Shown in pieces: positions 1 through 64,000 of a stretch of DNA of 64,000 nucleotides. The stretch spans positions 806,001 through 870,000 of the forward strand of contig NZ_JAMBOY010000001.1 of the NCBI RefSeq assembly GCF_023715885.1. The letters are read 5' to 3'. A model generated the notes under the pieces. That model made no database searches. It saw nothing but the letters and a program-made list of their open reading frames with translations, and was not told where the DNA came from. The DNA is from Microbacterium hydrocarbonoxydans (GTDB lineage: Bacteria; Actinomycetota; Actinomycetes; Actinomycetales; Microbacteriaceae). Numbering within the stretch: position 1 is the stretch's first letter; every line of letters begins with the position of its first letter. Position numbers and translations under genes: made by a program.

Positions 1-1
1 C

Positions 2-457
2 TCCGGGCTTCGAGTGCTCGCCGGCTGGAACGACATGGCAACAACTCACCCTCAGCTCGTCGACGAGTGGCACGAGTCGCGCAACCCCGGCCTCCGGCCT
101 GAGAACGTGCGTGCCGGAACGCCGAAGCAGCTCTGGTGGCGGTGCGCGGAAGGACATGAGTGGCAGGCCAGGGGTGCAGACCGACGAAGGGGCAGCGGCT
201 GCCCGTACTGCACCCATCAGAAGGTCCTCGTCGGCTTCAACGACCTGGCGACCACGAACCCGGCCTTGGGTGCCGAGCTCCACCCGAACCTGAACGCTGA
301 CGTTACTGCTACGAGCATCACGGCTCGCTCGTCCAAGCGCCTGTGGTGGCGGTGCTCGGCCGGGCATGAGTGGACCGCGCCGGCATACTCGCGAGCGCGA
401 ACCGGAAGCATGTGCCCGGAATGCAGGCGAGAACTGCGCCGCGGTAACAAGCGCTGA
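2..457 (+). CDS. Zinc-ribbon repeat protein (5' partial)
   Basis: The frame is open to the left edge, so the true start lies outside the window; the first usable codon inside is GTG at 14. At least two copies of one repeat are visible, each ending in a W-W-R-C-x-x-G-H-E-W core (codons near 135-165 and 342-375) followed by a C-P-x-C pair, so each repeat probably makes a treble-clef or zinc-ribbon finger. Repeats of this kind (the zinc-ribbon domain family PF14311) occur in bacterial proteins of unknown role, sometimes fused to nucleases. No nuclease domain is visible in the part present, but it could lie upstream. A strong hairpin follows the stop codon. Function is unknown. Confidence 0.75.
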   Translation, partial: SGLRVLAGWNDMATTHPQLVDEWHESRNPGLRPENVRAGTPKQLWWRCAEGHEWQARGADRRRGSGCPYCTHQKVLVGFNDLATTNPALGAELHPNLNADVTATSITARSSKRLWWRCSAGHEWTAPAYSRARTGSMCPECRRELRRGNKR

Positions 458-462
458 CTAGC

Positions 463-498
463 TGCCTCATCCCGCCCAGCCGCGGGCGGGATGAGGCA
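463..498 (+). terminator. Hairpin terminator after the zinc-ribbon gene
   Basis: A perfect 15-bp stem (463-477 with 484-498) encloses a 6-nt loop, just after the stop at 457. There is no clear T-tract, as is common in high-GC actinobacteria. The next gene starts less than 30 nt downstream. Confidence 0.7.
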
Positions 499-525
499 CG
501 CGCGCCGATGGGTAGGCTCCTCGAT

Positions 526-1671
526 GTGTCTCTCGTCATGTTGCCCGCTCATCCGCTCGCGGATCTCCTTCCCAAGATGACGGACATCGACCTGGCGGAA
601 CTTGTCGCTGACATCGCCGAGCACGGTCAACGGGATGCAGCCGTCACCTGGGTCGACCCCTCCGGGACCGAATGGTTGCTCGACGGCCGCCATCGCGCCC
701 ATGCAGCACGAGAACTGGGCCGGCCACTGGTCACCAAGCGATTCGCCGGAGACGAGTCAGCGGCACGGGACTTCGTCATCAGCGTCAACGTCAAGCGCCG
801 CCACCTCTCGGTGTCACAACGGGCTCTGGTTGCAGCGGCCTTCGCTACACGCCAGCGCGGGGGATCCTCAGGATCGTCTGGACCGGCAAGTTCGCCGCTT
901 GCTCCGACCCAGCGCGAGGCGGCGCTCAGCATGGGGGTATCCGAGCGATCTGTGCGAGACGGGTCCGTGGTGCTCGCTGAGGGCAGGGACGACCTCATTC
1001 GAGCTGTCGCCAACGGCGAGATGTCTGTGTCCGCTGCAGCTGCCGAGTCTCGGCGCGAGCGCACACCCCGGCAAGCGGCGACCGCGCTCTTCATGAACCA
1101 TCGCCGCTCCTCCTCATCGGATGCGTGGCTCACGCCCGACTGGGTCCTCGAACGGGCTGAGCGATGCCTGGGCGGCATCGACGGAGATGTCGCCGCTGCG
1201 CCCGATGGCAACGTGCCGGCGAAGTGGTTCCTTACCGAGAAGGACGACGCGATGGCTCAACCCACCTGGGCCAATCCGGACGGGTCGCCTGCATCCCTAT
1301 GGGTGAACCCGCCCTACGGCCTGAATGGTCGCGGTCCGGGGGCATGGACCAGCCGGGTAGTACACGAATGGAGGGTTGGACACGTGCGCGCGGCGCTCCT
1401 CCTCCTCCCATCGCGTCCTGGAGCGCACTGGCAGCAAGCGCTCGCACCCTTCCCACGCATTGAGTTCCGCGGCCATCTGAGATTCGAGCCCGGGCGCGGT
1501 AACCCCGCACGAGACGCGTGGGACTCAGGCAAGCGGGCGGAGGCGCCGTTCGCCAGCATCCTCGTGGGCATCGGTGTGAGCGCAGCCGAGCTGCATGAGT
1601 ACTTCGGTGATACTGGGATCGTTTTCATCGCATACCAGCCAGGCATCAAGGAGTCGGCAAGCGGTCGCTGA
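526..1671 (+). CDS. ParB-like nuclease domain fused to Dam-like DNA adenine methyltransferase
   Basis: Residues 1-100 resemble a ParB/Srx-type domain, with the characteristic D-G-x-H-R-x-x-A stretch. A helix-turn-helix-like region around 125-170 follows. The C-terminal half resembles phage DNA N-6-adenine methyltransferases (PF05869 type): an x-W-L-T-P entry motif near residue 200 and an N-P-P-Y active-site motif at about 261-264. The upstream ATG at 508 is in frame, but a TAGGCT -10 box at 513-518 ends 7 nt before GTG 526, which favours a leaderless start at 526. This domain pair is known from phages and mobile islands. The likely role is DNA modification, perhaps protecting island DNA. It is not part of the hsd operon, which begins about 100 nt later with its own RBS. 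Confidence 0.75.
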   Translation: MSLVMLPAHPLADLLPKMTDIDLAELVADIAEHGQRDAAVTWVDPSGTEWLLDGRHRAHAARELGRPLVTKRFAGDESAARDFVISVNVKRRHLSVSQRALVAAAFATRQRGGSSGSSGPASSPLAPTQREAALSMGVSERSVRDGSVVLAEGRDDLIRAVANGEMSVSAAAAESRRERTPRQAATALFMNHRRSSSSDAWLTPDWVLERAERCLGGIDGDVAAAPDGNVPAKWFLTEKDDAMAQPTWANPDGSPASLWVNPPYGLNGRGPGAWTSRVVHEWRVGHVRAALLLLPSRPGAHWQQALAPFPRIEFRGHLRFEPGRGNPARDAWDSGKRAEAPFASILVGIGVSAAELHEYFGDTGIVFIAYQPGIKESASGR

Positions 1672-1773
1672 GTGCTGGATCGTCGAGTTGGGTCGGAGGG
1701 TCTTGAAGCGCTTCCGAGCAACGTCCGTGAGCCGAATAGGATTCCCCTGACGGCAACCGAGGGGTAAGAAGTC

Positions 1774-3726
1774 TTGAGTAACAACCACGCCACGTTCATC
1801 TGGTCGATTGCAGATCTCCTCCGCGGGAGCTTCAAGGCTCACCAATACGGCGACACCATCTTGCCCTTCACGGTGCTGCGGCGGCTGGATGCCGTGCTCG
1901 CTCCGACGAAGCAGGCCGTCTTCGCCGCGGTCGAGCAGGCGGCAGCGGACGGCATCCCCGTTCGCGCGTCTCTGCTGCGCAACAAGGCCGGACATGAGTA
2001 CTCGTTCTGGAATGAATCGAAGTTCGATTTGAAGACCGCGTTGGGCGACTCCGAGAACTTAGCAGCGAATCTCTCCGACTACGTCACTGGGTTCTCCGAG
2101 AACGTGAAGGACATATTCGACAAGTACAAGATCTCAGAGCGCATCGCCGAACTCGACGAGCACGACCTGCTCTTCCACGTCGTCCAGCGCTTCGCAGCCG
2201 TCGACCTGTCGCCGACGGCCGTGCCGAACGAAGAGATGGGGCACATCTTCGAGGAGCTCATCCGCAAGTTTGCGGAGGCATCGAACGAGACCGCCGGTGA
2301 GCACTTCACGCCGCGCGATGTCATCGAGCTGATGGTCGACATTCTGCTCGCGCCCGAATCAGACACCCTCGCGAAGAAGAACGTCGTTCGTTCGGTCTAT
2401 GACCCGACCGCTGGCACCGGCGGCATGCTCTCGGTCGCCGAAGACCACATTCGCAGCGCGAACCCGACCGCCACGTTGACCCTCGCCGGGCAGGAGATCA
2501 ACCCGCAGTCGTACGCGATCTGCAAGGCCGACATGACCGTCAAGGGCCAGTCGGTCGATGCAATCTTCTTCGGCGACACCCTCATCAACGACGGCCACGC
2601 TGGCGTGACGTTCAGTTACGGTCTCTCTAATCCGCCGTTCGGCGTCGATTGGAAGAAGCAGCAGAAGGCCGTCACGGACGAACATACTCAGCGCGGATTC
2701 GCGGGACGGTTCGGACCTGGCCTGCCGCGAGTCTCGGACGGATCGATGCTGTTCCTCATGCACCTCATCTCAAAAATGCGCTCCGCCGCGGATGGAGGCG
2801 GGCGTGCTGCCATCGTCCTCAACGGCAGCCCGCTTTTCACCGGCGGAGCAGGGTCAGGCGAGTCCAACATTCGCAAGTGGGTGCTCGAACGCGATCTGCT
2901 GGAAGCCATCATCGCGCTACCCACCGACATGTTCTACAACACCGGCATCGCGACCTACATCTGGGTGCTTGCCTCTACGAAGAAGGCTGAGCGCGCGGGC
3001 AAGGTGCAGCTCATCGACGGCACCAAGCTGTTCCGGAAGATGCGCAAGGGCCTCGGCTCCAAGCGCAACGAACTCGGCCCGGACGACATCGCGGCGCTCG
3101 TGAGGCTTTACGAAGGCGAGGCCGACAAGCTCCGCTCGAAGACGTTCGCCAATGAAGACTTCTTCTATCGCACCATCACTGTCGAGCGCCCGCTTCGCCT
3201 GAACTGGGCGCTGACACCGGACCGTCTCGCTGTGGCCAGTGAGGCGAAGACGCTTGCCAAGGTCGACCTCGCTCCGCTCATCACCGTCGTCGAGCGAGCG
3301 CCACGCGACGGAGCACTCACCAATGACCTGCCTGCATTCCGCAAGCACGTCGCAGCTCGCCTAGCGGATGCTGAGGTTGTGCTCACTGCTCCGCAACTCA
3401 AGGCTCTCATCGCAGGCCTCTCGGAGCGCGACGAGAACGCGCCCATTGTGCTCGACGCAAAGAAGCGCCCCGAGCCGGACCCCACCCTCCGCGACACCGA
3501 GAACGTGCCGTGGAACGAAGACATCCACGCATACTTCGCGCGCGAGGTGACGCCATTCGCACCGGACGCCTGGATCGACGAGGCGAAGACGAAGGACGGA
3601 TGCGAGATCCCTTTCACCCGCCACTTTTACCAGTACGTACCCCCGCGGTCCCTCGCCGAGATCGACGCTGACTTGGACCGCGTTCTCGGCCGAATCCGTG
3701 CGCGGCTCGAGGCCGTGAAAGCGTGA
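1774..3726 (+). CDS. hsdM: Type I restriction-modification methyltransferase subunit HsdM
   Basis: Adenine N6-methyltransferase subunit of a type I restriction-modification complex (HsdM2S for modification). The SAM-binding motif D-P-T-A-G-T-G-G begins at residue 210 and the catalytic N-P-P-F at 286. An N-terminal helical HsdM domain precedes them. At 650 residues it is longer than many HsdM proteins, with an extended C-terminus that probably contacts HsdS. The start is TTG 1774, preceded by a GAGGGG-type RBS about 8 nt upstream. The stop overlaps the hsdS GTG by 4 nt, so the two are translationally coupled. Confidence 0.95.
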   Translation: MSNNHATFIWSIADLLRGSFKAHQYGDTILPFTVLRRLDAVLAPTKQAVFAAVEQAAADGIPVRASLLRNKAGHEYSFWNESKFDLKTALGDSENLAANLSDYVTGFSENVKDIFDKYKISERIAELDEHDLLFHVVQRFAAVDLSPTAVPNEEMGHIFEELIRKFAEASNETAGEHFTPRDVIELMVDILLAPESDTLAKKNVVRSVYDPTAGTGGMLSVAEDHIRSANPTATLTLAGQEINPQSYAICKADMTVKGQSVDAIFFGDTLINDGHAGVTFSYGLSNPPFGVDWKKQQKAVTDEHTQRGFAGRFGPGLPRVSDGSMLFLMHLISKMRSAADGGGRAAIVLNGSPLFTGGAGSGESNIRKWVLERDLLEAIIALPTDMFYNTGIATYIWVLASTKKAERAGKVQLIDGTKLFRKMRKGLGSKRNELGPDDIAALVRLYEGEADKLRSKTFANEDFFYRTITVERPLRLNWALTPDRLAVASEAKTLAKVDLAPLITVVERAPRDGALTNDLPAFRKHVAARLADAEVVLTAPQLKALIAGLSERDENAPIVLDAKKRPEPDPTLRDTENVPWNEDIHAYFAREVTPFAPDAWIDEAKTKDGCEIPFTRHFYQYVPPRSLAEIDADLDRVLGRIRARLEAVKA

Positions 3727-4979
3727 CGATGTTCGAACCGTACCCGGACTACAAGGACAGCGGAGTTGCGTGGCTCGGGTCCGTGCCCACAGATTGGTGT
3801 GTCTGGCCGGCCAACGCGGTACTCCGTGAGCGAAAGATGAAGTCGCGCCCAGACGATGTGCACCTGACCCCGTCGCAAACGCATGGAGTGCTCCCGCAGG
3901 CCGAGTATATGGAGCGCACTGGCAACAAGCTTGTTCTGAACTTGACGGGTGCGGATGCGATGCGACACGTCGAACCGAACGATTTCATCAGTCACCTGCG
4001 AAGCTTTCAAGGTGGGTTCGAACATTCTCTGCATAGCGGCAAGGTGAGTGCGGCTTATACCGTCTTGGAGCCGGCGGCGGAAGCCGTTCCTGAGTTCTTC
4101 CGATACGTGTTCAAGTCGAGTCTCTACGTCCAAGCGCTTCAGACGACCACCGACCAGTTGCGAGATGGGCAGTCGATCCGGTATGCGCAAGTTTCGCTGC
4201 TGCCGTTGCCTGTACCTACGAACTCAACTCAACGAGCTATCGCCGCTTTCCTGGATAGGGAAACGGCGGAGATCGACGCGTTCATCGCGGATCAGGAAGA
4301 GCTCATCGCGCTCCTCACCGAGCGCCGCGCCGCGACCATCACTCGCGCCGTGACAAAGGGCCTCGACCGCCTCGCGCCCATGAAAGACAGCGGAGTTGCG
4401 TGGCTCGGCGAGGTGCCGGAGCACTGGAACCTTCCGAGGGTGGCCCACGTCGCAAGGTGTTCGTCGGGCTCGAGCATCGATCTCCAAAGTGTCGAGGCTG
4501 CGCGAACTGTTGATGCGCCCCATCCCGTATACGGCGGTAACGGCATTGTTGGATATTTCTCTCGGTGGAACATCAGCGAAGGGCAGATCGTAGTTGGCCG
4601 GGTTGGAGCTCTGTGTGGCAATGTGCACTCGACTAGCGAACGTGCTTGGGTAAGCGACAACGCGTTGAGGCTCCGAGTTTCTCCCCAGAAGGTTGACAGA
4701 GACTTCCTGAGTCACGTCCTCACGGCTCGCGATCTGAACCAGCTGGCCGACAAGACGGCGCAGCCTCTGATCACAGGAAGTCTTGTACTTCGCCAACGCA
4801 TACCCGCTCCGCCGATGGCCGAGCAAGCCGCCATTGCATCGCACCTCGACCACGAGACCGCAAAGATCGACGCGACCATCACTGACGCACGCGAAGCCAT
4901 CGCGCTGTCGAAGGAGCGGCGAGCGGCGCTGATTTCCGCGGCGGTGACCGGCAAGATCGACGTGCGCGGGCTCGCATAG
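3723..4979 (+). CDS. hsdS: Type I restriction-modification specificity subunit HsdS
   Basis: DNA-recognition subunit that sets the bipartite target of the HsdM/HsdR complex. Two target-recognition halves are visible, each opening with the same D-S-G-V-A-W-L-G peptide (codons near 3756 and 4386) and each followed by a conserved helical spacer (A-x-x-x-F-L-D-R-E-T, then A-x-x-S-H-L-D-H-E-T). At 418 residues it has normal full length. GTG 3723 overlaps hsdM; ATG 3729 is an alternative. The two openings are encoded by an identical 23-bp direct repeat 630 bp apart, in frame (see findings). Confidence 0.95.
   Translation: MTMFEPYPDYKDSGVAWLGSVPTDWCVWPANAVLRERKMKSRPDDVHLTPSQTHGVLPQAEYMERTGNKLVLNLTGADAMRHVEPNDFISHLRSFQGGFEHSLHSGKVSAAYTVLEPAAEAVPEFFRYVFKSSLYVQALQTTTDQLRDGQSIRYAQVSLLPLPVPTNSTQRAIAAFLDRETAEIDAFIADQEELIALLTERRAATITRAVTKGLDRLAPMKDSGVAWLGEVPEHWNLPRVAHVARCSSGSSIDLQSVEAARTVDAPHPVYGGNGIVGYFSRWNISEGQIVVGRVGALCGNVHSTSERAWVSDNALRLRVSPQKVDRDFLSHVLTARDLNQLADKTAQPLITGSLVLRQRIPAPPMAEQAAIASHLDHETAKIDATITDAREAIALSKERRAALISAAVTGKIDVRGLA
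3756..4408 (+). repeat. 23-bp in-frame direct repeats flanking the first HsdS recognition half
   Basis: The same 23 bases occur at 3756-3778 and 4386-4408, spaced 630 bp (210 codons). Both encode the start of a specificity half. Recombination between them would delete one recognition domain and keep the frame. Confidence 0.85.
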
Positions 4980-5035
4980 CGCGCATTACGGCGTCGTCTT
5001 CGACAATCGTCCCCGTGCACTGCCAGAGTGAACGT

Positions 5036-8000
5036 GTGGCGATTCAGCACGAAGAAGCATTCGAAGTCGAGCTCTGTGAGCATCTCGCGGCGCACGGGTG
5101 GGAGTACTCATCGACGGCCGACGGGTACGACCGCGAGCGTGCACTGTTCCCTGCGGATGTGTTCGCGTGGCTCGAAGCGACGCAGCCCGAGCAGCTCGAG
5201 AAGTTGGTGAAGCCCGGAGCACCCGAAGCATCTCGCGAGCTCGGCCGCAAGCAGATCCTCGACCGCATCGCGGCGGCGCAGGCCAACGACACGATGAACG
5301 GCGGCGGCACACTCAACGTGCTGAAGTCGTCGGTTGGTGTGCTGAACGCGAAGTTCTCGTTGTTCCAGGCGCGCCCTGCAACGTCGCTGAACGCGACGAC
5401 GGTGGCGAGGTTCGCAGCGAATCGCCTCCGAGTGATGCGTCAGGTGACGTACTCGACGAAGCACACGAACCGGATCGACCTGGTGCTGTTCGTCAACGGC
5501 ATCCCGGTGTCCACCATCGAGCTGAAGACTGACCTCACGCAGAATCTCGCAGCGGGATTGAAGCAGTACGCACAGGACCGGAAGCCCGAGGGGGAACCGC
5601 TGCTCACTTTCGGGCGCGGCGCCCTCGTGCATTTCGTCGTGACGAACGAAGACGTGCACATGACGACGAAGCTCGATGGTCCGAACACGCGGTTTCTCCC
5701 GTTCAATCGCGGTAAGAACAACGGCGCCGGTAACGCGGCTATCCCTGGCACGAGCCCGACCGCGTACTTCTGGCAAGAGATCCTCGAGCGCGGAACGTGG
5801 CTCGACCTCATCGGGCGCTTCCTTCACTACCGGTTCACGGAGAAGACCGATCCCATCGACGGGAAGAAGACGTATGACAAGGCGCTCCGCTTCCCGCGAT
5901 ACCACCAGTGGCGTGCGGTGTCGAAGCTCGAGCGGGCGGTGCTCGCCGAGGGCCCTGGCCACAACTATCTGATTCAGCATTCCGCAGGTTCCGGCAAGAC
6001 CGATTCCATCGCGTGGGCCGCGCATCGGATGGCGCAGCTGCACGACGCCGACGGGCACAAGGTGTTCGACGGGGTCATCGTGGTCTCCGACCGGCAGGTG
6101 CTGGATGGCCAACTGCAGCGCGCGGTGGAGCAGCTCGAGACGACCGCTGGCGTGTTCGAACCCATCACACGGGGCGGCGACGCATCTAAGTCGAAGCATC
6201 TCGCTGAGGCTTTGCTAGCAGGCAAGCAGATCATCGGCGTGACTCTGCAGACCTTCCCGCACGCGCTCGACACCATCGAAAAGAACACCGGGCTCGCCGG
6301 TCGCCGCTACGCAGTCATCGCCGACGAGGCGCATTCGTCGCAGAGCGGCGAGGCCGCCGCCTCCCTGAAGCAGGTCCTCACGGCCGGAACGGCGGGTTCA
6401 GGAGACGACACTGTCGACGCTGAAGACGTGCTCGCAGATGTCATGGCACGGAAGGTCGGCGTCGGCACGATCTCATTTCTCGCGTTCACGGCGACACCGA
6501 AGGGCAAGACGGTCGAGCTGTTCGGCCGGGAAGACGGCGCCGGCGTGAAGCAGGCTTTTGATCTGTACTCGATGAAGCAGGCCATCGAAGAGGGCTTCAT
6601 CCTCGATGTACTGAAGAACTACCTGCCGTACGACCTCGCGTTCACGCTCGCGCACAAGGACACCGCGACCGGCGTGGATGTCGAGATCGACACCGCGAAG
6701 GCTGGAAGTGAAGTCATGCGGTGGGTGCGGCTACATCCGACGAACATCGCGCAGAAGGTCGCGGTCATCGTCGAACACTTCCGCACGAACGTGCGCAGTG
6801 AGCTCGGCGGGCGAGCGAAGGCGATGGTTGTCACCGGCTCGCGGAAAGAGGCGGTGCGCTACAAGCTCGCCATCGACGCGTATCTGAAGGAGCACAAGCT
6901 CGATGGGCAGTTCGGTGCGCTCGTCGCGTTCTCCGGCTCGGTGATGGACGACGCCTCTGGGCACGACGAGTTCACTGAGGCCTCCCTCAACCCTGGGCTC
7001 AAGGGCCGGTCGTTGGAGGCGGCGTTCGGTGGCGACGAGTTCCAAGTGATGATTGTCGCGAACAAGTTCCAGACCGGGTTCGACCAGCCGCTGCTCGTCG
7101 GAATGTATGTCGACAAGAAACTGTCCGGCATCGCTGCGGTTCAGACGCTGTCACGGCTCAATCGCGTGATCCCGGGCAAAGAGAACACGTACGTCATCGA
7201 CTTCGTCAACGATCCCGCCGAGATCCTCGCTGCATTCCAGGTGTACTACGAAGACGCCGAACTGACCGAGCCGTCGGACCCGAACATCATCCACGACATG
7301 CTCGGAAAGCTCCGCAGCATGAACATCATCGACCCGCACGATGTCGACGCTGTCGTGAACGCCTGGCTCACCAAGACACGCCACAACGCGCTGTACTCAC
7401 ACATCAAGACGTCGCGCGACGTGTTCTGGGACAGGTGGAACACCTCCGTCGATGCATCCGACGACCTCGACAGGGGGCGTCTGGAGGAGTTCCGAGGGAC
7501 GGTGTTCGCGTTCGTTCGTGCGTACGATTTCTTGTCCCAGATCATGGACTACGGCGACACTGACATCGAGAAGTGGGCGATCTTCCTCCGCGTCTATCGC
7601 CGAGTCATCGAGCGACACGACGCGGACCCCGCCGCCGTCAACACCGACGAGATCGTCCTCACCCACTATCGACTGCGGCGGCTCGAGACGCAGAACCTGG
7701 GGCTCACTGCGGGGTCAGCAGGCGAACTGTCAGGGATCACTGCCGCCGGCTCCGCTCAGCCACGCGAAGCAAAGTACGGGTTGCTGCAAGATGTCATCGA
7801 CAAGATCAACACCCTGTTCGCCGGCACTGACGTTGACGAGATCAACGGGGTCAGTGCGGCAGAGACGATCCTCCGTCACGTCGTCGACAACCCGAAGATC
7901 CAAGCCGAAGCGATGGCAAACACGCCCATCGACTTCGAGACTTCGCCGACCATTGCCGTCGAGCTCGAAGACGTCATGTACGCGTCTGCCGCCGGCCACA

Positions 8001-8122
8001 GCAATGCGATGAAGGCACTCTTGCAGAAGAGCGACTTCGCATCCATCGTCAAGGTGCTCGTCGCGATGGGCCTCTACGAGAAGACCCGCGACGAGGCGGA
8101 ACGCGCGGCAACCGCGGGCTGA
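5036..8122 (+). CDS. hsdR: Type I restriction-modification restriction subunit HsdR
   Basis: Motor and nuclease subunit that translocates DNA and cleaves unmodified targets. Counting from GTG 5036, the N-terminal PD-(D/E)XK nuclease shows D148, E162 and K164. The superfamily 2 helicase follows, with a Walker A G-S-G-K-T (Lys about 321), a D-E-A-H box at 430-433 and a T-A-T-P motif III. A C-terminal helical domain probably binds HsdM. A GTG at 5015 is in frame, but 5036 gives the more natural N-terminus. It lies 56 nt after hsdS, and the operon order is M-S-R. All key residues that can be checked are intact, so the system looks functional. Confidence 0.95.
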   Translation: MAIQHEEAFEVELCEHLAAHGWEYSSTADGYDRERALFPADVFAWLEATQPEQLEKLVKPGAPEASRELGRKQILDRIAAAQANDTMNGGGTLNVLKSSVGVLNAKFSLFQARPATSLNATTVARFAANRLRVMRQVTYSTKHTNRIDLVLFVNGIPVSTIELKTDLTQNLAAGLKQYAQDRKPEGEPLLTFGRGALVHFVVTNEDVHMTTKLDGPNTRFLPFNRGKNNGAGNAAIPGTSPTAYFWQEILERGTWLDLIGRFLHYRFTEKTDPIDGKKTYDKALRFPRYHQWRAVSKLERAVLAEGPGHNYLIQHSAGSGKTDSIAWAAHRMAQLHDADGHKVFDGVIVVSDRQVLDGQLQRAVEQLETTAGVFEPITRGGDASKSKHLAEALLAGKQIIGVTLQTFPHALDTIEKNTGLAGRRYAVIADEAHSSQSGEAAASLKQVLTAGTAGSGDDTVDAEDVLADVMARKVGVGTISFLAFTATPKGKTVELFGREDGAGVKQAFDLYSMKQAIEEGFILDVLKNYLPYDLAFTLAHKDTATGVDVEIDTAKAGSEVMRWVRLHPTNIAQKVAVIVEHFRTNVRSELGGRAKAMVVTGSRKEAVRYKLAIDAYLKEHKLDGQFGALVAFSGSVMDDASGHDEFTEASLNPGLKGRSLEAAFGGDEFQVMIVANKFQTGFDQPLLVGMYVDKKLSGIAAVQTLSRLNRVIPGKENTYVIDFVNDPAEILAAFQVYYEDAELTEPSDPNIIHDMLGKLRSMNIIDPHDVDAVVNAWLTKTRHNALYSHIKTSRDVFWDRWNTSVDASDDLDRGRLEEFRGTVFAFVRAYDFLSQIMDYGDTDIEKWAIFLRVYRRVIERHDADPAAVNTDEIVLTHYRLRRLETQNLGLTAGSAGELSGITAAGSAQPREAKYGLLQDVIDKINTLFAGTDVDEINGVSAAETILRHVVDNPKIQAEAMANTPIDFETSPTIAVELEDVMYASAAGHSNAMKALLQKSDFASIVKVLVAMGLYEKTRDEAERAATAG

Positions 8123-8258
8123 CTCGCCGGCCTAACATCCTCGGCAGCCTCGCGTGCCGTTGAAGGTGGGAGGTTGGGTGCGGCGCCGTCACACTCGGGC
8201 TCGTTGCCCGTCTGCTATCGTCTGCCTCTGGACGTGTTTACGAGAGGGCAAACCGAGG

Positions 8259-9089
8259 GTGTTTTGGGGGAAGTGGCCGTCTCACGTCGCCGTGTGGGTG
8301 TTGACGGTTCTCGGCGCTTTCACCACCGCCCTTCCCCGAATCTTTCCTCCCCTCCAACCCAACGAACCCGAACGCTGGAATATCCCGCTCGAGGCGTCTG
8401 GCTGGGTCATTGGGATCGGTGCAGGTGCCGTCGTGGCAGGCGCCGCTCTCAAAGAAATCGATGCGCGGGTAGTGAAGAAAGGCGCCGCTGGTGTCCTCGA
8501 ACGCGCGGCGATGGCCGTTGCGGATCTGCACAAGCAGCTGCCCCGCATGATGGACTCGGAGACATCTGCGGACCGACGCGGCCGAGTCATTGAGGCCGCC
8601 CAGAACTGTGCAATCCACCTGTTGCGTGAGTCGGGAAAGAACATCCGTGTCACGTTCTATCAGCTTGACTACGCGGAGACCGAACAGCTCCCGAGATCGA
8701 CCCCGGGTGACCGACCGATAGAGCAGGCGCGTCTCATTCTGGTGGGTGAACCGTTGGGTCGTGGTGATGATCCGGCCCGCGACGAGTTCAGATACGATGA
8801 CCGCGGTCGGGAGACGCTCACGAAGATCCTGGCCAAGGAAGAGATCTGGTGCGGGAATGCCAGAAAGCAGGCGCGCAAGATGAAGTGGCCGCGGCCGCGG
8901 TATCGCGTTTACATCTCCGTTCCGATAGTCGTCGAGGGCAAGGTGGAGGGCATGCTGTCTTGTGACTCGCTCGTGCGAAGCGAACTGAAGCGTTCGATTG
9001 CGGCGCTGGTCAAGATTCCTGCGAACTTCGCGGGGATGGAGCTTCGCACTCTCGAGAGCGCCTCCGCTCCGGTGAAGCCGGGCGTGTGA
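8259..9089 (+). CDS. Membrane-anchored GAF-like protein, possible partner of the Panacea gene
   Basis: From GTG 8259 (GAGAGGG RBS about 10 nt upstream; an in-frame ATG at 8154 would add 35 unlikely residues) the protein has 276 residues. Two hydrophobic segments lie near residues 8-25 and 48-66, followed by a charged helix and a cytoplasmic domain. The end of that domain (Y-I-S-V-P-I then G-x-L-S-C-D-S) looks like a GAF sensor domain. I recognise no catalytic motif. It ends 24 nt before the Panacea gene and probably shares its transcript. Membrane proteins are among the toxins known to pair with Panacea antitoxins, so a toxin role is an inference from context only. Confidence 0.55.
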   Translation: MFWGKWPSHVAVWVLTVLGAFTTALPRIFPPLQPNEPERWNIPLEASGWVIGIGAGAVVAGAALKEIDARVVKKGAAGVLERAAMAVADLHKQLPRMMDSETSADRRGRVIEAAQNCAIHLLRESGKNIRVTFYQLDYAETEQLPRSTPGDRPIEQARLILVGEPLGRGDDPARDEFRYDDRGRETLTKILAKEEIWCGNARKQARKMKWPRPRYRVYISVPIVVEGKVEGMLSCDSLVRSELKRSIAALVKIPANFAGMELRTLESASAPVKPGV

Positions 9090-9113
9090 CAATGAACAGG
9101 CGGAGGTGAATAC

Positions 9114-9539
9114 ATGGCTACTGCGCGTGACGTCGCTACATACATCCTCGAAGCTCTCGGGCCGATGACGTCGATGAAGCTCCAGAAGCTCTGCTACTAC
9201 AGTCAGGCATACAGCCTGGCCTGGTTCAGCGAGCCGATCTTTCCTGATGAGATCGAAGCATGGACGAATGGTCCCGTGATCCGGACGCTTTGGAATACGC
9301 ACAAGCGTAGGTTCTCGGTAGACGCGGAGACTATCGCTGGCGACTCTCGCACTCTCACGCAGCGGGACCGCGCGGTCGTGAATGCCGTGTTGAATGCCAT
9401 GGGTGGCCTGACAGGTAAGCAGCTCAGCGACCAGACTCACGCGGAGACTCCTTGGCGAGCCAACTACGACGGTGACGACGCATACCCCAACGGCGTCATC
9501 TCGCACGCGCAATTGGCCGAGTACTACTCCAAGAAGTAG
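9114..9539 (+). CDS. Panacea (DUF4065) domain protein, putative antitoxin
   Basis: The 141 residues match the Panacea/SocA-like family (DUF4065): the opening T-S-M-K-L-Q-K-L-C-Y-Y-x-Q-A segment near residues 18-32, then the E-A-W-x-x-G-P-V motif near 46-53. Panacea proteins act as antitoxins that neutralise many unrelated toxins, and some family members are proteolytic adaptors. The ATG has a good GGAGG RBS. The upstream membrane/GAF gene ends 24 nt before it, and a Shedu nuclease follows. In this context a toxin-antitoxin or defence role is likely. Confidence 0.85.
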   Translation: MATARDVATYILEALGPMTSMKLQKLCYYSQAYSLAWFSEPIFPDEIEAWTNGPVIRTLWNTHKRRFSVDAETIAGDSRTLTQRDRAVVNAVLNAMGGLTGKQLSDQTHAETPWRANYDGDDAYPNGVISHAQLAEYYSKK

Positions 9540-9720
9540 GTCGGCGCGACTGGGCGACCCGGATCTCTCGTTCTCGACGGTCGCGGATCCCGCACCCGCT
9601 GTCCTCTGGGCTCTCGAGGCATCAGTGAAGCGTGAGAGCGGATGGCAATGGTCATCTCCGTGTCAGGTTCGAGCGACGCTTATGTCATGATTCGTGGAGA
9701 CGACAGGAGCATCAAAGCAG

Positions 9721-11130
9721 ATGAGCATGACCGACGTTTTCGACGACGACAGCTTCTTTTTCTTGGATGAGTCCGAGCTATCAGACCGCCGAGGCAGGAT
9801 CGAGCAACAGGTAGTCAATCGCGAGGTCGTCCTCACAAGAATCCCCGAGCAAGCCGGACGCGACACGCACGAGGTTGTGCGCTTTGACCTTGACACCCGG
9901 CTCCTTCGGATCTTCCCGAAGTCTTACAGGAGCGGTGATCTCGTGCCGCAGTTCCGGTATGTCACTGAGATTCAGGTGGAGGACTCGGAGTGGGACCCTT
10001 CGTCCCACTCGCAGGAGCACACTCAGTACAACCTGCTCGCCGCAAAGGGTTTGCCTCGGGGGTTCAACACGATCTACGACTTCGGGTTGGGGATCGGCAA
10101 ACAGTTCCGGTCGTTTGTCGACTCGCTCGAAGAGCACACAACCCGAAGCATCCTTAGGTTCGTTGGTGACGGTGACGAGGGGCTAGATGAGGACGGACTG
10201 ACATTGCGGGTGAAGTTCAGCCGATTCAGCGAGTATCGAGCAGCCGTCGACCTCTATCGAGATCGGGGGTGGACAGTGGTCCGGCGAGTGATCGAGGCCG
10301 AGACCCACAACGCCATCGCGCCGCTCTTCGATCTGCCTGAAGCGGAACCGATCCGCGGTCGGCATCCCATGGTGAAGCTACTCACCGAAGAGGTCGCTAC
10401 CGGTCACGTGATGAATGTGACCGACCGAGAACTGCTTGCGGACGCGGTGACAAACGCGGCACCAGTCCTCGCCGGCGAAGCCCCGGAACGGCTCGTGAAG
10501 CTCCGCGATGATATTGAACTCGTTTCGCTCGACGCTCTGATCTCGCAGTTCGAGAGGGACTTGAGCGGCAGGTTCGCCAGCAATGAAGGACATTGGCAGG
10601 GATTCTTCAACCGCAACAGGTTTGCTCTTCAATTGCTCTTCGCGGCTCCTGTGTCCGTCGAGTGGCAGCAGGCACACGTGCGCTCCTCGGATGCCACTGG
10701 ATCAGGTGCTCGCATTGCCGATTTCCTGTGCGCAAACGTTGTCACCAAGACGGTGCTGCTCGTCGAAATCAAAACACCCGGAGCGACGCTGATGGCAGCA
10801 CAGGCATACCGGGGCCAAGGCACCGAGGCTGCCGTGCACGTGCCTCACAAGGAGCTAGCGGGAGCTGTCGCCCAGGTTCAATCGCAGATGTCCTCTATTT
10901 CGCAGCACTTCCCTCAGATGATCCCCTCGACTTCGACGGTCGATCCGTGGAACCAACCTCAAGGCGCCGTCATCGTCGGTCGGGTGTCGACACTGACAAG
11001 CGAGCAGCGCGAGTCCTTTCTTCGATACCGTGACGGACTCGCTGACGTCACCGTCCTCGCCTACGACGAAGTTCTTGAACGCCTGAAGGGCTTGCGTGAG
11101 ATGCTCGGGGCGTCTCCAGGATCGCCTTAG
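9721..11130 (+). CDS. sduA: Shedu immune nuclease (DUF4263)
   Basis: Single-gene anti-phage system. The C-terminal third carries the Shedu PD-(D/E)XK nuclease: D334 in A-D-F, then E349 and K351 in V-E-I-K (numbering from ATG 9721), followed by a Q-rich helix. The N-terminal 300 residues are the variable sensor part of the family and have no recognisable motif. GTG 9694 is an in-frame alternative start adding nine residues, and an AGGAG near 9704 fits only loosely. Known Shedu proteins form tetrameric nucleases that act on phage DNA. Placement next to type I RM and Panacea genes supports a defence role. Confidence 0.85.
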   Translation: MSMTDVFDDDSFFFLDESELSDRRGRIEQQVVNREVVLTRIPEQAGRDTHEVVRFDLDTRLLRIFPKSYRSGDLVPQFRYVTEIQVEDSEWDPSSHSQEHTQYNLLAAKGLPRGFNTIYDFGLGIGKQFRSFVDSLEEHTTRSILRFVGDGDEGLDEDGLTLRVKFSRFSEYRAAVDLYRDRGWTVVRRVIEAETHNAIAPLFDLPEAEPIRGRHPMVKLLTEEVATGHVMNVTDRELLADAVTNAAPVLAGEAPERLVKLRDDIELVSLDALISQFERDLSGRFASNEGHWQGFFNRNRFALQLLFAAPVSVEWQQAHVRSSDATGSGARIADFLCANVVTKTVLLVEIKTPGATLMAAQAYRGQGTEAAVHVPHKELAGAVAQVQSQMSSISQHFPQMIPSTSTVDPWNQPQGAVIVGRVSTLTSEQRESFLRYRDGLADVTVLAYDEVLERLKGLREMLGASPGSP

Positions 11131-11231
11131 ATTCCCGGATCCCTGCGGTGCCCAAGAGGGAGCCACTCGGATGAAAACGAAGCAGTCGATCCTCACGGCG
11201 CCGCCGTGACGGCAAACTCGCAGGAGGTGTG

Positions 11232-12554
11232 ATGTCAGCGGACGTCGGCGCGGAAGACAACGAGGAGTGGCTTCGCCAGTACCTTCATGACTACATCACC
11301 CTCGAAGAAGCCGGGGCGGTAGCAGGTGGCATCAGTCGTGAAGCCATCCGACTCAGGCTCAAGAAGCTTGGGATGACGCCACGAACGAGTGCCGAGACAC
11401 TCCGATTGCGGGAACTGCGCGAAATCTCGGCACACGCGACCACCATCAGGGAGACCTTTTATGCGACGCGAAGCGAGAGCCAAGTGTCGGCTGCCACGGG
11501 CCTTTCGGCGTCGGCCATCCGGAGGTTCTTGGATCGCGAGATCCCTGATTGGACGATAGTCGCAAGCGTTGCTCGCGATGTCCGTAAGCGATACTCGGAA
11601 ACCGAGATGCTCGATAGCCTGCGCGATGCATCGCAAGGCAGAACTGTCCCTCTCACCGTGACCGCGTATCGCGGCTTCGTGCAGTCTGAACCCGCTCTCG
11701 CCGACGGGCGACCGCGGCCCGGAGTGCAGGGAATGATGCTTCGGTTCGGATCGTGGAATGCCGCCGTCCGCGCTGCTGGTCTGCCTGCCAACCCGCATAG
11801 CGGTCCAGCTAGAGAGTTCGACGCCCTCGGCGCGGTCGCCGCGGTTGCGGATTGTTGGCGAGAACTTGGAAGTCCGCCTTCCGTCAGAGCGTACGATGTC
11901 TGGCAGGCCGGGCGCCCCGGCTCTCCAAGCTCAGCAACGATCCGCAAATTGCTCAGTTCCTGGCCGTCCGTTCAGATCAGGGCGTGGCAAATCGTGCACG
12001 GGGTGCTACTCGACCAGGACGACCAGGACATCGCGATTCCCAAGAGCGAGACCGGGCCAATCCTTGAGAGCTCCGTATTCCTGCCCGAGTACAAGCGAGC
12101 TAACCAGGGCGCCGTCGTTTCTCTACCCGAGTCCTACGAGGTGGGCGAGTACAACGCTTTGGAGCGAGCCGTACGTAGCCATGCCAGAATCCAAAATCGT
12201 GCAGCTTCCGTCGGCGCCGAGATCGGTCTGAATGTGCACAGCCCTGGCGCAGAAGGCCCCGCTTTTGACTTGGCGTTCAGTAGTCAGGATGGAACGCTCT
12301 TCGTTATCGAAGTGAAGTCCGCGACACCGGAGAATCTGGAGCTGCAGGCGAGGTTGGGGTTGGGGCAGGTGCTGATCTACGCGCACGCACTACGAAGGAT
12401 TCATAAACGGGTGGTGCCTATCTTGTTGACCGAGCTGCCTCTCAACGACGACTGGGCCGAGCTGATGCAATCGCTTGAAGTGGGGGTGGCCAGCGAGTCG
12501 TCAATGGCGACGGACTTGGCTCGAATGGCAGATTCCAGACAGCCTTCGTCCTAG
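11232..12554 (+). CDS. HTH/homing-endonuclease-associated repeats fused to a PD-(D/E)XK nuclease domain
   Basis: A helix-turn-helix lies near residues 20-50. Two copies of a homing-endonuclease-associated repeat follow; the first ends in the typical G-S-W-N-A-A-V-R-A-A-G-L (about 180) and the second is weaker (about 205-255). The C-terminus looks like a RecB/Cas4-type nuclease, with F-D-L (D346), I-E-V-K (E360, K362) and a Q-x-x-x-Y motif (Q379, Y383). The repeats probably bind DNA. An AGGAGG lies 4 nt before ATG 11232; GTG 11229 is possible. It starts 101 nt after Shedu on the same strand. The combination suggests a sequence-guided nuclease in the defence island, but I know of no named system for it. 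Confidence 0.7.
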   Translation: MSADVGAEDNEEWLRQYLHDYITLEEAGAVAGGISREAIRLRLKKLGMTPRTSAETLRLRELREISAHATTIRETFYATRSESQVSAATGLSASAIRRFLDREIPDWTIVASVARDVRKRYSETEMLDSLRDASQGRTVPLTVTAYRGFVQSEPALADGRPRPGVQGMMLRFGSWNAAVRAAGLPANPHSGPAREFDALGAVAAVADCWRELGSPPSVRAYDVWQAGRPGSPSSATIRKLLSSWPSVQIRAWQIVHGVLLDQDDQDIAIPKSETGPILESSVFLPEYKRANQGAVVSLPESYEVGEYNALERAVRSHARIQNRAASVGAEIGLNVHSPGAEGPAFDLAFSSQDGTLFVIEVKSATPENLELQARLGLGQVLIYAHALRRIHKRVVPILLTELPLNDDWAELMQSLEVGVASESSMATDLARMADSRQPSS

Positions 12555-12745
12555 GTGTGTGTGGGTGAGTCTTCCGTCGCTAGGCGCGACTTCGGCTCGC
12601 CATCTTGGCTAAGGCCGCCGTCGCTCTCCCTGCTAGATAGCCCGGCGTCAGCGATCCAGCAGCCAGATCAGGTCTAAGCTGGCCAGTCAGCGTGACCCGA
12701 ACCTATGATAAAACTGGCTCAAATCACTGACATCTGGGGGACACC

Positions 12746-12865
12746 GTGGCACGCACCAAGGGCGCCAAGAACCTGACTCCGCGCGAGCTGCGCACCAAGG
12801 CCAAGCACCTCAACGAGAAGGCGAACTGGCTGGAGAAGCTGGCGAAGGCCAAGAACAAGAAGTAG
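12746..12865 (+). CDS. 39-residue Lys-rich small protein
   Basis: GTG start with a GGGGG RBS 5-6 nt upstream. The product is very basic (12 Lys) and apparently helical, with a heptad-like L-x-x-K-A-N-W-L-E-K-L pattern. No known family is recognised. It converges on the coiled-coil gene 7 nt away. A TATGAT at 12704-12709 could be the -10 box. Coding status rests on the RBS, the codon pattern and the helical design. Confidence 0.5.
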   Translation: MARTKGAKNLTPRELRTKAKHLNEKANWLEKLAKAKNKK

Positions 12866-12872
12866 GCGGGCC

Positions 12873-13148
12873 TCAGCCCATCCAGAACTTCACGTTGTCC
12901 GTATGGGCCTGATCTGCACCTTCACGGTCTGACGAGATGTCCTCGATCTTCCGCTGAACCTGCTCCATCTCCTCCTCGAGGCGCTGCTGAGTCGCCTCAT
13001 CCTCGCAGGCGGCGAGCTGCAACTCCAGTTCTTCCGCGCGCTCCTCTGCGGCGATGAGGTCGTCATCGAGCCGATTCAGTTCGTCCGCTGTCTGCTGGAT
13101 GGACGCGTCGGCCTGTTCGGGGTCATCGTCATACCTGGACACGTGCAT
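12873..13148 (-). CDS. Small acidic coiled-coil protein
   Basis: 91 residues, strongly acidic and Glu/Gln-rich from about 18 to 75, with a clear heptad pattern predicted to form one long coiled coil. A GGAG RBS lies just upstream of the ATG. No enzyme motif is seen. It faces the Lys-rich 39-residue gene tail to tail; whether the acidic and basic products interact is only a guess. Confidence 0.6.
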   Translation of the reverse strand: MHVSRYDDDPEQADASIQQTADELNRLDDDLIAAEERAEELELQLAACEDEATQQRLEEEMEQVQRKIEDISSDREGADQAHTDNVKFWMG

Positions 13149-13444
13149 TCTCCTTTTCGGGTGTCGCGGCGTGGCCGGATCGCTTCAACCGGACGCACAG
13201 CAGTCAAGCATGGTCCAGGAACATTCGATACGGGGACACCACTCGGGCTCCCCGCATTCCGCGGAATCACGGGCCTTCCGCACCGGAGCAACTTAGATGA
13301 CGATTCTGGCGTCGTAGAGCGTCGCAGCACCTCAGTGGTTTCATGGATCACCTAGCGCAATTATCAAGGTGGGTCATAAGTGATCCGATACAGTCTCGCG
13401 CAGTGCACTACTCTCTCGGGAGAACCGTGAGAGGGGCACCGAAG
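13149..13444. other. Divergent intergenic region (296 bp)
   Basis: Lies between the divergent coiled-coil and membrane-protein genes. It contains an inverted repeat GGATCAC/GTGATCC (13345-13351 and 13380-13386) that could be an operator, and a TACAGT -10 candidate near 13389-13394. No other gene is convincing here. Confidence 0.4.
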
Positions 13445-13696
13445 ATGAGCTATCGGTCACATCGCGCGGGACTCGTCGTCGTCCGCGTCGTCCTGCCGTG
13501 CTGGACGCTCCTGATCGGCGCGTTCCTCCTGTGGTTCGGGATCACGCTGCACTCCCGTGCGTCGGGCGAGGCATGGGTGATCATCGGGCTGAGCGTCGTC
13601 GTCATCGCCGCATCGATCGTCACGCTGTGGTGGCTGAATCGACGCAGGCCCGTGGCGCGGTCACGAGCGAGGAGCAGAGCGACGGACGGAGGGTGA
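13445..13696 (+). CDS. Small two-helix membrane protein
   Basis: 83 residues starting at ATG 13445, chosen over an in-frame ATG at 13343 because a GAGAGGGG lies about 10 nt upstream. Two hydrophobic helices (about 9-30 and 42-62) end in an R-R-R stop-transfer stretch and a basic tail. It resembles the small integral membrane proteins common in actinobacteria. No function is recognised. Confidence 0.6.
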   Translation: MSYRSHRAGLVVVRVVLPCWTLLIGAFLLWFGITLHSRASGEAWVIIGLSVVVIAASIVTLWWLNRRRPVARSRARSRATDGG

Positions 13697-13771
13697 GGAC
13701 GCACCTGCGGCTGGTTCGAGGCGCAGCCAGGTGATCGCGATCATCGTCGGCGTCGCTCTCCTGACGCCGCG

Positions 13772-14317
13772 TTAACCCTGTCTCCGTCCCAGCTCCGCCA
13801 GCACCGTCGTGACCCCGGCACCCGCGTCCCAGTGCCGAACGGCACCCGCGTGACCGCGAATGTCCTCCCCGAGGCGCTCGAGGGCGGCGGGCAGGTCGGC
13901 GACGCGGATCCTGCGTGCGAGGGCGACGTGCGGCATCCACTCTCCCGGCGCGGTGTGCGGCGCGTCGTCGCCGGGACCGGCGGCGGAGAAGACAGCCTTC
14001 CGCAGCGTCAGCAGCTCGGCCGTGGGCACGACGCTGCGGGCGAGAACCCGTCGCTCCCCGGTCCCGAAGAGCAGCGGAGCGCCGAGCGTGATCGGGAAAC
14101 CCGTCATCGCGGCGAAGGCCTCCGGAGCGACCGGCGCGAGACCCACGCGCGCGACCAGGGTGATGTGCGGACGGTTGCTCGGCGCCGTGTGCGCCGCGAG
14201 ACTCGACACCCCGAGGGCGGCGAGCGCCTGCCACTCGACGCGCACCGCGGACTCGGTCTCGGGGTCGAGCAGCAGCTCGATCGCTGAGGGGGAGCGCCGC
14301 GGCTCGGAATCGTGCAC
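13772..14317 (-). CDS. 2'-5' RNA ligase family protein (2H phosphoesterase)
   Basis: Two H-x-T/A motifs of the 2H superfamily are visible: P-H-I-T near residue 51 and P-H-V-A near 128. The second has Ala in place of the usual Ser/Thr, which may lower or change activity. Family members hydrolyse or ligate 2'-5' phosphodiester or cyclic phosphate bonds in RNA or nucleotides. At 181 residues it has the usual length. A GATAAT -10 box (14324-14329, minus strand) ends 6 nt before GTG 14317, so it is probably leaderless. It is divergent from the dipeptidase gene. Confidence 0.8.
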   Translation of the reverse strand: MHDSEPRRSPSAIELLLDPETESAVRVEWQALAALGVSSLAAHTAPSNRPHITLVARVGLAPVAPEAFAAMTGFPITLGAPLLFGTGERRVLARSVVPTAELLTLRKAVFSAAGPGDDAPHTAPGEWMPHVALARRIRVADLPAALERLGEDIRGHAGAVRHWDAGAGVTTVLAELGRRQG

Positions 14318-14356
14318 GGTGCGATTATCCCGTGACGATGCCTCTAGCCTCGACCT

Positions 14357-15409
14357 ATGACCGACTCACCGCTGACCGATCCGTCGCCGGCCGGGCTCAT
14401 CGACGGCCACAACGACCTGCCCTGGGCGGCACGCACGCTCGCCGGCTATTCCGTCGAGGGGCTGGATGACGCCGCGGCGCCCTCCCCGTTCCAGACCGAC
14501 CTGCCTCGGATGCGGCAGGGCGGCGTGCTCGGGCAGTTCTGGTCGGTCTACGCGGAGGACGAGCCGGGTGTGGATGCCGTGCAGTGCACCCTCGAACAGA
14601 TCGACTTCGTCCACCGCCTGGTGCGCCGCTACCCGGAACGGCTCGCCCTCGCGCACACGGCCGCCGACGTCGAACGCGCGGGGACCGAGGGGCGGATCGC
14701 CAGCCTGCTCGGCGCCGAGGGCGGCCACAGCATCGGCGGATCGCTCGCGACGCTGCGGATGTTCGCGCGGCTCGGTGTGCGATACATGACCCTCACGCAC
14801 AACAACAACACGCCCTGGGCGGACTCCGCGACCGACGAACCGCAGCACGACGGGCTGAGCGCGTTCGGCGAGTCGGTGGTGCGCGAGATGAACGCCCTCG
14901 GCATGCTCGTCGATCTCGCGCACGTGTCGGAGGCGACGATGGACCACGCGCTGCGCGTCACCGACTCGCCCGTCATCTTCAGCCACTCGTCGTGCCGGGC
15001 GATCACCGACCATCCGCGGAACGTGCCCGACGGCATCCTGCGGCGACTCGAGGGCAACGGCGGTGTGATCATGGTCTCGTTCGTCCCCGTCTTCGTGTCG
15101 CGCGACTGGGCCGACTGGTTCGCCGCCGGACAGGAAGGCGACGCCCCGCCGGTGACCATCGACCACGTCGTGGCGCACCTCGACCACGCCCGGGAGGTCG
15201 CCGGCATCGACCACATCGGCATCGGCAGTGACTTCGACGGGTTCGACCACTTCCCCGATGGGCTCGCAGACGTCACGGGGTTCGCACGGCTGCGCGAGGC
15301 CCTCTCGGCGTCCGGGTGGTCGGATGCCGACATCGACAAGGTCTGGTCGGGCAACATCCTGCGGGTGCTGCGCGCGACGGACGAGCGGTTCGCCGCGCAG
15401 CTGTCCTAG
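14357..15409 (+). CDS. Membrane dipeptidase family protein (peptidase M19)
   Basis: Renal-dipeptidase-type zinc hydrolase of the amidohydrolase fold. It opens with D-G-H-N-D-L-P (H-x-D metal ligands near residue 18), has the bridging Glu in G-A-E-G-G-H-S-I near 120, then F-S-H-S near 200 and an I-G-S-D-F-D-G segment near 288. The length, 350 residues, is normal. These enzymes cleave dipeptides, including D-containing ones. TAGCCT at 14345-14350 ends 6 nt before the ATG, so the transcript is probably leaderless. No signal peptide is visible, so it probably acts in the cytoplasm. Confidence 0.9.
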   Translation: MTDSPLTDPSPAGLIDGHNDLPWAARTLAGYSVEGLDDAAAPSPFQTDLPRMRQGGVLGQFWSVYAEDEPGVDAVQCTLEQIDFVHRLVRRYPERLALAHTAADVERAGTEGRIASLLGAEGGHSIGGSLATLRMFARLGVRYMTLTHNNNTPWADSATDEPQHDGLSAFGESVVREMNALGMLVDLAHVSEATMDHALRVTDSPVIFSHSSCRAITDHPRNVPDGILRRLEGNGGVIMVSFVPVFVSRDWADWFAAGQEGDAPPVTIDHVVAHLDHAREVAGIDHIGIGSDFDGFDHFPDGLADVTGFARLREALSASGWSDADIDKVWSGNILRVLRATDERFAAQLS

Positions 15410-15458
15410 CCGCGCCGGGGCGCGACTACGGAAACCCCAGAGGGCGGTGAAGTCCGAC

Positions 15459-15481
15459 GGCGCGTCGCGACACGACGCGCC
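15459..15481 (+). terminator. Hairpin between converging dipeptidase and ROK genes
   Basis: A 9-bp stem GGCGCGTCG/CGACGCGCC with a 5-nt loop lies between two converging genes. It may serve both strands. Confidence 0.5.
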
Positions 15482-15540
15482 CACGCGGCATCCGAACGTC
15501 TCCGTTCTCCGAAACCGAGCAACGGATGCCGCGGTGCAGG

Positions 15541-16761
15541 CTACGCGCGGGCGGCGAGCCGACGCTCGGCGAGCAGCGGCACCGCGCGCTCGCGCGCCGC
15601 TCGCCTCGCCATCGCGACGGCGCCGATCGAGACGACCTCGGCGCCCAGCGACGAGGCGAGGATCTCGGGCGCCGGGAGGTGCAGCTGGGTGGGCAGAACC
15701 TCGCGGGCAGCCGCGAGCACGGGTTCGATGCTCTCGGCGACCGCGCCGCACACCACGACCCGCGCCGGGTCGTACATGCTGCCGAGCACGCCGACGACGC
15801 GGGCGAGGGTCTCGCCGACCCGCGCGGTGGCAAGAAGAGCGTCCGCATCACCGGAGGCGGCCGCCATCAGCACGACACGCGGGTCGACCTGATCGGCATC
15901 CGCAAGCCGGCCGATCGCCGTGTCGTGCGCGATCTCGCCACGGGCGACGGCCGCGCGCACCTGGTCCTGCAGCGCGTAGCGAAGCCCGACGGCCGAGCCC
16001 ACGCCGACGATGTGGTCGAAGACGACGCCCTCACCGACGCCGCCGTGCGCGCCGTGCAGCACGTGGCCGTCGACGACGACACCTCCGCCGAACCGCTCGC
16101 TCGCGAGCAGGGCGACGTAGTCACGGCATCCGACCGCCGCTCCCGACGATCCCTCCGCGATCGCAGCGAGCTGGGCGTCGTTCTTGATCTCGACCACGCG
16201 GGCCCAGTCCGACAGGGCGTCGGCGAGGCCGGGGTTGGTGCGCTCCCAGAAACCGTCTGGGTGCGGAGGAGAGATGCCGTCGCGGTTCACGGGTGCCGCC
16301 ACGCCGACGCAGATCGCGAGGATGTCGTCCCGCACGGCATCCGCTTCCTCCAGCGCTCGCGCCATCTGTCCCAGGATCGTGTCGCGCCGAGCGCGCGCGG
16401 ACTGCGTGGAGTCCAGGTCGATGCGATGGTGTACGAGCGTGCGGTCGAGCACATCAGCGATCGTCACGGTGAGATGGCTGTCGCCCGCGTCGATGCCGAT
16501 CACGACGCCAAGGTCGGGGGCGAGCGCGAACCGGCGGGCAGGGCGTCCGGAGCGATACGCGCCCACGGCGCGGGCATTCGGCAGCTCCCGCAGCACGTCT
16601 GCACCCAGCAGGGTGTCGATCGCGTCGATGGTCGTGGAACGGGTGAGCGAGGTGCCCGCCATCGCCTCGGTGGCGGTGAACTCGCCGGCGGTCCAGGCGA
16701 AGTCGAGCACGGCGGCGACGCTCGCGCGTCCCGTTCCCAGCCCCGCCGACACTTCCGCCAC
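15541..16761 (-). CDS. ROK family transcriptional regulator
   Basis: 406 residues from GTG 16761, chosen because a GGGAGG RBS lies about 8 nt upstream; the frame stays open to an ATG at 16839, which would place 26 unlikely residues ahead of the helix-turn-helix. An N-terminal winged helix (about 10-75) precedes a ROK sugar-kinase-like domain with a V-I-G-I-D-A-G-D-S phosphate loop (about 85-95). The usual ROK zinc-binding C-x-C-G-x-x-G-C cluster is not visible. It is divergent from the sugar ABC operon, and a palindrome overlaps that operon's promoter, so it most likely represses the operon until the sugar binds. Confidence 0.85.
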   Translation of the reverse strand: MAEVSAGLGTGRASVAAVLDFAWTAGEFTATEAMAGTSLTRSTTIDAIDTLLGADVLRELPNARAVGAYRSGRPARRFALAPDLGVVIGIDAGDSHLTVTIADVLDRTLVHHRIDLDSTQSARARRDTILGQMARALEEADAVRDDILAICVGVAAPVNRDGISPPHPDGFWERTNPGLADALSDWARVVEIKNDAQLAAIAEGSSGAAVGCRDYVALLASERFGGGVVVDGHVLHGAHGGVGEGVVFDHIVGVGSAVGLRYALQDQVRAAVARGEIAHDTAIGRLADADQVDPRVVLMAAASGDADALLATARVGETLARVVGVLGSMYDPARVVVCGAVAESIEPVLAAAREVLPTQLHLPAPEILASSLGAEVVSIGAVAMARRAARERAVPLLAERRLAARA

Positions 16762-16799
16762 GGTCTTGACCTCCCGTCGTCCAAATGAGACAGTACCTC

Positions 16800-16832
16800 T
16801 TGACGGAGTAAATTCGCTCACTAGATTTAGTG
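16800..16832 (+). promoter_or_regulatory. Promoter and palindromic operator of the sugar ABC operon
   Basis: TTGACG (16800-16805) and TAGATT (16822-16827) with a 16-nt spacer form a plausible promoter. The inverted repeat CACTA-GATT-TAGTG (16819-16832) covers the -10 box, which fits repression by the divergent ROK regulator. Confidence 0.6.
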
Positions 16833-16861
16833 TGCGCATCTACAGCGATGGAAGGACGACG

Positions 16862-18205
16862 GTGTCTGGGAAACGAACACGCGCGCTGCGGATGACCGCG
16901 GGAGCCCTCGGGCTCACGCTGGTCGGAGCCGCCCTCACGAGCTGCGCCGCCGGAGACGGAGCGGAAACCATCCGCTTCACCTTCAGCAAGCGCGAGGCCA
17001 TCGAGTTCATGACCGAGCTCGTGGCGGAGTACAACGCCTCACAGGACGACGTGAAGGTCGAGATCGACACCTCGGGCGTCGACGTCGTCTCGGCCAGCTT
17101 CGTCCGAGGCAACCCGCCCGACATCATGCTCGCCAACTACAACTACGAGGTCGCCCGATTCGTGCAGCGCTGCGCGCTCAGCGACCTCTCCGAGACCGAG
17201 GCCGCGGGGGGCATCCGCGACGACCTGCAGCCGCTCATGGAGCAGTACGGATCGTGCGAGGGCCGCACCAGCGCGCTGCCCTACTCGGTGATGGCGGCCT
17301 CCGTCATCTACAACAAGCAGATCTTCGACGAGCAGGGTCTCGAGGTGCCGCAGACCTGGGAGGAGCTGCTCGCGGTGTGCGACCAGCTCAAGGCCGCCGG
17401 CATCGACCCCTTCTACGCCACCTTCAAGGATGACTGGACCGTCGCCCAGGGCTGGTACGACTACACGGCCGGCGGTTCGCTCGACGTGATCGAGTTCTTC
17501 GACGCCATGGCCGAGGAGGGAGCCGACGTCGGCGCCGGGTCGGACGTCTCGTTCGAGAAGGACTTCGCCGCTCCCATGGACCGCATGATGCAGCTCGCGA
17601 GCGACTACACCAACGAGGACGCCGCCAGCCGCGCCTACGGCGACGGCAACCTCGCCTTCGCCAACGGCGAGGCGGCGATGTACCTGCAGGGTCCGTGGGC
17701 GTTCAGCGAGATCGCGAAGACCTCGCCCGACCTGGACCTCGGGACGTTCCCGCTGCCGATGACCGACGACCCCGCCGATCTCGGCGTGCGCGTCAACATG
17801 GACCTCGCCGCGATGATCCCCGAGGAGTCTCAGCACAAGGAGGCCGCCCGCGACTTCCTCGAGTACCTCTTCCTCCCCGAGAACATCGAAGAGTACAACG
17901 CCTCGCAGCTCGGATTCACCCCGACGAAGGATGCTCCCGCGCCCGACGATCCGCGCATCGAGGGCATGGTCGAGTACTACCAGAACGGCCAGATCTACCA
18001 GGGCCCGTCGGTGCTCGTGCCGCGCACGCTCCCGGTGTTCAACTACGCGCAGGCGATGGTGCTCGGACAGTCGACCGAGGCGACGCTGAAGACGATGGAT
18101 GCCGACTGGGCCCGCATCGCGTTCCGCGCCCCCATTCCCAAGACCGGCGACGCCGCGGCATCCGGCGATTCCGCATCCGGCGAGACAGAGGAGTCCACGC
18201 CATGA
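16862..18205 (+). CDS. Sugar ABC transporter substrate-binding lipoprotein
   Basis: 447 residues from GTG 16862 (GGAAGGA RBS). A signal peptide ends in a lipobox L-T-S-C with the lipidated Cys at 28. The rest is an extracellular solute-binding protein of family 1 (maltose-type), with E-L-V-A-E-Y-N-A near 55 and a Q-G-P-W-A-F segment near 280. The stop overlaps the first permease ATG by 4 nt. Together with the downstream GH13 enzyme it most likely binds an alpha-linked oligosaccharide. The exact sugar is unknown. Confidence 0.9.
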   Translation: MSGKRTRALRMTAGALGLTLVGAALTSCAAGDGAETIRFTFSKREAIEFMTELVAEYNASQDDVKVEIDTSGVDVVSASFVRGNPPDIMLANYNYEVARFVQRCALSDLSETEAAGGIRDDLQPLMEQYGSCEGRTSALPYSVMAASVIYNKQIFDEQGLEVPQTWEELLAVCDQLKAAGIDPFYATFKDDWTVAQGWYDYTAGGSLDVIEFFDAMAEEGADVGAGSDVSFEKDFAAPMDRMMQLASDYTNEDAASRAYGDGNLAFANGEAAMYLQGPWAFSEIAKTSPDLDLGTFPLPMTDDPADLGVRVNMDLAAMIPEESQHKEAARDFLEYLFLPENIEEYNASQLGFTPTKDAPAPDDPRIEGMVEYYQNGQIYQGPSVLVPRTLPVFNYAQAMVLGQSTEATLKTMDADWARIAFRAPIPKTGDAAASGDSASGETEESTP

Positions 18206-19137
18206 CCACCACGACCACCCGGCCGCCCACGAGCACGACGACGATCCTCACCGGCGAGGCGCGGAAGGTGCGACGTCACACGAAGCGCGTCGAGCCGATC
18301 TACTACCTGTTCCTGCTGCCGACGCTCGTGATCTTCACGCTCGCGATCACGGTGCCGGGCGTGATGGGCATCTTCTTCAGCTTCACGGACTCGATCGGAC
18401 TGGGCGAGTGGAGCTTCAACGGCTTCACCAACTACGTCGCCATGTTCAGCGATCCGTCTATCCTGCAGAGCTACCTCTTCACCTTCGGCTTCTCGATCGC
18501 GACCGTGATCGTCGTCAACGTGATCGCGTTCCTGCTGGCGGTGGGGCTGACCTCCCGCATCCGCTTCAAGACCGGACTGCGCACGATCTTCGTGATCCCG
18601 ATGGTGATCTCGGGCATCATCATCGCCTACGTCTTCAACTTCCTGTTCTCGAACTCGATCCCGGCGGCCGGAGCGGCCACCGGCATCCCCTGGCTCGAGA
18701 CGAGCCTGCTCGCGAACCCCGACCTCGCGTGGATCGCGATCGTGATCGTCACCGCATGGCAGGCGGTACCCGGCACCCTGCTCATCTACATCGCGGGTCT
18801 GCTCTCGGTACCGGGCGAGGTCTACGAAGCGGCGAGCATCGACGGCGCCAGCAAGACGCAGCAGCTCACCCGCATCACGATCCCGCTGGTCGCCGGCTAC
18901 GTGGTGATCAACGTGATCCTCGGGTTCAAGGGCTTCCTGAACGCCTACGACATCATCGTCGGCCTCACGAACGGCGGTCCGGGAACCGCGACCCGCAGCG
19001 TCGCGATGACCATCATCGCGGGCTTCAACGGCGGCGACTACGCCTACCAGATGGCGAACGCGACCATCTTCTTCATCGTCGCCGTTCTCATCTCCCTCCT
19101 CCAGCTCTCGCTGACGCGCGGAAGGAACGCACTCTGA
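18202..19137 (+). CDS. Sugar ABC transporter permease (MalF type)
   Basis: 311 residues with six predicted membrane segments and the EAA loop (E-A-A-S-I-D-G-A, near residue 210) that docks with the ATPase. ATG 18202 overlaps the binding-protein stop by 4 nt and the next permease starts within this gene's stop codon. No ATPase gene is in the operon, so a shared MsiK-type ATPase encoded elsewhere is expected, as is common in actinobacteria. Confidence 0.9.
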   Translation: MTTTTTRPPTSTTTILTGEARKVRRHTKRVEPIYYLFLLPTLVIFTLAITVPGVMGIFFSFTDSIGLGEWSFNGFTNYVAMFSDPSILQSYLFTFGFSIATVIVVNVIAFLLAVGLTSRIRFKTGLRTIFVIPMVISGIIIAYVFNFLFSNSIPAAGAATGIPWLETSLLANPDLAWIAIVIVTAWQAVPGTLLIYIAGLLSVPGEVYEAASIDGASKTQQLTRITIPLVAGYVVINVILGFKGFLNAYDIIVGLTNGGPGTATRSVAMTIIAGFNGGDYAYQMANATIFFIVAVLISLLQLSLTRGRNAL

Positions 19138-20015
19138 TGTCGACGCAGACACTCACCACCGTCACCGCCGACGGGAAGAAGCCCCGCACGAAGATGGAGC
19201 GGGTCAACTGGTCGGGCACCATCATCCTCATGCTGTGCGCGGTCACCGTGCTGCTACCGCTGTACGTCACCATCTCGATGTCGCTCAAGACGACGGGCCA
19301 GGCGGTCGACGGCAACGCCTTCTCGCTGCCGGCGCCGTTCAGCTTCGACGGCTTCGTCGAGGCGTGGAACCTGACGAAGTTCCCGGTCGGCGCAGGCATC
19401 TCGCTGCTGGTCACCGCCGGCACCGTGATCGCGACGATCGTGCTCGCGGCCTGGGCGTCGTACGCCATCGTGCGCAACTGGGATCGCCGTCTGTTCCGCT
19501 GGTCGTTCTTCTACCTGCTCGCGGCGATGTTCATCCCGTTCCCCGTGGTGGCGCTGCCGCAGATCCAGCTCACCGGACGCGTCGGCCTCGACAATCCGTT
19601 CGGCGTGATCATCCTCGCGACGATGTTCCAGCTCAGCTTCAGCGTGCTGCTCTTCACCGCGTTCCTGCGCTCGATCCCGATCGAGCTGGAGGAGAGCGCC
19701 CGCATCGACGGTGCCACGACGTGGCAGACGTTCTGGAGGTTGATCTTCCCGCTGCTCGCTCCGATGAGCGCGACGGTCGGCATCTTCGCATTCCTGTACG
19801 CGTGGAACGACTTCATGATGCCGTCGCTCATCATCTCCGACCCGGCCCTGCAGACTCTGCCGGTGCGGCAGAACCTCTTCCAGAACCAGTTCAGCAACAA
19901 CTACAACGTCGCGTTCGCGTCGTACCTCATGGCCATGGCGCCGGCGATCCTCGCGTACCTGTTCACGCAGCGCTTCGTGATGGAGGGCGTCACGCAGGGC
20001 GCCGTCAAGGGCTGA
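19137..20015 (+). CDS. Sugar ABC transporter permease (MalG type)
   Basis: 292 residues, six predicted membrane segments, with an EAA-like loop E-E-S-A-R-I-D-G-A (about 185). The ATG overlaps the preceding stop by one base (TGATG), so it is translationally coupled. It ends in the G-A-V-K-G tail typical of this permease class. It forms the heterodimeric channel with the upstream permease. Confidence 0.9.
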   Translation: MSTQTLTTVTADGKKPRTKMERVNWSGTIILMLCAVTVLLPLYVTISMSLKTTGQAVDGNAFSLPAPFSFDGFVEAWNLTKFPVGAGISLLVTAGTVIATIVLAAWASYAIVRNWDRRLFRWSFFYLLAAMFIPFPVVALPQIQLTGRVGLDNPFGVIILATMFQLSFSVLLFTAFLRSIPIELEESARIDGATTWQTFWRLIFPLLAPMSATVGIFAFLYAWNDFMMPSLIISDPALQTLPVRQNLFQNQFSNNYNVAFASYLMAMAPAILAYLFTQRFVMEGVTQGAVKG

Positions 20016-20060
20016 CCCCCGCCGCACCACCGCAACAAGAAGAAGGAGCACCACCCCCTC

Positions 20061-21752
20061 ATGACCGATGCGACTCTCACCGAGACCCGCAACGACCACT
20101 CCGACGACACGGCGGCCTGGTGGCGTCAGGCGATCGTCTACCAGATCTACCCCCGCAGCTTCGCGGACGCGAACGGTGACGGCCTGGGCGACATCCCCGG
20201 CATCGTCTCGCGCGCGGACTACCTCGCCGAGCTCGGAATCGACGCCGTGTGGCTGAGCCCGTTCTACCCCTCGGCACTGGCCGACGGCGGATACGACGTC
20301 GCGGACTACCGCGATGTCGACCCGCGACTGGGCACGCTGGCCGACTTCGACGAGATGGTCGCGGCGCTGCACGAGCGCGGCATCCGCGTCGTCGTCGACA
20401 TCGTGCCGAACCATTCGTCGGATCTGCACGAGTGGTTCCAGGAGGCGCTCGCCGCCGGGCGCGGATCGGCCGCCCGAGAGCGGTACATCTTCCGCGAGGG
20501 TGCCGGTCCTGACGGCGACGAGCCGCCCACCGACTGGACCGCCGCATTCGGCGGCTCGGCGTGGGAGCGCGTCGAGGACGGCCAGTGGTACCTGCACAGC
20601 TTCGCGCCGGAGCAGCCCGACCTGAACTGGGATCACCCCGAGGTGCGCGAGGACTTCCTGAAGACCCTGCGCTTCTGGTCGGATCGCGGTGTCGACGGCT
20701 TCCGCATCGACGTCGCCCACATGCTGACCAAGGATCTCAGCGAACCGCTGCCCAGCACCGTCGAGCTCGACGCGATGCCCCATGACGGCAACCACCCGCT
20801 GCACGACCGCGACGACGTGCACGAGATCTACGCGGAGTGGCGTCGCGTCTTCAACGAGTACGACCCGCCGCGCACCGCCGTCGCCGAAGCGTGGGTCTCG
20901 ACGCCGGAGCGTCGTGCGCGCTACGCGTCGGCCGAGGGACTCGGGCAGGCATTCAACTTCGACCTGCTCGTGGCCGACTTCGACGCAGAGCAGTTCCGCA
21001 CGGTCATCACCGACAACCTCGCGCAGGCGCGCATCACGGGGTCGTCGACCACGTGGGTGCTGTCGAACCACGACGTCACGCGGCACGCGACGCGGTACGG
21101 CCTCGCCCCTCTCAACGGACGCACCGGCGTCAAACAGGGCGTCGAGTGGGTGCGGGACGGCGGCCCGGCCGATCAGCTCGACCGTGAGGGCGGCCTGCGC
21201 CGCGCGCACGCCGCGACGCTGCTGCTGCTCGGCCTCCCCGGCAGCACGTACCTGTACCAGGGCGAGGAGCTCGGGCTGCAGGAGGTCGCCGAGATCGCGC
21301 CGGAGCAGCGCCAGGATCCGTCGTTCTTCCGCGGGGCCGACTTCGACGGCCTGGGACGGGACGGATGCCGCGTGCCGCTGCCGTGGACGGCATCCGGTGC
21401 GTCCTTCGGCTTCGGCGCCGGTGACGCGCACCTGCCGCAGCCGGAGTGGTTCGCCGAGTACGCAGTGGACGTGGAGGAGGCGGATCCGTCGTCGACCCTC
21501 GCCCTGTACCGCGAGGCGCTGCGCCTTCGCCGTCTGCTGCAGACAGAGGAGAGCCTGGAGTGGGTCGAGACCGGACGCGCCGACGTGCTGCGGTTCGCGC
21601 GACCGAACGGCTGGCAGATCGTGACGAACTTCGGCTCGGAGCCGTTCGACCTGGGTGCGGAGGCCGACGACCTCGTGCTCGGCACGCTCGTCGACGGCGC
21701 CGTGCCCGGGGATTCGACGGTCTGGCTCGCGCCGCAGGGCCTCGTCGCCTGA
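20061..21752 (+). CDS. GH13 alpha-glucosidase / oligo-1,6-glucosidase family
   Basis: Cytoplasmic alpha-amylase-family glycosidase of 563 residues. The catalytic triad can be read: nucleophile D217 in F-R-I-D-V, acid/base E276 in A-E-A-W and D338 in S-N-H-D-V. The N-terminal Q-I-Y-P-R-S-F and N-G-D-G-x-G-D segments are typical of alpha-glucosidases. There is no signal peptide. It lies 45 nt after the permeases with an AGAAGGAG RBS and belongs to the operon, so imported oligosaccharides would be cut inside the cell. Whether it prefers 1,4-, 1,6- or 1,1-linkages cannot be told. Confidence 0.9.
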   Translation: MTDATLTETRNDHSDDTAAWWRQAIVYQIYPRSFADANGDGLGDIPGIVSRADYLAELGIDAVWLSPFYPSALADGGYDVADYRDVDPRLGTLADFDEMVAALHERGIRVVVDIVPNHSSDLHEWFQEALAAGRGSAARERYIFREGAGPDGDEPPTDWTAAFGGSAWERVEDGQWYLHSFAPEQPDLNWDHPEVREDFLKTLRFWSDRGVDGFRIDVAHMLTKDLSEPLPSTVELDAMPHDGNHPLHDRDDVHEIYAEWRRVFNEYDPPRTAVAEAWVSTPERRARYASAEGLGQAFNFDLLVADFDAEQFRTVITDNLAQARITGSSTTWVLSNHDVTRHATRYGLAPLNGRTGVKQGVEWVRDGGPADQLDREGGLRRAHAATLLLLGLPGSTYLYQGEELGLQEVAEIAPEQRQDPSFFRGADFDGLGRDGCRVPLPWTASGASFGFGAGDAHLPQPEWFAEYAVDVEEADPSSTLALYREALRLRRLLQTEESLEWVETGRADVLRFARPNGWQIVTNFGSEPFDLGAEADDLVLGTLVDGAVPGDSTVWLAPQGLVA

Positions 21753-21811
21753 CCCGGCCTGCTGCCATGGGCGCGAGCCCGCTGTCGCTCGCGCCGAGAC
21801 CCCCCACCCCC

Positions 21812-21855
21812 GCCGAGACCCACCATCCCGTTCGTCGTGGGTGGTGGGTCTCGGC
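21812..21855 (+). terminator. Hairpin after the sugar operon
   Basis: A 14-bp stem (21812-21825 with 21842-21855) follows the glucosidase stop by 60 nt. Partial direct copies of the arm sequence lie on both sides, suggesting a degenerate intergenic repeat. Confidence 0.65.
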
Positions 21856-21903
21856 GCGCGTGGTGGGTTTCGACGACGCAGACCGATTGAACGGGGCGCC
21901 GGT

Positions 21904-21933
21904 TTGATAATGGTTCTCATTAGCGCGTAGAGT
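21904..21933 (+). promoter_or_regulatory. Zur box and leaderless promoter of znuA
   Basis: TGATAATGGTTCTCATTA (21905-21922) closely fits the Zur/Fur-type palindrome. It overlaps a TTGATA -35 (21904-21909). The -10 is TAGAGT (21928-21933) after an 18-nt spacer and ends 6 nt before the znuA ATG. Bound Zur would block polymerase when zinc is plentiful. Confidence 0.85.
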
Positions 21934-21939
21934 GGCAGC

Positions 21940-22953
21940 ATGAAGAAGCCGGTCGTCGCCCTCGCTCTCGCATCCGTCGCCGCATTGACGCTGGCGGGGT
22001 GCTCCACCAGCGCGGGCGCGGGAGAGGGTGGCGACGACGGGATCACGGTCGTCGCGAGCACCAACGTGTACGGCTCGCTGGCCCAGCAGATCGGCGGCGA
22101 GCGCATCGAGGTCGACTCGATCATCAGCTCGGCCACCCAGGACCCGCACTCGTACGAGGCATCGGCGCGCGACCGCCTCACGGTGCAGAAGGCCGACCTC
22201 GTGATCGAGAACGGCGGCGGCTACGACGCGTTCATCGACACGCTGCTCCAGGACGCAAAGGGCCCGCACATCATCACGGCGGTCGAGTACTCGCACGACT
22301 TCCCCGGCAACGAGGGCCACGAGCATGCGGAGGGCGAGGAGCACGCGGATGCCGAGGCGACCGAAGAGGCCCACGCCCACGACCACGCCGAGGGCGAGGA
22401 CGGGCACGAGGGCCATGACCACATCGAGGGCTTCAACGAGCACGTGTGGTTCGACGTGCACACCATGATCCATGTGGTCGAGGCGATCGCCGACGAGCTG
22501 ACCGAGCTCGACCCGGAGGGTGAGGCCGACTTCACCGCCAACGCCGAGAAGATCGTCTCCGACCTGGAGGGATTCGAGGCCGACCTCGAGACCCTGAAGA
22601 CCGAGGCGGCCGGCGCGAACGTCGTCATCACCGAACCCGTTCCCGGCTACCTGGCCGAGGCCGCCGGTCTCACCGACGTCACGCCCGAGGGCTTCGCGGA
22701 GTCCGTCGAGGAGGGTTCGGACGTCGCGCCCGCCACCCTGCTCGCGACCCTGGACGTCGTCACCTCGGGCGACGTGCGCGCCGTACTGACGAACGCCCAG
22801 ACCGGCGGTGCCGAGACGCAGCGCGTCGAGGATGCCGCGGCCGAGGCCGGCATCCCCGTCGTCGCCTTCACCGAGCTGCTGCCGGAGGGATCGTCGTACG
22901 CTGAGTGGATGAGTGACGCGATCCAGAGCCTCGCCAACGCACTGACGTCGTGA
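21940..22953 (+). CDS. znuA: Zinc ABC transporter substrate-binding lipoprotein ZnuA
   Basis: Signal peptide with lipobox L-A-G-C (Cys21). Cluster A-I metal-binding protein of 337 residues. The His/Asp/Glu-rich loop at about 124-165, typical of zinc-specific members, follows H-S-Y in the N-lobe and precedes the conserved H-V-W-F-D segment. A Zur box lies directly upstream. It captures Zn(II) outside the membrane and hands it to the ZnuB channel. The stop overlaps the znuC GTG by 4 nt. Confidence 0.93.
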   Translation: MKKPVVALALASVAALTLAGCSTSAGAGEGGDDGITVVASTNVYGSLAQQIGGERIEVDSIISSATQDPHSYEASARDRLTVQKADLVIENGGGYDAFIDTLLQDAKGPHIITAVEYSHDFPGNEGHEHAEGEEHADAEATEEAHAHDHAEGEDGHEGHDHIEGFNEHVWFDVHTMIHVVEAIADELTELDPEGEADFTANAEKIVSDLEGFEADLETLKTEAAGANVVITEPVPGYLAEAAGLTDVTPEGFAESVEEGSDVAPATLLATLDVVTSGDVRAVLTNAQTGGAETQRVEDAAAEAGIPVVAFTELLPEGSSYAEWMSDAIQSLANALTS

Positions 22954-23792
22954 GCGGCACCGCCGACACCGAGGCAGGTTCCACGCCGCGCACCCCAGTT
23001 CTGGAGGTGCGCGGCGCCGCCCTGCACCGCGGCGAACGAGAGCTGTGGTCGGGTCTCGACCTGACCGTCGAGCCGGGGGAGTTCATCGCGGTGCTCGGTC
23101 CGTCGGGATCGGGCAAGACTACGCTGCTGCGCAGCATCCTGGGCCTGCAGCCTTTGTCGGCGGGAGAGATCCGGGTCGCGGGGGCGCCCGTGCGCAAGGG
23201 CAACCGGCGCATCGGATACGTGCCGCAGCAGCGCTCGCTCGCGCCCGACACGAGCATGCGCGCGCGTGACCTCGTGGCCCTCGGCGTGCAGGGCAGCCGG
23301 TTCGGATTCCCCATACCGCACCGCGGCGACCGGGCGAAGGTCGACGATCTGCTCCAGGCCGTCGGCGCCTCGCACTTCGCCGACCGCCGCGTCGGACTGC
23401 TCTCGGGAGGAGAGCAGCAGCGGCTCCGCGTCGGTCAGGCGCTCGCCGACGAACCGTCGCTGCTCCTCTGCGACGAGCCGCTGTCGAACCTCGACCTCGC
23501 GAACCAGGTCGCCGTGACCGACATCATCGACCGGCAGCGCCGGGAGCGCGACGCCGCCGTGCTGTTCGTCACGCACGACATCAACCCGATCCTGGGCCGC
23601 GTCGACCGCATCCTCTACATCGCCGGCGGGCGCTTCCTGCTCGGCACTCCTGACGAGGTGCTGCAGACCCGCGTGCTCACGGAGCTCTACGGCACACCCG
23701 TCTTCGTGCTCCGCGCCGGCGACCGGCTGGTCGTCGTCGGAGTGCCCGATGCCGAGCCCCACCACGACCACGATCACGAGGCGCACGCATGA
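22950..23792 (+). CDS. znuC: Zinc ABC transporter ATPase ZnuC
   Basis: 280 residues. Walker A G-P-S-G-S-G-K-T-T near 50-58, signature L-S-G-G-E-Q-Q-R near 152, Walker B L-L-L-C-D-E-P near 172 and a switch His in T-H-D. The C-terminus ends in a short His/Asp-rich tail (H-H-D-H-D-H) that may bind metal. GTG 22950 overlaps the znuA stop and the last 4 nt overlap znuB. Confidence 0.93.
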   Translation: MSGTADTEAGSTPRTPVLEVRGAALHRGERELWSGLDLTVEPGEFIAVLGPSGSGKTTLLRSILGLQPLSAGEIRVAGAPVRKGNRRIGYVPQQRSLAPDTSMRARDLVALGVQGSRFGFPIPHRGDRAKVDDLLQAVGASHFADRRVGLLSGGEQQRLRVGQALADEPSLLLCDEPLSNLDLANQVAVTDIIDRQRRERDAAVLFVTHDINPILGRVDRILYIAGGRFLLGTPDEVLQTRVLTELYGTPVFVLRAGDRLVVVGVPDAEPHHDHDHEAHA

Positions 23793-24664
23793 CCGTCACC
23801 GGCCTCGTCCAGACCGTGGACTGGAGCGACGTGTTCTCGTTCCAGGACTACGGCGACCTCGTCGCGCTGCTCGCGAACTCGATCGTCGCGGGCGCCGTGC
23901 TCGGCATCGTCGGCGGGCTCATCGGCGTCTTCGTGATGCAGCGCGACCTCGCCTTCGCGGTGCACGGCGTGAGCGAGCTCTCCTTCGCCGGTGCCGCAGC
24001 GGCCCTGCTCTTCGGCGGCAGCGTCGTGGCCGGGTCGCTGGGCGGAGCGCTCGTCGCGGCGATCCTGATCGGCGTCCTCGGGGCCAAGGCGCGCGACCGC
24101 AACTCGATCGTCGGCGTACTCATGCCGTTCGGCCTCGGCCTCGGCATCCTGTTCCTCTCCCTCTACGACGGGCGGAGCGCCAACCGCTTCAGCCTGCTGA
24201 CCGGTCAGATCGTCTCCGTCTCGAGCCCCGACCTCGGGTGGCTGCTCGGCATCAGCATCGTGGTGCTGCTCGGTCTGCTGCTGATGTGGAACCCGCTGCG
24301 CTTCGACTCGCTCGACCCCGAGTCCGCCGCCGCGCGCGGCGTGCCCACGCGCGCCGTGAGCCTGCTGTTCATGGTGCTGCTCGGACTCATCGTCGCGGTG
24401 AGCGTGCACATCATCGGCGCCCTGCTGGTGATGGCGCTGCTCGTGACGCCGGCCGCGGCAGCGATGCGGGTCACCGCGGGACCCGTCGCGGTACCTCTGC
24501 TCGCCGCGCTGTTCGGGTTCGTGTCGGCGGTGGGCGGGATCCTGCTCGCGCTCGCCGGGACGCTGCCGGTGAGCCCATACATCACGACGCTGTCGTTCAC
24601 GATCTACGTCGTGTGCTGGATCGTGCAGCGGGTGCGCGGCGGCGTGCGACGCGTGAGGGCCTGA
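23789..24664 (+). CDS. znuB: Zinc ABC transporter permease ZnuB
   Basis: 291 residues with about eight hydrophobic segments, of the ABC-3 family (ZnuB/MntB). ATG 23789 overlaps the znuC stop by 4 nt. It forms the membrane channel of the zinc importer. After the stop lies an inverted repeat and then zur. Confidence 0.93.
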   Translation: MTVTGLVQTVDWSDVFSFQDYGDLVALLANSIVAGAVLGIVGGLIGVFVMQRDLAFAVHGVSELSFAGAAAALLFGGSVVAGSLGGALVAAILIGVLGAKARDRNSIVGVLMPFGLGLGILFLSLYDGRSANRFSLLTGQIVSVSSPDLGWLLGISIVVLLGLLLMWNPLRFDSLDPESAAARGVPTRAVSLLFMVLLGLIVAVSVHIIGALLVMALLVTPAAAAMRVTAGPVAVPLLAALFGFVSAVGGILLALAGTLPVSPYITTLSFTIYVVCWIVQRVRGGVRRVRA

Positions 24665-24669
24665 CCGAC

Positions 24670-24726
24670 TCGAATCGCGTGAACTGCAACCGTCCGGCCC
24701 TCGAAGCTGCCAGTTGCGCGATTCGA
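24670..24726. repeat. Long inverted repeat between znuB and zur
   Basis: TCGAATCGCG (24670-24679) pairs with CGCGATTCGA (24717-24726), extended by AACTG/CAGTT after a small bulge. It probably ends the znu transcript, and it may be an intergenic palindromic element. Confidence 0.5.
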
Positions 24727-24784
24727 ATACCTCCCTCACCCGCTCCCAGCCCCCGACAAGGGCGGCGCGCCTAGAATCGTGGGT

Positions 24785-25201
24785 ATGGCTCAGCGGAACA
24801 CCTGGCAGCGCGAGCGCGTGCGCGAAGCGCTCGCCGACGCGCGCGGTTTCGTGAGCGCCCAGAGCCTGCACGCCTCGCTGCGCGACGACAACACGGGCAT
24901 CGGCCTCGCGACCGTGTACCGCGCACTCGCCGGTCTCGCCGCCTCAGGCGACGCCGACTCGCTGCAGAGCCCAGAGGGCGAGGCGCTCTACCGCGCCTGC
25001 ACCACGCAGGGCCACCACCACCACCTGATCTGCCGCAACTGCGGACTCACGGTCGAGATCGAGGCCAAGGACGTCGAGCAGTGGGCGCACCGCACCGCAG
25101 CGCTGCACGGCTTCACCGACGCCGCGCACGTCGTCGACATCTTCGGCCTCTGCGCCCCCTGCACCAACAAGCGCGCCGCAGAAGAGGCAGCGATCGCGTG
25201 A
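24785..25201 (+). CDS. zur: Zinc uptake regulator Zur (Fur family)
   Basis: 138 residues. The winged-helix N-terminus includes T-V-Y-R-A-L near 45. The metal sites are visible: G-H-H-H-H-L-I-C-R-N-C near 77-87 and C-A-P-C near the end, making the structural zinc site. TAGAAT (24772-24777) ends 7 nt before ATG 24785, which supports this start over GTG 24779. It sits next to znuACB, whose promoter carries a Zur box. The stop overlaps the next gene by 4 nt. Confidence 0.9.
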   Translation: MAQRNTWQRERVREALADARGFVSAQSLHASLRDDNTGIGLATVYRALAGLAASGDADSLQSPEGEALYRACTTQGHHHHLICRNCGLTVEIEAKDVEQWAHRTAALHGFTDAAHVVDIFGLCAPCTNKRAAEEAAIA

Positions 25202-26232
25202 CCGCGCAGGCCACGACCCGGACGGCGCATTCGCATCGGCCCGTCAGGCCGCCGCGGTCGCCGTGGGTCGGCGTCGCGCTCGGCGCCGCGATCGTCGCCG
25301 CGCTCTTCCTCGTCGATGCGTTCCTGCCGAACCTGTACGAGGCTGCGCTCCCGAGTCGCGCGCAGGACGGACTGACCCTCGCCCTCAGCGTGCTCATCGA
25401 GGCGCTGCCGTTCGTCATCCTCGGCGTTCTCCTGTCGATCGTGGTGCAGGTCTGGCTGCCGTCCGACGTCATCCACCGGTGGCTTCCGAAGCGTGCGTGG
25501 GCGCGCCGCGCCGTGCTGTCGCTGCTGGGGATGCTGATCCCTGTGTGCGAGTGCGGCAACGTGCCGTTCGCGCGCGGACTCATGATGCGCGGCCTCGCGC
25601 CGGCCGAAGCGCTGACGTTCCTCATCGCGGCGCCGATCGTGAACCCGATCGTGATCCTCACGACGCACGCCGCGTTCGGGTTCGACGACGGCATCCTCGT
25701 CGCCCGTCTGGTCGGCGGATACCTCATCGCGAACCTCATCGGCTGGATCTACAGCCGCCACCCCTCGCCCGACGCGCTGCTCACGCAGCGGTTCGTCGAC
25801 ACGTGCGAGCGGGTCACCCACGAGCCGGGAACCCCGGTGCGCCGCAGCCTCACGCAGTTCCTCGTCGAGCTGCGCGCGGTCATGCCGGCGCTCATCATCG
25901 GATCCGCGCTCGCCGGGGCGGTGCAGGTGCTGATTCCGCGGGAGCTGCTGCTCGCCATCGGCTCGAACCCCGTGCTGTCGATCGTCGCGATGATGGCGCT
26001 CGCCATGACGGTCGCCATCTGCTCCAACGTCGACGCGTTCTTCGCGCTGTCGTTCGCGTCGACGTTCTCGTCGGGAGCGATCGTCGCGTTCCTGCTGGTG
26101 GGACCGCTCGTCGACGTCAAGATGCTCGCGCTCATGCGCACCACCTTCACGACGCGCACTCTGGCGGGGATCGTCGGCGTGGTCGTGCTCGCCGCCTTCG
26201 CCATCGGGATCGGGGTGAACGTCTTTGTCTGA
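25198..26232 (+). CDS. DUF318 family permease (YcgR/YraQ type)
   Basis: 344 residues, about eight membrane segments, in two homologous halves typical of COG0701 permeases, with the conserved C-E-C-G-N motif near residue 117. It starts at GTG 25198, overlapping the zur stop by 4 nt, and the DUF1980 partner follows with an 8-nt overlap. Related pairs (YcgR-YcgQ in Bacillus) are poorly characterised. Coupling to zur suggests a role in metal transport. Confidence 0.8.
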   Translation: MTAQATTRTAHSHRPVRPPRSPWVGVALGAAIVAALFLVDAFLPNLYEAALPSRAQDGLTLALSVLIEALPFVILGVLLSIVVQVWLPSDVIHRWLPKRAWARRAVLSLLGMLIPVCECGNVPFARGLMMRGLAPAEALTFLIAAPIVNPIVILTTHAAFGFDDGILVARLVGGYLIANLIGWIYSRHPSPDALLTQRFVDTCERVTHEPGTPVRRSLTQFLVELRAVMPALIIGSALAGAVQVLIPRELLLAIGSNPVLSIVAMMALAMTVAICSNVDAFFALSFASTFSSGAIVAFLLVGPLVDVKMLALMRTTFTTRTLAGIVGVVVLAAFAIGIGVNVFV

Positions 26233-27013
26233 GCAGTCCGTCTCGCGCCGCCACGCCCTCGCCACTCGCTGGCTGGGCGTGGGCCTCGCCACCGTCGTCT
26301 CGATCGTCACCCTCGGGTTGGGTGTGACCGGGCGCCTCACGCTCTACATCAGCCCCGAGTCGGTGTGGTTCGCCTGCGCCGCCGCCGTCGTCACGCTCGC
26401 CGCCGCGATCTGGTCGTGCACCCTGCCCCTCGGCGCCGAGAGCGACCATGGACATGACCACGGTCACGGGCACGATCATGCGGATGCCGAGGGCGAGCCG
26501 CCCTCCGCTCGGAGGGCTCTCGCGACGGCGGGCACAGTGACCGGGGGAGTGATCGCGTCGGGCGTCGTGATCGCCGCGCTCGTGCTGCCGCCTGCGTCGC
26601 TCTCGGTCGAGCTCGCGATGTCGCGCGCGGGAGAGCAGACCGCGCTCTTCGCCGGTGCCGACGACGTGACGCTCGGAGTCGCCGACACCTCGACGTTCGG
26701 CGTGGGCGACTGGGCGAGCGTGTTCGCCTCCGCGACGAACACCGCCGCGTACGACGGCAAGGCGGTGTCGCTCACGGGATTCGTCACCCCGGCGGATGCC
26801 GACGGAGTGAACCTCACGCGACTCGTGATCACGCACTGCGTGATCGACGCGCAGACGGCGACGCTGCCCGTCACGATCGACGCCGGCGAGTTCGAGACCG
26901 GACAGTGGGTGCAGGTCGAGGGCACCGTGAAGGCGGATGCCGACGGCCGCCTGCACGTCGATCCGACCTCGGTGCAGCCCATCGACGAGCCCGGGGACCC
27001 GTATGAGTACTGA
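26225..27013 (+). CDS. TIGR03943/DUF1980 family protein (YcgQ-like)
   Basis: 262 residues starting at TTG 26225. Two or three N-terminal membrane segments are split by a His/Asp-rich loop (about 75-88) that could bind metal. The C-terminal soluble domain has the family's G-F-V and C-V-I-D segments. It is the usual partner of the DUF318 permease. Its 3' end overlaps the next gene by 11 nt. Function is inferred from the operon with zur. Confidence 0.8.
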   Translation: MSEQSVSRRHALATRWLGVGLATVVSIVTLGLGVTGRLTLYISPESVWFACAAAVVTLAAAIWSCTLPLGAESDHGHDHGHGHDHADAEGEPPSARRALATAGTVTGGVIASGVVIAALVLPPASLSVELAMSRAGEQTALFAGADDVTLGVADTSTFGVGDWASVFASATNTAAYDGKAVSLTGFVTPADADGVNLTRLVITHCVIDAQTATLPVTIDAGEFETGQWVQVEGTVKADADGRLHVDPTSVQPIDEPGDPYEY

Positions 27014-28730
27014 CGAGCCCGCGGTCCCGCGCACCCGGGCTGAGATGCGTGCTGCGCGCGAGGCGGCCGCGCGTTCCGCCGAGGCAGCTGCGGCCGCGCC
27101 CTGGTCGTTGAGCGAGGGCGGCGGAGAGGCGGCCGAGCCCCGGTCGTTGAGCGAGGACGGCGGAGCCGACCGAGACGAAACGCGTCAGGTGCCGCAGAAC
27201 TTTGAGCCGGAGGCCCCGTCGACCGGTGTTCCGGTGGACGAGGAGCGTTTCGTCTCGCCTGCGGCTCGCTCAACGACCGGAGAGGGGCCTGCGGCTCACT
27301 CAACGACCGGAGAGGGGCCTGCGGCTCGCTCGACGACCGACCGGAAGGCGCCGACCCCGCCCCGTGACCGCCGCTTCCTCGTCGCGCTCGGCGCCGTGCT
27401 CGGCATCCTCGTCCTGGTGGGCGCGGGCCTCGGCGTCGTGAGCCTGACGCAGGGCCCGCGGATCACCGAGGTGCAGGTGAACCCCGAGCAGGCGATCGAG
27501 ACGTCGGGCAGTCGGGTGATCCTCACGACGAATCAGTCGCTCGCGGCGATCGACGACTCGCAGGTCACCGTCGAGCCCGCCGTGCCGTTCACGCTCGACG
27601 CGGCGGGGCGCGGTGTCGGCATCCGCTTCACCGTCCCCCTGGACGACGACACCGAGTACACGGTGCGCGTCGCGGATGCGACCGGCGCGGGCGGCGGCCC
27701 CTCGGCAACGCTGTCGACGAGCTTCACGACACCCGCGTCGAAGATCTTCCTGCTGAACCGCGACGCGGACGGCGACGACAAGATCTTCCGCACCGACCTG
27801 ACCGGAGAGAAGGCCGAGCCGGTCTTCGCGGCCGACAAGATCAACGACTTCCGTGCCACGTCGACCCAGCTGGTGGTCTCGGTCGAGGAGGACGAGGGGT
27901 CCAAGCTCCTCGTGATGAAGCGCGACGGCTCGGATCAGCGCGAGCTGAAGCTCCCCGGCGACGGCTATGTCGGGGCGATCCAGGTCTCCGACCGCGGCGG
28001 CTACGTCGGCTACAGCTACTCCGACCGCGAGCTCAGCGACACCGAGGGTCGCGCGAGCGTGCTCGTCACGCAGTCGCTCAGCGGCGACGACGATCCAGTG
28101 GTGACCGAGGTCGGCGGCGAGGAGGCGAACATCTTCGTCTGGCAGTTCGTGCCCGACAGCTCGGCGGTGCTCTTCATCGACTTCGACGGCGCCCTGTCGC
28201 TGATCGACCGATCGTCGGATGCCGGTGTGCAGTCGCTCGGGCTGGCGACGACCATCCAGGGGATCAGTCGCGGCACATACACCGCCATCGTGGAGCGGCT
28301 CGACGGCACGGTCGTCGAGCTCAACCTCACGGACGGCTCGGAGCAGCCCCTCGCCGCCTCGAACCCGGACTACGGCACGGCGACGACGATCACTCCGTAT
28401 CCGGGCGGTACGCTGCGGCACGTCGTGGCGCGCGACGCGAACGGCATCCCCTCGGGGCAGGCCATCATCACCGTCGACGACGAGGGCACCGCGACGCCAC
28501 TGGTCGAGGTCGGCCCGACCGACTCCATCCTGCAGGCGTGCGCGTCGCCGAGCGGCCAGTACGCCGCGGTGGTCATCGCCCCGGACCTCACCGACAACCC
28601 CTACGATCAGATGCTCCTCCCTCTGCCGGAGAACATGGAGACGCACCTGATCGACCTGCGCACGGGCGACGAGCTCGTCGCGCTGACCGGCTTCGACGCG
28701 TCGTGGTGCCAGACCGCGCCGCAGTTCTGA
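27003..28730 (+). CDS. Membrane-anchored Ig-like/beta-propeller protein with a repetitive linker
   Basis: 575 residues from ATG 27003. Residues 1-118 are a low-complexity, probably disordered cytoplasmic segment with R-S-L-S-E and R-S-T-T-G-E-G-P-A-A repeats. One membrane helix (about 122-143) follows, then an Ig-like domain (about 150-240), then a WD40/TolB-like propeller. No catalytic site is seen. The repetitive part is encoded by a REP-like DNA element (see findings). It is probably co-transcribed with the DUF1980 gene. Confidence 0.7.
   Translation: MSTDEPAVPRTRAEMRAAREAAARSAEAAAAAPWSLSEGGGEAAEPRSLSEDGGADRDETRQVPQNFEPEAPSTGVPVDEERFVSPAARSTTGEGPAAHSTTGEGPAARSTTDRKAPTPPRDRRFLVALGAVLGILVLVGAGLGVVSLTQGPRITEVQVNPEQAIETSGSRVILTTNQSLAAIDDSQVTVEPAVPFTLDAAGRGVGIRFTVPLDDDTEYTVRVADATGAGGGPSATLSTSFTTPASKIFLLNRDADGDDKIFRTDLTGEKAEPVFAADKINDFRATSTQLVVSVEEDEGSKLLVMKRDGSDQRELKLPGDGYVGAIQVSDRGGYVGYSYSDRELSDTEGRASVLVTQSLSGDDDPVVTEVGGEEANIFVWQFVPDSSAVLFIDFDGALSLIDRSSDAGVQSLGLATTIQGISRGTYTAIVERLDGTVVELNLTDGSEQPLAASNPDYGTATTITPYPGGTLRHVVARDANGIPSGQAIITVDDEGTATPLVEVGPTDSILQACASPSGQYAAVVIAPDLTDNPYDQMLLPLPENMETHLIDLRTGDELVALTGFDASWCQTAPQF
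27103..27339 (+). repeat. REP-like palindromic repeat and 30-bp tandem repeat inside a coding region
   Basis: GGTCGTTGAGCGAG occurs at 27103-27116 and 27142-27155, GAGACGAAACG at 27172-27182, and the inverted versions at 27246-27259 and 27265-27279. A 30-bp unit then repeats about 2.6 times (27261-27339). The same kind of element is intergenic at 37235-37266. Confidence 0.75.
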
Positions 28731-28732
28731 CC

Positions 28733-29425
28733 GTGCTGCCCGCCCTGCACCGTGCCACGCGCACCGAGCTCTCCGGTCTTCCCGTCGAGGTCGCCCCGCT
28801 GCTGCTCGGCGGCGAGTTGCGCACCCTGGTCGCAGGGTCTGCCGTGCACCTGCGGATCACCGAGGCCGAGGCCTACCACGGCCAGGGCACGGGGCCGCTC
28901 GCCGACCCCGGTTCGCACGCCCGCATGGGCCGCACCGCGCGCAATGCCACGATGTGGGGCGAGCCGGGGCACCTGTACGTGTATCTCAGCCACGGCATCC
29001 ACTCCTGCGTGAACGTCGTCTCGGGAGCCGAGGGCCAGGCGGGCGGAATCCTGCTGCGCGCCGGCGAGGTGGTGCACGGTGTGGATGCCGCGGCCATCCG
29101 CCGCGGAGGCGAGCCGCCCCTGACGGCGCGACTCCTCCGCGATCTCGCGCGGGGGCCCGGTCGGTTCGGGCAGGCGGCGGGCCTGCGGCATCCGATCCAC
29201 GACGGCATCGACGCGATCACCGGAGCCGAGCAGGAGGGCGCGCGGGCGGAGCTCTGGCTCCGTGACGAACCGATCGCCGACATCGCGACGGGCCCGCGGG
29301 TAGGCGTGGCGGGAGTCGCGGGGACGGACGCCTTCCCCTGGCGCTTCTGGATCGCCGACGACCCGACCGTCTCGCCGTTCCGCTGGGGGAGGGGCGCGCA
29401 GGCCGCGTCGATCGCCGACGCGTGA
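28733..29425 (+). CDS. 3-methyladenine DNA glycosylase (MPG/AAG family)
   Basis: 230 residues from GTG 28733, 2 nt after the previous stop. The AAG fold is recognised by an I-T-E-x-E-A-Y segment (catalytic Glu near residue 42), R-N-x-T-M-W near 66 and Y-V-Y-L-S-H-G near 80. It flips out and removes alkylated purines in base excision repair. It appears to ride in the zur-permease operon without an obvious link to zinc. Confidence 0.9.
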   Translation: MLPALHRATRTELSGLPVEVAPLLLGGELRTLVAGSAVHLRITEAEAYHGQGTGPLADPGSHARMGRTARNATMWGEPGHLYVYLSHGIHSCVNVVSGAEGQAGGILLRAGEVVHGVDAAAIRRGGEPPLTARLLRDLARGPGRFGQAAGLRHPIHDGIDAITGAEQEGARAELWLRDEPIADIATGPRVGVAGVAGTDAFPWRFWIADDPTVSPFRWGRGAQAASIADA

Positions 29426-29431
29426 CCGTGC

Positions 29432-29570
29432 TAGACTGACTCTTTGTCTGCGCACACTCCTGTGCGTAGTTCGTGTGCTCCCCCTCTTCTCAGCCGAGCG
29501 ATCGGTGGTCGAGAGGGTGCGCGCAGACAAGGGATCTTGGGTGGGGCCGTCCGGCCTCACGGTAATGAAG
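29432..29570 (+). ncRNA. Candidate structured 5' leader of the rpmB-rpmG-rpsN operon
   Basis: TAGACT (29432-29437) is a likely -10 box. The roughly 140-nt leader can fold. TTGTCTGCGC (29444-29453) pairs with GCGCAGACAA (29521-29530). CGCACA/TGTGCG (29451-29456, 29461-29466) competes with that stem. CCCTCT/AGAGGG (29482-29487, 29512-29517) forms an inner arm. GGCC-GTCC-GGCC sits near the RBS. The competing stems suggest a ribosomal-protein autoregulatory leader. This is by-eye folding only. Confidence 0.4.
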
Positions 29571-29580
29571 GAGTCACATC

Positions 29581-29817
29581 ATGGCAGCAGTGTGCCAGGT
29601 GACCGGTGCTGTTCCCGGCTTCGGTCACAACGTCTCGCACTCGCACCGCCGGACGAAGCGCCGCTTCGACCCGAACGTGCAGAAGAAGACTTATTTCGTC
29701 CCGTCGCTCGGTCGTAAGATCACGCTCAACGTGTCCGCCAAGGGCATCAAGGTGATCGACGCCCGCGGCATCGAGAACGTGGTCAAGGACCTCCAGGCGA
29801 AGGGTGTGAAGCTCTAA
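29581..29817 (+). CDS. rpmB: 50S ribosomal protein L28 (zinc-free form)
   Basis: 78 residues with the L28 signature [11 protein letters not shown] near 20-30. The paired Cys motifs of zinc-binding L28 are absent (only Cys5), so this is the C-minus form. GAAGGAG RBS. The stop shares one base with the rpmG start. Confidence 0.95.
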
Positions 29818-29987
29818 TGGCCAAGAAGGCACAGGACGTCCGTCCGATCATCAAGCTGCGTTCGACGGCAGGTACGGGTTACACGTACGTGACGAAGAAG
29901 AACCGCCGCAACACCCCCGACCGTCTCGTGCTCAAGAAGTACGACCCGGTCATCCGTCAGCACGTCGAATTCCGAGAGGAGCGTTGA
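29817..29987 (+). CDS. rpmG: 50S ribosomal protein L33 (zinc-free form)
   Basis: 56 residues starting with M-A-K-K; the family's [12 protein letters not shown] core is clear. The zinc-ribbon cysteines are missing, so it is the C-minus type. The ATG overlaps the rpmB stop (TAATG). Confidence 0.95.
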
Positions 29988-29990
29988 TCC

Positions 29991-30296
29991 ATGGCTAAGA
30001 AGAGCAAGATCGCTCGCAACGAGCAGCGCAAGGCAGTCGTGGACCGCTACGCGGAGCGTCGTCTCGAGCTGAAGAAGACCCTCGTCGACCCGAACGCGTC
30101 GGACGAGGCCCGCGAGGCCGCTCGCGTCGGCCTGCAGAAGCTGCCGCGCAACGCGTCGCCGGTCCGCCTGCGCTCGCGCGACGTCATCGACGGCCGCCCC
30201 CGTGGTGTCCTCACGAAGTTCGGCATCTCGCGTGTCCGCTTCCGTGACATGGCGCACCGCGGCGAGCTGCCCGGCGTGACCAAGTCGAGCTGGTAA
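29991..30296 (+). CDS. rpsN: 30S ribosomal protein S14 (long, zinc-free form)
   Basis: 101 residues: the long S14 type with [11 protein letters not shown] and the C-terminal G-V-T-K-S-S-W, lacking the C-x-x-C zinc motif of short S14. Last gene of the operon, with a perfect terminator 17 nt after it. Confidence 0.95.
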
Positions 30297-30312
30297 GCCA
30301 CAGCATCCAGTC

Positions 30313-30348
30313 AGAAGGGGCGAGGATCTGCGGATCCTCGCCCCTTCT
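30313..30348 (+). terminator. Terminator of the ribosomal operon
   Basis: A perfect 16-bp stem (30313-30328 with 30333-30348) and a 4-nt TGCG loop. Confidence 0.85.
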
Positions 30349-30411
30349 GCATGCCACGGTCTCTGCCTCGCCCTCACGTCCGCTCGCCCCGGCGCACGCA
30401 CACGCAAAGCA

Positions 30412-30472
30412 GGAGATCACACGAAGCGAAGGACCGGATGCCGCATCCGATCCTTCGATACGCGTGATCTCC
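30412..30472. repeat. Intergenic palindrome, family shared with 55.7 kb
   Basis: GGAGATCAC (30412-30420) pairs with GTGATCTCC (30464-30472), with further pairing inside around a GGATGCCGC core. The left arm closely matches the element at 55730-55796. It lies between rpsN and the converging hydrolase. Confidence 0.65.
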
Positions 30473-30497
30473 CCCGACACTGCAGCGCCCGCTCCCC

Positions 30498-31322
30498 TCA
30501 GACCGATGCCGAGGCGTGCTCCGTCGCCCAGGCGAGGGCGTCGTCGGCGATCTCCTCCCAGCCGTCCTGGCTGACGAGGCGGTGGGTACGTCCGGGGTAC
30601 TCGCGGTACTCGACGACCGAGGGGCTTCCGGTCGAGCGGTACTTCTTGACGATCGCCCTGCCGATCGCCGGCGGCACGACGTGGTCGATCTCTCCGGTGA
30701 TGACGAGCAGGGGTGCGCGGTCGGCCCGTGAGTAGTCGACGCGCGTGACGCCGCCCTTCTCGTTGACCACCGAGCCGACGCCTTCGAAGAACACCCGGTT
30801 GTAGGAGTTGACGGCGTACTCCTCCCAGAGTGCATCCGACTCCTCACGGCTCAGGTCGTTGCCGAAGGTGAAGTGGAAATGGCGCTTCGACAGGGGCTTC
30901 GCGCCGTTGATGCCGAACGGGTTGGACAGGATCGGTGTGCCGGTCCACAGCGTCGAGAGCGGAAGAGCGGTCACGCCGGCGGTCTGCCCGGGGGCGACGC
31001 CGACGTAGGCGACCCCGAGTCCGCGGTCGGCGAGCATCTGGGTGATGACGCCGCCGAACGAGTGCCCCATGATGATCGGCTTCACCGGAAGGGCACGGAT
31101 GATGCGCTCGTAGTGATCGGCGATCTGCGCGAGGCCGATGCCCTTCAGTGCCGAAGGATCACGGCGGATGCCGGCGACGTCGCGGTCGTCGATACCCGGC
31201 CAGCCGGGAACGATGACCTCGTGGCCGAGCACGCGGTAGCGCTCCGCCCAGGTGTTCCAGCTCTTCGGCGTCATCCACAGGCCGTGGATCAGGACGATAG
31301 GGGTCTTCTCGGTCATGGCCAT
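30498..31322 (-). CDS. Alpha/beta hydrolase
   Basis: 274 residues from ATG 31322 (GAGGAGAAG RBS); the frame is open further upstream. The oxyanion motif I-H-G-L-W near residue 12 and the nucleophile elbow G-H-S-F-G-G near 86 are visible, and the catalytic Asp and His are probably in G-E-I-D-H and R-T-H-R near the end. It resembles haloperoxidase/esterase-type hydrolases. It is divergent from a TetR regulator with a palindrome between them, so it is probably induced by a small molecule that the regulator senses. Confidence 0.85.
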   Translation of the reverse strand: MAMTEKTPIVLIHGLWMTPKSWNTWAERYRVLGHEVIVPGWPGIDDRDVAGIRRDPSALKGIGLAQIADHYERIIRALPVKPIIMGHSFGGVITQMLADRGLGVAYVGVAPGQTAGVTALPLSTLWTGTPILSNPFGINGAKPLSKRHFHFTFGNDLSREESDALWEEYAVNSYNRVFFEGVGSVVNEKGGVTRVDYSRADRAPLLVITGEIDHVVPPAIGRAIVKKYRSTGSPSVVEYREYPGRTHRLVSQDGWEEIADDALAWATEHASASV

Positions 31323-31375
31323 CTCTTCTTCTCCTCTGTTCCGAACCCGCCGGTGCGGGATGCGATATCGTGATA

Positions 31376-31397
31376 GTAGACCGAACGTTCTATCTAC
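31376..31397. promoter_or_regulatory. TetR-type operator
   Basis: An imperfect 22-bp palindrome: GTAGA and GAAC on the left, GTTC and TCTAC on the right, with a 2-nt mismatch in each arm. It sits between the divergent hydrolase and TetR genes and contains the T-A-G-A-C-C-G half common for this regulator class. Confidence 0.65.
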
Positions 31398-31471
31398 CGC
31401 AACCATTCCTGCAAAATCGACGTCGTGCGCGAGCGAACCACACGACCGATGCCACGATGAGAGGGATCACC

Positions 31472-32056
31472 ATGGACACCACGATTCCCCGGCGGCCCAG
31501 CGCCGCGCGCACGCGCCTGATCGACACGGCGACCCGTCTCTTCTACGAGGAGGGCATTCACGCGGTCGGCGTCGACCGGATCATCGATGAGGCGGAGGTG
31601 ACGCGAGCCACCCTCTACAAGCAGTTCGGCGGCAAGGAGAACCTCGTGCTCGCCTACCTCCGCAACGAGGACGAGATGCTTCGGGCGATGTTCGACCAGG
31701 CGGGGGCGGATGTCTCGGACCCGGACGCTCTCGTCGACGCGGTCATCGACGGCATCGCCGCGGACATCCGGCAGCGACACACGCGAGGGTGCCCCTTCAT
31801 CAACGCGGCGGCGGAGTATCCCGACGCCGCAGGACCGGTGCGCACCCTTATCGACGAACATCGCGAATGGTTCCGCTCGACTCTCGAGGAGGTCGCCGCG
31901 GGGGCCGGTCTCCACCATCCGTCCGAGGTCGCGGCCTCCCTCGTCCTGCTCCGCGACGCGGCGCTCGTCGGCGGCTACCTCGACGGCGAGGAACGCGTCG
32001 CCCCGGCCTTCGAGCGCACCGCGCGGGCCGTCATCGGAGGCCACCGCGCGGCGTGA
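31472..32056 (+). CDS. TetR/AcrR family transcriptional regulator
   Basis: 194 residues from ATG 31472 (GAGAGGG RBS 6 nt upstream; in-frame ATG 31457 is less well placed). The N-terminal helix-turn-helix is clear: F-Y-E-E-G-I-H-A-V-G-V-D-R-I, then A-T-L-Y-K-Q-F-G-G-K-E. The C-terminal domain has the G-C-P-F-I-N-A-A-A-E segment seen in one TetR subgroup. It likely represses itself and the divergent hydrolase. Confidence 0.9.
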   Translation: MDTTIPRRPSAARTRLIDTATRLFYEEGIHAVGVDRIIDEAEVTRATLYKQFGGKENLVLAYLRNEDEMLRAMFDQAGADVSDPDALVDAVIDGIAADIRQRHTRGCPFINAAAEYPDAAGPVRTLIDEHREWFRSTLEEVAAGAGLHHPSEVAASLVLLRDAALVGGYLDGEERVAPAFERTARAVIGGHRAA

Positions 32057-32196
32057 CGCGCCCCGTCACCGGTGGTCCTCACACGTCACATTCGCCACAT
32101 CTGCACCACGACACGCCAAGGAAAAGCCCAAAACCCGCGAAATGACGCGGAAATGTGGGTCGTCGTTGGTACATTCAAGGCGGTCACACGACCAAC

Positions 32197-32243
32197 GGCG
32201 GGCAGCCGCCCGCCGAACCACAAACGATGCGACGGATCCGTCG
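32197..32243 (+). promoter_or_regulatory. Hairpins in the leader of the HU gene
   Basis: GGCGGGC/GCCCGCC (32197-32203, 32208-32214) forms a tight hairpin. A perfect 14-bp palindrome, CGACGGATCCGTCG (32230-32243), lies directly before the GGAGG RBS. They may control translation or stability of the HU mRNA. Confidence 0.4.
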
Positions 32244-32255
32244 CTGGAGGATGAC

Positions 32256-32543
32256 ATGGCTGACAAGTCCATCACCAAGACCGAGCTCGTCGCGAGCATC
32301 GCTTCCGCCACCGGCCAGAGCCAGGCCACCGTCTCGGGCGTTCTCGACGCGCTGTTCTCCTCGGTTTCCGACGCCGTTGCCAAGGGCAGCAAGGTCTCGA
32401 TCCCGGGCTGGATCTCGTTCGAGCAGGTCGCGACCGCCGCTCGCACGGGCCGCAACCCGCAGACCGGCGCCGAGATCAAGATCCCGGCCGGCAAGCGCGT
32501 CAAGGTGACCGCCGGTTCCAAGCTCAAGGCTGCCGTCAAGTAA
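32256..32543 (+). CDS. HU family DNA-binding protein
   Basis: 95 residues with the HU/IHF fold: T-K-T-E-L-V-A near the start and the DNA-contacting beta-arm R-x-G-R-N-P-Q-T-G near 66-74. It lacks the long Lys/Ala-rich tail of mycobacterial HupB. Nucleoid-associated protein that bends and compacts DNA. ATG 32256 has a CTGGAGG RBS; the frame runs far upstream but that part is not coding. Confidence 0.92.
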   Translation: MADKSITKTELVASIASATGQSQATVSGVLDALFSSVSDAVAKGSKVSIPGWISFEQVATAARTGRNPQTGAEIKIPAGKRVKVTAGSKLKAAVK

Positions 32544-32555
32544 GACCGCACCACT

Positions 32556-32591
32556 CGAAGGCCGCTCCCGATCCCTCGGGGGCGGCCTTCG
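32556..32591 (+). terminator. Terminator of the HU gene
   Basis: CGAAGGCCGC (32556-32565) pairs with GCGGCCTTCG (32582-32591), continued by an inner CCCGA/TCGGG stem. Confidence 0.8.
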
Positions 32592-32628
32592 GCGCGTCCT
32601 CCCCGGCCACGCGGCTTAGGCTGGAGGG

Positions 32629-34638
32629 GTGAGTTCCCGCGCCGTATCAGCCCCGACGAGCCCTGCCTATCGTGCAGTCGGCGTCGGCATCCTGCTCGCG
32701 GGCGGACTCGTCGCCGTGGTCGTCGCCCTGATCCTCGGCGGAGGTGCGGCCCCGCTGCTCCTCCAGGACCCCGGGCCCTTCGTGCGCTGGGCGATCCCCG
32801 TCGTCAAGCTCGTCATGAACATCGCCGCCGCGGCCATGCTCGGCTCTCTCGTCCTCGCCCTGTTCGCGCTGAAGTCGGAGCAGAAGTCCTTCGAGGTCGC
32901 GCTCAACACCGCATCCGTCGGCGCGGCCGTCTTCACGGTTACCGCGGGCATCAGCGCGTTCCTCACGTTCATGGCCGCGTTCAATCCGCAGCTGAGCGCC
33001 GAGCGCGAGTTCGGCACGCAGCTCGGGCGCTTCCTGCTCGAGACCGCACTCGGCCAGTCGTGGCTCATCACGACGATCATGGGGTCGATCATCACGGTGC
33101 TCGTCTTCGCGTGGCGCAGCTGGCTGCCCACACTGCTCACGGCGATCCTCGCCGCGGCATCCTTCCTCCCGCTCGCGACGCAGGGGCACTCCGGTGAGCT
33201 GTCCGGGCACAACGTGGCCGTGAACTCGATCCTGCTCCACACGATCGGGGCGGCGGTCTGGCTCGGCGGCCTGCTGCTCGTGATCGTGCTGCGCGGCCGC
33301 TCCGACATCGGCACGGCGAAGCTCGTGGCCCGGTACTCGAGCCTCGCGATCGCCGCGTTCGTCGTCGTCGCCGTCTCGGGACTCGCCCGCTCGGTGGTCG
33401 CCCTCGGCGACATCACGCAGCTCATGACGCCGTACGGCGGCATCCTCATCGCCAAGGTCGTGCTGCTCGTCGGCATGGGATTGTTCGGCGCCTGGTACCG
33501 CATCCGCCTCATCCCGCGGCTCGACGGGCCGCAGGCGGCGCGCTGGTTCTGGATGCTGGTGCTCGGCGAGATCGCGCTGATGGGCCTCGCATCCGGCGCC
33601 GCCGCGGCGCTCGCGCGCACGCCCCCTCCCACGGGCGAGGAGGCGGCTTTCGTGCAGACGCCGGCGGAGAACCTCACGCGCTCCCCGCTGCCGCCCGAGT
33701 TCACGATCGACCGCTGGTTCACGGCGTGGGACATCGACATCCTCTGGCTCGTCGCGGCCGGGTTCGGTCTGTTCTTCTACCTCGCCGGGGTCCTCCGCCT
33801 GCAGAGGCGCGGCGACCGCTGGCCCATCCACCGCACGGTGTTCTGGGTGCTCGGTCTGCTCCTGCTCGTGTGGGTGACCGGCGGGCCGATCAACGCCTAC
33901 CAGGAGTACCTCTTCAGCGTGCACATGCTCGGGCACATGATGCTGTCGATGGCTATCCCGCTGCTGCTCGTGTCCGGCGCCCCGATCACTCTCGCGCTCC
34001 GCGCGATCCACAAGCGCGACGACGGCACCCGCGGCGGCCGCGAGTGGATCATGTGGGCCGTGCACTCGCCGTTCGCGAAGGTGGTCACGCACCCCTTCGT
34101 CGCGGCGGCGATCTTCATCGTGTCGCTCTGGGCGTTCTACTTCACCGATCTCGTGCGCTGGTCGATGTACGAGCATCTCGGCCACGAGTGGATGGTCGCG
34201 CACTTCCTCATCTCGGGCTACCTGTTCGTCATGAGCCTCGTCGGAGCGGACCCCGTGCCGTACCGGCTGCCGTACCCGGGCCGTCTCATCACCCTCATCG
34301 CCGTCATGGCCATGCACGCGTTCTTCGGCATGGCGATGATGATGCAGGAGGGGCTCATGGTCGCCGACTGGTTCGGCTCGATGGGTCGCGACTGGGGACC
34401 CAGCCCGATGGAGGACCAGTACATCGGCGGCGGCATCGCGTGGTCGATCGGCGAGATCCCCACCCTGATCCTGGCGATCACGGTGGCGATCCAGTGGAGC
34501 CGTAGCGACACCAAGCTGCAGAAGCGCCGCGACCGGCATGCGGACCGCACCGGCGACGCCGAGCTGGAGGAGTACAACGCCCGGCTCGCCGAGCTCGCCG
34601 ATCGCGATCGCCGCGAGGCCGAGCGCGCGGCGCGCTAG
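32629..34638 (+). CDS. CopD/CtaG fusion membrane protein (copper handling, cytochrome oxidase assembly)
   Basis: 669 residues. The N-terminal half (about 1-340) is a CopD-like copper-resistance domain with about nine membrane helices and G-H-S-G-E-L-S-G-H near 186. The C-terminal half (about 370-640) is a caa3-type oxidase assembly factor domain, CtaG-like, with H-M-L-G-H-M-M-L near 434 and M-H-A-F-F-G-M-A-M-M-M near 562, whose His/Met residues can bind copper. Such fusions are normal in actinobacteria. TAGGCT ends 6 nt before GTG 32629, so it is leaderless. It probably delivers copper to cytochrome c oxidase. Confidence 0.88.
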   Translation: MSSRAVSAPTSPAYRAVGVGILLAGGLVAVVVALILGGGAAPLLLQDPGPFVRWAIPVVKLVMNIAAAAMLGSLVLALFALKSEQKSFEVALNTASVGAAVFTVTAGISAFLTFMAAFNPQLSAEREFGTQLGRFLLETALGQSWLITTIMGSIITVLVFAWRSWLPTLLTAILAAASFLPLATQGHSGELSGHNVAVNSILLHTIGAAVWLGGLLLVIVLRGRSDIGTAKLVARYSSLAIAAFVVVAVSGLARSVVALGDITQLMTPYGGILIAKVVLLVGMGLFGAWYRIRLIPRLDGPQAARWFWMLVLGEIALMGLASGAAAALARTPPPTGEEAAFVQTPAENLTRSPLPPEFTIDRWFTAWDIDILWLVAAGFGLFFYLAGVLRLQRRGDRWPIHRTVFWVLGLLLLVWVTGGPINAYQEYLFSVHMLGHMMLSMAIPLLLVSGAPITLALRAIHKRDDGTRGGREWIMWAVHSPFAKVVTHPFVAAAIFIVSLWAFYFTDLVRWSMYEHLGHEWMVAHFLISGYLFVMSLVGADPVPYRLPYPGRLITLIAVMAMHAFFGMAMMMQEGLMVADWFGSMGRDWGPSPMEDQYIGGGIAWSIGEIPTLILAITVAIQWSRSDTKLQKRRDRHADRTGDAELEEYNARLAELADRDRREAERAAR

Positions 34639-34649
34639 GCCTGCAGGAG

Positions 34650-35714
34650 CTAGTCCTGCGGGGCGTCTTCCGGCGAGCCCACGCGGATCGACGCCGAGCC
34701 GTCGGGCAGGATCGCGATGGTGCCGTTCACCTGGAACGGGACGTCCTCGGAGATCGCCTGCACCTTGCCGTCGAAGAGGGAGCGGATCTCGACCTCGACG
34801 TGCGCCACGGCATCCGTCGGGGGGATGCTCCACTGGCCGTTCTCGTCCGGGACGACCGTGACCTGCGGCTGCGCCGCGATCGACCACTGCGGCAGCGAAG
34901 CGATGCGGTTCGACACCTCGAGCCCGAACGGGCAGGCCGTCGGCTGCAGCACCTCCTGCGTCGTGCACTCGGTCAGGAACTCCTCGACGCGCTGCTGCAC
35001 GACCGCCACGAATTCCTCGGTCGGCTCGGTCTGCACGTCGAGCGGGGTGACGGCGAGCGGGGTGTCGGCGAGCACGCCCACCCCCGTCGACGTCGAGATC
35101 GGGGTGTCGACGCTCACGGAGTAGATGCCGGGCGTGAACACCAGCATCGGAAGCGGATCGAGCGGCGCGGCGTCGGCGGAGATCTGCCGTCGGTCGACCT
35201 CGAATCCGTTGATCGCGAACCGGTCGGCACCGCGCAGCGTGAGGTTCACGACCGCGAGCGGACTGGTGGTGAAGCGCCAGTTCGGGGTGACCCCTGCCCA
35301 GCCGTCCTGCGCGACCGAGAACGTGGTCGTGCCCTCGTGCTCGCCCGCACGGTACGACACCGTGACCGCCACATGGTCGCCCTCGGGCTTCTCCGACACG
35401 ACCTCGACCTGCGAGAGCGGCGCGAGCGCCGCCTGGCGCAGCATGGCTTCGGATGCCGAGGCCATCATCCCGGCATCCTCCAGTGTCTCGCTGTCGATGG
35501 CGACGCCCGGCACGCGGAGCGCGTCGGCGGCCTTGCCCTGCCCGAGCAGATCGAGATACCGCTCGACGAACGCGGACGGCCCGTAGAACTGCTGGTACAG
35601 CGTGGCGCCGCCCGCCGCGAGGGCGGCCACGAGCACGAGGCCGACGACGGCGAGGAGCGCGAGGTCGGCAGCGAGACGGGAGCGCCGGGGCGCCTTCGTC
35701 TCGACCTGCTGCAT
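34650..35714 (-). CDS. Membrane-anchored extracytoplasmic protein of unknown function
   Basis: 354 residues. A short basic N-terminus is followed by one membrane helix (about 17-40), and the rest is outside the membrane. An NTF2/lumazine-like segment (about 45-130), with a loop listing tandem Asp/Ala residues, is followed by two beta-rich parts. No catalytic motif. TAGACT ends 6 nt before the ATG (leaderless). It converges closely with the CopD/CtaG gene (11 nt). Confidence 0.7.
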   Translation of the reverse strand: MQQVETKAPRRSRLAADLALLAVVGLVLVAALAAGGATLYQQFYGPSAFVERYLDLLGQGKAADALRVPGVAIDSETLEDAGMMASASEAMLRQAALAPLSQVEVVSEKPEGDHVAVTVSYRAGEHEGTTTFSVAQDGWAGVTPNWRFTTSPLAVVNLTLRGADRFAINGFEVDRRQISADAAPLDPLPMLVFTPGIYSVSVDTPISTSTGVGVLADTPLAVTPLDVQTEPTEEFVAVVQQRVEEFLTECTTQEVLQPTACPFGLEVSNRIASLPQWSIAAQPQVTVVPDENGQWSIPPTDAVAHVEVEIRSLFDGKVQAISEDVPFQVNGTIAILPDGSASIRVGSPEDAPQD

Positions 35715-35819
35715 GGCGCAAGTCTAGGAGGGGGCGCTGGGGGGACGCCGAGCGTCGACGGGGGCGCCGCCTCCGTGTCAGAGGGATGCCCTGCGGCTGC
35801 GCCCCGTACCATGAGAGTC

Positions 35820-37217
35820 GTGTCCTTTCCCGCCCTGTCAGACGAGCAGCAGGAGCTGTTCCGGCTGATCGAGGACACGAGCGAGCACGTCTTCATCACG
35901 GGACGCGCCGGCACCGGCAAGTCGACCCTGCTGCAGTACTTCTCGTGGAACACCAAGAAGCAGATCGCCATCTGCGCCCCGACGGGCGTCGCGGCCCTCA
36001 ATGTCGAGGGGCAGACGATCCACTCGCTGTTCCGGCTGCCGATCGGGCTGATCGGCGACTCCGACATCGACCAGAACGACAACACCCGCCGCATCCTCAA
36101 CGCGATCGAGACGCTCGTGATCGACGAGATCTCGATGGTCAACGCCGATCTCATGGACGCGATCGACCGCTCGCTCCGGCAGGCGCGCGGCAAGCGCGGC
36201 ATCCCGTTCGGCGGAGTGCAGGTCGTCATGTTCGGCGACCCGTACCAGCTGGCACCGGTGCCGCCGCGCGGCGACGAGCTGCGATACGTGAAGGATCACT
36301 ACCGGTCGTTCTGGTTCTTCGACGCGAAGGTCTGGGCCGGCTCCGACGGCGGCGACACCGCGACGTCCTCGGGCGATGCGCTGTTCGCGGTCGACACCCG
36401 TGCGGAGCTGCATGTGCGCGAGCTCGTGCAGATCCACCGGCAGTCCGACGACGGGTTCAAGGCCATGCTGAACGCCGTGCGCTACGGCCGTGTGACCGCG
36501 GAGATCGCCGGGGTGCTCAACGCGCAGGGTGCGCGCACGCCGCCCGAGCCCGAGCCGGGGGAGGTGCCCATGATCACGCTCGCGACCCGCAACGACATCG
36601 TCAACGGCATCAACAGCCGTCACCTAGCGGCGCTGCCGGGCAAGGAGCAGACCGCGAAGGCCGAGATCAACGGCGAGTTCGGCCGCGGAGAGGCGTCGCT
36701 GCCGGCCGAGACCGAGCTCAAGCTCAAGGTCGGCGCACAGGTCATGTTCCTGCGGAACGACACGTCGATGTCGGGCGAGCCGCCGCGGTGGGTCAACGGC
36801 ACGATCGGCACCGTCGTGCGCATCCTCGGCGAGACGGTCCGCGTCGAGATCGACGGCGAGGAGGTCGACGTCGAGCCCGCTGTCTGGGAGCGATTCCGCT
36901 ACTCGTACGAGCCGACCACGAAGAAGCTCACGCGCGACGTCGTCGCCGAATTCACGCAGTTCCCGTTGCGTCTGGCATGGGCTGTGACGATCCACAAGTC
37001 GCAGGGCAAGACGTACGACCGGGCGATCGTCGATCTCGGGTCGGGAGCGTTCGCCCCCGGTCAGACCTATGTCGCACTCTCGCGGCTCACCTCGCTGGAC
37101 GGCCTGTACCTGTCACGGCCGCTGCGCCCGAGCGACATCCGCGTCGACGAGGACGTGCGGCGGTTCATGCGCGACGCGTGGCTCGCGCGGTCGACGCCGG
37201 AGGTCGGCAGGGCCTGA
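35820..37217 (+). CDS. PIF1/RecD-like superfamily 1 helicase
   Basis: 465 residues from GTG 35820 (TACCAT at 35807-35812 ends 7 nt before it; ATG 35811 is also in frame). Walker A G-R-A-G-T-G-K-S-T near 28, Walker B V-I-D-E-I-S-M near 103, motif III F-G-D-P-Y-Q-L near 138, and the late V-T-I-H-K-S-Q-G and Y-V-A-L-S-R-L motifs near 393 and 421. These match the PIF1/RecD2-type 5'-3' helicases. It probably unwinds structured DNA or R-loops. It stands alone, not in a defence operon. Confidence 0.88.
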   Translation: MSFPALSDEQQELFRLIEDTSEHVFITGRAGTGKSTLLQYFSWNTKKQIAICAPTGVAALNVEGQTIHSLFRLPIGLIGDSDIDQNDNTRRILNAIETLVIDEISMVNADLMDAIDRSLRQARGKRGIPFGGVQVVMFGDPYQLAPVPPRGDELRYVKDHYRSFWFFDAKVWAGSDGGDTATSSGDALFAVDTRAELHVRELVQIHRQSDDGFKAMLNAVRYGRVTAEIAGVLNAQGARTPPEPEPGEVPMITLATRNDIVNGINSRHLAALPGKEQTAKAEINGEFGRGEASLPAETELKLKVGAQVMFLRNDTSMSGEPPRWVNGTIGTVVRILGETVRVEIDGEEVDVEPAVWERFRYSYEPTTKKLTRDVVAEFTQFPLRLAWAVTIHKSQGKTYDRAIVDLGSGAFAPGQTYVALSRLTSLDGLYLSRPLRPSDIRVDEDVRRFMRDAWLARSTPEVGRA

Positions 37218-37283
37218 GGCGTCGACGACCCGGAGGTCGTCGAGCGAGCGGAGCGGGACGATACGCGGTGAGCGGCCTCAGGC
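37212..37283. repeat. REP-like element between helicase and heme oxygenase
   Basis: Outer arms GCCTGAGGC (37212-37220) and GCCTCAGGC (37275-37283) enclose a GGTCGTCGAGCGAGCGGAGC element (37235-37254) followed by GGGACGATACGC. It probably terminates both converging genes, whose 3' ends it includes. Confidence 0.6.
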
Positions 37284-37925
37284 GGCGACGCGCGCGCGGT
37301 CGAGGTCTTCGAAGAGCTCGGTGTTGAAACGGTAGGCGAGCAGCACCTCGTCGATCACGCGCTCGCGCTCGGCGTCGTCCCACGGGGCGGCGTCGAGCTG
37401 CTCGCGGTAGACGTCCTTGAAGGCGTTCGGGTCGGCGATGTCGTCGAACAGGTAGAAGCCGATTCCGTTGGTCTCGAAGCCGAAGCGTCGTGCCATGACG
37501 CGGCCGATGAAGATGCCGCCCGACAGGTCGCCGAGATACCGCGTGTAGTGGTGGGCGACGAAGCCGCCGGCCCAGGTCGCGCCGACCTGACGGATGCGCT
37601 CGACGTAGCGCTGCGTGGTGGGCAGCGGGCTGATGAGCTCGCGCCAGTCGTCGCCGAGCAGGAACGCCAGGTCCGCCTCGAGGGCGGGGAGGCGCGTGAG
37701 CTTGTCGCTGAGGAAGACCGACGCGACGGGGTCCTGACGCATCCGGTCGCCCGCGCCCTCGAGCGCCTCGTAGATGAAGTAGTGCTGAGCGACGAGCGAG
37801 ATGTAGTCCTCGCGAGACCCTTCGCCCTTGAGCAGATCGGACATGAAGCCCGCCCCTTCGCTGCGCGAATGCGAACCGGAGGAGCGCTCACGGAGGGCGG
37901 CGGAGAAGGAGAGGATCTCGGACAT
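37278..37925 (-). CDS. Heme oxygenase (biliverdin-producing)
   Basis: 215 residues from ATG 37925. Proximal heme ligand His in G-S-H-S-R-S-E near residue 18-20, and the distal helix G-D-L-S-G-G near 136. It opens the heme ring to biliverdin, CO and Fe2+. TACACT ends 6 nt before the ATG, and an imperfect iron-box-like sequence lies just upstream. The DUF2470 gene further upstream on the same strand may be functionally linked to heme use. Confidence 0.92.
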   Translation of the reverse strand: MSEILSFSAALRERSSGSHSRSEGAGFMSDLLKGEGSREDYISLVAQHYFIYEALEGAGDRMRQDPVASVFLSDKLTRLPALEADLAFLLGDDWRELISPLPTTQRYVERIRQVGATWAGGFVAHHYTRYLGDLSGGIFIGRVMARRFGFETNGIGFYLFDDIADPNAFKDVYREQLDAAPWDDAERERVIDEVLLAYRFNTELFEDLDRARVAA

Positions 37926-37931
37926 GTCCTC

Positions 37932-37950
37932 AGTGTAAGGGTTACCTAAC
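37932..37950 (-). promoter_or_regulatory. Possible DtxR/IdeR box at the heme oxygenase promoter
   Basis: Reading on the minus strand, a 19-bp stretch starting TTAGGTAACC matches the DtxR consensus at about 12 of 19 positions. It overlaps the TACACT -10 box. Iron control of heme oxygenase is common in actinobacteria, but this match is moderate. Confidence 0.4.
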
Positions 37951-38017
37951 TTGAAGCGAAACCCCGCTCTCGCACGCAGCACCCCCGCTCTCGCGCACGA
38001 CCCCCGCTCCCAGGCCG

Positions 38018-38096
38018 AGCCACCCCTTTCGCGTCGAGCCACCCCTTTGCGCACCGTCCCGAAGGGGGTGGGTCAGCGAAAAGGGGGTGGCTCGGC
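38018..38096. repeat. Intergenic inverted and tandem repeat
   Basis: GAGCCACCCCTTT occurs twice in tandem and then as the inverted AAAAGGGGGTGGCTCGGC, so long hairpins can form between the DUF2470 and heme oxygenase genes. It probably terminates the DUF2470 transcript. Confidence 0.5.
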
Positions 38097-38114
38097 GAAT
38101 CAGGCGAGGGGGGC

Positions 38115-38429
38115 TCAGTCGTGGGGTCGGGGTTCGACGCCCAGCTTCTCGCAGGCGAGGTCGTAGATCGCGACGACCTCGCGGCGCACGGCCGGACGTT
38201 CGGTGATGGGGCCGCCGGGCCACGGCACGCGCAGCTCGGAGGCCGTGCCGCCGCGGGTCACGCTCCAGGTGCCGCCGTCGCCGTCGAAGCCGGTCATGGT
38301 CGATCCCGTGACCTCGCCCTCGTCATCGGCGGCGAACGCCCGGGCGATCAGCATGTTGTCGTCGGTGTGGTCGCCGTTCATGTGGCGGAGGACGGCGGCG
38401 ATGATGTCGGAATCGAAGGTGTGGGGCAT
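38115..38429 (-). CDS. DUF2470 domain protein
   Basis: 104 residues from ATG 38429 (TAGGGT ends 7 nt upstream; leaderless). The family hallmark H-M-N-G-D-H-T-D-D-N near residue 18 is clear. DUF2470 forms the C-terminal domain of HugZ-like heme-utilisation enzymes and also occurs alone next to heme and iron genes. Placement beside heme oxygenase agrees with a role in heme handling. Confidence 0.85.
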   Translation of the reverse strand: MPHTFDSDIIAAVLRHMNGDHTDDNMLIARAFAADDEGEVTGSTMTGFDGDGGTWSVTRGGTASELRVPWPGGPITERPAVRREVVAIYDLACEKLGVEPRPHD

Positions 38430-38515
38430 GATCATCACCCTACGGGCACGCCCGATGCGTACTTTCAGCATCCGCGTTCTAGACTCGGGAGACACGTCTT
38501 CCGGGGGTCCCCTTC

Positions 38516-39799
38516 ATGCAGCTTCTCTCGTCGCGCAGGTTCCGCGCAGCAGCGGCCGGCGTCGCCATGCTCGGGATCTTCCTCACCGGGTGCACGTCCG
38601 AGCCCTCCTTCAGCTACGAGCCACCGGCTCAGGTCGACGGCGCTCTGCCCGACGACACGGTCGCGGCGATGCAGGATGCCGTGAACAACGCCCTCACGGC
38701 CTCCGGTGCGAGCGGCGCCGTCGTCGGCGTCTGGGTGCCGTGGAGCGGCCGATGGGTCACCGGCGTGGGCACGCAGGATCCGGGCGCGGGTGACGAGATC
38801 AGCACCGACATGGCGTTCCGCATCGGCGATGTGACCCGTCTGATGACCTGCGACGTCCTGTACGCGCTCGCCGACGAGGGGACCGTCGAGCTCGACGATC
38901 CCGTTCCCGACTACGTCTCGGGCGTGCCGGACATGACGGACATCACCCTGGTCGACCTGTGCAACGGCACGAGCGGTATCGGCTCGTCCGAGGCCGTCGC
39001 GAAGTCCGCGTGGCTGAACACCCCTGAGCGCGTCTGGGCTCCGCTCGAGCTCGCCTCCTACGGTCTGGGTGCTGGCCGCATCGCGCCGCACACCGCCTAC
39101 CGCGAGTCCGACTCCGGGTATCTGATCCTCGGCCTCGCACTGGAGCGCGCCTCCGGCATGACCGCCGCCGAGCTGATCTCCGAGTACGTCACCGAGCCCC
39201 TCGGGCTCGCGAACACGTCGCTGCCTCGGGCGACTGCGGCACCGCCGTCGACGGGCCCCGTCATGAACGGCCACTACCTGTCGCCCGTCGAGGGCGGGTA
39301 CAACTGCGCCGCTCCCGTGGACATCACGACCCTGTCATCGAGCACCGGGTTCACAGACTCGGGCGTCGTGTCGACCATCGAGGACCTCGGTCGGTACGCA
39401 CAGGCCGAGGCCGCCCAGGTGCTGCGCACCGAAGAGGAGCCGAACCGCTTCGGAGCCCCGCTGCCGGCCTACGACGGCGCGCCGTCCTGGCAGCAGTCGA
39501 CCGGCGGTGCGAGCCTCGTCGGCTCGATGATCGGGCAGTACGGCTGGACTCCGGGGTATGCCACCGCCGCGTACTCCGACCCGACCACCGGGTTCACGGT
39601 CGCGGTGTCGCTCAACGACTCGACTCAGGGCGGCACGATCGCCGCGTACCTCGCGTGGGAGCTCGCCGCCATCGCGTCGAAGGCCCCCGCGGCGTCCGGA
39701 CAGACGGCCCCCGAGTTCGGCCTGCCCTTCACGGCGGAGCAGTACCACCAGGCGATCGCCGACACGGCCGTCGCCTGCGTCGCGCCCGCCGAGGGCTGA
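38516..39799 (+). CDS. Serine-hydrolase (beta-lactamase/DD-peptidase) fold lipoprotein lacking the catalytic residues
   Basis: Lipoprotein with lipobox L-T-G-C (Cys26). 427 residues of the class C beta-lactamase/DD-peptidase family. The S-x-x-K motif is replaced: F-R-I-G-D-V-T-R has D105 and R108 where Ser and Lys belong. The Y-S-N region reads E-S-D, and the third motif (usually H-G-G or K-T-G) reads Y-G-W. It therefore looks catalytically dead and may bind peptidoglycan or a partner protein. Confidence 0.8.
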   Translation: MQLLSSRRFRAAAAGVAMLGIFLTGCTSEPSFSYEPPAQVDGALPDDTVAAMQDAVNNALTASGASGAVVGVWVPWSGRWVTGVGTQDPGAGDEISTDMAFRIGDVTRLMTCDVLYALADEGTVELDDPVPDYVSGVPDMTDITLVDLCNGTSGIGSSEAVAKSAWLNTPERVWAPLELASYGLGAGRIAPHTAYRESDSGYLILGLALERASGMTAAELISEYVTEPLGLANTSLPRATAAPPSTGPVMNGHYLSPVEGGYNCAAPVDITTLSSSTGFTDSGVVSTIEDLGRYAQAEAAQVLRTEEEPNRFGAPLPAYDGAPSWQQSTGGASLVGSMIGQYGWTPGYATAAYSDPTTGFTVAVSLNDSTQGGTIAAYLAWELAAIASKAPAASGQTAPEFGLPFTAEQYHQAIADTAVACVAPAEG

Positions 39800-39833
39800 G
39801 CCCGCTCGGCGCAGCCGGAGCGGGAGGAGCGCC

Positions 39834-40850
39834 ATGCCGATCATCGACAACGCCATCTACGTCGACGGTGTCCGCACCGAGAATCCCGCGAGCCTCAGCG
39901 AGACCTTCGAGCTCATGCACGCGCGGGGCGGCATGAGCTGGATCGGGCTGTACCGCCCCAATGAGGACGAGATCCGCGAGGTCGCCGACGAGTTCGGCAT
40001 CCATCAGCTCGTGGTGGAAGACGCACTCGCCGGCCACCAGCGCTCGAAGCTGGAGCGCTACGGCGACGTGCTGTTCATGGTGCTGCGCTCCGCCCGCTAC
40101 CTCGACGCCACCGAGGAGGTCGAGTTCGGCGAGATCCACGTGCTCGTCGGACCCGAGTTCGTCGTGACGATCCGCCACGCCGAGTCTCCCGACCTGGGCA
40201 GGGTGCGCCGTCGCCTCGAGGGCGATCCCGCTCTGCTCTCGCAGGGACCGGAAGCGGTGCTGTACGCGATCCTCGACGAGGTCGTCGACGAGTACGCCCC
40301 GGTGCTCGCCGGTCTCGAGAACGACATCGACGAGATCGAGAGCCAGTTGTTCGAGGAGGGTGTCGACGCGACGCAGCGCATCTACGAACTCGGTCGCGAG
40401 GTCATCGACTTCCAGCGGGCCACGCAGCCGCTGTCGGGGATGCTGGACGCTCTGCTGCGCGGTTCGGAGAAGTACCACGTCGACGAGGAGCTGCAGCGGT
40501 ATCTGCGAGACGTGCTCGACCACACGCTGCGGATCGCCGACCGGGTCACGACGTTCCGCACGGTGCTCGACAACGCGCTCACGGTGGAATCGACGATCGT
40601 CGCCCGCCGTCAGAACGAGGAGATGCGACGCATGACCGAGCTGAGCATCCGCCAGAACGACGAGGTCAAGCGCATCTCGGGGTGGGCAGCGATCCTCTTC
40701 GCGCCGACGCTCGTCGGCACCGTCTACGGCATGAATTTCGACAACATGCCCGAGCTGCACTGGGCGTTCGGCTATCCGATGGCGATCGGGCTCATGCTCG
40801 CGATGGGCGTCGGCCTCTACGTCGCGTTCAAGCGCAAGGGCTGGCTCTAG
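39834..40850 (+). CDS. corA: CorA family magnesium/cobalt transporter
   Basis: 338 residues with a long cytoplasmic alpha/beta and coiled-coil part and two C-terminal membrane helices. The selectivity motif Y-G-M-N near residue 299 and the following M-P-E are present. GGGAGGAG RBS. Pentameric Mg2+ channel. Its stop overlaps, tail to tail, the stop of the small acidic gene on the other strand by 3-4 nt. Confidence 0.93.
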   Translation: MPIIDNAIYVDGVRTENPASLSETFELMHARGGMSWIGLYRPNEDEIREVADEFGIHQLVVEDALAGHQRSKLERYGDVLFMVLRSARYLDATEEVEFGEIHVLVGPEFVVTIRHAESPDLGRVRRRLEGDPALLSQGPEAVLYAILDEVVDEYAPVLAGLENDIDEIESQLFEEGVDATQRIYELGREVIDFQRATQPLSGMLDALLRGSEKYHVDEELQRYLRDVLDHTLRIADRVTTFRTVLDNALTVESTIVARRQNEEMRRMTELSIRQNDEVKRISGWAAILFAPTLVGTVYGMNFDNMPELHWAFGYPMAIGLMLAMGVGLYVAFKRKGWL

Positions 40851-41092
40851 CGGCCCTCGGGCTCGCGGTCCACCGGTCGGCCCTGGTCGTCGACCTCGAC
40901 GCCCGGTCCTGGGCCCGGGCGCACCGCGGCGTCCGGAGCGATGTCGATGCGCCTGACGCCGTCGTGCTCGGTGACCTCGATGCGCGGCGCAGCGTCCTCC
41001 TCCGTCGCGTTCGGGGCGGCGGTCAACTGGTCGTGACGCTTCTCGTCGAAGGTCATGTCGTCGACGCTGCTCGTGTCGTCAGGCGTTGCCAT
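40847..41092 (-). CDS. Small acidic, probably disordered protein
   Basis: 81 residues, rich in Asp, Glu and Pro. AGGAGG RBS 5-6 nt before the ATG. It starts 14 nt inside the end of the APC permease gene, so it is coupled to it. No family is recognised. Confidence 0.6.
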   Translation of the reverse strand: MATPDDTSSVDDMTFDEKRHDQLTAAPNATEEDAAPRIEVTEHDGVRRIDIAPDAAVRPGPGPGVEVDDQGRPVDREPEGR

Positions 41093-42482
41093 GGGTGTCC
41101 TCCTGGGTGTGGGCGGTGGTCGTGGGGGAGTCGGAAGCGGTGGTCGCGGCGCGGTCGGAGCGGCGGCGCCCCCAGCGGGCGAGTGCGAACAGCACCACGC
41201 CGACGGCGAGCAGGATGGCGCCGAAGAGCCACACCACCGGTCGCTGCTGCGTGAGCAACAGGATGCAGGACGCGACGCCGAGCACCGGCACGAACGTCCA
41301 GACACGGAAGTGGTCGTGCTCGACCCGGTCGCGACGCAGCACCAGCACCGAGACGTTGACGCTGAGGAACACGAACAGCAGGAGCAGCACCACGGTCTCG
41401 GCGAGCGTCGCGAGGTCGCCGACGAGGGTGAGCCCCATCGCGACGAGCGTCGTGGTGAGGATCGCCACCCACGGAGTCTTCCGGTTCGGGAGCACCCGCC
41501 CGAGCACGCCGGGGAGGAGGCGCTGCTCGGCCATGCCGTAAGTGAGGCGGCTCACCATGATCATGGTCAGGAGCGCGCCGTTGGCGACGGCGATGAGCGC
41601 GATGAGGCTGAACAGCCAGGAGGGGATGCTGACGCCGGTGGCCTCGACCACCGCGAGCAACGGGCCGCTGGACTCCTGCAGCTCGGACGCGGGGAGGGTG
41701 ATGGAGCTCGCGACGCCGACGAGCATGTAGACGGCGCCGGCGGTGAACAGCGCGCCGAACAGGGCCCGCGGGTAGGTGCGGCGGGGATTCTTGACCTCTT
41801 CGATCATGTTCGCCGAGGTCTCGAAGCCGACGAAGGAGTAGTACGCGATCACCGCGCCGCCCAGCACCGCGAGGGCGACCGGGGTGCCTTCGGGCGTAGC
41901 GGTCAGGCGCGATGCGTCGCCGCCTCCGCCCGCGACGAAGATGCCGACCACGGCGATCACGATCACGAGGCCGCTGAGCTCGATCGCGGTCATGACGAGG
42001 TTCGCGCCCATCGACTCCCGGATGCCGCGGGCGTTGAGCGCGGCCACGATGGCGAGGAACACGATGGCGACGGGTGTCGCGGGCAGGTCGAAGAAGGTGC
42101 CGAAGTAGTCGCCGGCGAAGGCGATCGCCAGGCCTGCGGCGCTCGTGACGCCGGCAGCGAGCATGCTGAAGCCGACGAGGAACGACACGATCGGACTGCG
42201 GAAGGCGCGTTCGGCGAAGACGGAGGCGCCGCCCGCGCGCGGGTACTTCGTGACGAGTTCCGCGTAGGATCCGGCGGTCAGCAGGGCGAGAAGGAGGGCC
42301 AGCAGCAGCGGGGCCCACAGCATGCCGCCGACCTCCTCGGAGAGCACCCCCATCAGCGCGTAGATCCCGGCGCCGAGCACGTCGCCGAGGATGAAGGCGA
42401 ACAGCAGGGGGCCGGTGATCGCACGCCGCAGCTTCGTGGGCGTTTCCGCGCCGGTGGGCGCGTCTGTCGTGTCGGATGCCAT
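41079..42482 (-). CDS. APC family amino acid permease
   Basis: 467 residues with about 12 membrane helices. The first helix carries the G-A-G-I-Y substrate motif near residue 38, and S-F-V-G-F-E-T near 216 is typical of the cationic-amino-acid/APC family. TAGGGT ends 6 nt before the ATG (leaderless). The substrate is not known. Confidence 0.88.
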   Translation of the reverse strand: MASDTTDAPTGAETPTKLRRAITGPLLFAFILGDVLGAGIYALMGVLSEEVGGMLWAPLLLALLLALLTAGSYAELVTKYPRAGGASVFAERAFRSPIVSFLVGFSMLAAGVTSAAGLAIAFAGDYFGTFFDLPATPVAIVFLAIVAALNARGIRESMGANLVMTAIELSGLVIVIAVVGIFVAGGGGDASRLTATPEGTPVALAVLGGAVIAYYSFVGFETSANMIEEVKNPRRTYPRALFGALFTAGAVYMLVGVASSITLPASELQESSGPLLAVVEATGVSIPSWLFSLIALIAVANGALLTMIMVSRLTYGMAEQRLLPGVLGRVLPNRKTPWVAILTTTLVAMGLTLVGDLATLAETVVLLLLFVFLSVNVSVLVLRRDRVEHDHFRVWTFVPVLGVASCILLLTQQRPVVWLFGAILLAVGVVLFALARWGRRRSDRAATTASDSPTTTAHTQEDTHGNA

Positions 42483-42645
42483 GGCTGAACCCTAGGAACG
42501 TCTTCGTCGCCGGGCGACGGGGTTGACACGGCGAGGTCCGGGCGGCCAGGTGCGGTCGGCCAGGCGCGTTCGGGCAGGTGCCGGACGCTCGGAATCATTC
42601 CTGCGGCGGATGCCGGACGTCGGCGCTCGTGCATACCGTGGAGTC

Positions 42646-43335
42646 ATGCTGATCGTCGAAGAGCTCCACATGCTCCTCCTCCGTCCTGACGGCCGGGTCG
42701 ACTCCTCGGTGAGCGTCAATCGCCTGTACGGCGAGATCGCCGCCGTGCTCACCGACCTCGCGCTGCGCGGCCGCATCTCCCTCACCGACGAGCGTCACCC
42801 CGTCGTCGAGATCGTGTCGACCGAGCCGACCGGGCATCCCGTGCTCGACACGACGCTCGAGCGGCTGATCCCGCTGCGCGGCAAGCGTCTGCAGTCGCTC
42901 ATCGCACGTCCCAAGCTCGACCCGCTCGAGGTGGTCGTCGAGTCGCTCGTGGTTCAGGGCGTGCTGATTCGCGGCGAGCGCGGATTCTTCGGCTGGGGAT
43001 CGGTGCGCACGCCCGAGTCCGATCCGGCGCCCGAGCGCGTGCTGCGCGTCCGGCTCGCCGACGTGATCGCGGGCAACCGTCCAGCTGCCAGGGCCGACCT
43101 CTCGCTGCTGTCGATCCTGCAGAACCTGAACGCGGCGCATGCGATCCTCCGCGAGGAGTGCGCGGGTGCCTCGGCTCGCGACCTGAAGAAGCGGATCGAG
43201 CAGCTGACGGCGGAGTCACCGCAGGCCGACGGCACAGCGGTGGGCGACGCGGTGGCGAACGCGCTCAACGCCGCGATGGCGGCGGCGATGATGGCGGCCA
43301 TGACTCCGGCGATCGTCGCGGCCACGGTCAGCTGA
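42646..43335 (+). CDS. GPP34 (Golgi phosphoprotein 3) family protein
   Basis: 229 residues of the GPP34/GOLPH3 domain: E-E-L-H-M-L-L-L near residue 5 and an L-x-x-L-x-L-R-G-R-I segment near 38-48. Actinobacteria often carry several. In eukaryotes the family binds phosphoinositides; the bacterial role is unknown. The C-terminal tail is an Ala/Met-rich hydrophobic helix that might touch the membrane. TACCGT ends 6 nt before the ATG (leaderless). Confidence 0.85.
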   Translation: MLIVEELHMLLLRPDGRVDSSVSVNRLYGEIAAVLTDLALRGRISLTDERHPVVEIVSTEPTGHPVLDTTLERLIPLRGKRLQSLIARPKLDPLEVVVESLVVQGVLIRGERGFFGWGSVRTPESDPAPERVLRVRLADVIAGNRPAARADLSLLSILQNLNAAHAILREECAGASARDLKKRIEQLTAESPQADGTAVGDAVANALNAAMAAAMMAAMTPAIVAATVS

Positions 43336-43348
43336 GCGCGCGCTCCCG

Positions 43349-44083
43349 TCACACCGTCGGGAGCCGCCCGATGAGCGGATTGGTGTCGACCGGGTCGACG
43401 ACGATCCCGGTCACGGCCTCGAGCTCCAACACGGGGTAGTGCGAGGTGGCTCCGATCTTCTCCTCGCTGCCCAGCACGTACGTGCGTCGGCTGCGGGCGG
43501 CCACGGCGCGCTTCGTCGCGGCATCGTCGAGGCGGCCGGTGGTGAGGCCGTTCTCGGGGTCGATGCCCGTGACGCCGAGGAAGAACGCGTCGGCGGCGAG
43601 GTGCTGCAGGGCCTCGATCGCCAGCGGGCCGCTCGCGACGAGCGAGTGCCGCGACAGCTCGCCGCCGATCAGGACGACCCGCGCATCGGAGTGCTCGGCG
43701 ACCGCGAGTGCGACGGCCGGACTCGGAGTGATCACGGTCAGATCGGCGCCGGCGGGCATCATCCTGGCCATCGCGAGCGTGGTGGTGCCCGCGTCGAGGA
43801 CGACGGTGGATGCCGGGGTGATCAGCTGCACCGCCCGTCGCGCGACCCGCTCCTTGCTCGCCGAGGCGAGCCTGAGGCGTTCCTCGACGGGGCGATCGGC
43901 CGCGGGGACGGGCAGTGCGCCGCCGTAGACGCGGACGAGCTCGCCGGCCTCGGCCATCTCGCGGAGATCGCGGCGGATCGAGTCCTCCGACAGAGACAAG
44001 TCGCGGGCGACATCCTTGGCGACGATCTTTCCGTCACGCCTGAGAATCTCGCGCAGGTGCGACTTCCGCTGGGCGCTCAGCAT
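43349..44083 (-). CDS. DeoR/GlpR family transcriptional regulator
   Basis: 244 residues from ATG 44083. The N-terminal helix-turn-helix includes the family's S-E-D-S-I-R-R-D-L near residue 30. The C-terminal sugar-phosphate-binding domain contains D-A-G-T-T near 95 and G-G-E-L near 145. It converges with GPP34 (13 nt) and is divergent from the DUF4406 gene. The probable effector is a sugar phosphate. The operator may be the palindrome at 44113-44126. Confidence 0.88.
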   Translation of the reverse strand: MLSAQRKSHLREILRRDGKIVAKDVARDLSLSEDSIRRDLREMAEAGELVRVYGGALPVPAADRPVEERLRLASASKERVARRAVQLITPASTVVLDAGTTTLAMARMMPAGADLTVITPSPAVALAVAEHSDARVVLIGGELSRHSLVASGPLAIEALQHLAADAFFLGVTGIDPENGLTTGRLDDAATKRAVAARSRRTYVLGSEEKIGATSHYPVLELEAVTGIVVDPVDTNPLIGRLPTV

Positions 44084-44112
44084 TCCTCTGCCTTTCGAGA
44101 GTTTCACAGAGT

Positions 44113-44126
44113 TGCACGTTTGTGCA
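44113..44126. promoter_or_regulatory. Palindrome between DeoR and DUF4406 genes
   Basis: TGCAC-GTTT-GTGCA, close to both start sites and just before the TACAGT -10 box (44137-44142) of the downstream gene. A plausible DeoR operator. Confidence 0.5.
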
Positions 44127-44149
44127 CGGTTAACGATACAGTCCTCGAC

Positions 44150-44506
44150 ATGAACACACCACTCCTGATCCTCATCGCCGGCCCGTACCGTTCCGGGACC
44201 GGCGGAGACCCTGAACTCATCGCTCGCAACCTCGCACGCCTGGAAGAGGCGGCGGCACCCATTCACCGCCTCGGGCACGTCCCGATGATCGGGGAATGGG
44301 TGGCGCTGCCGATCCTGCGGGGGCTCGACGAGCGCGAAGCCGGGGAGGGCGACGTCATGTACGAGACGGCACGGCGTCTGCTGCAGCATTGCGACGCCGT
44401 GCTGCGCCTGCCCGGTGCCTCAGCCGGTGCGGACAAGGACGTCGAGATCGCGCACGAGCGGGGGCTGCCGGTCTACCGCTCGATCGACGAGGTCCCCGCC
44501 GCCTAG
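44150..44506 (+). CDS. DUF4406 / nucleoside 2-deoxyribosyltransferase-like protein
   Basis: 118 residues. I-A-G-P-Y-R-S near residue 9 and the A-D-K-D-V-E-I-A-H-E-R-G-L-P-V-Y tail are typical of nucleoside 2-deoxyribosyltransferase-like DUF4406 proteins. TACAGT ends 7 nt before the ATG (leaderless). Possible role: nucleoside or sugar-nucleotide salvage under DeoR control. Confidence 0.75.
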   Translation: MNTPLLILIAGPYRSGTGGDPELIARNLARLEEAAAPIHRLGHVPMIGEWVALPILRGLDEREAGEGDVMYETARRLLQHCDAVLRLPGASAGADKDVEIAHERGLPVYRSIDEVPAA

Positions 44507-45405
44507 ACGGCGAATCGCACTCCGGCGAGCCGCTCGGCCGCCGCCCAGAGGGCGGCTCCCGTCGACCGCGACCGCACCTCGTCAGAAGCGCGAACCCGCC
44601 GGGGCGCGCCGCGGAACTCGAGCGGGCCGCCCGGCCCCCAGTAGTCGCCGCCGGTGGCATCGGGCGACGTCGACGCGTGCACGATCGGCGCCGCGCCGGC
44701 ATCCTTCCCCTGCACCATCACGCGGGTCGGCGCGGCGAGCAGACGGGTGAGCGGCCGAACCGGAGCGAGGCTGTCGCGGGCCGGGGTGAGCGGGTCGACC
44801 GCGTAGCCCGGGTGCGCGCAGAGGGCCGAGCGTGCGGTGCCGCGCCAGCGTCGATCGAGTTCGAAGGTGAGGGCCATGAGCGCCGCCTTCGAGCGTCCGT
44901 ACTGACGAAGCGAGGCGCCGGTCCACGGGTCGTCGAGCGTCTCAGGGGCGATGCGCGCGAAGCGGTGCGCGATCGATCCGACCGCGACGACGCGGGCGTC
45001 CGGCGTCAGCGAGGGGAGAAGCTGCGCCAGGAGGGCGAAGTGGCCGAGGGCGTTGGTGCCGATCATGAGGTCGTGTCCGTCGGCGGTGCGCTCGCCGCGG
45101 TCGGCCGCTTTCACTCCGGCGTTGCAGATCACGCCATGCAGCGGCTCGTCGACGCGCGCCGCCGCCGCGGCGGTGCTTGCGAGGGATCCGAGATCGAGCG
45201 AGAGGATGCCGACGTCGGCGCCCTCGACCTGCTCGCGGATCGACCGCTCGGCCCTCGCCGCGCGCTCGGCCGAGCGGCATCCGAGGATCACGCGCGCGCC
45301 GCGGGCGGCGAGCAGCTCGGCGCACCAGTATCCGATGCCGGCGTTCGCACCGGTGACGAGGACGGTGCGGTCGACGAGGTCGCGTGCGTGCGGGGTCGGG
45401 GTCAT
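44503..45405 (-). CDS. SDR family NAD(P)-dependent oxidoreductase
   Basis: 300 residues from ATG 45405. Cofactor loop T-G-A-N-A-G-I-G near residue 17, N-A-G near 90, and a Y-G-R-S-K catalytic motif near 165. It resembles the retinol-dehydrogenase-like SDRs. TAGGTT ends 6 nt before the ATG. Substrate unknown. The 3' end overlaps the DUF4406 stop by 4 nt. Confidence 0.88.
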   Translation of the reverse strand: MTPTPHARDLVDRTVLVTGANAGIGYWCAELLAARGARVILGCRSAERAARAERSIREQVEGADVGILSLDLGSLASTAAAAARVDEPLHGVICNAGVKAADRGERTADGHDLMIGTNALGHFALLAQLLPSLTPDARVVAVGSIAHRFARIAPETLDDPWTGASLRQYGRSKAALMALTFELDRRWRGTARSALCAHPGYAVDPLTPARDSLAPVRPLTRLLAAPTRVMVQGKDAGAAPIVHASTSPDATGGDYWGPGGPLEFRGAPRRVRASDEVRSRSTGAALWAAAERLAGVRFAV

Positions 45406-45461
45406 CACTCCAACCTATGGTGCCCGGCCCCGGGGCTCGCCGCCTCCCGTAGCCTGGGCGC

Positions 45462-46094
45462 ATGACCACGCAGAGTGCACGAACGGCCCTCGAGGTCGCC
45501 GACTGGCGGCGGCGCGTCTTCGCCCTGTACGCCGCGATCCGCGAGGCCGACTCGCCCGAGGAGGCGCACGAGCTGTGGCGCATCGAGCGCGATGAGCTGC
45601 TGCTGCGGCACCCAGCCACTCCGCTCCTGCCCGATGACCGGGTGATCTTCGAGGGCGTGCCGATCGCCTCGTACGATCCGGAGTGGCGCTTGGAGCTGCC
45701 GATCCTCGACGCAGAGCCCGGCGGCTTCGAGTTCGCGACGGGCACCGATGGGGTGGTGCCGTTCGAGCGGATCGGGCTCGTCGAGATCCCCGGCGTGGGC
45801 AGCCTCGACGTCTGGCGGCTGACGACCTATGGCGGCGGGCTGTTCGTGCCGGTTCGCGACGCACTCGCCGGCAGGCCCGACGGCACGTACGGCGGCGGAC
45901 GCTATCTGCTCGACACGATCAAGGGCGCGGACCTCGGATCGGATGCCGGGCGCGGCACCGTCGTGCTCGACTTCAACTTCGCCTACAACCCGTCGTGCGC
46001 CTACGACCCGGCGTGGGCGTGTCCACTCGCGCAGCCGGGCAATGTGCTGCCGGTGGCGGTGCCGGTCGGCGAGCTGTACGTCGGGGGCGCCTGA
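45462..46094 (+). CDS. DUF1684 family protein
   Basis: 210 residues with the family's Y-G-G-G-R-Y-L-L-D-T and D-F-N-x-A-Y-N-P-S-C-A-Y segments near 140-180. Function is unknown; the Cys/Tyr-rich motif may bind metal. TAGCCT ends 6 nt before the ATG, and the gene shares a 56-nt divergent promoter region with the SDR. Confidence 0.85.
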   Translation: MTTQSARTALEVADWRRRVFALYAAIREADSPEEAHELWRIERDELLLRHPATPLLPDDRVIFEGVPIASYDPEWRLELPILDAEPGGFEFATGTDGVVPFERIGLVEIPGVGSLDVWRLTTYGGGLFVPVRDALAGRPDGTYGGGRYLLDTIKGADLGSDAGRGTVVLDFNFAYNPSCAYDPAWACPLAQPGNVLPVAVPVGELYVGGA

Positions 46095-46123
46095 CCGCGG
46101 CTGTTCGACCGTCCGCCGGTGGG

Positions 46124-47539
46124 TCAGGACAGCGACTCCGCCACGGCGCGCCAACGCCCGGTGAACTCGGCGGCTCGGTCGTCGGACCACTGCGGCTCGT
46201 AGGTCTGCGAGGGCGTCCACGGGACGATTGCCTCGTCGAGCGTGAGCGAGGGATCCACCGCGCAGCGGGCGAGGGCGGCGGCGCCGAGCGGTGTCGCGTG
46301 CTGCGACGGGTACACGTCGATGGGCACGCGCATGAGATCGGCGACCGCCTGCATGAGCACCCGGCTGCGTGTCAGCCCGCCGTCGACCCGCAGCCGCTGG
46401 AGCGGGGAGCCGAGGTCGGCCGACATCGCGCGGGCCAGCTCGGCCACCTGCGCCGCGATGCCCTCCAGCACCGCGCGCACCAGATGCTCGCTGCCGGTGG
46501 ACAGGGTCATGCCGGTGAACGTCGCCGTCGCGTCCGGACGCCACCACGGAGCGGCGAGTCCTGCGAGGGCCGGCACGCACAGCACGCCGTCCGCGTCGTC
46601 TGCGGCGACCCGGTCGAGGTCGGCGGCCGTGTCGATGAAGGTGAGCTTCTCGAGCCATCGCACCGCCGACGCCGCCGTGTACACCTGGCCGTCGAGGCAG
46701 TAGCTCGTCTGCCCGCCCTGCTGCCATGCCACCGACGACGAGAGCCCGGCGGCGGAGCGCACGGCCTCCGTACCGGTGTTGGCGAGCGGGAAAGCCCCGG
46801 TGCCGAACGTGCACTTGGCCTCGCCGGGCTGCAGGCAGTGCTGGGCGACGAGCGCCGCCTGCTGGTCGACGATCAACCCGCCGACCGCAGCGCTGCCGCC
46901 GAAGGCGGTCGTGGCGCCCGCGATATCGTCGGACGCGAGGATGCGGGGGAGCCGTTCGTCGGCGAGTCCGAACAGGTCGAGCAGCTCGGGGTCCCAGGCG
47001 GCGCTGTCGAGGTCGACCGCGAGGGAGCGGCTGGCGGTCGAGGCGTCGGTGACGAACTCGCCCGTGAGGCGGTGCAGCAGCCAGCTGTCGGAGGTCGTCA
47101 CGACGCCCTCGTGGGTGATGTTCCTGCGGATCCACGCCTGCTTGGGCGCCGAGAAGTACGGGTCGAGCACGAGTCCGGTGCGACGGGCGACGTCATCCGC
47201 GTGGCCGCGCACCTCGGCGCAGACCGATTCGGCGCGACGATCCTGCCACACGATCATCGGCGACAGCGCGGCGCCCGTGTCGGGGTCCCACGCGAGCACG
47301 GTCTCGCCCTGGTTCGCGAGGGTGACGATGTCGACCTCGGCGCTCGCCTCGGCGACCGCGGTGCGTCCGGCCCGGAGCACCGAGTCGAGCAGCGCCTCCG
47401 GATCCTGCTCGACCCCGCCTCCCGCCAGATACGTGGGCCGGACGGCCACCTCGCTGAGCGCGAGGATATCGCCGGATTCGTCGACGACGACGGCCTTGGT
47501 CCCCGAGGTGCCCTGGTCGATCGCGAGCACGGTGGTCAT
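46124..47539 (-). CDS. FGGY family carbohydrate kinase
   Basis: 471 residues from ATG 47539, overlapping the upstream oxidoreductase stop by 4 nt. N-terminal phosphate loop D-Q-G-T-S-G-T-K near residue 7 and the F-G-T-G-A-F segment near 260. It is in the glycerol/xylulose/erythritol kinase family. The substrate is not clear. It is the last gene of a GntR-linked cassette with an FAD oxidoreductase and an APC permease. Confidence 0.85.
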   Translation of the reverse strand: MTTVLAIDQGTSGTKAVVVDESGDILALSEVAVRPTYLAGGGVEQDPEALLDSVLRAGRTAVAEASAEVDIVTLANQGETVLAWDPDTGAALSPMIVWQDRRAESVCAEVRGHADDVARRTGLVLDPYFSAPKQAWIRRNITHEGVVTTSDSWLLHRLTGEFVTDASTASRSLAVDLDSAAWDPELLDLFGLADERLPRILASDDIAGATTAFGGSAAVGGLIVDQQAALVAQHCLQPGEAKCTFGTGAFPLANTGTEAVRSAAGLSSSVAWQQGGQTSYCLDGQVYTAASAVRWLEKLTFIDTAADLDRVAADDADGVLCVPALAGLAAPWWRPDATATFTGMTLSTGSEHLVRAVLEGIAAQVAELARAMSADLGSPLQRLRVDGGLTRSRVLMQAVADLMRVPIDVYPSQHATPLGAAALARCAVDPSLTLDEAIVPWTPSQTYEPQWSDDRAAEFTGRWRAVAESLS

Positions 47540-48720
47540 GACGGATGCTCCTCGTGCGCGACGGCACCCGGCAGCACGCCACGATGCTCGGCCGTGCGAC
47601 GCCACCACGGTCCGTTCGCGGCCGCAACCGGCGCCGCGGGCGTGGGCGGCTGCAGCGGACCCACCTCGATGCCGACCGCGGGGAGCAGCTCGGTCACGTA
47701 GTCGGCGATGCCGAGTGACGCGGTCAGGCCCGTCGAGCGGATGGCCGCGACATTGATCAGGCGGGCATCCTTCTCCGACGACCCGAGCACGTAGTTGCTC
47801 CCACGGCCGGCAGGGCGGAGCCCCGCGTAGCTCGCGATCGGCTCGAGGCCCTCCAGCGCGGGGAACTGCGTGACGGCCTTGGCGAGGATCTCGTCCCGCG
47901 CCTCGGGGCGCACCGTCCAGTCGTCCTTGTCGTCGAGGTCGACCGCAGTGGGACCCGCGATCACCCTCCCGTCGAGCGTGGGGAAGACGAGCACGCCCTT
48001 CGTACGCTTCGTCGGCACCGGCAGGATGATGCGGTCGAGCGTCGCACCGTCCGGCAGCTCGAAGACGAAGAACTCGCCCTTGCGCGGATAGATCTCGAAC
48101 GAGTCGTCGCCGATCAGCCCGGCTACGTCGTCGGCGTGCAGGCCGGCGGCGTTGACGACCACGGCGGCGGCGAAGCTCCGGCCGTCCGTCGTCTCGACCA
48201 GGATCGCGTCCTCGCGCGGCGTGAGCGCGGAGACACGCGCGTCCAGCTCGACCCGTGCCCCGGCGGCCACCGCCGACGCCGCGAGCGCCGCCGTGAACGC
48301 GACGGGGTCGCTGACGGACTCGCCCGGTACGAGCAGGGCGCCGTCGGACTCGCGGATCTCGACCTCCACGCCGTTCGCGGCGGCGCCGGCAGCGAGTGCG
48401 GCCACCGTCTCGGCATCCTCGTCCGTGTGCGGCACGAGCTCGGCGCCGCAGTGGATGACGGGCACGCCCAGCGCGTTGAGGATCGCCGGACGGATTCGGG
48501 CGGCGCGCAGGATCAGCTCGGTCTCGAGCTCACCCGGGGTCGAGTCGAATCCGGTGTGCAGCACGCCGGAGTTCGTGCCGCTCGCCGCGAGACCCAGCGC
48601 GCCCTCGGCCTCGAGGAGCACGGCATCCACTCCGCGGTGCGCGAGCGTGTAGAGCAGGGCCGACCCCACGATTCCTCCGCCGATGACGACGACGGGGAGG
48701 GCGGGAGAGGGGGAGTTCAT
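47536..48720 (-). CDS. FAD-dependent oxidoreductase (GlpA/LhgO-like DAO family)
   Basis: 394 residues from ATG 48720. N-terminal Rossmann loop G-G-G-I-V-G-S-A near residue 14, then T-N-S-G-V-L-H near 50. It belongs to the DAO family of glycerol-3-phosphate and 2-hydroxyglutarate dehydrogenases. The RBS is weak. With the adjacent FGGY kinase it could oxidise a phosphorylated polyol, as in the glycerol and erythritol pathways. The true substrate is unknown. Confidence 0.82.
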   Translation of the reverse strand: MNSPSPALPVVVIGGGIVGSALLYTLAHRGVDAVLLEAEGALGLAASGTNSGVLHTGFDSTPGELETELILRAARIRPAILNALGVPVIHCGAELVPHTDEDAETVAALAAGAAANGVEVEIRESDGALLVPGESVSDPVAFTAALAASAVAAGARVELDARVSALTPREDAILVETTDGRSFAAAVVVNAAGLHADDVAGLIGDDSFEIYPRKGEFFVFELPDGATLDRIILPVPTKRTKGVLVFPTLDGRVIAGPTAVDLDDKDDWTVRPEARDEILAKAVTQFPALEGLEPIASYAGLRPAGRGSNYVLGSSEKDARLINVAAIRSTGLTASLGIADYVTELLPAVGIEVGPLQPPTPAAPVAAANGPWWRRTAEHRGVLPGAVAHEEHPS

Positions 48721-48761
48721 GATGGTTCCACTTTCGCTGATTTCTCTGGAGGAGGGGCGTC

Positions 48762-50255
48762 TCACCGGGAGGCGGACGCGGTGTCGTCGTCGAAGGTGCG
48801 GTCGACGTCGGCCATGTCGGGCATGGTGAGTCCGCGGCGTCCGCGCGTCGCGAGCAGATACACGAGGTACGCGATGCCGATCACGAGCATGATGCCGACG
48901 TACAGCCGCGGCTGCTCGAACGAGACGTCTCGGAAGATGAGCAGCTCGTACACGAGCCAGACGCTGGCGAGGATCAGCACCGGCACCTCCCACCGGCCGA
49001 GCGAGAACCCCGCGCTCGCGGGAAGGGAGCGGCGCTTCACGATGTACAGCAGCACGGTGCCCGCGTAGATGATCGCCGGCAGCAGGGTCGCCGCCGAGAA
49101 CAGGATGAAGAGCGCGTCGCTCGTGCCGCTGAAGATCGCGAGGATCGCCTGCGTGATGACGAGGTAGCCGAGCGTCGCCGCCACCGGGGTGTGCCGGCTG
49201 CGGCTGACGCGGCGGAGCAGCTGCCAGGCGGGGAAGCGCTCGTCGCGCGACATCGCCCAGATCAGGCGGGTGCCGCTGAGCGTGATGACGAGGCCGCACG
49301 AGAAGATCGAGATGACGACGAGCACGAGCAGGATCTTCCCGACCACGGGGCCCAGCACCGAGGTGATGACGGTGGCCACCGGGGTCGCCGACTCCGCGAG
49401 CTTCGCGGTGTCGCCCGCGAGTGCGGTCACGGCGATGAGGAACAGCATCCCCAGCACACCCAGGGCGACGACGGCCTGCACCATGGCACGGGGGATGACA
49501 CGCTCCGGGTTCTTCGTCTCCTCGGCGAGGTTCGCGGCCGACTCGAAGCCGACGATCGTGAACGCGCCGAGCAGGAACGCGAGCGGGAACGGGCCGGCCT
49601 CGGTGAGTCCGCCGAAGTCCCAGTACCCCGCCTCGGCGACGGGCGCCGTGGCGAACAGCTGCGAGAAGTCGAGGCGCCCGAGCGCCGCACCGACGGCGAA
49701 CAGCAGCACGGTGATGCCGATCATGCCGATGATCTGCACGGTCACGGCGACCTCGTTGACGCGGTTGGTGACCTTGGTGCTCAGGGCGACGAGGATCGCC
49801 TGCAGCAGCATCACGAGGGCCGTGATGACCCAGCAGTTGGCGGAGCTCGGCGCGTAGCCGAACAGCTCGGGCAGGATCGTCGCGGCGATCGTGTAGTCGA
49901 CCGCGACCACCACGACGACGAGGAACGCGAACGAGATCCACCCGGTGAGCCAACCGAGGATCGGGTTGGCCAGGCGCGACACCCACTGATAGGCGTAGCC
50001 GCTGATCGGGATGCGGGCGGCGAGCGCGCCGAAGATGAGCGCGACCATGGTCTGACCGACGACGGCGATTGGCCAGGCCCAGATGCCGCGGGGGCCGCTG
50101 CTGTTGAGTACCGCCCCGTAGGTCGTGAAGATGCCGGTCGCGATCGAGACGAATCCGAAGGCGACGGCGAAGGATGCGTAGAGCCCGAGCTCCCGCTTCA
50201 TGCGGGTGCCGGTCGGGGCGGCGGGCGGGGCGATGGGAGCTTCGGGTGTTTCCAT
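48762..50255 (-). CDS. APC family permease
   Basis: 497 residues from ATG 50255 (GAAGGTCGAG RBS); the frame is open further upstream. About 12-14 membrane helices, with I-V-G-F-E-S-A near 225 and N-x-P-x-R-V-I-P near 240. It is of the GABA/amino-acid permease type. It heads the cassette with the FAD oxidoreductase and FGGY kinase, and is divergent from the GntR regulator. Confidence 0.87.
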   Translation of the reverse strand: METPEAPIAPPAAPTGTRMKRELGLYASFAVAFGFVSIATGIFTTYGAVLNSSGPRGIWAWPIAVVGQTMVALIFGALAARIPISGYAYQWVSRLANPILGWLTGWISFAFLVVVVVAVDYTIAATILPELFGYAPSSANCWVITALVMLLQAILVALSTKVTNRVNEVAVTVQIIGMIGITVLLFAVGAALGRLDFSQLFATAPVAEAGYWDFGGLTEAGPFPLAFLLGAFTIVGFESAANLAEETKNPERVIPRAMVQAVVALGVLGMLFLIAVTALAGDTAKLAESATPVATVITSVLGPVVGKILLVLVVISIFSCGLVITLSGTRLIWAMSRDERFPAWQLLRRVSRSRHTPVAATLGYLVITQAILAIFSGTSDALFILFSAATLLPAIIYAGTVLLYIVKRRSLPASAGFSLGRWEVPVLILASVWLVYELLIFRDVSFEQPRLYVGIMLVIGIAYLVYLLATRGRRGLTMPDMADVDRTFDDDTASASR

Positions 50256-50289
50256 GACTCGACCTTCGTTCGACGGCGGTGGATACAAC

Positions 50290-50301
50290 TGGTCTATACC
50301 A
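50290..50301. promoter_or_regulatory. GntR/HutC-type operator
   Basis: TGGTCTATACCA, which contains the HutC-family GT-N-TA-N-AC signature (50292-50299). It lies between the divergent permease and GntR genes. Confidence 0.7.
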
Positions 50302-50334
50302 AGGCACGGTAGAGCGGGCACGAGTAGCGTGTCA

Positions 50335-51084
50335 ATGGTGGGCAGGCGAGAGACGGAAGAATTCACACGGGCGAAATCTGGCGAGCCCGCCTACGTGCGC
50401 ATCGCCGGGGAGCTGCGCAGCCGCATCGACGACGGTGAGCTCACGCCCGGCACGCCCCTGCCGGCGGAACGCGACCTGAGCGTCGAGCTCGGTGTGAGCC
50501 GCATGACGCTCCGCCGTGCACTGGGCGTGCTCGAGAACGAGGGCCGTGTGCACCGCGACGCGACGCGCGGCACCTTCGTGTCGGAACCCCGCGTGCGCTT
50601 GAGGCTCGGCTCGTTCTCGCAGGAGATCGCCCGCGCGGGCGGCAACCCGGGAGCCGAGCTCCTCTGGGCCGAGGAACGACCGGCCGACGAGACCGTCGCG
50701 GCCGGGCTCGGCATCCCTGCCGGCTCGCCCGTCTACGCGCTCCGGCGCGTGCGGCGCTCGAACGACGAGCCCCTCGCCGTCGAGACGACCTACTACCGCG
50801 CCGATCTCGTACCGGGCCTGCTCGACGGCGACCTCGCCGGGTCGCTGTGGGACGAGCTGCGCGCGCGGTTCGACCTCATCATCGCCCGCACCTCGGCGGA
50901 GCTCGAGGTGGTGGTGCTGGATGCCGACGACGCGCGTCGTCTCGGCACGCGTCGTGCCGCGGGCGGACTGCAGCTGACGCGGCGTACGTTCCTCGCGGCC
51001 GGTGACTGTTTCGAGTTCGCCGTCGACCTCTATCGCGCCGATCGGGTCTCGCTCATCATCGACCGGGCGGTCGACGCGGAGTGA
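50335..51084 (+). CDS. GntR/HutC family transcriptional regulator
   Basis: 249 residues. GntR winged helix at about 15-80 (L-P-A-E-R-D-L-S, then V-S-R-M-T-L-R-R-A-L) and a UTRA ligand-binding domain at about 95-240. ATG 50335 or GTG 50338 (TAGCGT ends 7 nt before the latter). It probably represses the divergent permease, oxidoreductase and kinase cassette. The stop overlaps the HAD gene by 4 nt. Confidence 0.9.
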   Translation: MVGRRETEEFTRAKSGEPAYVRIAGELRSRIDDGELTPGTPLPAERDLSVELGVSRMTLRRALGVLENEGRVHRDATRGTFVSEPRVRLRLGSFSQEIARAGGNPGAELLWAEERPADETVAAGLGIPAGSPVYALRRVRRSNDEPLAVETTYYRADLVPGLLDGDLAGSLWDELRARFDLIIARTSAELEVVVLDADDARRLGTRRAAGGLQLTRRTFLAAGDCFEFAVDLYRADRVSLIIDRAVDAE

Positions 51085-51722
51085 TCACGGTCTTCGACCT
51101 CGACGGGGTGCTCAGCCGCGCCGACACCATGGCCACGCTGGTGCTCGCGCGACTCCGCACGCGCCCCTGGCTCGTCCTGCCCGTCGCGGTGCTCGCGCTC
51201 GCCGCAGCGCTCGCGCCGGCGGCCGGGTCGCTGCGCCCCCGATGCAACCGCGCCGTCGTGCACGTCGTGCTCTCCGGGGTGACGGAGTCCGAATACACGC
51301 GGCTCGCCGTGCGGGTCGCGCAGCAGCTCGCCGCAAGGCCCGACAACGTGCGACCGGACGTGCTGGCGGCGCTGCGCAGCGCGGTCGCCGACGGCGTGGG
51401 CGTCGTGACCACCGCGACCGAGCTCGCCCTCGCAGAGGCGTACCTGGAGGCTCTCGGCGTCGGGGGGATGCCGCTGCTGGCCTCCCGCTTCCGCTACTCC
51501 ACCCGCGGTCCGCGCTTCGCCGACCACAACGTGGGCGAGCGCAAGGCCGAGACGCTCGAAGAGGCTCTTCCGGGCGCGAGCATCGATACGCTCTACACGG
51601 ATTCGTCGAGCGACCTGCCGCTCGCCCGACGGAGCGGACGGACGATGCTGGTCGATGCCCGACCCCGCTCGGCGAGGGAGTTCGCACGCCACAACGTCCC
51701 GTTCCGGCCGCTCCGCGGGTGA
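51081..51722 (+). CDS. HAD family phosphatase
   Basis: 213 residues. Motif I F-D-L-D-G-V-L at 5-11 and motif IV D-S-S-S-D near 175; the hydrophobic cap (about 25-55) could be a membrane segment. It resembles phosphoserine-phosphatase-like HAD proteins. It is coupled to the GntR gene by a 4-nt overlap, so it may dephosphorylate a product of the cassette. Confidence 0.8.
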   Translation: MITVFDLDGVLSRADTMATLVLARLRTRPWLVLPVAVLALAAALAPAAGSLRPRCNRAVVHVVLSGVTESEYTRLAVRVAQQLAARPDNVRPDVLAALRSAVADGVGVVTTATELALAEAYLEALGVGGMPLLASRFRYSTRGPRFADHNVGERKAETLEEALPGASIDTLYTDSSSDLPLARRSGRTMLVDARPRSAREFARHNVPFRPLRG

Positions 51723-51763
51723 CCGGCAGGGCCCACGGAGGATGATCGCTCCGGCCTGGCGCA

Positions 51764-51775
51764 GTATACGTATTC
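51764..51775. promoter_or_regulatory. Operator A, candidate LacI-type site
   Basis: GTATACGTATTC matches the inferred palindrome GCATACGTATGC at 10 of 12 positions. It lies 55 bp upstream of operator B, about five helical turns, which would allow looping. Confidence 0.6.
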
Positions 51776-51818
51776 AAATTACCGCCTTCGCTCAAACATA
51801 GGCTTCCCTAACTTGACT

Positions 51819-51833
51819 GCATACGTATACCAT
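51819..51833. promoter_or_regulatory. Operator B over the -10 box of the second sugar ABC operon
   Basis: GCATACGTATAC (51819-51830) matches the inferred operator at 11 of 12 positions. It overlaps TACCAT (51828-51833), a -10 box that ends 7 nt before the ATG, so a bound repressor would block transcription. Confidence 0.7.
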
Positions 51834-51840
51834 CAGCGAC

Positions 51841-53148
51841 ATGGGACACACACAGCACCGAGCACTGCCGGTACTCGCACTCGTCGCCGTGGGCATCGTC
51901 GCCCTCGCCGGCTGTGGCGCGGGTTCCCGCACCGACAATGAGAACTCGACGAAGGTGACGTGCGACTACACGGCACCCGAAGGCAAGACGACGGTCAACG
52001 TCCTCGCCTACAACTCCTCCGCGATCGACCCGTTCACCGACACGATGGTGTCGAGCTGCTCGACCGACGACGTGACGCTGAAGCACGACCCGATCGACTT
52101 CGGCGGCCAGGTGACGAAGACCACCGCGACCCTCGCGGGCGACACCGGCACCTACGACATCATCGAGACGTACGGCTTCGTGATCCCCGGGTTCGGCGAG
52201 GAGGAGAAGCTCGTCCCGCTGAACGATCTGTGGGACAAGTACGCCGACGACTACGGTCTCGACGACATCAGTCCCTCGATGGTCGAGGGAATGTCGTACG
52301 ACGGCGACATCTACGCGATCCCGATGCAGGCGCAGATGTTCGTCATGGCGTACCGTACCGACATCTTCGAGGACCTCGGCCTCGAGGTCCCGACGACGTT
52401 CGACGAGATGATCGACGCGGCCGAGGCGATCAAGGGCGCCGGCCTCATGGACTACCCGATCGCGCTGCCCTGGCTCGCCACGGCCGACGTCACCACCGGA
52501 TTCCAGGGCGCGATGAACTCCCTCGGCGCCGACTTCGTCACCGCCGACGGCGAGGTCACGCTCGACACCCCCGAGGCCAAGCAGGCTGTCGAGGCGATGC
52601 TCGCGCTCAAGCCGTACATGGATCCGCAGGTCACGACGTTCGATCAGCCCAAGGTTCAGCAGCAGATGTTCAACGGCACCGCGGCCATGTCGATCATGTT
52701 CTCCGGTCGCATGTTCGACCTGACGCTCGACTCGAACTCGAAGTTCGCGGATTCGATCGGCTTCGCCGGGGCGCCGAAGGTGACCTCCGACGCGGAGTAC
52801 TCGTACAACCGCCTCTCGATCGACGGCTGGTCGATCCCGTTCAACACCAAGCTCGACCACGACATGCTCTTCCAGATGATGGCCTCCGCCGTCAGCGAGG
52901 ACGCGTCGAAGGCATCCGTTCCCGCCGCCTACCCGGCGCGCGAGGGCATGGTGACGGAGAAGAACTCCCCGTACGGCGCAGCGGCGAACGACTCGATCGC
53001 CAGCGCCATGCCGCCCGTCGTGTCGCCGATCGCGGCCGACATCACCAACGAGATCCGGCCCATCCTGGTCTCGATCCTCAACGGCCAGATCGCGGTCGAC
53101 GAAGGACTCGCCCAGATGCAGGCCGCCGGCGAGAAGATCGCCGGCTGA
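51841..53148 (+). CDS. Substrate-binding lipoprotein of the LacI-linked ABC transporter
   Basis: 435 residues, lipobox L-A-G-C (Cys25). Family 1 solute-binding protein. No RBS is visible and TACCAT ends 7 nt before the ATG, so it is leaderless. It heads the operon with two permeases and a hydrolase. A strong hairpin follows the gene. As it groups with a HisD-family dehydrogenase rather than a glycosidase, the ligand may be a sugar acid, polyol or similar compound rather than an oligosaccharide. Confidence 0.88.
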   Translation: MGHTQHRALPVLALVAVGIVALAGCGAGSRTDNENSTKVTCDYTAPEGKTTVNVLAYNSSAIDPFTDTMVSSCSTDDVTLKHDPIDFGGQVTKTTATLAGDTGTYDIIETYGFVIPGFGEEEKLVPLNDLWDKYADDYGLDDISPSMVEGMSYDGDIYAIPMQAQMFVMAYRTDIFEDLGLEVPTTFDEMIDAAEAIKGAGLMDYPIALPWLATADVTTGFQGAMNSLGADFVTADGEVTLDTPEAKQAVEAMLALKPYMDPQVTTFDQPKVQQQMFNGTAAMSIMFSGRMFDLTLDSNSKFADSIGFAGAPKVTSDAEYSYNRLSIDGWSIPFNTKLDHDMLFQMMASAVSEDASKASVPAAYPAREGMVTEKNSPYGAAANDSIASAMPPVVSPIAADITNEIRPILVSILNGQIAVDEGLAQMQAAGEKIAG

Positions 53149-53166
53149 CCGACGCACCGACGTCAT

Positions 53167-53200
53167 GACTGTGGCCTGAGCGCGAGTTCAGGCCACAGTC
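53167..53200 (+). terminator. Hairpin between binding-protein and permease genes
   Basis: GACTGTGGCCTGA (53167-53179) pairs perfectly with 53188-53200 around an 8-nt loop. Because the operon continues, it probably acts as a partial terminator or mRNA stabiliser that raises binding-protein levels. Confidence 0.65.
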
Positions 53201-53219
53201 CGTCCAAGGGAGGACGCAT

Positions 53220-54092
53220 ATGAAGGCACGCGAGTTCTGGCTGCTCTTCTTCCCGAGCCTGCTGGTGATGGGGGCGCTTCTCGTGCTCCCTCTGGTGCGC
53301 ACGGTGCAGTGGAGCTTCGAGCAGGTCCGCTACGGCACACCGGGCACGTTCATCGGCCTGGAGAACTTCACAGACGCCCTGACCGACCCGCGCTTCCACA
53401 AGGCGGTCGTGTTCACGGTGGTGGTCACGGTCATCACCACCGCCATCCTGCTGGTCTTCGGCTACATCATCGCCACCGGCATCAACCGCATCACCACCTC
53501 GCGCCCCCTGGTGCTCGGCATCATGCTCGTCTCGTACGTGCTGCCGAACCTCGTGGGCGCTGTCGCGTTCTCGTGGCTCTTCGACGACAACTTCGGCGGC
53601 GTCGTGAACCGCCTCATCGGATTCTTCGGCGGCACGCAGGTGCTGTGGTTCACCGACCAGGTTCCCAACGCGATCCTCGTCATCGCGAACACGGTCTGGC
53701 ACATGCTGCCCTTCGCGATGCTCATCATCCTCGCAGGGCTGCAGGGCGTGCCGAACGAACTGAAGGAAGCGGCCAAGATCGACGGAGCCAACGCGTTCCA
53801 GACGCACATCAGCGTGATCATCCCGACGATCCGCGGCGTGCTCGGGTTCGTGACCCTGATCACGATCATGGACGTGCTGCGCATGTTCGACAACCTGATC
53901 CCGCTGTCGCCGCAGGCGCAGAACATCGGCAACGAGTCGATCATGCTCTACGTCTACTCCGTGGCGTTCGCCGACGGCGCCGAGAACCTCGGCCTCGGCA
54001 GCGCGATCAACGTGCTCACCATCCTCCTGATCCTCATCATGCTGATCCCGTTCATCCGGGGCATCTTCAAGGAAGCGAAGGCCGAACGATGA
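53220..54092 (+). CDS. ABC transporter permease 1 of the LacI-linked system
   Basis: 290 residues, six predicted membrane segments, EAA loop E-A-A-K-I-D-G-A near residue 185. ATG 53220 with an AAGGGAGG RBS. The stop overlaps the next permease by 4 nt. Carbohydrate-uptake family 1 (MalF type). No ATPase is encoded nearby. Confidence 0.9.
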   Translation: MKAREFWLLFFPSLLVMGALLVLPLVRTVQWSFEQVRYGTPGTFIGLENFTDALTDPRFHKAVVFTVVVTVITTAILLVFGYIIATGINRITTSRPLVLGIMLVSYVLPNLVGAVAFSWLFDDNFGGVVNRLIGFFGGTQVLWFTDQVPNAILVIANTVWHMLPFAMLIILAGLQGVPNELKEAAKIDGANAFQTHISVIIPTIRGVLGFVTLITIMDVLRMFDNLIPLSPQAQNIGNESIMLYVYSVAFADGAENLGLGSAINVLTILLILIMLIPFIRGIFKEAKAER

Positions 54093-54985
54093 GTCTCACC
54101 GCCAACGAGCTCTCGACGAGAGCCATCGTCACCCGCGGCGCACCGAAGCGCCGCCGTCGCGGCGGGCCCAACCGCCCACCCGTCATCACGGGGCTGCTGC
54201 TGGGCATCCTCTGCGTGGTCGTGCTGAGCCCGTTCATCTGGATGACGCTGTCGGTCACCAAGCCGACCGACGTCGCGTTCTCGAACCCGCCCGTGCTCTG
54301 GGACTACCAGCCCACGCTGCAGGCCTTCGTCGACCTCTGGGAGACGACCTACTTCGCCGATTACCTCGTCAACACCCTCGTCGTCGCGGTCGTCTCCACC
54401 GTGATCGCGCTCGTGATCGGCATCCCTGCGGCCTATGCGCTGTCGCGGTTCCCCAGCTACGTCTCGGCGATCCTGCTCGTGCTGGCCCTGATCTTCCGGG
54501 CACTGCCGCGGTTCTCCGTCGTGCTGCCGATGTACGACATCAGCCGTGCGCTCGGGATCTACGACACGACCTTCGCGCTCGCGATCGCCCTCGTCGCCAT
54601 CAACCAGCCGTTCACGATCTGGCTGCTGCGCAACTTCTTCGCCGAGATCCCGCGGGAGCTCGACGAGGCGGCGATGATCGACGGCTGCACGCGGATCGGG
54701 ATGCTGCGACGCGTCATGATCCCGCTGATGGGGCCCGGCATCCTCACCGCCGGCATCTTCGTCTTCCTGTTCGCGTTCCAGGAGTACCTCACGGCGCTCG
54801 TGCTCACCGACACCTCGTCGAAGACGGTGCCGGTGTTCATCGCGACGCAGCTCGGGCAGACCCTACCGATGCTGCAACAGGCGGGCGCCGCGTCGATGCT
54901 GCTGACGATCCCCGTGTTCGTGATCGCGTTCATCGCTCAGAAGTACCTCGTCGCCGGCCTCAGCGACGGCGCCGTCAAGGGCTGA
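54089..54985 (+). CDS. ABC transporter permease 2 of the LacI-linked system
   Basis: 298 residues, six predicted membrane segments, EAA loop D-E-A-A-M-I-D-G-C near 195, ending in G-A-V-K-G. Overlaps the first permease by 4 nt and is followed at 1 nt by the hydrolase. Confidence 0.9.
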   Translation: MSLTANELSTRAIVTRGAPKRRRRGGPNRPPVITGLLLGILCVVVLSPFIWMTLSVTKPTDVAFSNPPVLWDYQPTLQAFVDLWETTYFADYLVNTLVVAVVSTVIALVIGIPAAYALSRFPSYVSAILLVLALIFRALPRFSVVLPMYDISRALGIYDTTFALAIALVAINQPFTIWLLRNFFAEIPRELDEAAMIDGCTRIGMLRRVMIPLMGPGILTAGIFVFLFAFQEYLTALVLTDTSSKTVPVFIATQLGQTLPMLQQAGAASMLLTIPVFVIAFIAQKYLVAGLSDGAVKG

Positions 54986-54986
54986 C

Positions 54987-55712
54987 GTGTCGGCATCCGC
55001 CCCGAAGCTGGTGCTGCTCGCCGGCATGAACTGCACGGCAGACCTGTGGGCGGAGGCCGGCTTCGACACGGAGGACGGAGGGGCGATCCAGCCGCAGCTG
55101 GATCGTCCCTCGCTCCGCACGCAGGTCGACTCGCTGCTCGCGGAGATGCCGGCGCAGTCGGTGATCGTCGGGCACTCGCTCGGCGGCATCGTCGGCATGG
55201 CGCTCGCCCTCGCCGCTCCGCACCGCGTCGCCGGGCTGTGCCTGGTGTCGACGAACGCCAAGGCGCCCACGGATGCGCAGCGAGGCGGATGGAGGAACTG
55301 GCTGGCCGCTCTCGATGCGGGCGCGAGCGCGCGGGCCCTGCAGCAGAGCATCCTCGAGCCGTTGCTCGGCGGGCGCCTGGCCGCCGAACGCCCCGACCTG
55401 GTCGAGCGCGCTCTGCGGATGGGTGACGAGACGGGCGACGACCTGCTGCGCAGGCAGCTCCAGCTGCAGCTGACGAGGGTCGATCTGCTGTCCCGCCTGT
55501 CGTCGCTGCGGATGCCGACTCTCGTCGTCTCCGGACTCGACGACGTGATCTGCCCGCCGCACTTCCACACCGAGATCGTCACCGAGATCGACGGCGCCCG
55601 CCTGGTGTCGCTCGACGCCGGTCACCTGCTGCCGCTCGAGCGCCCGCGCGAGTTCGGCGACCTGGTGCGCTCGTGGTGCGCGCAGCGGGTTCGGCCGGCC
55701 GCCGTGGCATGA
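54987..55712 (+). CDS. Alpha/beta hydrolase of the LacI-linked operon
   Basis: 241 residues from GTG 54987. Nucleophile elbow G-H-S-L-G-G near residue 62, a catalytic Asp near 190 and a His in D-A-G-H-L-L near 212. Directly after the permeases, so it probably hydrolyses an ester or lactone of the imported compound. The exact reaction is unknown. Confidence 0.85.
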   Translation: MSASAPKLVLLAGMNCTADLWAEAGFDTEDGGAIQPQLDRPSLRTQVDSLLAEMPAQSVIVGHSLGGIVGMALALAAPHRVAGLCLVSTNAKAPTDAQRGGWRNWLAALDAGASARALQQSILEPLLGGRLAAERPDLVERALRMGDETGDDLLRRQLQLQLTRVDLLSRLSSLRMPTLVVSGLDDVICPPHFHTEIVTEIDGARLVSLDAGHLLPLERPREFGDLVRSWCAQRVRPAAVA

Positions 55713-55729
55713 CCGGCGTCGCGCGCACT

Positions 55730-55796
55730 GCAGGAGATCACACGCAACGAAGGACGGATGCCGCGGCGGCGTCCTTCGTTGCGCGAGATCTCCTGC
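55730..55796. repeat. Intergenic palindrome, family shared with 30.4 kb
   Basis: A long imperfect hairpin: GCAGGAGATC (55730-55739) with its complement at 55785-55796, and GCAACGAAGGAC with GTCCTTCGTTGC inside. The core GGATGCCGC and left arm match the element at 30412-30472. It probably terminates the converging hydrolase and aldolase operons. Confidence 0.7.
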
Positions 55797-55802
55797 GGAA
55801 GC

Positions 55803-56546
55803 TCAGCGGGTCGGCGCCGCCAGATCGCGGAGGTGCGCCATGAGCGACGACGCGAGGTTGTAGACCACGAGGTCGGCACCGCCCGCGAAGGCCGCCGCCG
55901 CGGCATCCCTCGTGCCCACGATGTCCATCCGCAGGGCACCGGTGCGCGCGAGCGCCTCGTTGACGACCGCGACGGCTTGCGCCACCGGGAGATCGTCGGA
56001 CCCGGATGCCGCGGCGAGGTCGGCCGGGCCGATCATGATGCCGTCGAGGCGCGGTGTCGCGACTATGGCCTCGACGTTCGCGACGCCGCGCGGGGATTCG
56101 ATCATGCCGAGCACGAGGGTGTTCTCGAGCCACCAGTCGCGGTGATCGGCCGCCGCGACCTCGCCGAACCGGCCGGCACGGCTGTAGGTGGCGAATCCGC
56201 GCGATCCGACGGGCGGGTAGAGCGCGGAATCGACGAGGTCGGCGGCATCCGCGGCGGTGTCGAGGTGGGGGGCGAGGATCCCCTGCGCGCCCTGATCGAG
56301 CACCCGCAGCACGAGGCCGCGGTCCTTCTCGCCGACGCGCACGATGACGGGCACGCCGTGCACGGCCGCCAGGGCGATGTGAGTGCGCAGTGCGACGATG
56401 TCGGCCGGGCCGTGCTCGCAGTCGATCAGCACGAAGTCGAAGCCGGCGACGGCCAGCATCTCGACGGTCTCCTCGGCAGGCATGCGCAGCAGAGCGCCGA
56501 AGAGCTTCTCACCGGCGCTCGCGCGCTGCCGCAGCGAAGGACTCAT
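55803..56546 (-). CDS. HpcH/HpaI family aldolase
   Basis: 247 residues from ATG 56546. The metal and substrate residues of class II pyruvate aldolases are visible: D-C-E-H-G-P near residue 43, M-I-E-S near 144 and I-G-P-A-D-L near 172. It probably splits a 2-keto-3-deoxy-type acid to pyruvate and an aldehyde. It overlaps the SDR stop by 4 nt and is last in the HisD-SDR-aldolase operon. Confidence 0.88.
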   Translation of the reverse strand: MSPSLRQRASAGEKLFGALLRMPAEETVEMLAVAGFDFVLIDCEHGPADIVALRTHIALAAVHGVPVIVRVGEKDRGLVLRVLDQGAQGILAPHLDTAADAADLVDSALYPPVGSRGFATYSRAGRFGEVAAADHRDWWLENTLVLGMIESPRGVANVEAIVATPRLDGIMIGPADLAAASGSDDLPVAQAVAVVNEALARTGALRMDIVGTRDAAAAAFAGGADLVVYNLASSLMAHLRDLAAPTR

Positions 56547-57301
56547 GCGACCATTCCCGCCGAGAGGTCGACGTCGGCGCCGCACATGCCGGGCATCCCG
56601 AGCATCGCGACGACGGCCGCGCCGACCTCCTCCTCGGTCACCATGCGTCCCAGCGCCGCCCGCGAGACGAACGCCTGCTCTGCGTCGTCGACGGATGTGC
56701 CCGACCGCTCAGCCTCGAGGCGGAAGTTGCGGGCCATGCGCGGGCCCTGCACCGGCCCGGGGGAGAGGGTGTTGACGCGCACGCCGGCCGGTCCGACCTC
56801 GAACGCGAGGGTCGAGGTGAGCCCGATGACTGCCATCTTCGAGGCGCAGTAGGGCGTGCGGTGCGCGAGCGGGCGCTTGCCCGAGACGGATGCCACGTTG
56901 ATGACGTCGCCGTCGCCCCGCTCGACCATGCCCGGCAGCAGCGCCTTGCACAGCAGGAAGGTGCCGCGCACGTTGACGTTGAAGACCTCGTCCCAGTCGT
57001 CGACGTCGATGTCGGTGAGCGCCGCCACCGGACCGGGGATGCCGGCGTTGTTGACGAGGATCGACACCTCGGTGCCGGAGAGAGCGTCGCGCAGTGCGTC
57101 GACGGACGCCGGGTCCGCGACGTCGCACGCGAGCGCTCGGACGCGGTCGCCGAGCTGTCCGGCCACCGCATCGAGCTTCGCCGTGTCGCGACCCACCACG
57201 ACCACCGCGGCACCGGCGGCGTGCAGGGCTCGGGCGATCGCCGCTCCGAGTCCGCTCCCGCCGCCGGTGACCACGGCCGTGCGACCGGTGAGGTCGGTCA
57301 T
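56543..57301 (-). CDS. SDR family oxidoreductase
   Basis: 252 residues from ATG 57301. Cofactor loop T-G-G-G-S-G-L-G near residue 12, N-N-A-G near 85, and catalytic Y-C-A-S-K near 150. Classical SDR length. Coupled to the HisD-like and aldolase genes by 4-nt overlaps at both ends. Probably oxidises a hydroxyl of the same pathway intermediate. Confidence 0.9.
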   Translation of the reverse strand: MTDLTGRTAVVTGGGSGLGAAIARALHAAGAAVVVVGRDTAKLDAVAGQLGDRVRALACDVADPASVDALRDALSGTEVSILVNNAGIPGPVAALTDIDVDDWDEVFNVNVRGTFLLCKALLPGMVERGDGDVINVASVSGKRPLAHRTPYCASKMAVIGLTSTLAFEVGPAGVRVNTLSPGPVQGPRMARNFRLEAERSGTSVDDAEQAFVSRAALGRMVTEEEVGAAVVAMLGMPGMCGADVDLSAGMVA

Positions 57302-58629
57302 CGTGCGACCGCGTCGACCGCGGCGTGGCTCTCGTCGATCCAGTCGAACCGAGTGCCGGCGTGACGCCACGCGCGCGCATCGCCCGAGCGGGCGTGTCCC
57401 TCGAACAGCTCGACGCGGGCGGCGCGGCCGCAGACGGCGCCGAGCTCCGCGGAGGACTCGGTGTTCTGAACCTCCTGGTACGTCACCGTGCGGAGGTACT
57501 TGCCCACCCAGAGCCCGCCCGTGTAGCGGGCCGCGCCGAGCGTCGGGAGCACGTGGTTCGTGCCGATCACCTTGTCGCCGTATGAGACGCAGGTGTTCTC
57601 CCCGAGGAACAGCGCGCCGTAGTCGTGCATCTTCGTCAGTGCCTCGCGCGGGTTCTCGGTGAAGATCTGCACGTGCTCGAAGGCGAAGTCGTCGGCGATG
57701 CGGTACGCCTCGTCGAGATCGTCGGCGACGATCACCTGACCCCAGTCGCGCCACGCGGGACCGGCGTAGTCGCGCGTCGACATGCCGGGGAGGATCTTCT
57801 CGATCCAGTCGATGACCTCCTCGCCGAGCTTCCGAGAGGTCGTCACCAGCACGGCGGGGGAGTCGGGGCCATGCTCGGCCTGTGACAGCAGATCCACGGC
57901 GGTGAAGAAGGGGTCGGCGTGCTCGTCGGCGACGATGAGGATCTCGGTGGGGCCGGCGAAGAGGTCGATGCCGACCTCGCCGAACAGCTGGCGCTTGGCC
58001 TCGGCGACGTAGGCGTTGCCGGGTCCGGCGATCATGTTGACCGGCGCGATCGTATCCGTGCCGACAGCCATCGCCGCGACCGCCTGCACGCCGCCGAGGA
58101 TGTAGATCTCGTCGGCGCCCGCCATCTTCATCGCCGCGACCGTCGCGGCGGGGATCTCGCCGCGGATGGGCGGGGTGCAGGCGACCACGCGGGGCACGCC
58201 GGCCACCTTGGCGGTGATGATCGTCATGTGGGCCGAGGCGGTGAGCGGATACTTGCCGCCCGGGATGTAGGCGCCGGCGGCCTGCACCGGCACGTGCTTC
58301 TGGCCGAGGAAGACACCGGGGAGCGTCTCGACCTCGACGTCGACGAGCGAGTCGCGCTGCGCCTGAGCGAACCGGCGCACCTGGCTCTGCACGAACTCGA
58401 TGTCCTGGATGACCTGCTCCGGCAGAGTGGCGATGATCTCGTCGATCTGGGCGTCGGAGAGTCGGTACGACTCGGGGCTCCACTTGTCGAACTGCTCGGC
58501 ATAGCGGCGGACCGCGACGTCGCCGTTCTCGCGGATGTCCCCGATGATCCCCCGGACCCGTTCGGCGACGTCCTGCTGAGCGGTGTCCGCGAACGTCTTC
58601 GTCGGCGCGGACTTCAGATGCAGGGGCAT
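57298..58629 (-). CDS. Histidinol dehydrogenase family oxidoreductase (catabolic paralogue)
   Basis: 443 residues from ATG 58629, with a GGATGG RBS. The HisD zinc and catalytic residues appear conserved: Q-A-E-H near 250, F-E-H near 318, G-D-K-x-I-G-T-N-H-V-L-P-T near 355 and G-H-A-R near 415. It is not in a his operon but in an operon with an SDR and an aldolase, so it probably oxidises a polyol or sulfonate-like alcohol, as HpsN-type paralogues do. A perfect operator palindrome lies upstream. Confidence 0.85.
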   Translation of the reverse strand: MPLHLKSAPTKTFADTAQQDVAERVRGIIGDIRENGDVAVRRYAEQFDKWSPESYRLSDAQIDEIIATLPEQVIQDIEFVQSQVRRFAQAQRDSLVDVEVETLPGVFLGQKHVPVQAAGAYIPGGKYPLTASAHMTIITAKVAGVPRVVACTPPIRGEIPAATVAAMKMAGADEIYILGGVQAVAAMAVGTDTIAPVNMIAGPGNAYVAEAKRQLFGEVGIDLFAGPTEILIVADEHADPFFTAVDLLSQAEHGPDSPAVLVTTSRKLGEEVIDWIEKILPGMSTRDYAGPAWRDWGQVIVADDLDEAYRIADDFAFEHVQIFTENPREALTKMHDYGALFLGENTCVSYGDKVIGTNHVLPTLGAARYTGGLWVGKYLRTVTYQEVQNTESSAELGAVCGRAARVELFEGHARSGDARAWRHAGTRFDWIDESHAAVDAVAR

Positions 58630-58645
58630 GGCCCATCCTTTCGTT

Positions 58646-58657
58646 GCATACGTATGC
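58646..58657. promoter_or_regulatory. Operator C, perfect palindrome GCATACGTATGC
   Basis: 12-bp perfect palindrome between the -10 box of the HisD operon promoter and its RBS. On the minus strand, TTGACG (58686-58691) and CATAAT (58662-58667) with an 18-nt spacer make the promoter. A half-site (58672-58678) lies in the spacer. Confidence 0.75.
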
Positions 58658-58661
58658 TCCG

Positions 58662-58691
58662 ATTATGACCGCGTATGCATTCGAGCGTCAA
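58662..58691 (-). promoter_or_regulatory. Promoter of the HisD-SDR-aldolase operon
   Basis: TTGACG -35 at 58686-58691 and CATAAT -10 at 58662-58667 on the minus strand, spacer 18 nt. Operator C lies immediately downstream. Confidence 0.6.
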
Positions 58692-58729
58692 GGGCAGTAG
58701 AATTCGACAGATCGAGGGGGAGGCCTGAC

Positions 58730-59731
58730 ATGGTCGTCACGAGCCGGGATGTTGCCCGCTTGGCCGGGGTGTCGCAGCCCACGGTGTCGCGGGCCCTGCG
58801 CGACGACGCGCGGGTGTCGGAGGCCACCAAGCTCCGGGTGCGGGAAGCGGCGCAGCTGCTCGGATACGTGCCCAGCGAGGCCGGCCGGGCGCTCTCCTCC
58901 GGGCGCACGCGCCGCATCGGGTTGCTGCTCACCGATCTCGACAACCAGTTCTACTCGCACATCATCGCCCCGGTGCACCGCGAGCTCGAAGCCCTCGGCT
59001 ACCAGTTGATGCTGCACACCGAGACCGCCGACAACGACACGATCGTCGAGCGGCTCCTCGCCAACGGCCTCGACGGAGTCATCCTGGCCACCACGACCGT
59101 CGACTCCGTCGCCCCCGTACGGCTGCGCGATCGCGGGCTGCCTTTCGTGTACTTCAACCGCACGGGGTCCTTCGTCGACGCGGACTCTGCGGTCGTGAAC
59201 TCCGTGCCGGGCTATCGCGAGGCCGTCCGCGCGGCCGTCGCCCTCGGGCATCGGCGGATGGGCGCGGTGCTCGGGCCGAGCAACACCAGTACGGCGCAGG
59301 GGCGGGAGGCGTCGCTCCGAGACGCCCTGAGCGCCGAGGGGCTGCAGCTCGACGAGCGTGACGTGCGCCGCACCCCGTACGGCGCGGCCGAGGGCGAGGC
59401 GGCCGCGGCCGAGCTGCTCGCCGGACCCGACCGCCCCTCAGTGCTCTTCTGCGGCAACGACGTCGTCGCGTACGGCGCGCTCAACGCCGCTCATCGCGCC
59501 GGGCTGCGCGTGCCCGACGATCTCTCCATCATCGGCTTCGACGACCTTCCTGAGGCGGCGTGGCCCATCATCGACCTCGCTACGGTCGGCTACGACATCG
59601 TCGGCATGGCGCGCGCTGCGGCCGACCTCATCGTCCGGCGCATCGAGGAACCGGATGCCGAGATCCGGATGTCCGGGTTCGCGTCGACCTTCATCGCGCG
59701 CCGCACGCTGGCACCCGCTCCCGCGCGCTGA
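58730..59731 (+). CDS. LacI family transcriptional regulator
   Basis: 333 residues from ATG 58730 (GGGGGAGG RBS). The N-terminal helix-turn-helix D-V-A-R-L-A-G-V-S-Q-P-T-V-S-R-A-L is textbook LacI, followed by the periplasmic-binding-fold ligand domain and C-terminal G-F-D-D. It lies between the two operons and next to operator C; the same palindrome occurs at the transporter operon and the SnoaL/bicupin operon. It probably represses all three until an inducer binds. Confidence 0.92.
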   Translation: MVVTSRDVARLAGVSQPTVSRALRDDARVSEATKLRVREAAQLLGYVPSEAGRALSSGRTRRIGLLLTDLDNQFYSHIIAPVHRELEALGYQLMLHTETADNDTIVERLLANGLDGVILATTTVDSVAPVRLRDRGLPFVYFNRTGSFVDADSAVVNSVPGYREAVRAAVALGHRRMGAVLGPSNTSTAQGREASLRDALSAEGLQLDERDVRRTPYGAAEGEAAAAELLAGPDRPSVLFCGNDVVAYGALNAAHRAGLRVPDDLSIIGFDDLPEAAWPIIDLATVGYDIVGMARAAADLIVRRIEEPDAEIRMSGFASTFIARRTLAPAPAR

Positions 59732-59858
59732 CCCCGCGGGCATCTTCGCTCCTGCGCCGCCGGGCCCCGGCGTCCGAGCGGGCACCGGCACCCGCGTCCG
59801 TTCCCGCCCCGGATCCGCCGTTCTCGAAGAATGTCCACCGTGTGCGCTGGCGGACTGC

Positions 59859-59887
59859 TTGCGCCGCGTTGTGCATACGCATACACT
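59859..59887 (+). promoter_or_regulatory. Promoter and operator D of the SnoaL/bicupin operon
   Basis: TTGCGC (59859-59864), 17-nt spacer, TACACT (59882-59887). The operator-like GCATACGCATAC (59873-59884; 10 of 12 positions) overlaps the spacer and -10 box. Confidence 0.6.
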
Positions 59888-59951
59888 GACGATCACGCGA
59901 CGTGCGATCACCGATGAACCGCAGTCGTGCATCTCGAAGGAGTGGAAAAGC

Positions 59952-60932
59952 GTGTCTCTCGACCCGGTCGCCTACCTGCCGTACAAAGACCCCGACGACT
60001 TCATCCGCGAGGTCACCGACCTCATCTGGGTCGATCGGTCGATCAGTTTCATCCGCGACAACTACGAGCCGGACTCGATCGTGCACGGCGCGCTCGGCAC
60101 CTCCACGACGCGACAGGAGGTCATCGAGGGCTCGCTCATGCGGATCTCGGCGACGCCGGACCGCACAGGTCAGGCGGAGGATGTCATCTGGGAGGCACGC
60201 GGTGACGACGCCTTCCTCAGCTCCCACCTGGTGCTCTCAGGCGATCTGCACTCGCCGTACGTGAGCCGCACGATCGCGAACTGCCTCTACCGCCGTGGCC
60301 GCATGGTCGAGGAGTGGGTCGTGCGCGACACGCTCGCCGGCGCGCTGCGTCGCGGTGACGACCTCGACGAGCTGGCGCGGGCGCAGGCGTTCCGCGGCTT
60401 CTCCGGCTCGTGGACCGAGCCCGCCCCGGCCGACCCGATCGCGAAGGGCGACTCGGGCGTCCGCCCCGACGAGTACCGCGCCGAGGTCGAGACCGTCCTC
60501 GACATGATCCAGACCGTCTGGAACGACCGCGATCTGCAGAAGGTCGAGAAGTACTTCGATCGCGACCTCACGCTGCACACGGTCGGCGACCGCACCATCA
60601 TCCGCCCCGAGGGGTACCGCCGGGCGCTGCTGCGCCTGCTCGAGTCGTTCCCGGGCGGACAGTTCGAGATCCGCGACATCCAGACCAATTACGACGTGCG
60701 CTACGCGGGCCTCCGCGTCGCGGTCGTGTGGAAGTTCGTCGGCGACTACAACGGCGTGCCGAACTACGGTCCGCTGACCGGCAAGCCGGTCGACCTGATC
60801 GGCATCTCGCAGTTCACCTTCCACAACGGCGCCATCGTCAAGGAGGTGCGCCTGTGGGACGACATCGCGCTCCGCGCGCAGATCGCAGGGTCACGGGGCG
60901 ACGAGCCGGTGCCCTTCGCCAACATCTACTGA
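59952..60932 (+). CDS. Double SnoaL/NTF2-like domain protein
   Basis: 326 residues from GTG 59952 (AAGGAG about 11 nt upstream). Two SnoaL-like (NTF2-fold) domains: about 10-145 and 165-320, the second with D-x-x-x-V-E-K-Y-F and G-x-x-x-V-K-E-V-R-L-W. Such folds form small enzymes or binding pockets, including isomerases and polyketide cyclases. No catalytic assignment. It is under a LacI-type operator and precedes the bicupin. Confidence 0.75.
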   Translation: MSLDPVAYLPYKDPDDFIREVTDLIWVDRSISFIRDNYEPDSIVHGALGTSTTRQEVIEGSLMRISATPDRTGQAEDVIWEARGDDAFLSSHLVLSGDLHSPYVSRTIANCLYRRGRMVEEWVVRDTLAGALRRGDDLDELARAQAFRGFSGSWTEPAPADPIAKGDSGVRPDEYRAEVETVLDMIQTVWNDRDLQKVEKYFDRDLTLHTVGDRTIIRPEGYRRALLRLLESFPGGQFEIRDIQTNYDVRYAGLRVAVVWKFVGDYNGVPNYGPLTGKPVDLIGISQFTFHNGAIVKEVRLWDDIALRAQIAGSRGDEPVPFANIY

Positions 60933-60963
60933 TCATTCACTGATCGACAAGGGAGAAGAAGAA

Positions 60964-62133
60964 ATGAGTACCGTCATCGAGGGCACGACGGACGTCGTCG
61001 TCGACACCGAGGAGATCCAGCGCCGGACCATCCGTCGTTCGGACTGGGTGCCGTGCAACTCGGCGTTCATCGACTGCCGCACCCCGGGGTCCGACCGCAA
61101 GGAGAACTACTCCTTCATCGGCGCCGGCGTCTCGCAGAACGCCAGCCAGTACGTGAACCTCGAGGTCAACCACGGGTTCAACACGGGAGCCGCAGGCATG
61201 CCGAACGGCATCTCGAACAACCTGCACCTGCACTTCACCGCCGAGGTCTTCATCAACCTCGGCGGCGAGTTCCGGCTGCGCTGGGGCGTCGACGGCAAGC
61301 AGGGCGAGTACATCAGCCACGACGGCGACATCGTCACGATCCCCACGTGGATCTTCCGCGGCTTCACGAACGAGGGACCGGATGACGGCATCCTGTACAC
61401 GGTGCTCGGTCGCGACGACAACGGGGGCATCATCTGGGGTCCGTCGGTGCTGCGCGAGGCCGAGTCCTACGGTCTGCACCTCACCGCCGACAACAAGCTG
61501 ATCGACACGGTCGCGGGCGACGTCCTGCCCGACGACGTGGCGCTCATCAAGCCGATGAAGCAGCACTACATCGATGAGCTCACCGAGTACTCGGTCGAGG
61601 ACATGCGCTCGCGGGTCATCCAGCCCGGCGACCGCAGGTACTCCGCCGCGGCGCTGCTGTGCGCGGCGGTCGACGGAGGCCGCGTCGAGCTCGCCACCGC
61701 GATCGGCTACGGCATGAGCGAGAACCGTCGCCAGGTGCCGAACGTGCACGAGCCCCACTCGTTCAACCTCGCCTGGGTCAAGGCCGAGCCGGGTCAGGGT
61801 GTGCTGCGCCACCGGCACGACAAGACGCAGGCGCTGCTGTTCAAGACCGGCCGCTGGGAGGTCACCCTCAACGGCGACCCGGCGACGACCGTGAACCTCG
61901 GAGCCGGCGACACCTTCTCGGTCCCCGAGGGTGCGTGGCGGGAGTACCGCTGCGTCGAGGGCGACGAGACCGGCTCCGGCACGGTGCTCGTCATCAACGG
62001 CGGCGACGACCGTGTGTACCTCGAATGGGCCCCCGAGGTGGTCGAGGCCGCAGCCGCCGCCGACTGGACGATCGACCCCAACGGCTACCTCGCGCCGCTC
62101 GGCGTGATGGTCACGGCCACGGAAGACGACTGA
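60964..62133 (+). CDS. Bicupin domain protein
   Basis: 389 residues. The first cupin has metal ligands H-L-H-F-T-A-E near residue 89-95, with Arg in place of the usual His in motif 2. The second has H-R-H-D-K-T-Q near 283-289. It may be a dioxygenase, isomerase or binding protein of the LacI-linked pathway. Good GGGAG RBS, 31 nt after the SnoaL-like gene, followed by a terminator. Confidence 0.78.
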   Translation: MSTVIEGTTDVVVDTEEIQRRTIRRSDWVPCNSAFIDCRTPGSDRKENYSFIGAGVSQNASQYVNLEVNHGFNTGAAGMPNGISNNLHLHFTAEVFINLGGEFRLRWGVDGKQGEYISHDGDIVTIPTWIFRGFTNEGPDDGILYTVLGRDDNGGIIWGPSVLREAESYGLHLTADNKLIDTVAGDVLPDDVALIKPMKQHYIDELTEYSVEDMRSRVIQPGDRRYSAAALLCAAVDGGRVELATAIGYGMSENRRQVPNVHEPHSFNLAWVKAEPGQGVLRHRHDKTQALLFKTGRWEVTLNGDPATTVNLGAGDTFSVPEGAWREYRCVEGDETGSGTVLVINGGDDRVYLEWAPEVVEAAAAADWTIDPNGYLAPLGVMVTATEDD

Positions 62134-62147
62134 GTCGCGACGCCTTC

Positions 62148-62187
62148 AGACGGGGCGCGAGGAGCTGCGACTCCTCGCGCCCCGTCT
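62148..62187 (+). terminator. Terminator of the SnoaL/bicupin operon
   Basis: A perfect 17-bp stem (62148-62164 with 62171-62187), 6-nt loop. Confidence 0.85.
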
Positions 62188-62197
62188 CGTGTGCGGG

Positions 62198-63124
62198 TCA
62201 CCGCAGCGGCGTGCGCCCCGCGTGCTCGGGGAGGGCCTCGCTCAGCATCCGCTCGGCGAGCTCGGCGAGCTTGCGCGTCGCCGGCGACAGCAGCACGCCC
62301 TCGCGCTGCACGAGCGCGATCGTGTCGTGCATCGGCTCGGCGAACGGGAAGGTGCGGATGCCAGGGGGGAATCCCTCGGACTCGGCGATCGACCTCGAGA
62401 CGATGGTGTCTGCGGTGCCCGCGGCGACGAGGCTCAGTGCGGTCTCGACGTGCTCGACCTCGACCGACGGCTCGATCGTGAGACCCTGCAGGCGGGCGCG
62501 CTCCAGCAGCTGCCTGCGCGTCGGATCGTCCCATCCGGCGAAGGCGTCGTAGAGCACGAGCTTCGCCTCGGCGACCTCCGAGATCGTCACCGGCCCTCTG
62601 CCGGCCGGGCGGGTGGAGGAGACGTAGAGCACCTCGTCGCGGAACAGCGGCTTGACCTCGAGGCCGTCCTCATCGATCGGCAGCACGAGCAGACCCGCCT
62701 CGAGCTCGCCCCGCGCGATGGACCGCGCGACGTGAGCCGAGTTGATGCCCACCAGTCGCAGCCGGACATTCGGATGCCGATGGTGGAACGTCTCCGCCAG
62801 GTCGGCCAGCGCGTAGTACGCCGCGTTGCGCAGCACCCCGAAGGTGCAGATGCCGCGGTCGAGCGACGCCAGAGAGTGGATCGTGTCGATGCCGTTCTGC
62901 ACGGCGCTCACGGCCTGGGCGGCGTGCGGGCGCAACTCCTGCGCGGCGGCTGTCGGCACGAGGCGACGACTGCCGCGGACGAAGAGCGTGGCGTCGAGCT
63001 CGCGCTCGAGGCGGGCGACGAGCTCCGAGACGGAGGCCTGCGTCATGCCCAGGCTCGCTGCGGCCGCGGTGAACGAGCCGTGTTCGAGGGCGGCGAGGAA
63101 GGCGGTGAGCTGGGTGATGGTCAC
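62198..63124 (-). CDS. LysR family transcriptional regulator
   Basis: 308 residues from GTG 63124 (TACCAT on the minus strand ends 6 nt upstream; leaderless). N-terminal winged helix with T-Q-A-S-V-S-E-L-V-A-R-L-E; C-terminal effector-binding domain. It is divergent from the second HisD-family gene and probably activates it. Confidence 0.9.
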   Translation of the reverse strand: MTITQLTAFLAALEHGSFTAAAASLGMTQASVSELVARLERELDATLFVRGSRRLVPTAAAQELRPHAAQAVSAVQNGIDTIHSLASLDRGICTFGVLRNAAYYALADLAETFHHRHPNVRLRLVGINSAHVARSIARGELEAGLLVLPIDEDGLEVKPLFRDEVLYVSSTRPAGRGPVTISEVAEAKLVLYDAFAGWDDPTRRQLLERARLQGLTIEPSVEVEHVETALSLVAAGTADTIVSRSIAESEGFPPGIRTFPFAEPMHDTIALVQREGVLLSPATRKLAELAERMLSEALPEHAGRTPLR

Positions 63125-63201
63125 AGCCCAATGGTAAACCCGATGCGAGTGTACGGATCATCAGGCTTGTCGGATGGTTGCGGCCGATCTAACCTTCCTG
63201 C

Positions 63202-64000
63202 ATGCGTTACTCTCCTGCAGTCCTCGCGCGCCACGAGGGCGCCTTCCATCACCTCAAGACCCCTGGCGTCGACGCCCCGGCCGCGCAGCGCGACCCCGCC
63301 GTGATCGAGACCGTCACGACGATGCTCGCCGACATCCGCGAGCGCGGCATGGACGCCGTGCTCGACTACGCGAGGAAGCTCGACAACTACCAGGGCGCCG
63401 CCATCGAGCTCACGCCCGAGCAGATCGCGAGCAGTGGCGAGCGACTCGATCCCGCCCTGCGCGAGGCGATCGAGCTCGGGGCTGAGCGCACGCAGGCCTT
63501 CGCCCGCGAGCAGCGCTCGCACCTCTCCGACTTCGAGACCGAGCTGGTGCCCGGTCTCGTGACCGGGGCGAAGTACATCCCGGTCTCCCGTGTCGGCGCC
63601 TATCTGCCCGCCGGCCGCTTCCCCCTCACCGCGAGCGCGTTCATGACCGTGGGCGTAGCGAAGGCCGCCGGCGTGCCGACCGTGATCGCCTGCACGCCCC
63701 CGCAGCCCGACGGCGGAGCCAACGACGCCGTGGTGTACGCCGCGCATCTCTCCGGCGTCGACCGCGTGTTCGTCATCGGCGGGGTGCAGGCGCTCGCCGC
63801 CATGGCGTACGGCCTGCTGGGCGAGCTGCCCGTCGACATGCTGGTCGGCGCGGGCAACGCCTTCGTCGCCGAGGCCAAGCGTCAGCTCTTCGGCACGGTC
63901 GCGATCGACCTCCTCGCGGGCCCGAGCGAGGTCGCTGTCATCTCCGACGAGACGGCCGATCCCGAACTCGTCGCCGCCGATCTGCTCGGCCAGGCCGAGC
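63202..64000 (+). CDS. Second histidinol dehydrogenase family gene (3' partial)
   Basis: The frame runs through the right edge; about 266 codons are present. I-P-V-S-R-V-G-A-Y-L-P-A-G near residue 122, G-A-G-N-A-F-V near 215 and L-L-A-G-P-S-E-V near 237 are HisD-family segments. The visible part ends in the Q-A-E segment, before the catalytic region. TTGTCG (63167-63172) and TAACCT (63190-63195) with a 17-nt spacer make a promoter; the ATG follows 6 nt later (leaderless). It is a separate paralogue of the 58 kb gene, divergent from a LysR regulator. Confidence 0.85.
   Translation, partial: MRYSPAVLARHEGAFHHLKTPGVDAPAAQRDPAVIETVTTMLADIRERGMDAVLDYARKLDNYQGAAIELTPEQIASSGERLDPALREAIELGAERTQAFAREQRSHLSDFETELVPGLVTGAKYIPVSRVGAYLPAGRFPLTASAFMTVGVAKAAGVPTVIACTPPQPDGGANDAVVYAAHLSGVDRVFVIGGVQALAAMAYGLLGELPVDMLVGAGNAFVAEAKRQLFGTVAIDLLAGPSEVAVISDETADPELVAADLLGQAE

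Follow-up and report, generated by a model that had tools for sequence, protein, structure and literature searches.

A putative LacI-family regulon in Microbacterium hydrocarbonoxydans, probably for the import and breakdown of a small polyhydroxylated compound

The hps (DHPS) cluster of Cupriavidus pinatubonensis resembles the gene set described here in that LacI-family, HisD-family dehydrogenase, SDR and MFS genes adjoin, and by analogy the four-electron oxidation of a primary alcohol would be expected here. HpsN carries the motif GRYA/SH, and its H126 binds the sulfonate (excerpts of PMC11382572). Genes of the 3-oxo-tetronate pathway (OtnK/OtnC/OtnI, acting on C4 acid sugars) lie inside related clusters of Ensifer, Vibrio and Thioclava. 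The HpcH/HpaI and RraA pyruvate aldolase pathways, which act on 4-hydroxy-2-oxo acids, are linked to the gene set by family membership and by the apparent mutual replacement of the two aldolases. Quercetinase, oxalate decarboxylase and salicylate dioxygenase have in common with the bicupin a predicted two-cupin fold. No published description of this gene set was found among the matches listed in literature searches, and the word 'histidinol' does not occur in the excerpts of PMC12607616 and PMC12997858.

Organisation of the locus and its relatives

The window is the whole stretch of 64,000 nt that was analysed (GCF_023715885.1, NZ_JAMBOY010000001.1, positions 806,001–870,000 of the forward strand). 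Genes for a solute-binding protein (SBP), two permeases and an α/β hydrolase (+ strand) are followed by HisD1, SDR and HpcH aldolase genes (− strand), a lacI gene (+) and the SnoaL–bicupin pair (+) (Table 1). The three transcription units surrounding one LacI gene that a first-pass annotation had described are thus borne out in order and strand. The members it listed stand; it had left out the adjoining LysR and HisD2 genes, which accompany the cluster in many relatives. HisD2 runs past the end of the window and is complete in L016 (7203–8519). Two strong hairpins were also absent from that annotation; the first perhaps sets the SBP-to-permease ratio, and the second is likely a bidirectional terminator. 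The FAD oxidoreductase, permease, GntR and HAD genes on the upstream side (47536–51722) were left out of the cluster because the HAD query matched only 2 of 80 related loci, a count limited by flanks that extend little past the SBP.

Table 1. Features of the M. hydrocarbonoxydans locus (window coordinates)
Feature	Position	Strand	Remark
Operator copy GTATACGTATTC, 2 mismatches, upstream of SBP gene	51764..51775		position shared with many Microbacterium relatives
Operator copy GCATACGTATAC, 1 mismatch, immediately 5' of SBP start	51819..51830
Solute-binding protein, CUT1-type ABC importer	51841..53148	+	PF01547
Hairpin, SBP/permease 1 gap, uninterrupted 15-pair stem	53167..53200	+	−30.3 kcal/mol, z −5.8
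ABC permease 1	53220..54092	+	PF00528
ABC permease 2	54089..54985	+	PF00528
α/β hydrolase, weak likeness to 3-oxoadipate enol-lactonase	54987..55712	+
Long hairpin between convergent hydrolase and aldolase genes	about 55730..55796		z −6.1
HpcH/HpaI aldolase family	55803..56546	−	PF03328
SDR dehydrogenase	56543..57301	−
HisD1, histidinol-dehydrogenase family, motif GKYPL	57298..58629	−
Exact operator GCATACGTATGC, divergent HisD1/LacI promoter region	58646..58657		0 mismatches
LacI-family regulator	58730..59731	+	PF00356 and PF13377
Operator copy GCATACGCATAC, 2 mismatches, upstream of SnoaL gene	59873..59884
SnoaL/NTF2-like protein, 326 aa, start taken as GTG 59952	59952..60932	+	Pfam SnoaL, C-terminal half
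Bicupin without curated family name; conserved half is the N-terminal cupin, H88/H90/E94/R132	60964..62133	+
LysR-family regulator	62198..63124	−	Pfam
HisD2, second HisD-family enzyme, motif GRFPL, extends past window end	63202..64000	+

The 80 related loci were scored by tblastn. Besides the bicupin, which served as bait (80), the hydrolase was detected in 77, the aldolase and LacI in 76 each, the SDR in 73, SnoaL and HisD1 in 67 each, HisD2 in 64, LysR in 56 and a nitrilase in 54; the usual place of the nitrilase has no room in the present locus. Mostly the same set, with gaps and replacements, occurs on plasmids of Pantoea, Klebsiella, Priestia, Deinococcus, Novosphingobium, Martelella, Ruegeria and Roseibium. 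HisD1 went undetected in 13 of the 80 loci (10 of the 66 that are at least 19 kb long) and is therefore not indispensable. Minimal sets that comprise a transporter, hydrolase, bicupin and aldolase and lack both HisD and SDR also exist (L089 and L096), which leaves room for a different order of steps; L099, grouped with them, encodes a DUF1537-type kinase with both DUF1537-type Pfam domains.

The CUT1 importer consists of a binding protein and two permeases, with no ATPase of its own among the genes between 51764 and 62133; shared ABC ATPases acting in trans are known in actinobacteria. Among the 66 loci of at least 19 kb, CUT1 is present in 32, MHS in 23, both in 1 and neither in 12, a near mutual exclusion. 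Some related loci have TRAP transporters, and in Metabacillus a gene of the HisD1 clade lies beside a permease annotated as GntP family. The permease adjoining HisD in K. aerogenes had also been considered GntP-type, an argument that was dropped because it has no Pfam or NCBIfam match.

The operator palindrome and the LacI regulon

The LacI protein has both a helix–turn–helix domain (PF00356) and a periplasmic-binding-like effector domain (PF13377) above cut-off. The four palindrome copies placed at the promoters in the first pass are confirmed, with 2, 1, 0 and 2 mismatches to GCATACGTATGC. Counting up to three mismatches within the window is weak evidence (22 sites against 14.9 ± 3.7, with 22 reached in 3 of 100 shuffles). 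A scan of the genome, as had been proposed, found a single exact and a single one-mismatch site, both inside this cluster; at up to two mismatches there was no enrichment (33 sites, where the backward pattern gave 45). This last result is what would be expected if the palindrome were a chance motif or the site of another regulator. The related loci make that reading highly improbable: lacI itself is preceded by a site in 74 of the 76 loci that have it, the palindrome goes with related LacI genes in other phyla, and the 1.58 Mb of the 80 loci contain 21 exact sites and 112 with at most one mismatch, far over the averages from 60 shuffled palindromes built from the same half-site letters (0.05 and 2.1). 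These controls replaced a reversed-pattern control (101 sites, 6 exact), which was discarded since the pattern read backward has half-sites in common with the true palindrome.

Exact or near copies stand 5' of the corresponding genes in alpha- and gammaproteobacteria, Deinococcus and Bacillota, and 5' of transporter genes of either kind, CUT1 or MHS. The same operator type is found beside a LacI–HisD1-type pair in K. aerogenes and Geobacillus. In the plasmid loci, 5 sites are exact, against a control mean of 0.03, and 14 have at most one mismatch, against a mean of 0.53 and a maximum of 3 among 60 controls; when two mismatches are allowed, their 42 sites are inside the control range (maximum 43). 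Of these, 34 were assigned to CDS starts, a biased count because the start list was hand-picked with the sites already known. Three loci (L117, L121 and L122) have no match within two mismatches, L118 has none at a promoter, and in the window no LacI operator was found at the LysR promoter. Taken together, phylogenetic footprinting in the genome, the related loci and other phyla gives strong support to the single LacI regulon originally suggested. Comparison of the sequences supports one regulator and one operator type with a conserved gene set across several phyla. Because regulator and operator type occur together across phyla, the operator can aid in finding the pathway and defining its members.

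HisD-family enzymes, bicupin and aldolase

In the alignment, the zinc-binding and catalytic residues (Gln, His, Glu-His, Asp and His) are conserved at five positions in 145 of 145 HisD sequences and at the last His in 144, with one gap. The motif is GKYPL in HisD1 and GRFPL in HisD2. Neither enzyme has the GSAPL motif or the his-operon setting of biosynthetic histidinol dehydrogenases, and H126 of HpsN is absent from all 142 non-reference sequences, HisD2 included. A tree with HpsN included had been called for; built from 33 of the 145 sequences, it sets the HisD1 clade (support 100) apart from the one HpsN sequence, and the actinobacterial HisD2 joins HpsN (support 98, long branches). The sequences point to a putative third class within the family, G[KR][YF]P[LMI], beside the histidinol and DHPS dehydrogenases.

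Degradation of DHPS or another sulfonate, one of the substrates first proposed, has several features in its favour. Both enzymes score higher against HpsN than against histidinol dehydrogenase structures (366 against 259 bits for HisD1, 382 against 265 for HisD2), HisD2 branches with HpsN, and the LacI–HisD–SDR–MFS layout in Klebsiella mirrors LacI–hpsN–hpsO–MFS in Cupriavidus. The missing H126, the GKYPL and GRFPL motifs in place of GRYA/SH and the separate HisD1 clade speak against it, as do the palindrome of the LacI gene beside hpsN, which is a different one (TGAAAGCGCTTTCA), and a genome search in which none of 8 Xsc matches was above cut-off (SuyAB and CuyA being outside that search); we give this substrate class almost no credence. 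That HisD1 and HisD2 are true histidinol dehydrogenases, with histidinol or another amino-alcohol as the main substrate, would agree with the shared catalytic residues and with the amide hydrolases and amino-acid permease found near HisD2 in relatives. It is very unlikely given the motifs, the third, separate HisD gene on contig 24 and the poor match of CUT1, aldolase and LacI to histidine metabolism.

The bicupin model (pLDDT 80.5) has a two-cupin fold with Z of about 19–20 to several bicupin families, and has no notable match among PDB sequences (best E 0.079). Quercetin dioxygenases are the best Foldseek matches, with oxalate decarboxylase and salicylate 1,2-dioxygenase also high. Conservation is limited to the N-terminal cupin half, in which H88, H90 and E94 are invariant (the model is weak at 88–92), as is R132 (19 of 19 rows), at the position of the usual third His of cupin oxygenases; this suggests a family of cupins whose metal-site pattern is unusual. 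The Foldseek matches would fit a pathway in which a quercetinase- or salicylate-dioxygenase-like bicupin opens a cyclic enediol or aromatic-like ring, hydrolase and aldolase finish the breakdown and the dehydrogenases trim side chains. A hydrolase with an HpcH or RraA aldolase resembles the endings of meta-cleavage pathways, and the RraA of relatives is weakly like LigK. HisD1-like genes (56–59% identical) occur in clusters of aromatic-degradation appearance (L135, L137 and L139); the substrate therefore cannot be read from HisD1 alone. Many unrelated bicupins, among them seed globulins, reach the same Z of 19–20, and as such generic bicupins dominate the match list the fold was rejected as a pointer to one reaction. 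R132, and CUT1 import and LacI control, which suit sugars better, further argue against ring cleavage, which we regard as rather doubtful.

Proposed pathway and comparison with known systems

We consider it likely that one LacI regulon directs the import and breakdown of a small polyhydroxylated compound through HisD1, SDR, hydrolase, cupin and aldolase, with LysR and HisD2 as a side module. LacI, most likely a repressor, would act through the TGCATACGTATGCA-type operator at three promoter regions, leaving it in response to the substrate or an early intermediate. The compound would enter through the CUT1 ABC importer here, an MHS symporter in other Actinomycetota and MFS or TRAP transporters elsewhere. 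In a four-electron oxidation using two NAD+, HisD1 would turn a terminal CH2OH beside a hydroxyl into a carboxylate, and the SDR would oxidise a secondary hydroxyl to a ketone; the hydrolase may open a lactone, ester or diketone, and the cupin and SnoaL proteins may rearrange or open the skeleton. A possible model for the SnoaL proteins, by analogy, is the removal of a carbon as formaldehyde by the NTF2-family enzymes LdpA and PcfL (excerpts of PMC12997858). The HpcH aldolase (PF03328, 103.1 bits, cut-off 25) would split its substrate into a carbonyl fragment and pyruvate or a closely related 2-oxo acid. The side module by the LysR gene, with HisD2 and in relatives also amide or nitrile hydrolases, probably feeds in amide- or amino-alcohol-bearing forms.

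Stepwise oxidation and cleavage, as first proposed, is supported by gene content and by five alphaproteobacterial loci in which RraA is present and HpcH was not detected; the individual steps are predicted. Most likely this is a peripheral pathway in which a hydroxymethyl or diol end is oxidised by HisD1 and the SDR, with pyruvate-type aldol cleavage by HpcH, or RraA in some relatives. Besides a sulfonate, a sugar acid or a polyol had been proposed at first; the favoured candidate substrate is a polyhydroxy acid, from the otnK, otnC and otnI genes of relatives (OtnK and OtnI above the NCBIfam cut-offs, OtnC just under), the TRAP transporters and the Metabacillus GntP neighbour; where a relative has OtnK/OtnC(/OtnI), the carbonyl product of the aldolase may be 2- or 3-oxo-tetronate.

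A more speculative candidate, and an unlikely one, is a mycosporine- or gadusol-type sunscreen compound or some other C7 cyclitol whose tertiary carbinol bears a hydroxymethyl group. Ring opening would fall to cupin and hydrolase and oxidation of the ring hydroxymethyl to HisD1, and the RraA/HpcH aldolase would cleave a tertiary alcohol to pyruvate and oxaloacetate or 3-oxo-tetronate. Side chains with an amino alcohol or amide (glutaminol, glutamine) would be the task of HisD2 and of the amidase or nitrilase found in relatives, and the O-methyl group that of the MetE-like protein present in two roseobacter loci. The strains come from leaf, soil and algae; if true, this proposal would account for these sources and for the odd gene mixture. 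Ascorbate cleavage, isosaccharinate, pantothenate, kojic acid and aminocyclitols were considered on chemical grounds and rejected, each covering part of the gene set only.

The polyhydroxylated-compound regulon would represent a degradation route that is widely shared and apparently undescribed, with a regulator and operator type that co-occur in several phyla. Once its substrate is named, many entries annotated as 'histidinol dehydrogenase', 'ester cyclase' or 'cupin' could be corrected, and it would become clear which compound merits so large an outlay in bacteria of leaves, soil and the sea. Compared with the hps cluster, the locus differs in lacking the HpsN histidine and any Xsc above cut-off and in its operator palindrome, and has in addition the hydrolase, aldolase, cupin and SnoaL genes. 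In contrast to the 3-oxo-tetronate pathway, there is no DUF1537-type kinase (PF07005) in this genome, and HisD1 and the SDR are found instead. The aldolase, although of the HpcH/HpaI family, scores far under every equivalog cut-off that it matched (at best 124.8 against 368.8 bits, for HpaI). The bicupin differs from quercetinase, oxalate decarboxylase and salicylate dioxygenase in that only its N-terminal half is conserved, with an arginine in the usual place of the third histidine.

Layout of the cluster

The window belongs to contig 11 of a genome of 3.48 Mb, and the cluster genes follow the order given by the first-pass annotation: SBP, permease, permease and alpha/beta hydrolase (+); HisD1, SDR and HpcH aldolase (−); LacI (+); and SnoaL and bicupin (+). 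The four palindromes that it placed at their promoters are also correctly positioned (see the table for all coordinates). The cluster it described is confirmed, but is larger than reported; a LysR gene and a second HisD-family gene, HisD2, adjoin it. Hairpins of the kind found after the SBP gene are often seen after the binding-protein genes of ABC importers, and the hairpin at the point where the hydrolase and aldolase genes converge is probably a bidirectional terminator. The genes just upstream of the cluster, read by eye, are a separate system. Among the matches listed (best 80 of 134), the closest named relative is Microbacterium sp. SZ1, whose bicupin is 99% identical. A nitrilase-family gene often occupies the place between bicupin and LysR in Microbacterium relatives; it is absent there from the window, as only 64 bases separate the two genes, and two other loci (L031 and L061) also do without it. 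No description of the cluster was found among the listed matches in CC-licensed literature.

Positions of features in the window and in related loci
Feature	Record	Position	Strand	Remark
FAD-dependent oxidoreductase, permease, GntR-type regulator, HAD-like protein	window	47536-51722		just upstream of cluster
Candidate operator	window	51764		2 mismatches
Candidate operator	window	51819		1 mismatch
Hairpin	window	53167-53200		uninterrupted 15-pair stem; between binding-protein and permease genes
Hairpin	window	about 55730-55796		very strong; between convergent hydrolase and aldolase genes
HisD1	window	57298-58629	−	
Candidate operator	window	58646		0 mismatches
Partial palindrome-like stretch, CGTATGCAT	window	58672-58680		HisD1/LacI intergenic region, near exact operator
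Candidate operator	window	59873		2 mismatches
Bicupin-LysR gap	window	62134-62197		
HisD2	window	from 63202	+	runs out of window
Nitrilase-family gene	L032 (Microbacterium relative)	11238-12047		at bicupin-LysR place
MetE-like gene	L112 (roseobacter)	14171-15295		within core operon
MetE-like gene	L120 (roseobacter)	13042-14163		within core operon
Annotated D-beta-hydroxybutyrate permease	L136 (K. aerogenes)	10391-11800		beside LacI and HisD

The palindrome as a candidate LacI operator

In the window the excess of the palindrome over chance is small, with 22 sites at up to three mismatches against 14.9 in shuffles (22 was reached by 3 of 100). At up to two mismatches the whole genome shows no excess (33 sites against 45 for the backward pattern). 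The genome scan that the first-pass annotation proposed nevertheless places both the sole exact site and the sole one-mismatch site inside the cluster. A crude gene caller was applied to twelve of the 29 two-mismatch sites outside it; nine fall within a predicted gene, one lies only upstream of one and two do neither. The LacI operator was not found in the LysR/HisD2 intergenic region of the window. The partial palindrome near the exact operator is possibly an auxiliary half-site.

The comparison over related loci settles, at the level of sequence, that the palindrome is more than chance. The best 80 of 134 loci encoding bicupin relatives (1.58 Mb in total) hold 21 exact sites, against a mean of 0.05 for 60 shuffled palindromes, and 112 with at most one mismatch, against 2.1; neither value was reached by any control. 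Promoter positions account for 229 of the 246 sites with up to two mismatches in these 80 loci (exact, 21/21; one mismatch, 84/91; two, 124/134). A site precedes lacI in 74 of the 76 loci that have the gene, the misses being L063 and L084. Upstream sites are also found for SnoaL (51 loci), HisD1 (40), SBP (35), bicupin (35), the MHS transporter (17) and HisD2 (3). With many of the loci closely related, the counts are not independent, but LacI proteins having a site span 98% down to 49% identity.

The palindrome or a close variant of it recurs at corresponding genes in other phyla. Exact copies are located on named plasmids of Deinococcus (two), Sinorhizobium medicae (one) and Phaeobacter piscinae (two), the last stretch holding the SnoaL, importer and LacI part only. 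Near copies occur in Pantoea, Priestia and Geobacillus, and the variant TGCATTCGAATGCA in Ensifer, Klebsiella michiganensis, K. aerogenes and Novosphingobium. The 18 stretches examined contain five exact sites (over 60 controls, mean 0.03 and at most 1) and 14 with at most one mismatch (mean 0.53, maximum 3); the 42 with at most two are inside the control range (maximum 43). L117, L121 and L122 have no site of up to two mismatches and L118 has none at a promoter. Regulator, operator type and gene set have probably travelled as one, by descent or by transfer.

The conserved gene set and its versions

Searched with tblastn, the same 80 loci, some of them on short contigs, contain the hydrolase (77), HpcH (76), LacI (76), SDR (73), SnoaL (67), HisD1 (67), HisD2 (64), LysR (56) and nitrilase (54). 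Of the 66 loci of at least 19 kb, 32 carry CUT1 genes and 23 an MHS transporter, one locus being counted in both; 12 have neither. One regulator, one operator type and one conserved gene set are supported by these sequence comparisons, which strengthen the single-regulon reading well beyond the evidence first offered for it.

The distribution of the bicupin is patchy. Strong matches occur in 4 of 199 genomes of the family, discounting six further weak cupin matches, and in 3 of 296 genomes of the phylum at E 1e-30, the window's own included in both. A record titled Planococcus sp. APC 4015 (L048) holds a 21-kb locus of 70% G+C with a Microbacterium-type cluster and a bicupin of 77% identity; this may reflect a mislabelled organism or contamination of the assembly. 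Apart from the Cupin_2 domain, the curated families searched give the bicupin no name, and PDB sequences gave nothing close. The N-terminal cupin is conserved in 19 sequences, down to 27% identity, with H88, H90, E94 and R132 invariant; the C-terminal cupin is absent from the Priestia and Deinococcus proteins. The model (pLDDT 80.5) is a generic bicupin that is weak at 53-70 and 88-92, among other stretches, so its active-site geometry is not reliable. The SnoaL protein is placed at family level only.

Outside Actinomycetota, a core of bicupin, hydrolase and pyruvate-aldolase-family genes is accompanied by both HisD and SDR in Pantoea, Klebsiella, Priestia, Deinococcus and Novosphingobium, and by SDR without HisD in Rhizorhabdus wittichii. 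RraA is present, and HpcH not detected, in Ruegeria, Roseibium, Marinovum, Martelella and S. medicae. The cores of Ensifer, Vibrio and Thioclava lack HisD and hold OtnK and OtnC, with OtnI or a relative in the latter two. Against NCBIfam cut-offs, Ensifer OtnK (456 vs 350) and Vibrio OtnI (339 vs 325) pass and Ensifer OtnC falls just below (241 vs 250). The kinase encoded at an actinobacterial locus (L099) matches both DUF1537-type Pfam domains but no NCBIfam family above cut-off; neither HisD nor Otn genes were seen at L089 and L096. In Roseomonas (L122) the core lies where a circular record ends, and a HisD1-like match and a SnoaL lie where that record starts. Many non-Actinomycetota loci have a second group, in which a further HisD and SnoaL proteins stand with an amidase or a carbon-nitrogen hydrolase. 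Two roseobacter core operons include a MetE-like gene (cobalamin-independent methionine synthase II family), perhaps a demethylation step.

Proposed pathway and comparison with HpsN

HisD1 would convert a -CH2OH group adjacent to a hydroxyl into -COOH and the SDR would form a ketone, together giving a 2-oxo-4-hydroxy acid, which the HpcH or RraA aldolase would cleave to pyruvate and a carbonyl compound. The Otn variant suggests that this other fragment is a C4 oxo-acid sugar. The hydrolase, cupin and SnoaL proteins may act on a ring, lactone or ester. A purely chemical argument points to mycosporine/gadusol-type compounds, which we regard as an improbable substrate; if true, the amide, amino-alcohol, O-methyl and branched-carbinol enzymes would be explained together.

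A sulfonate substrate, one option in the first-pass annotation, is not supported by the HisD motifs or by the place of HisD1 in the tree. A passage of PMC11382572 gives G-R-Y-A/S-H as the motif of HpsN and G-S-A-P-L as that of HisD. In an alignment of 145 HisD-family sequences (loci L030-L134 and the window, references included), 142 have G[KR][YF]P[LMI]; the remaining three are C. pinatubonensis HpsN (GRYAH), Salmonella HisD (GSAPL) and Listeria HisD (GTAAY). The LacI gene adjoining hpsN has a different palindrome, TGAAAGCGCTTTCA. When a tree was built from 33 of the 145 aligned sequences, one HpsN included as the annotation had proposed, HisD1 formed one clade (support 100) that spans Actinomycetota, Proteobacteria, Deinococcus and Metabacillus, with HpsN outside.

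HisD1-like genes, assigned by identity outside the tree, adjoin LacI genes in K. aerogenes and Geobacillus; at E 0.001, neither Pfam nor NCBIfam recognises the annotated permease of the K. aerogenes locus. Other HisD1-like genes, by identity, in K84, Emticicia and Blastomonas (L135, L137 and L139) lie beside alpha/beta hydrolases, FAD monooxygenases, and fumarylacetoacetate-hydrolase-family and ring-cleavage genes, and these clusters are another use of the family. The third HisD of the genome, on contig 24, has the motif GKAVYP, like GKAAYP of the solved HisD 4gic. Zinc and catalytic positions are identical in all 145 aligned sequences, except that a single sequence is gapped at the final His. 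In the tree, actinobacterial HisD2 groups with HpsN (98) on long branches, and the HisD2 of proteobacteria forms a third group. Both HisD1 and HisD2 of the window are closer to HpsN than to histidinol dehydrogenase.
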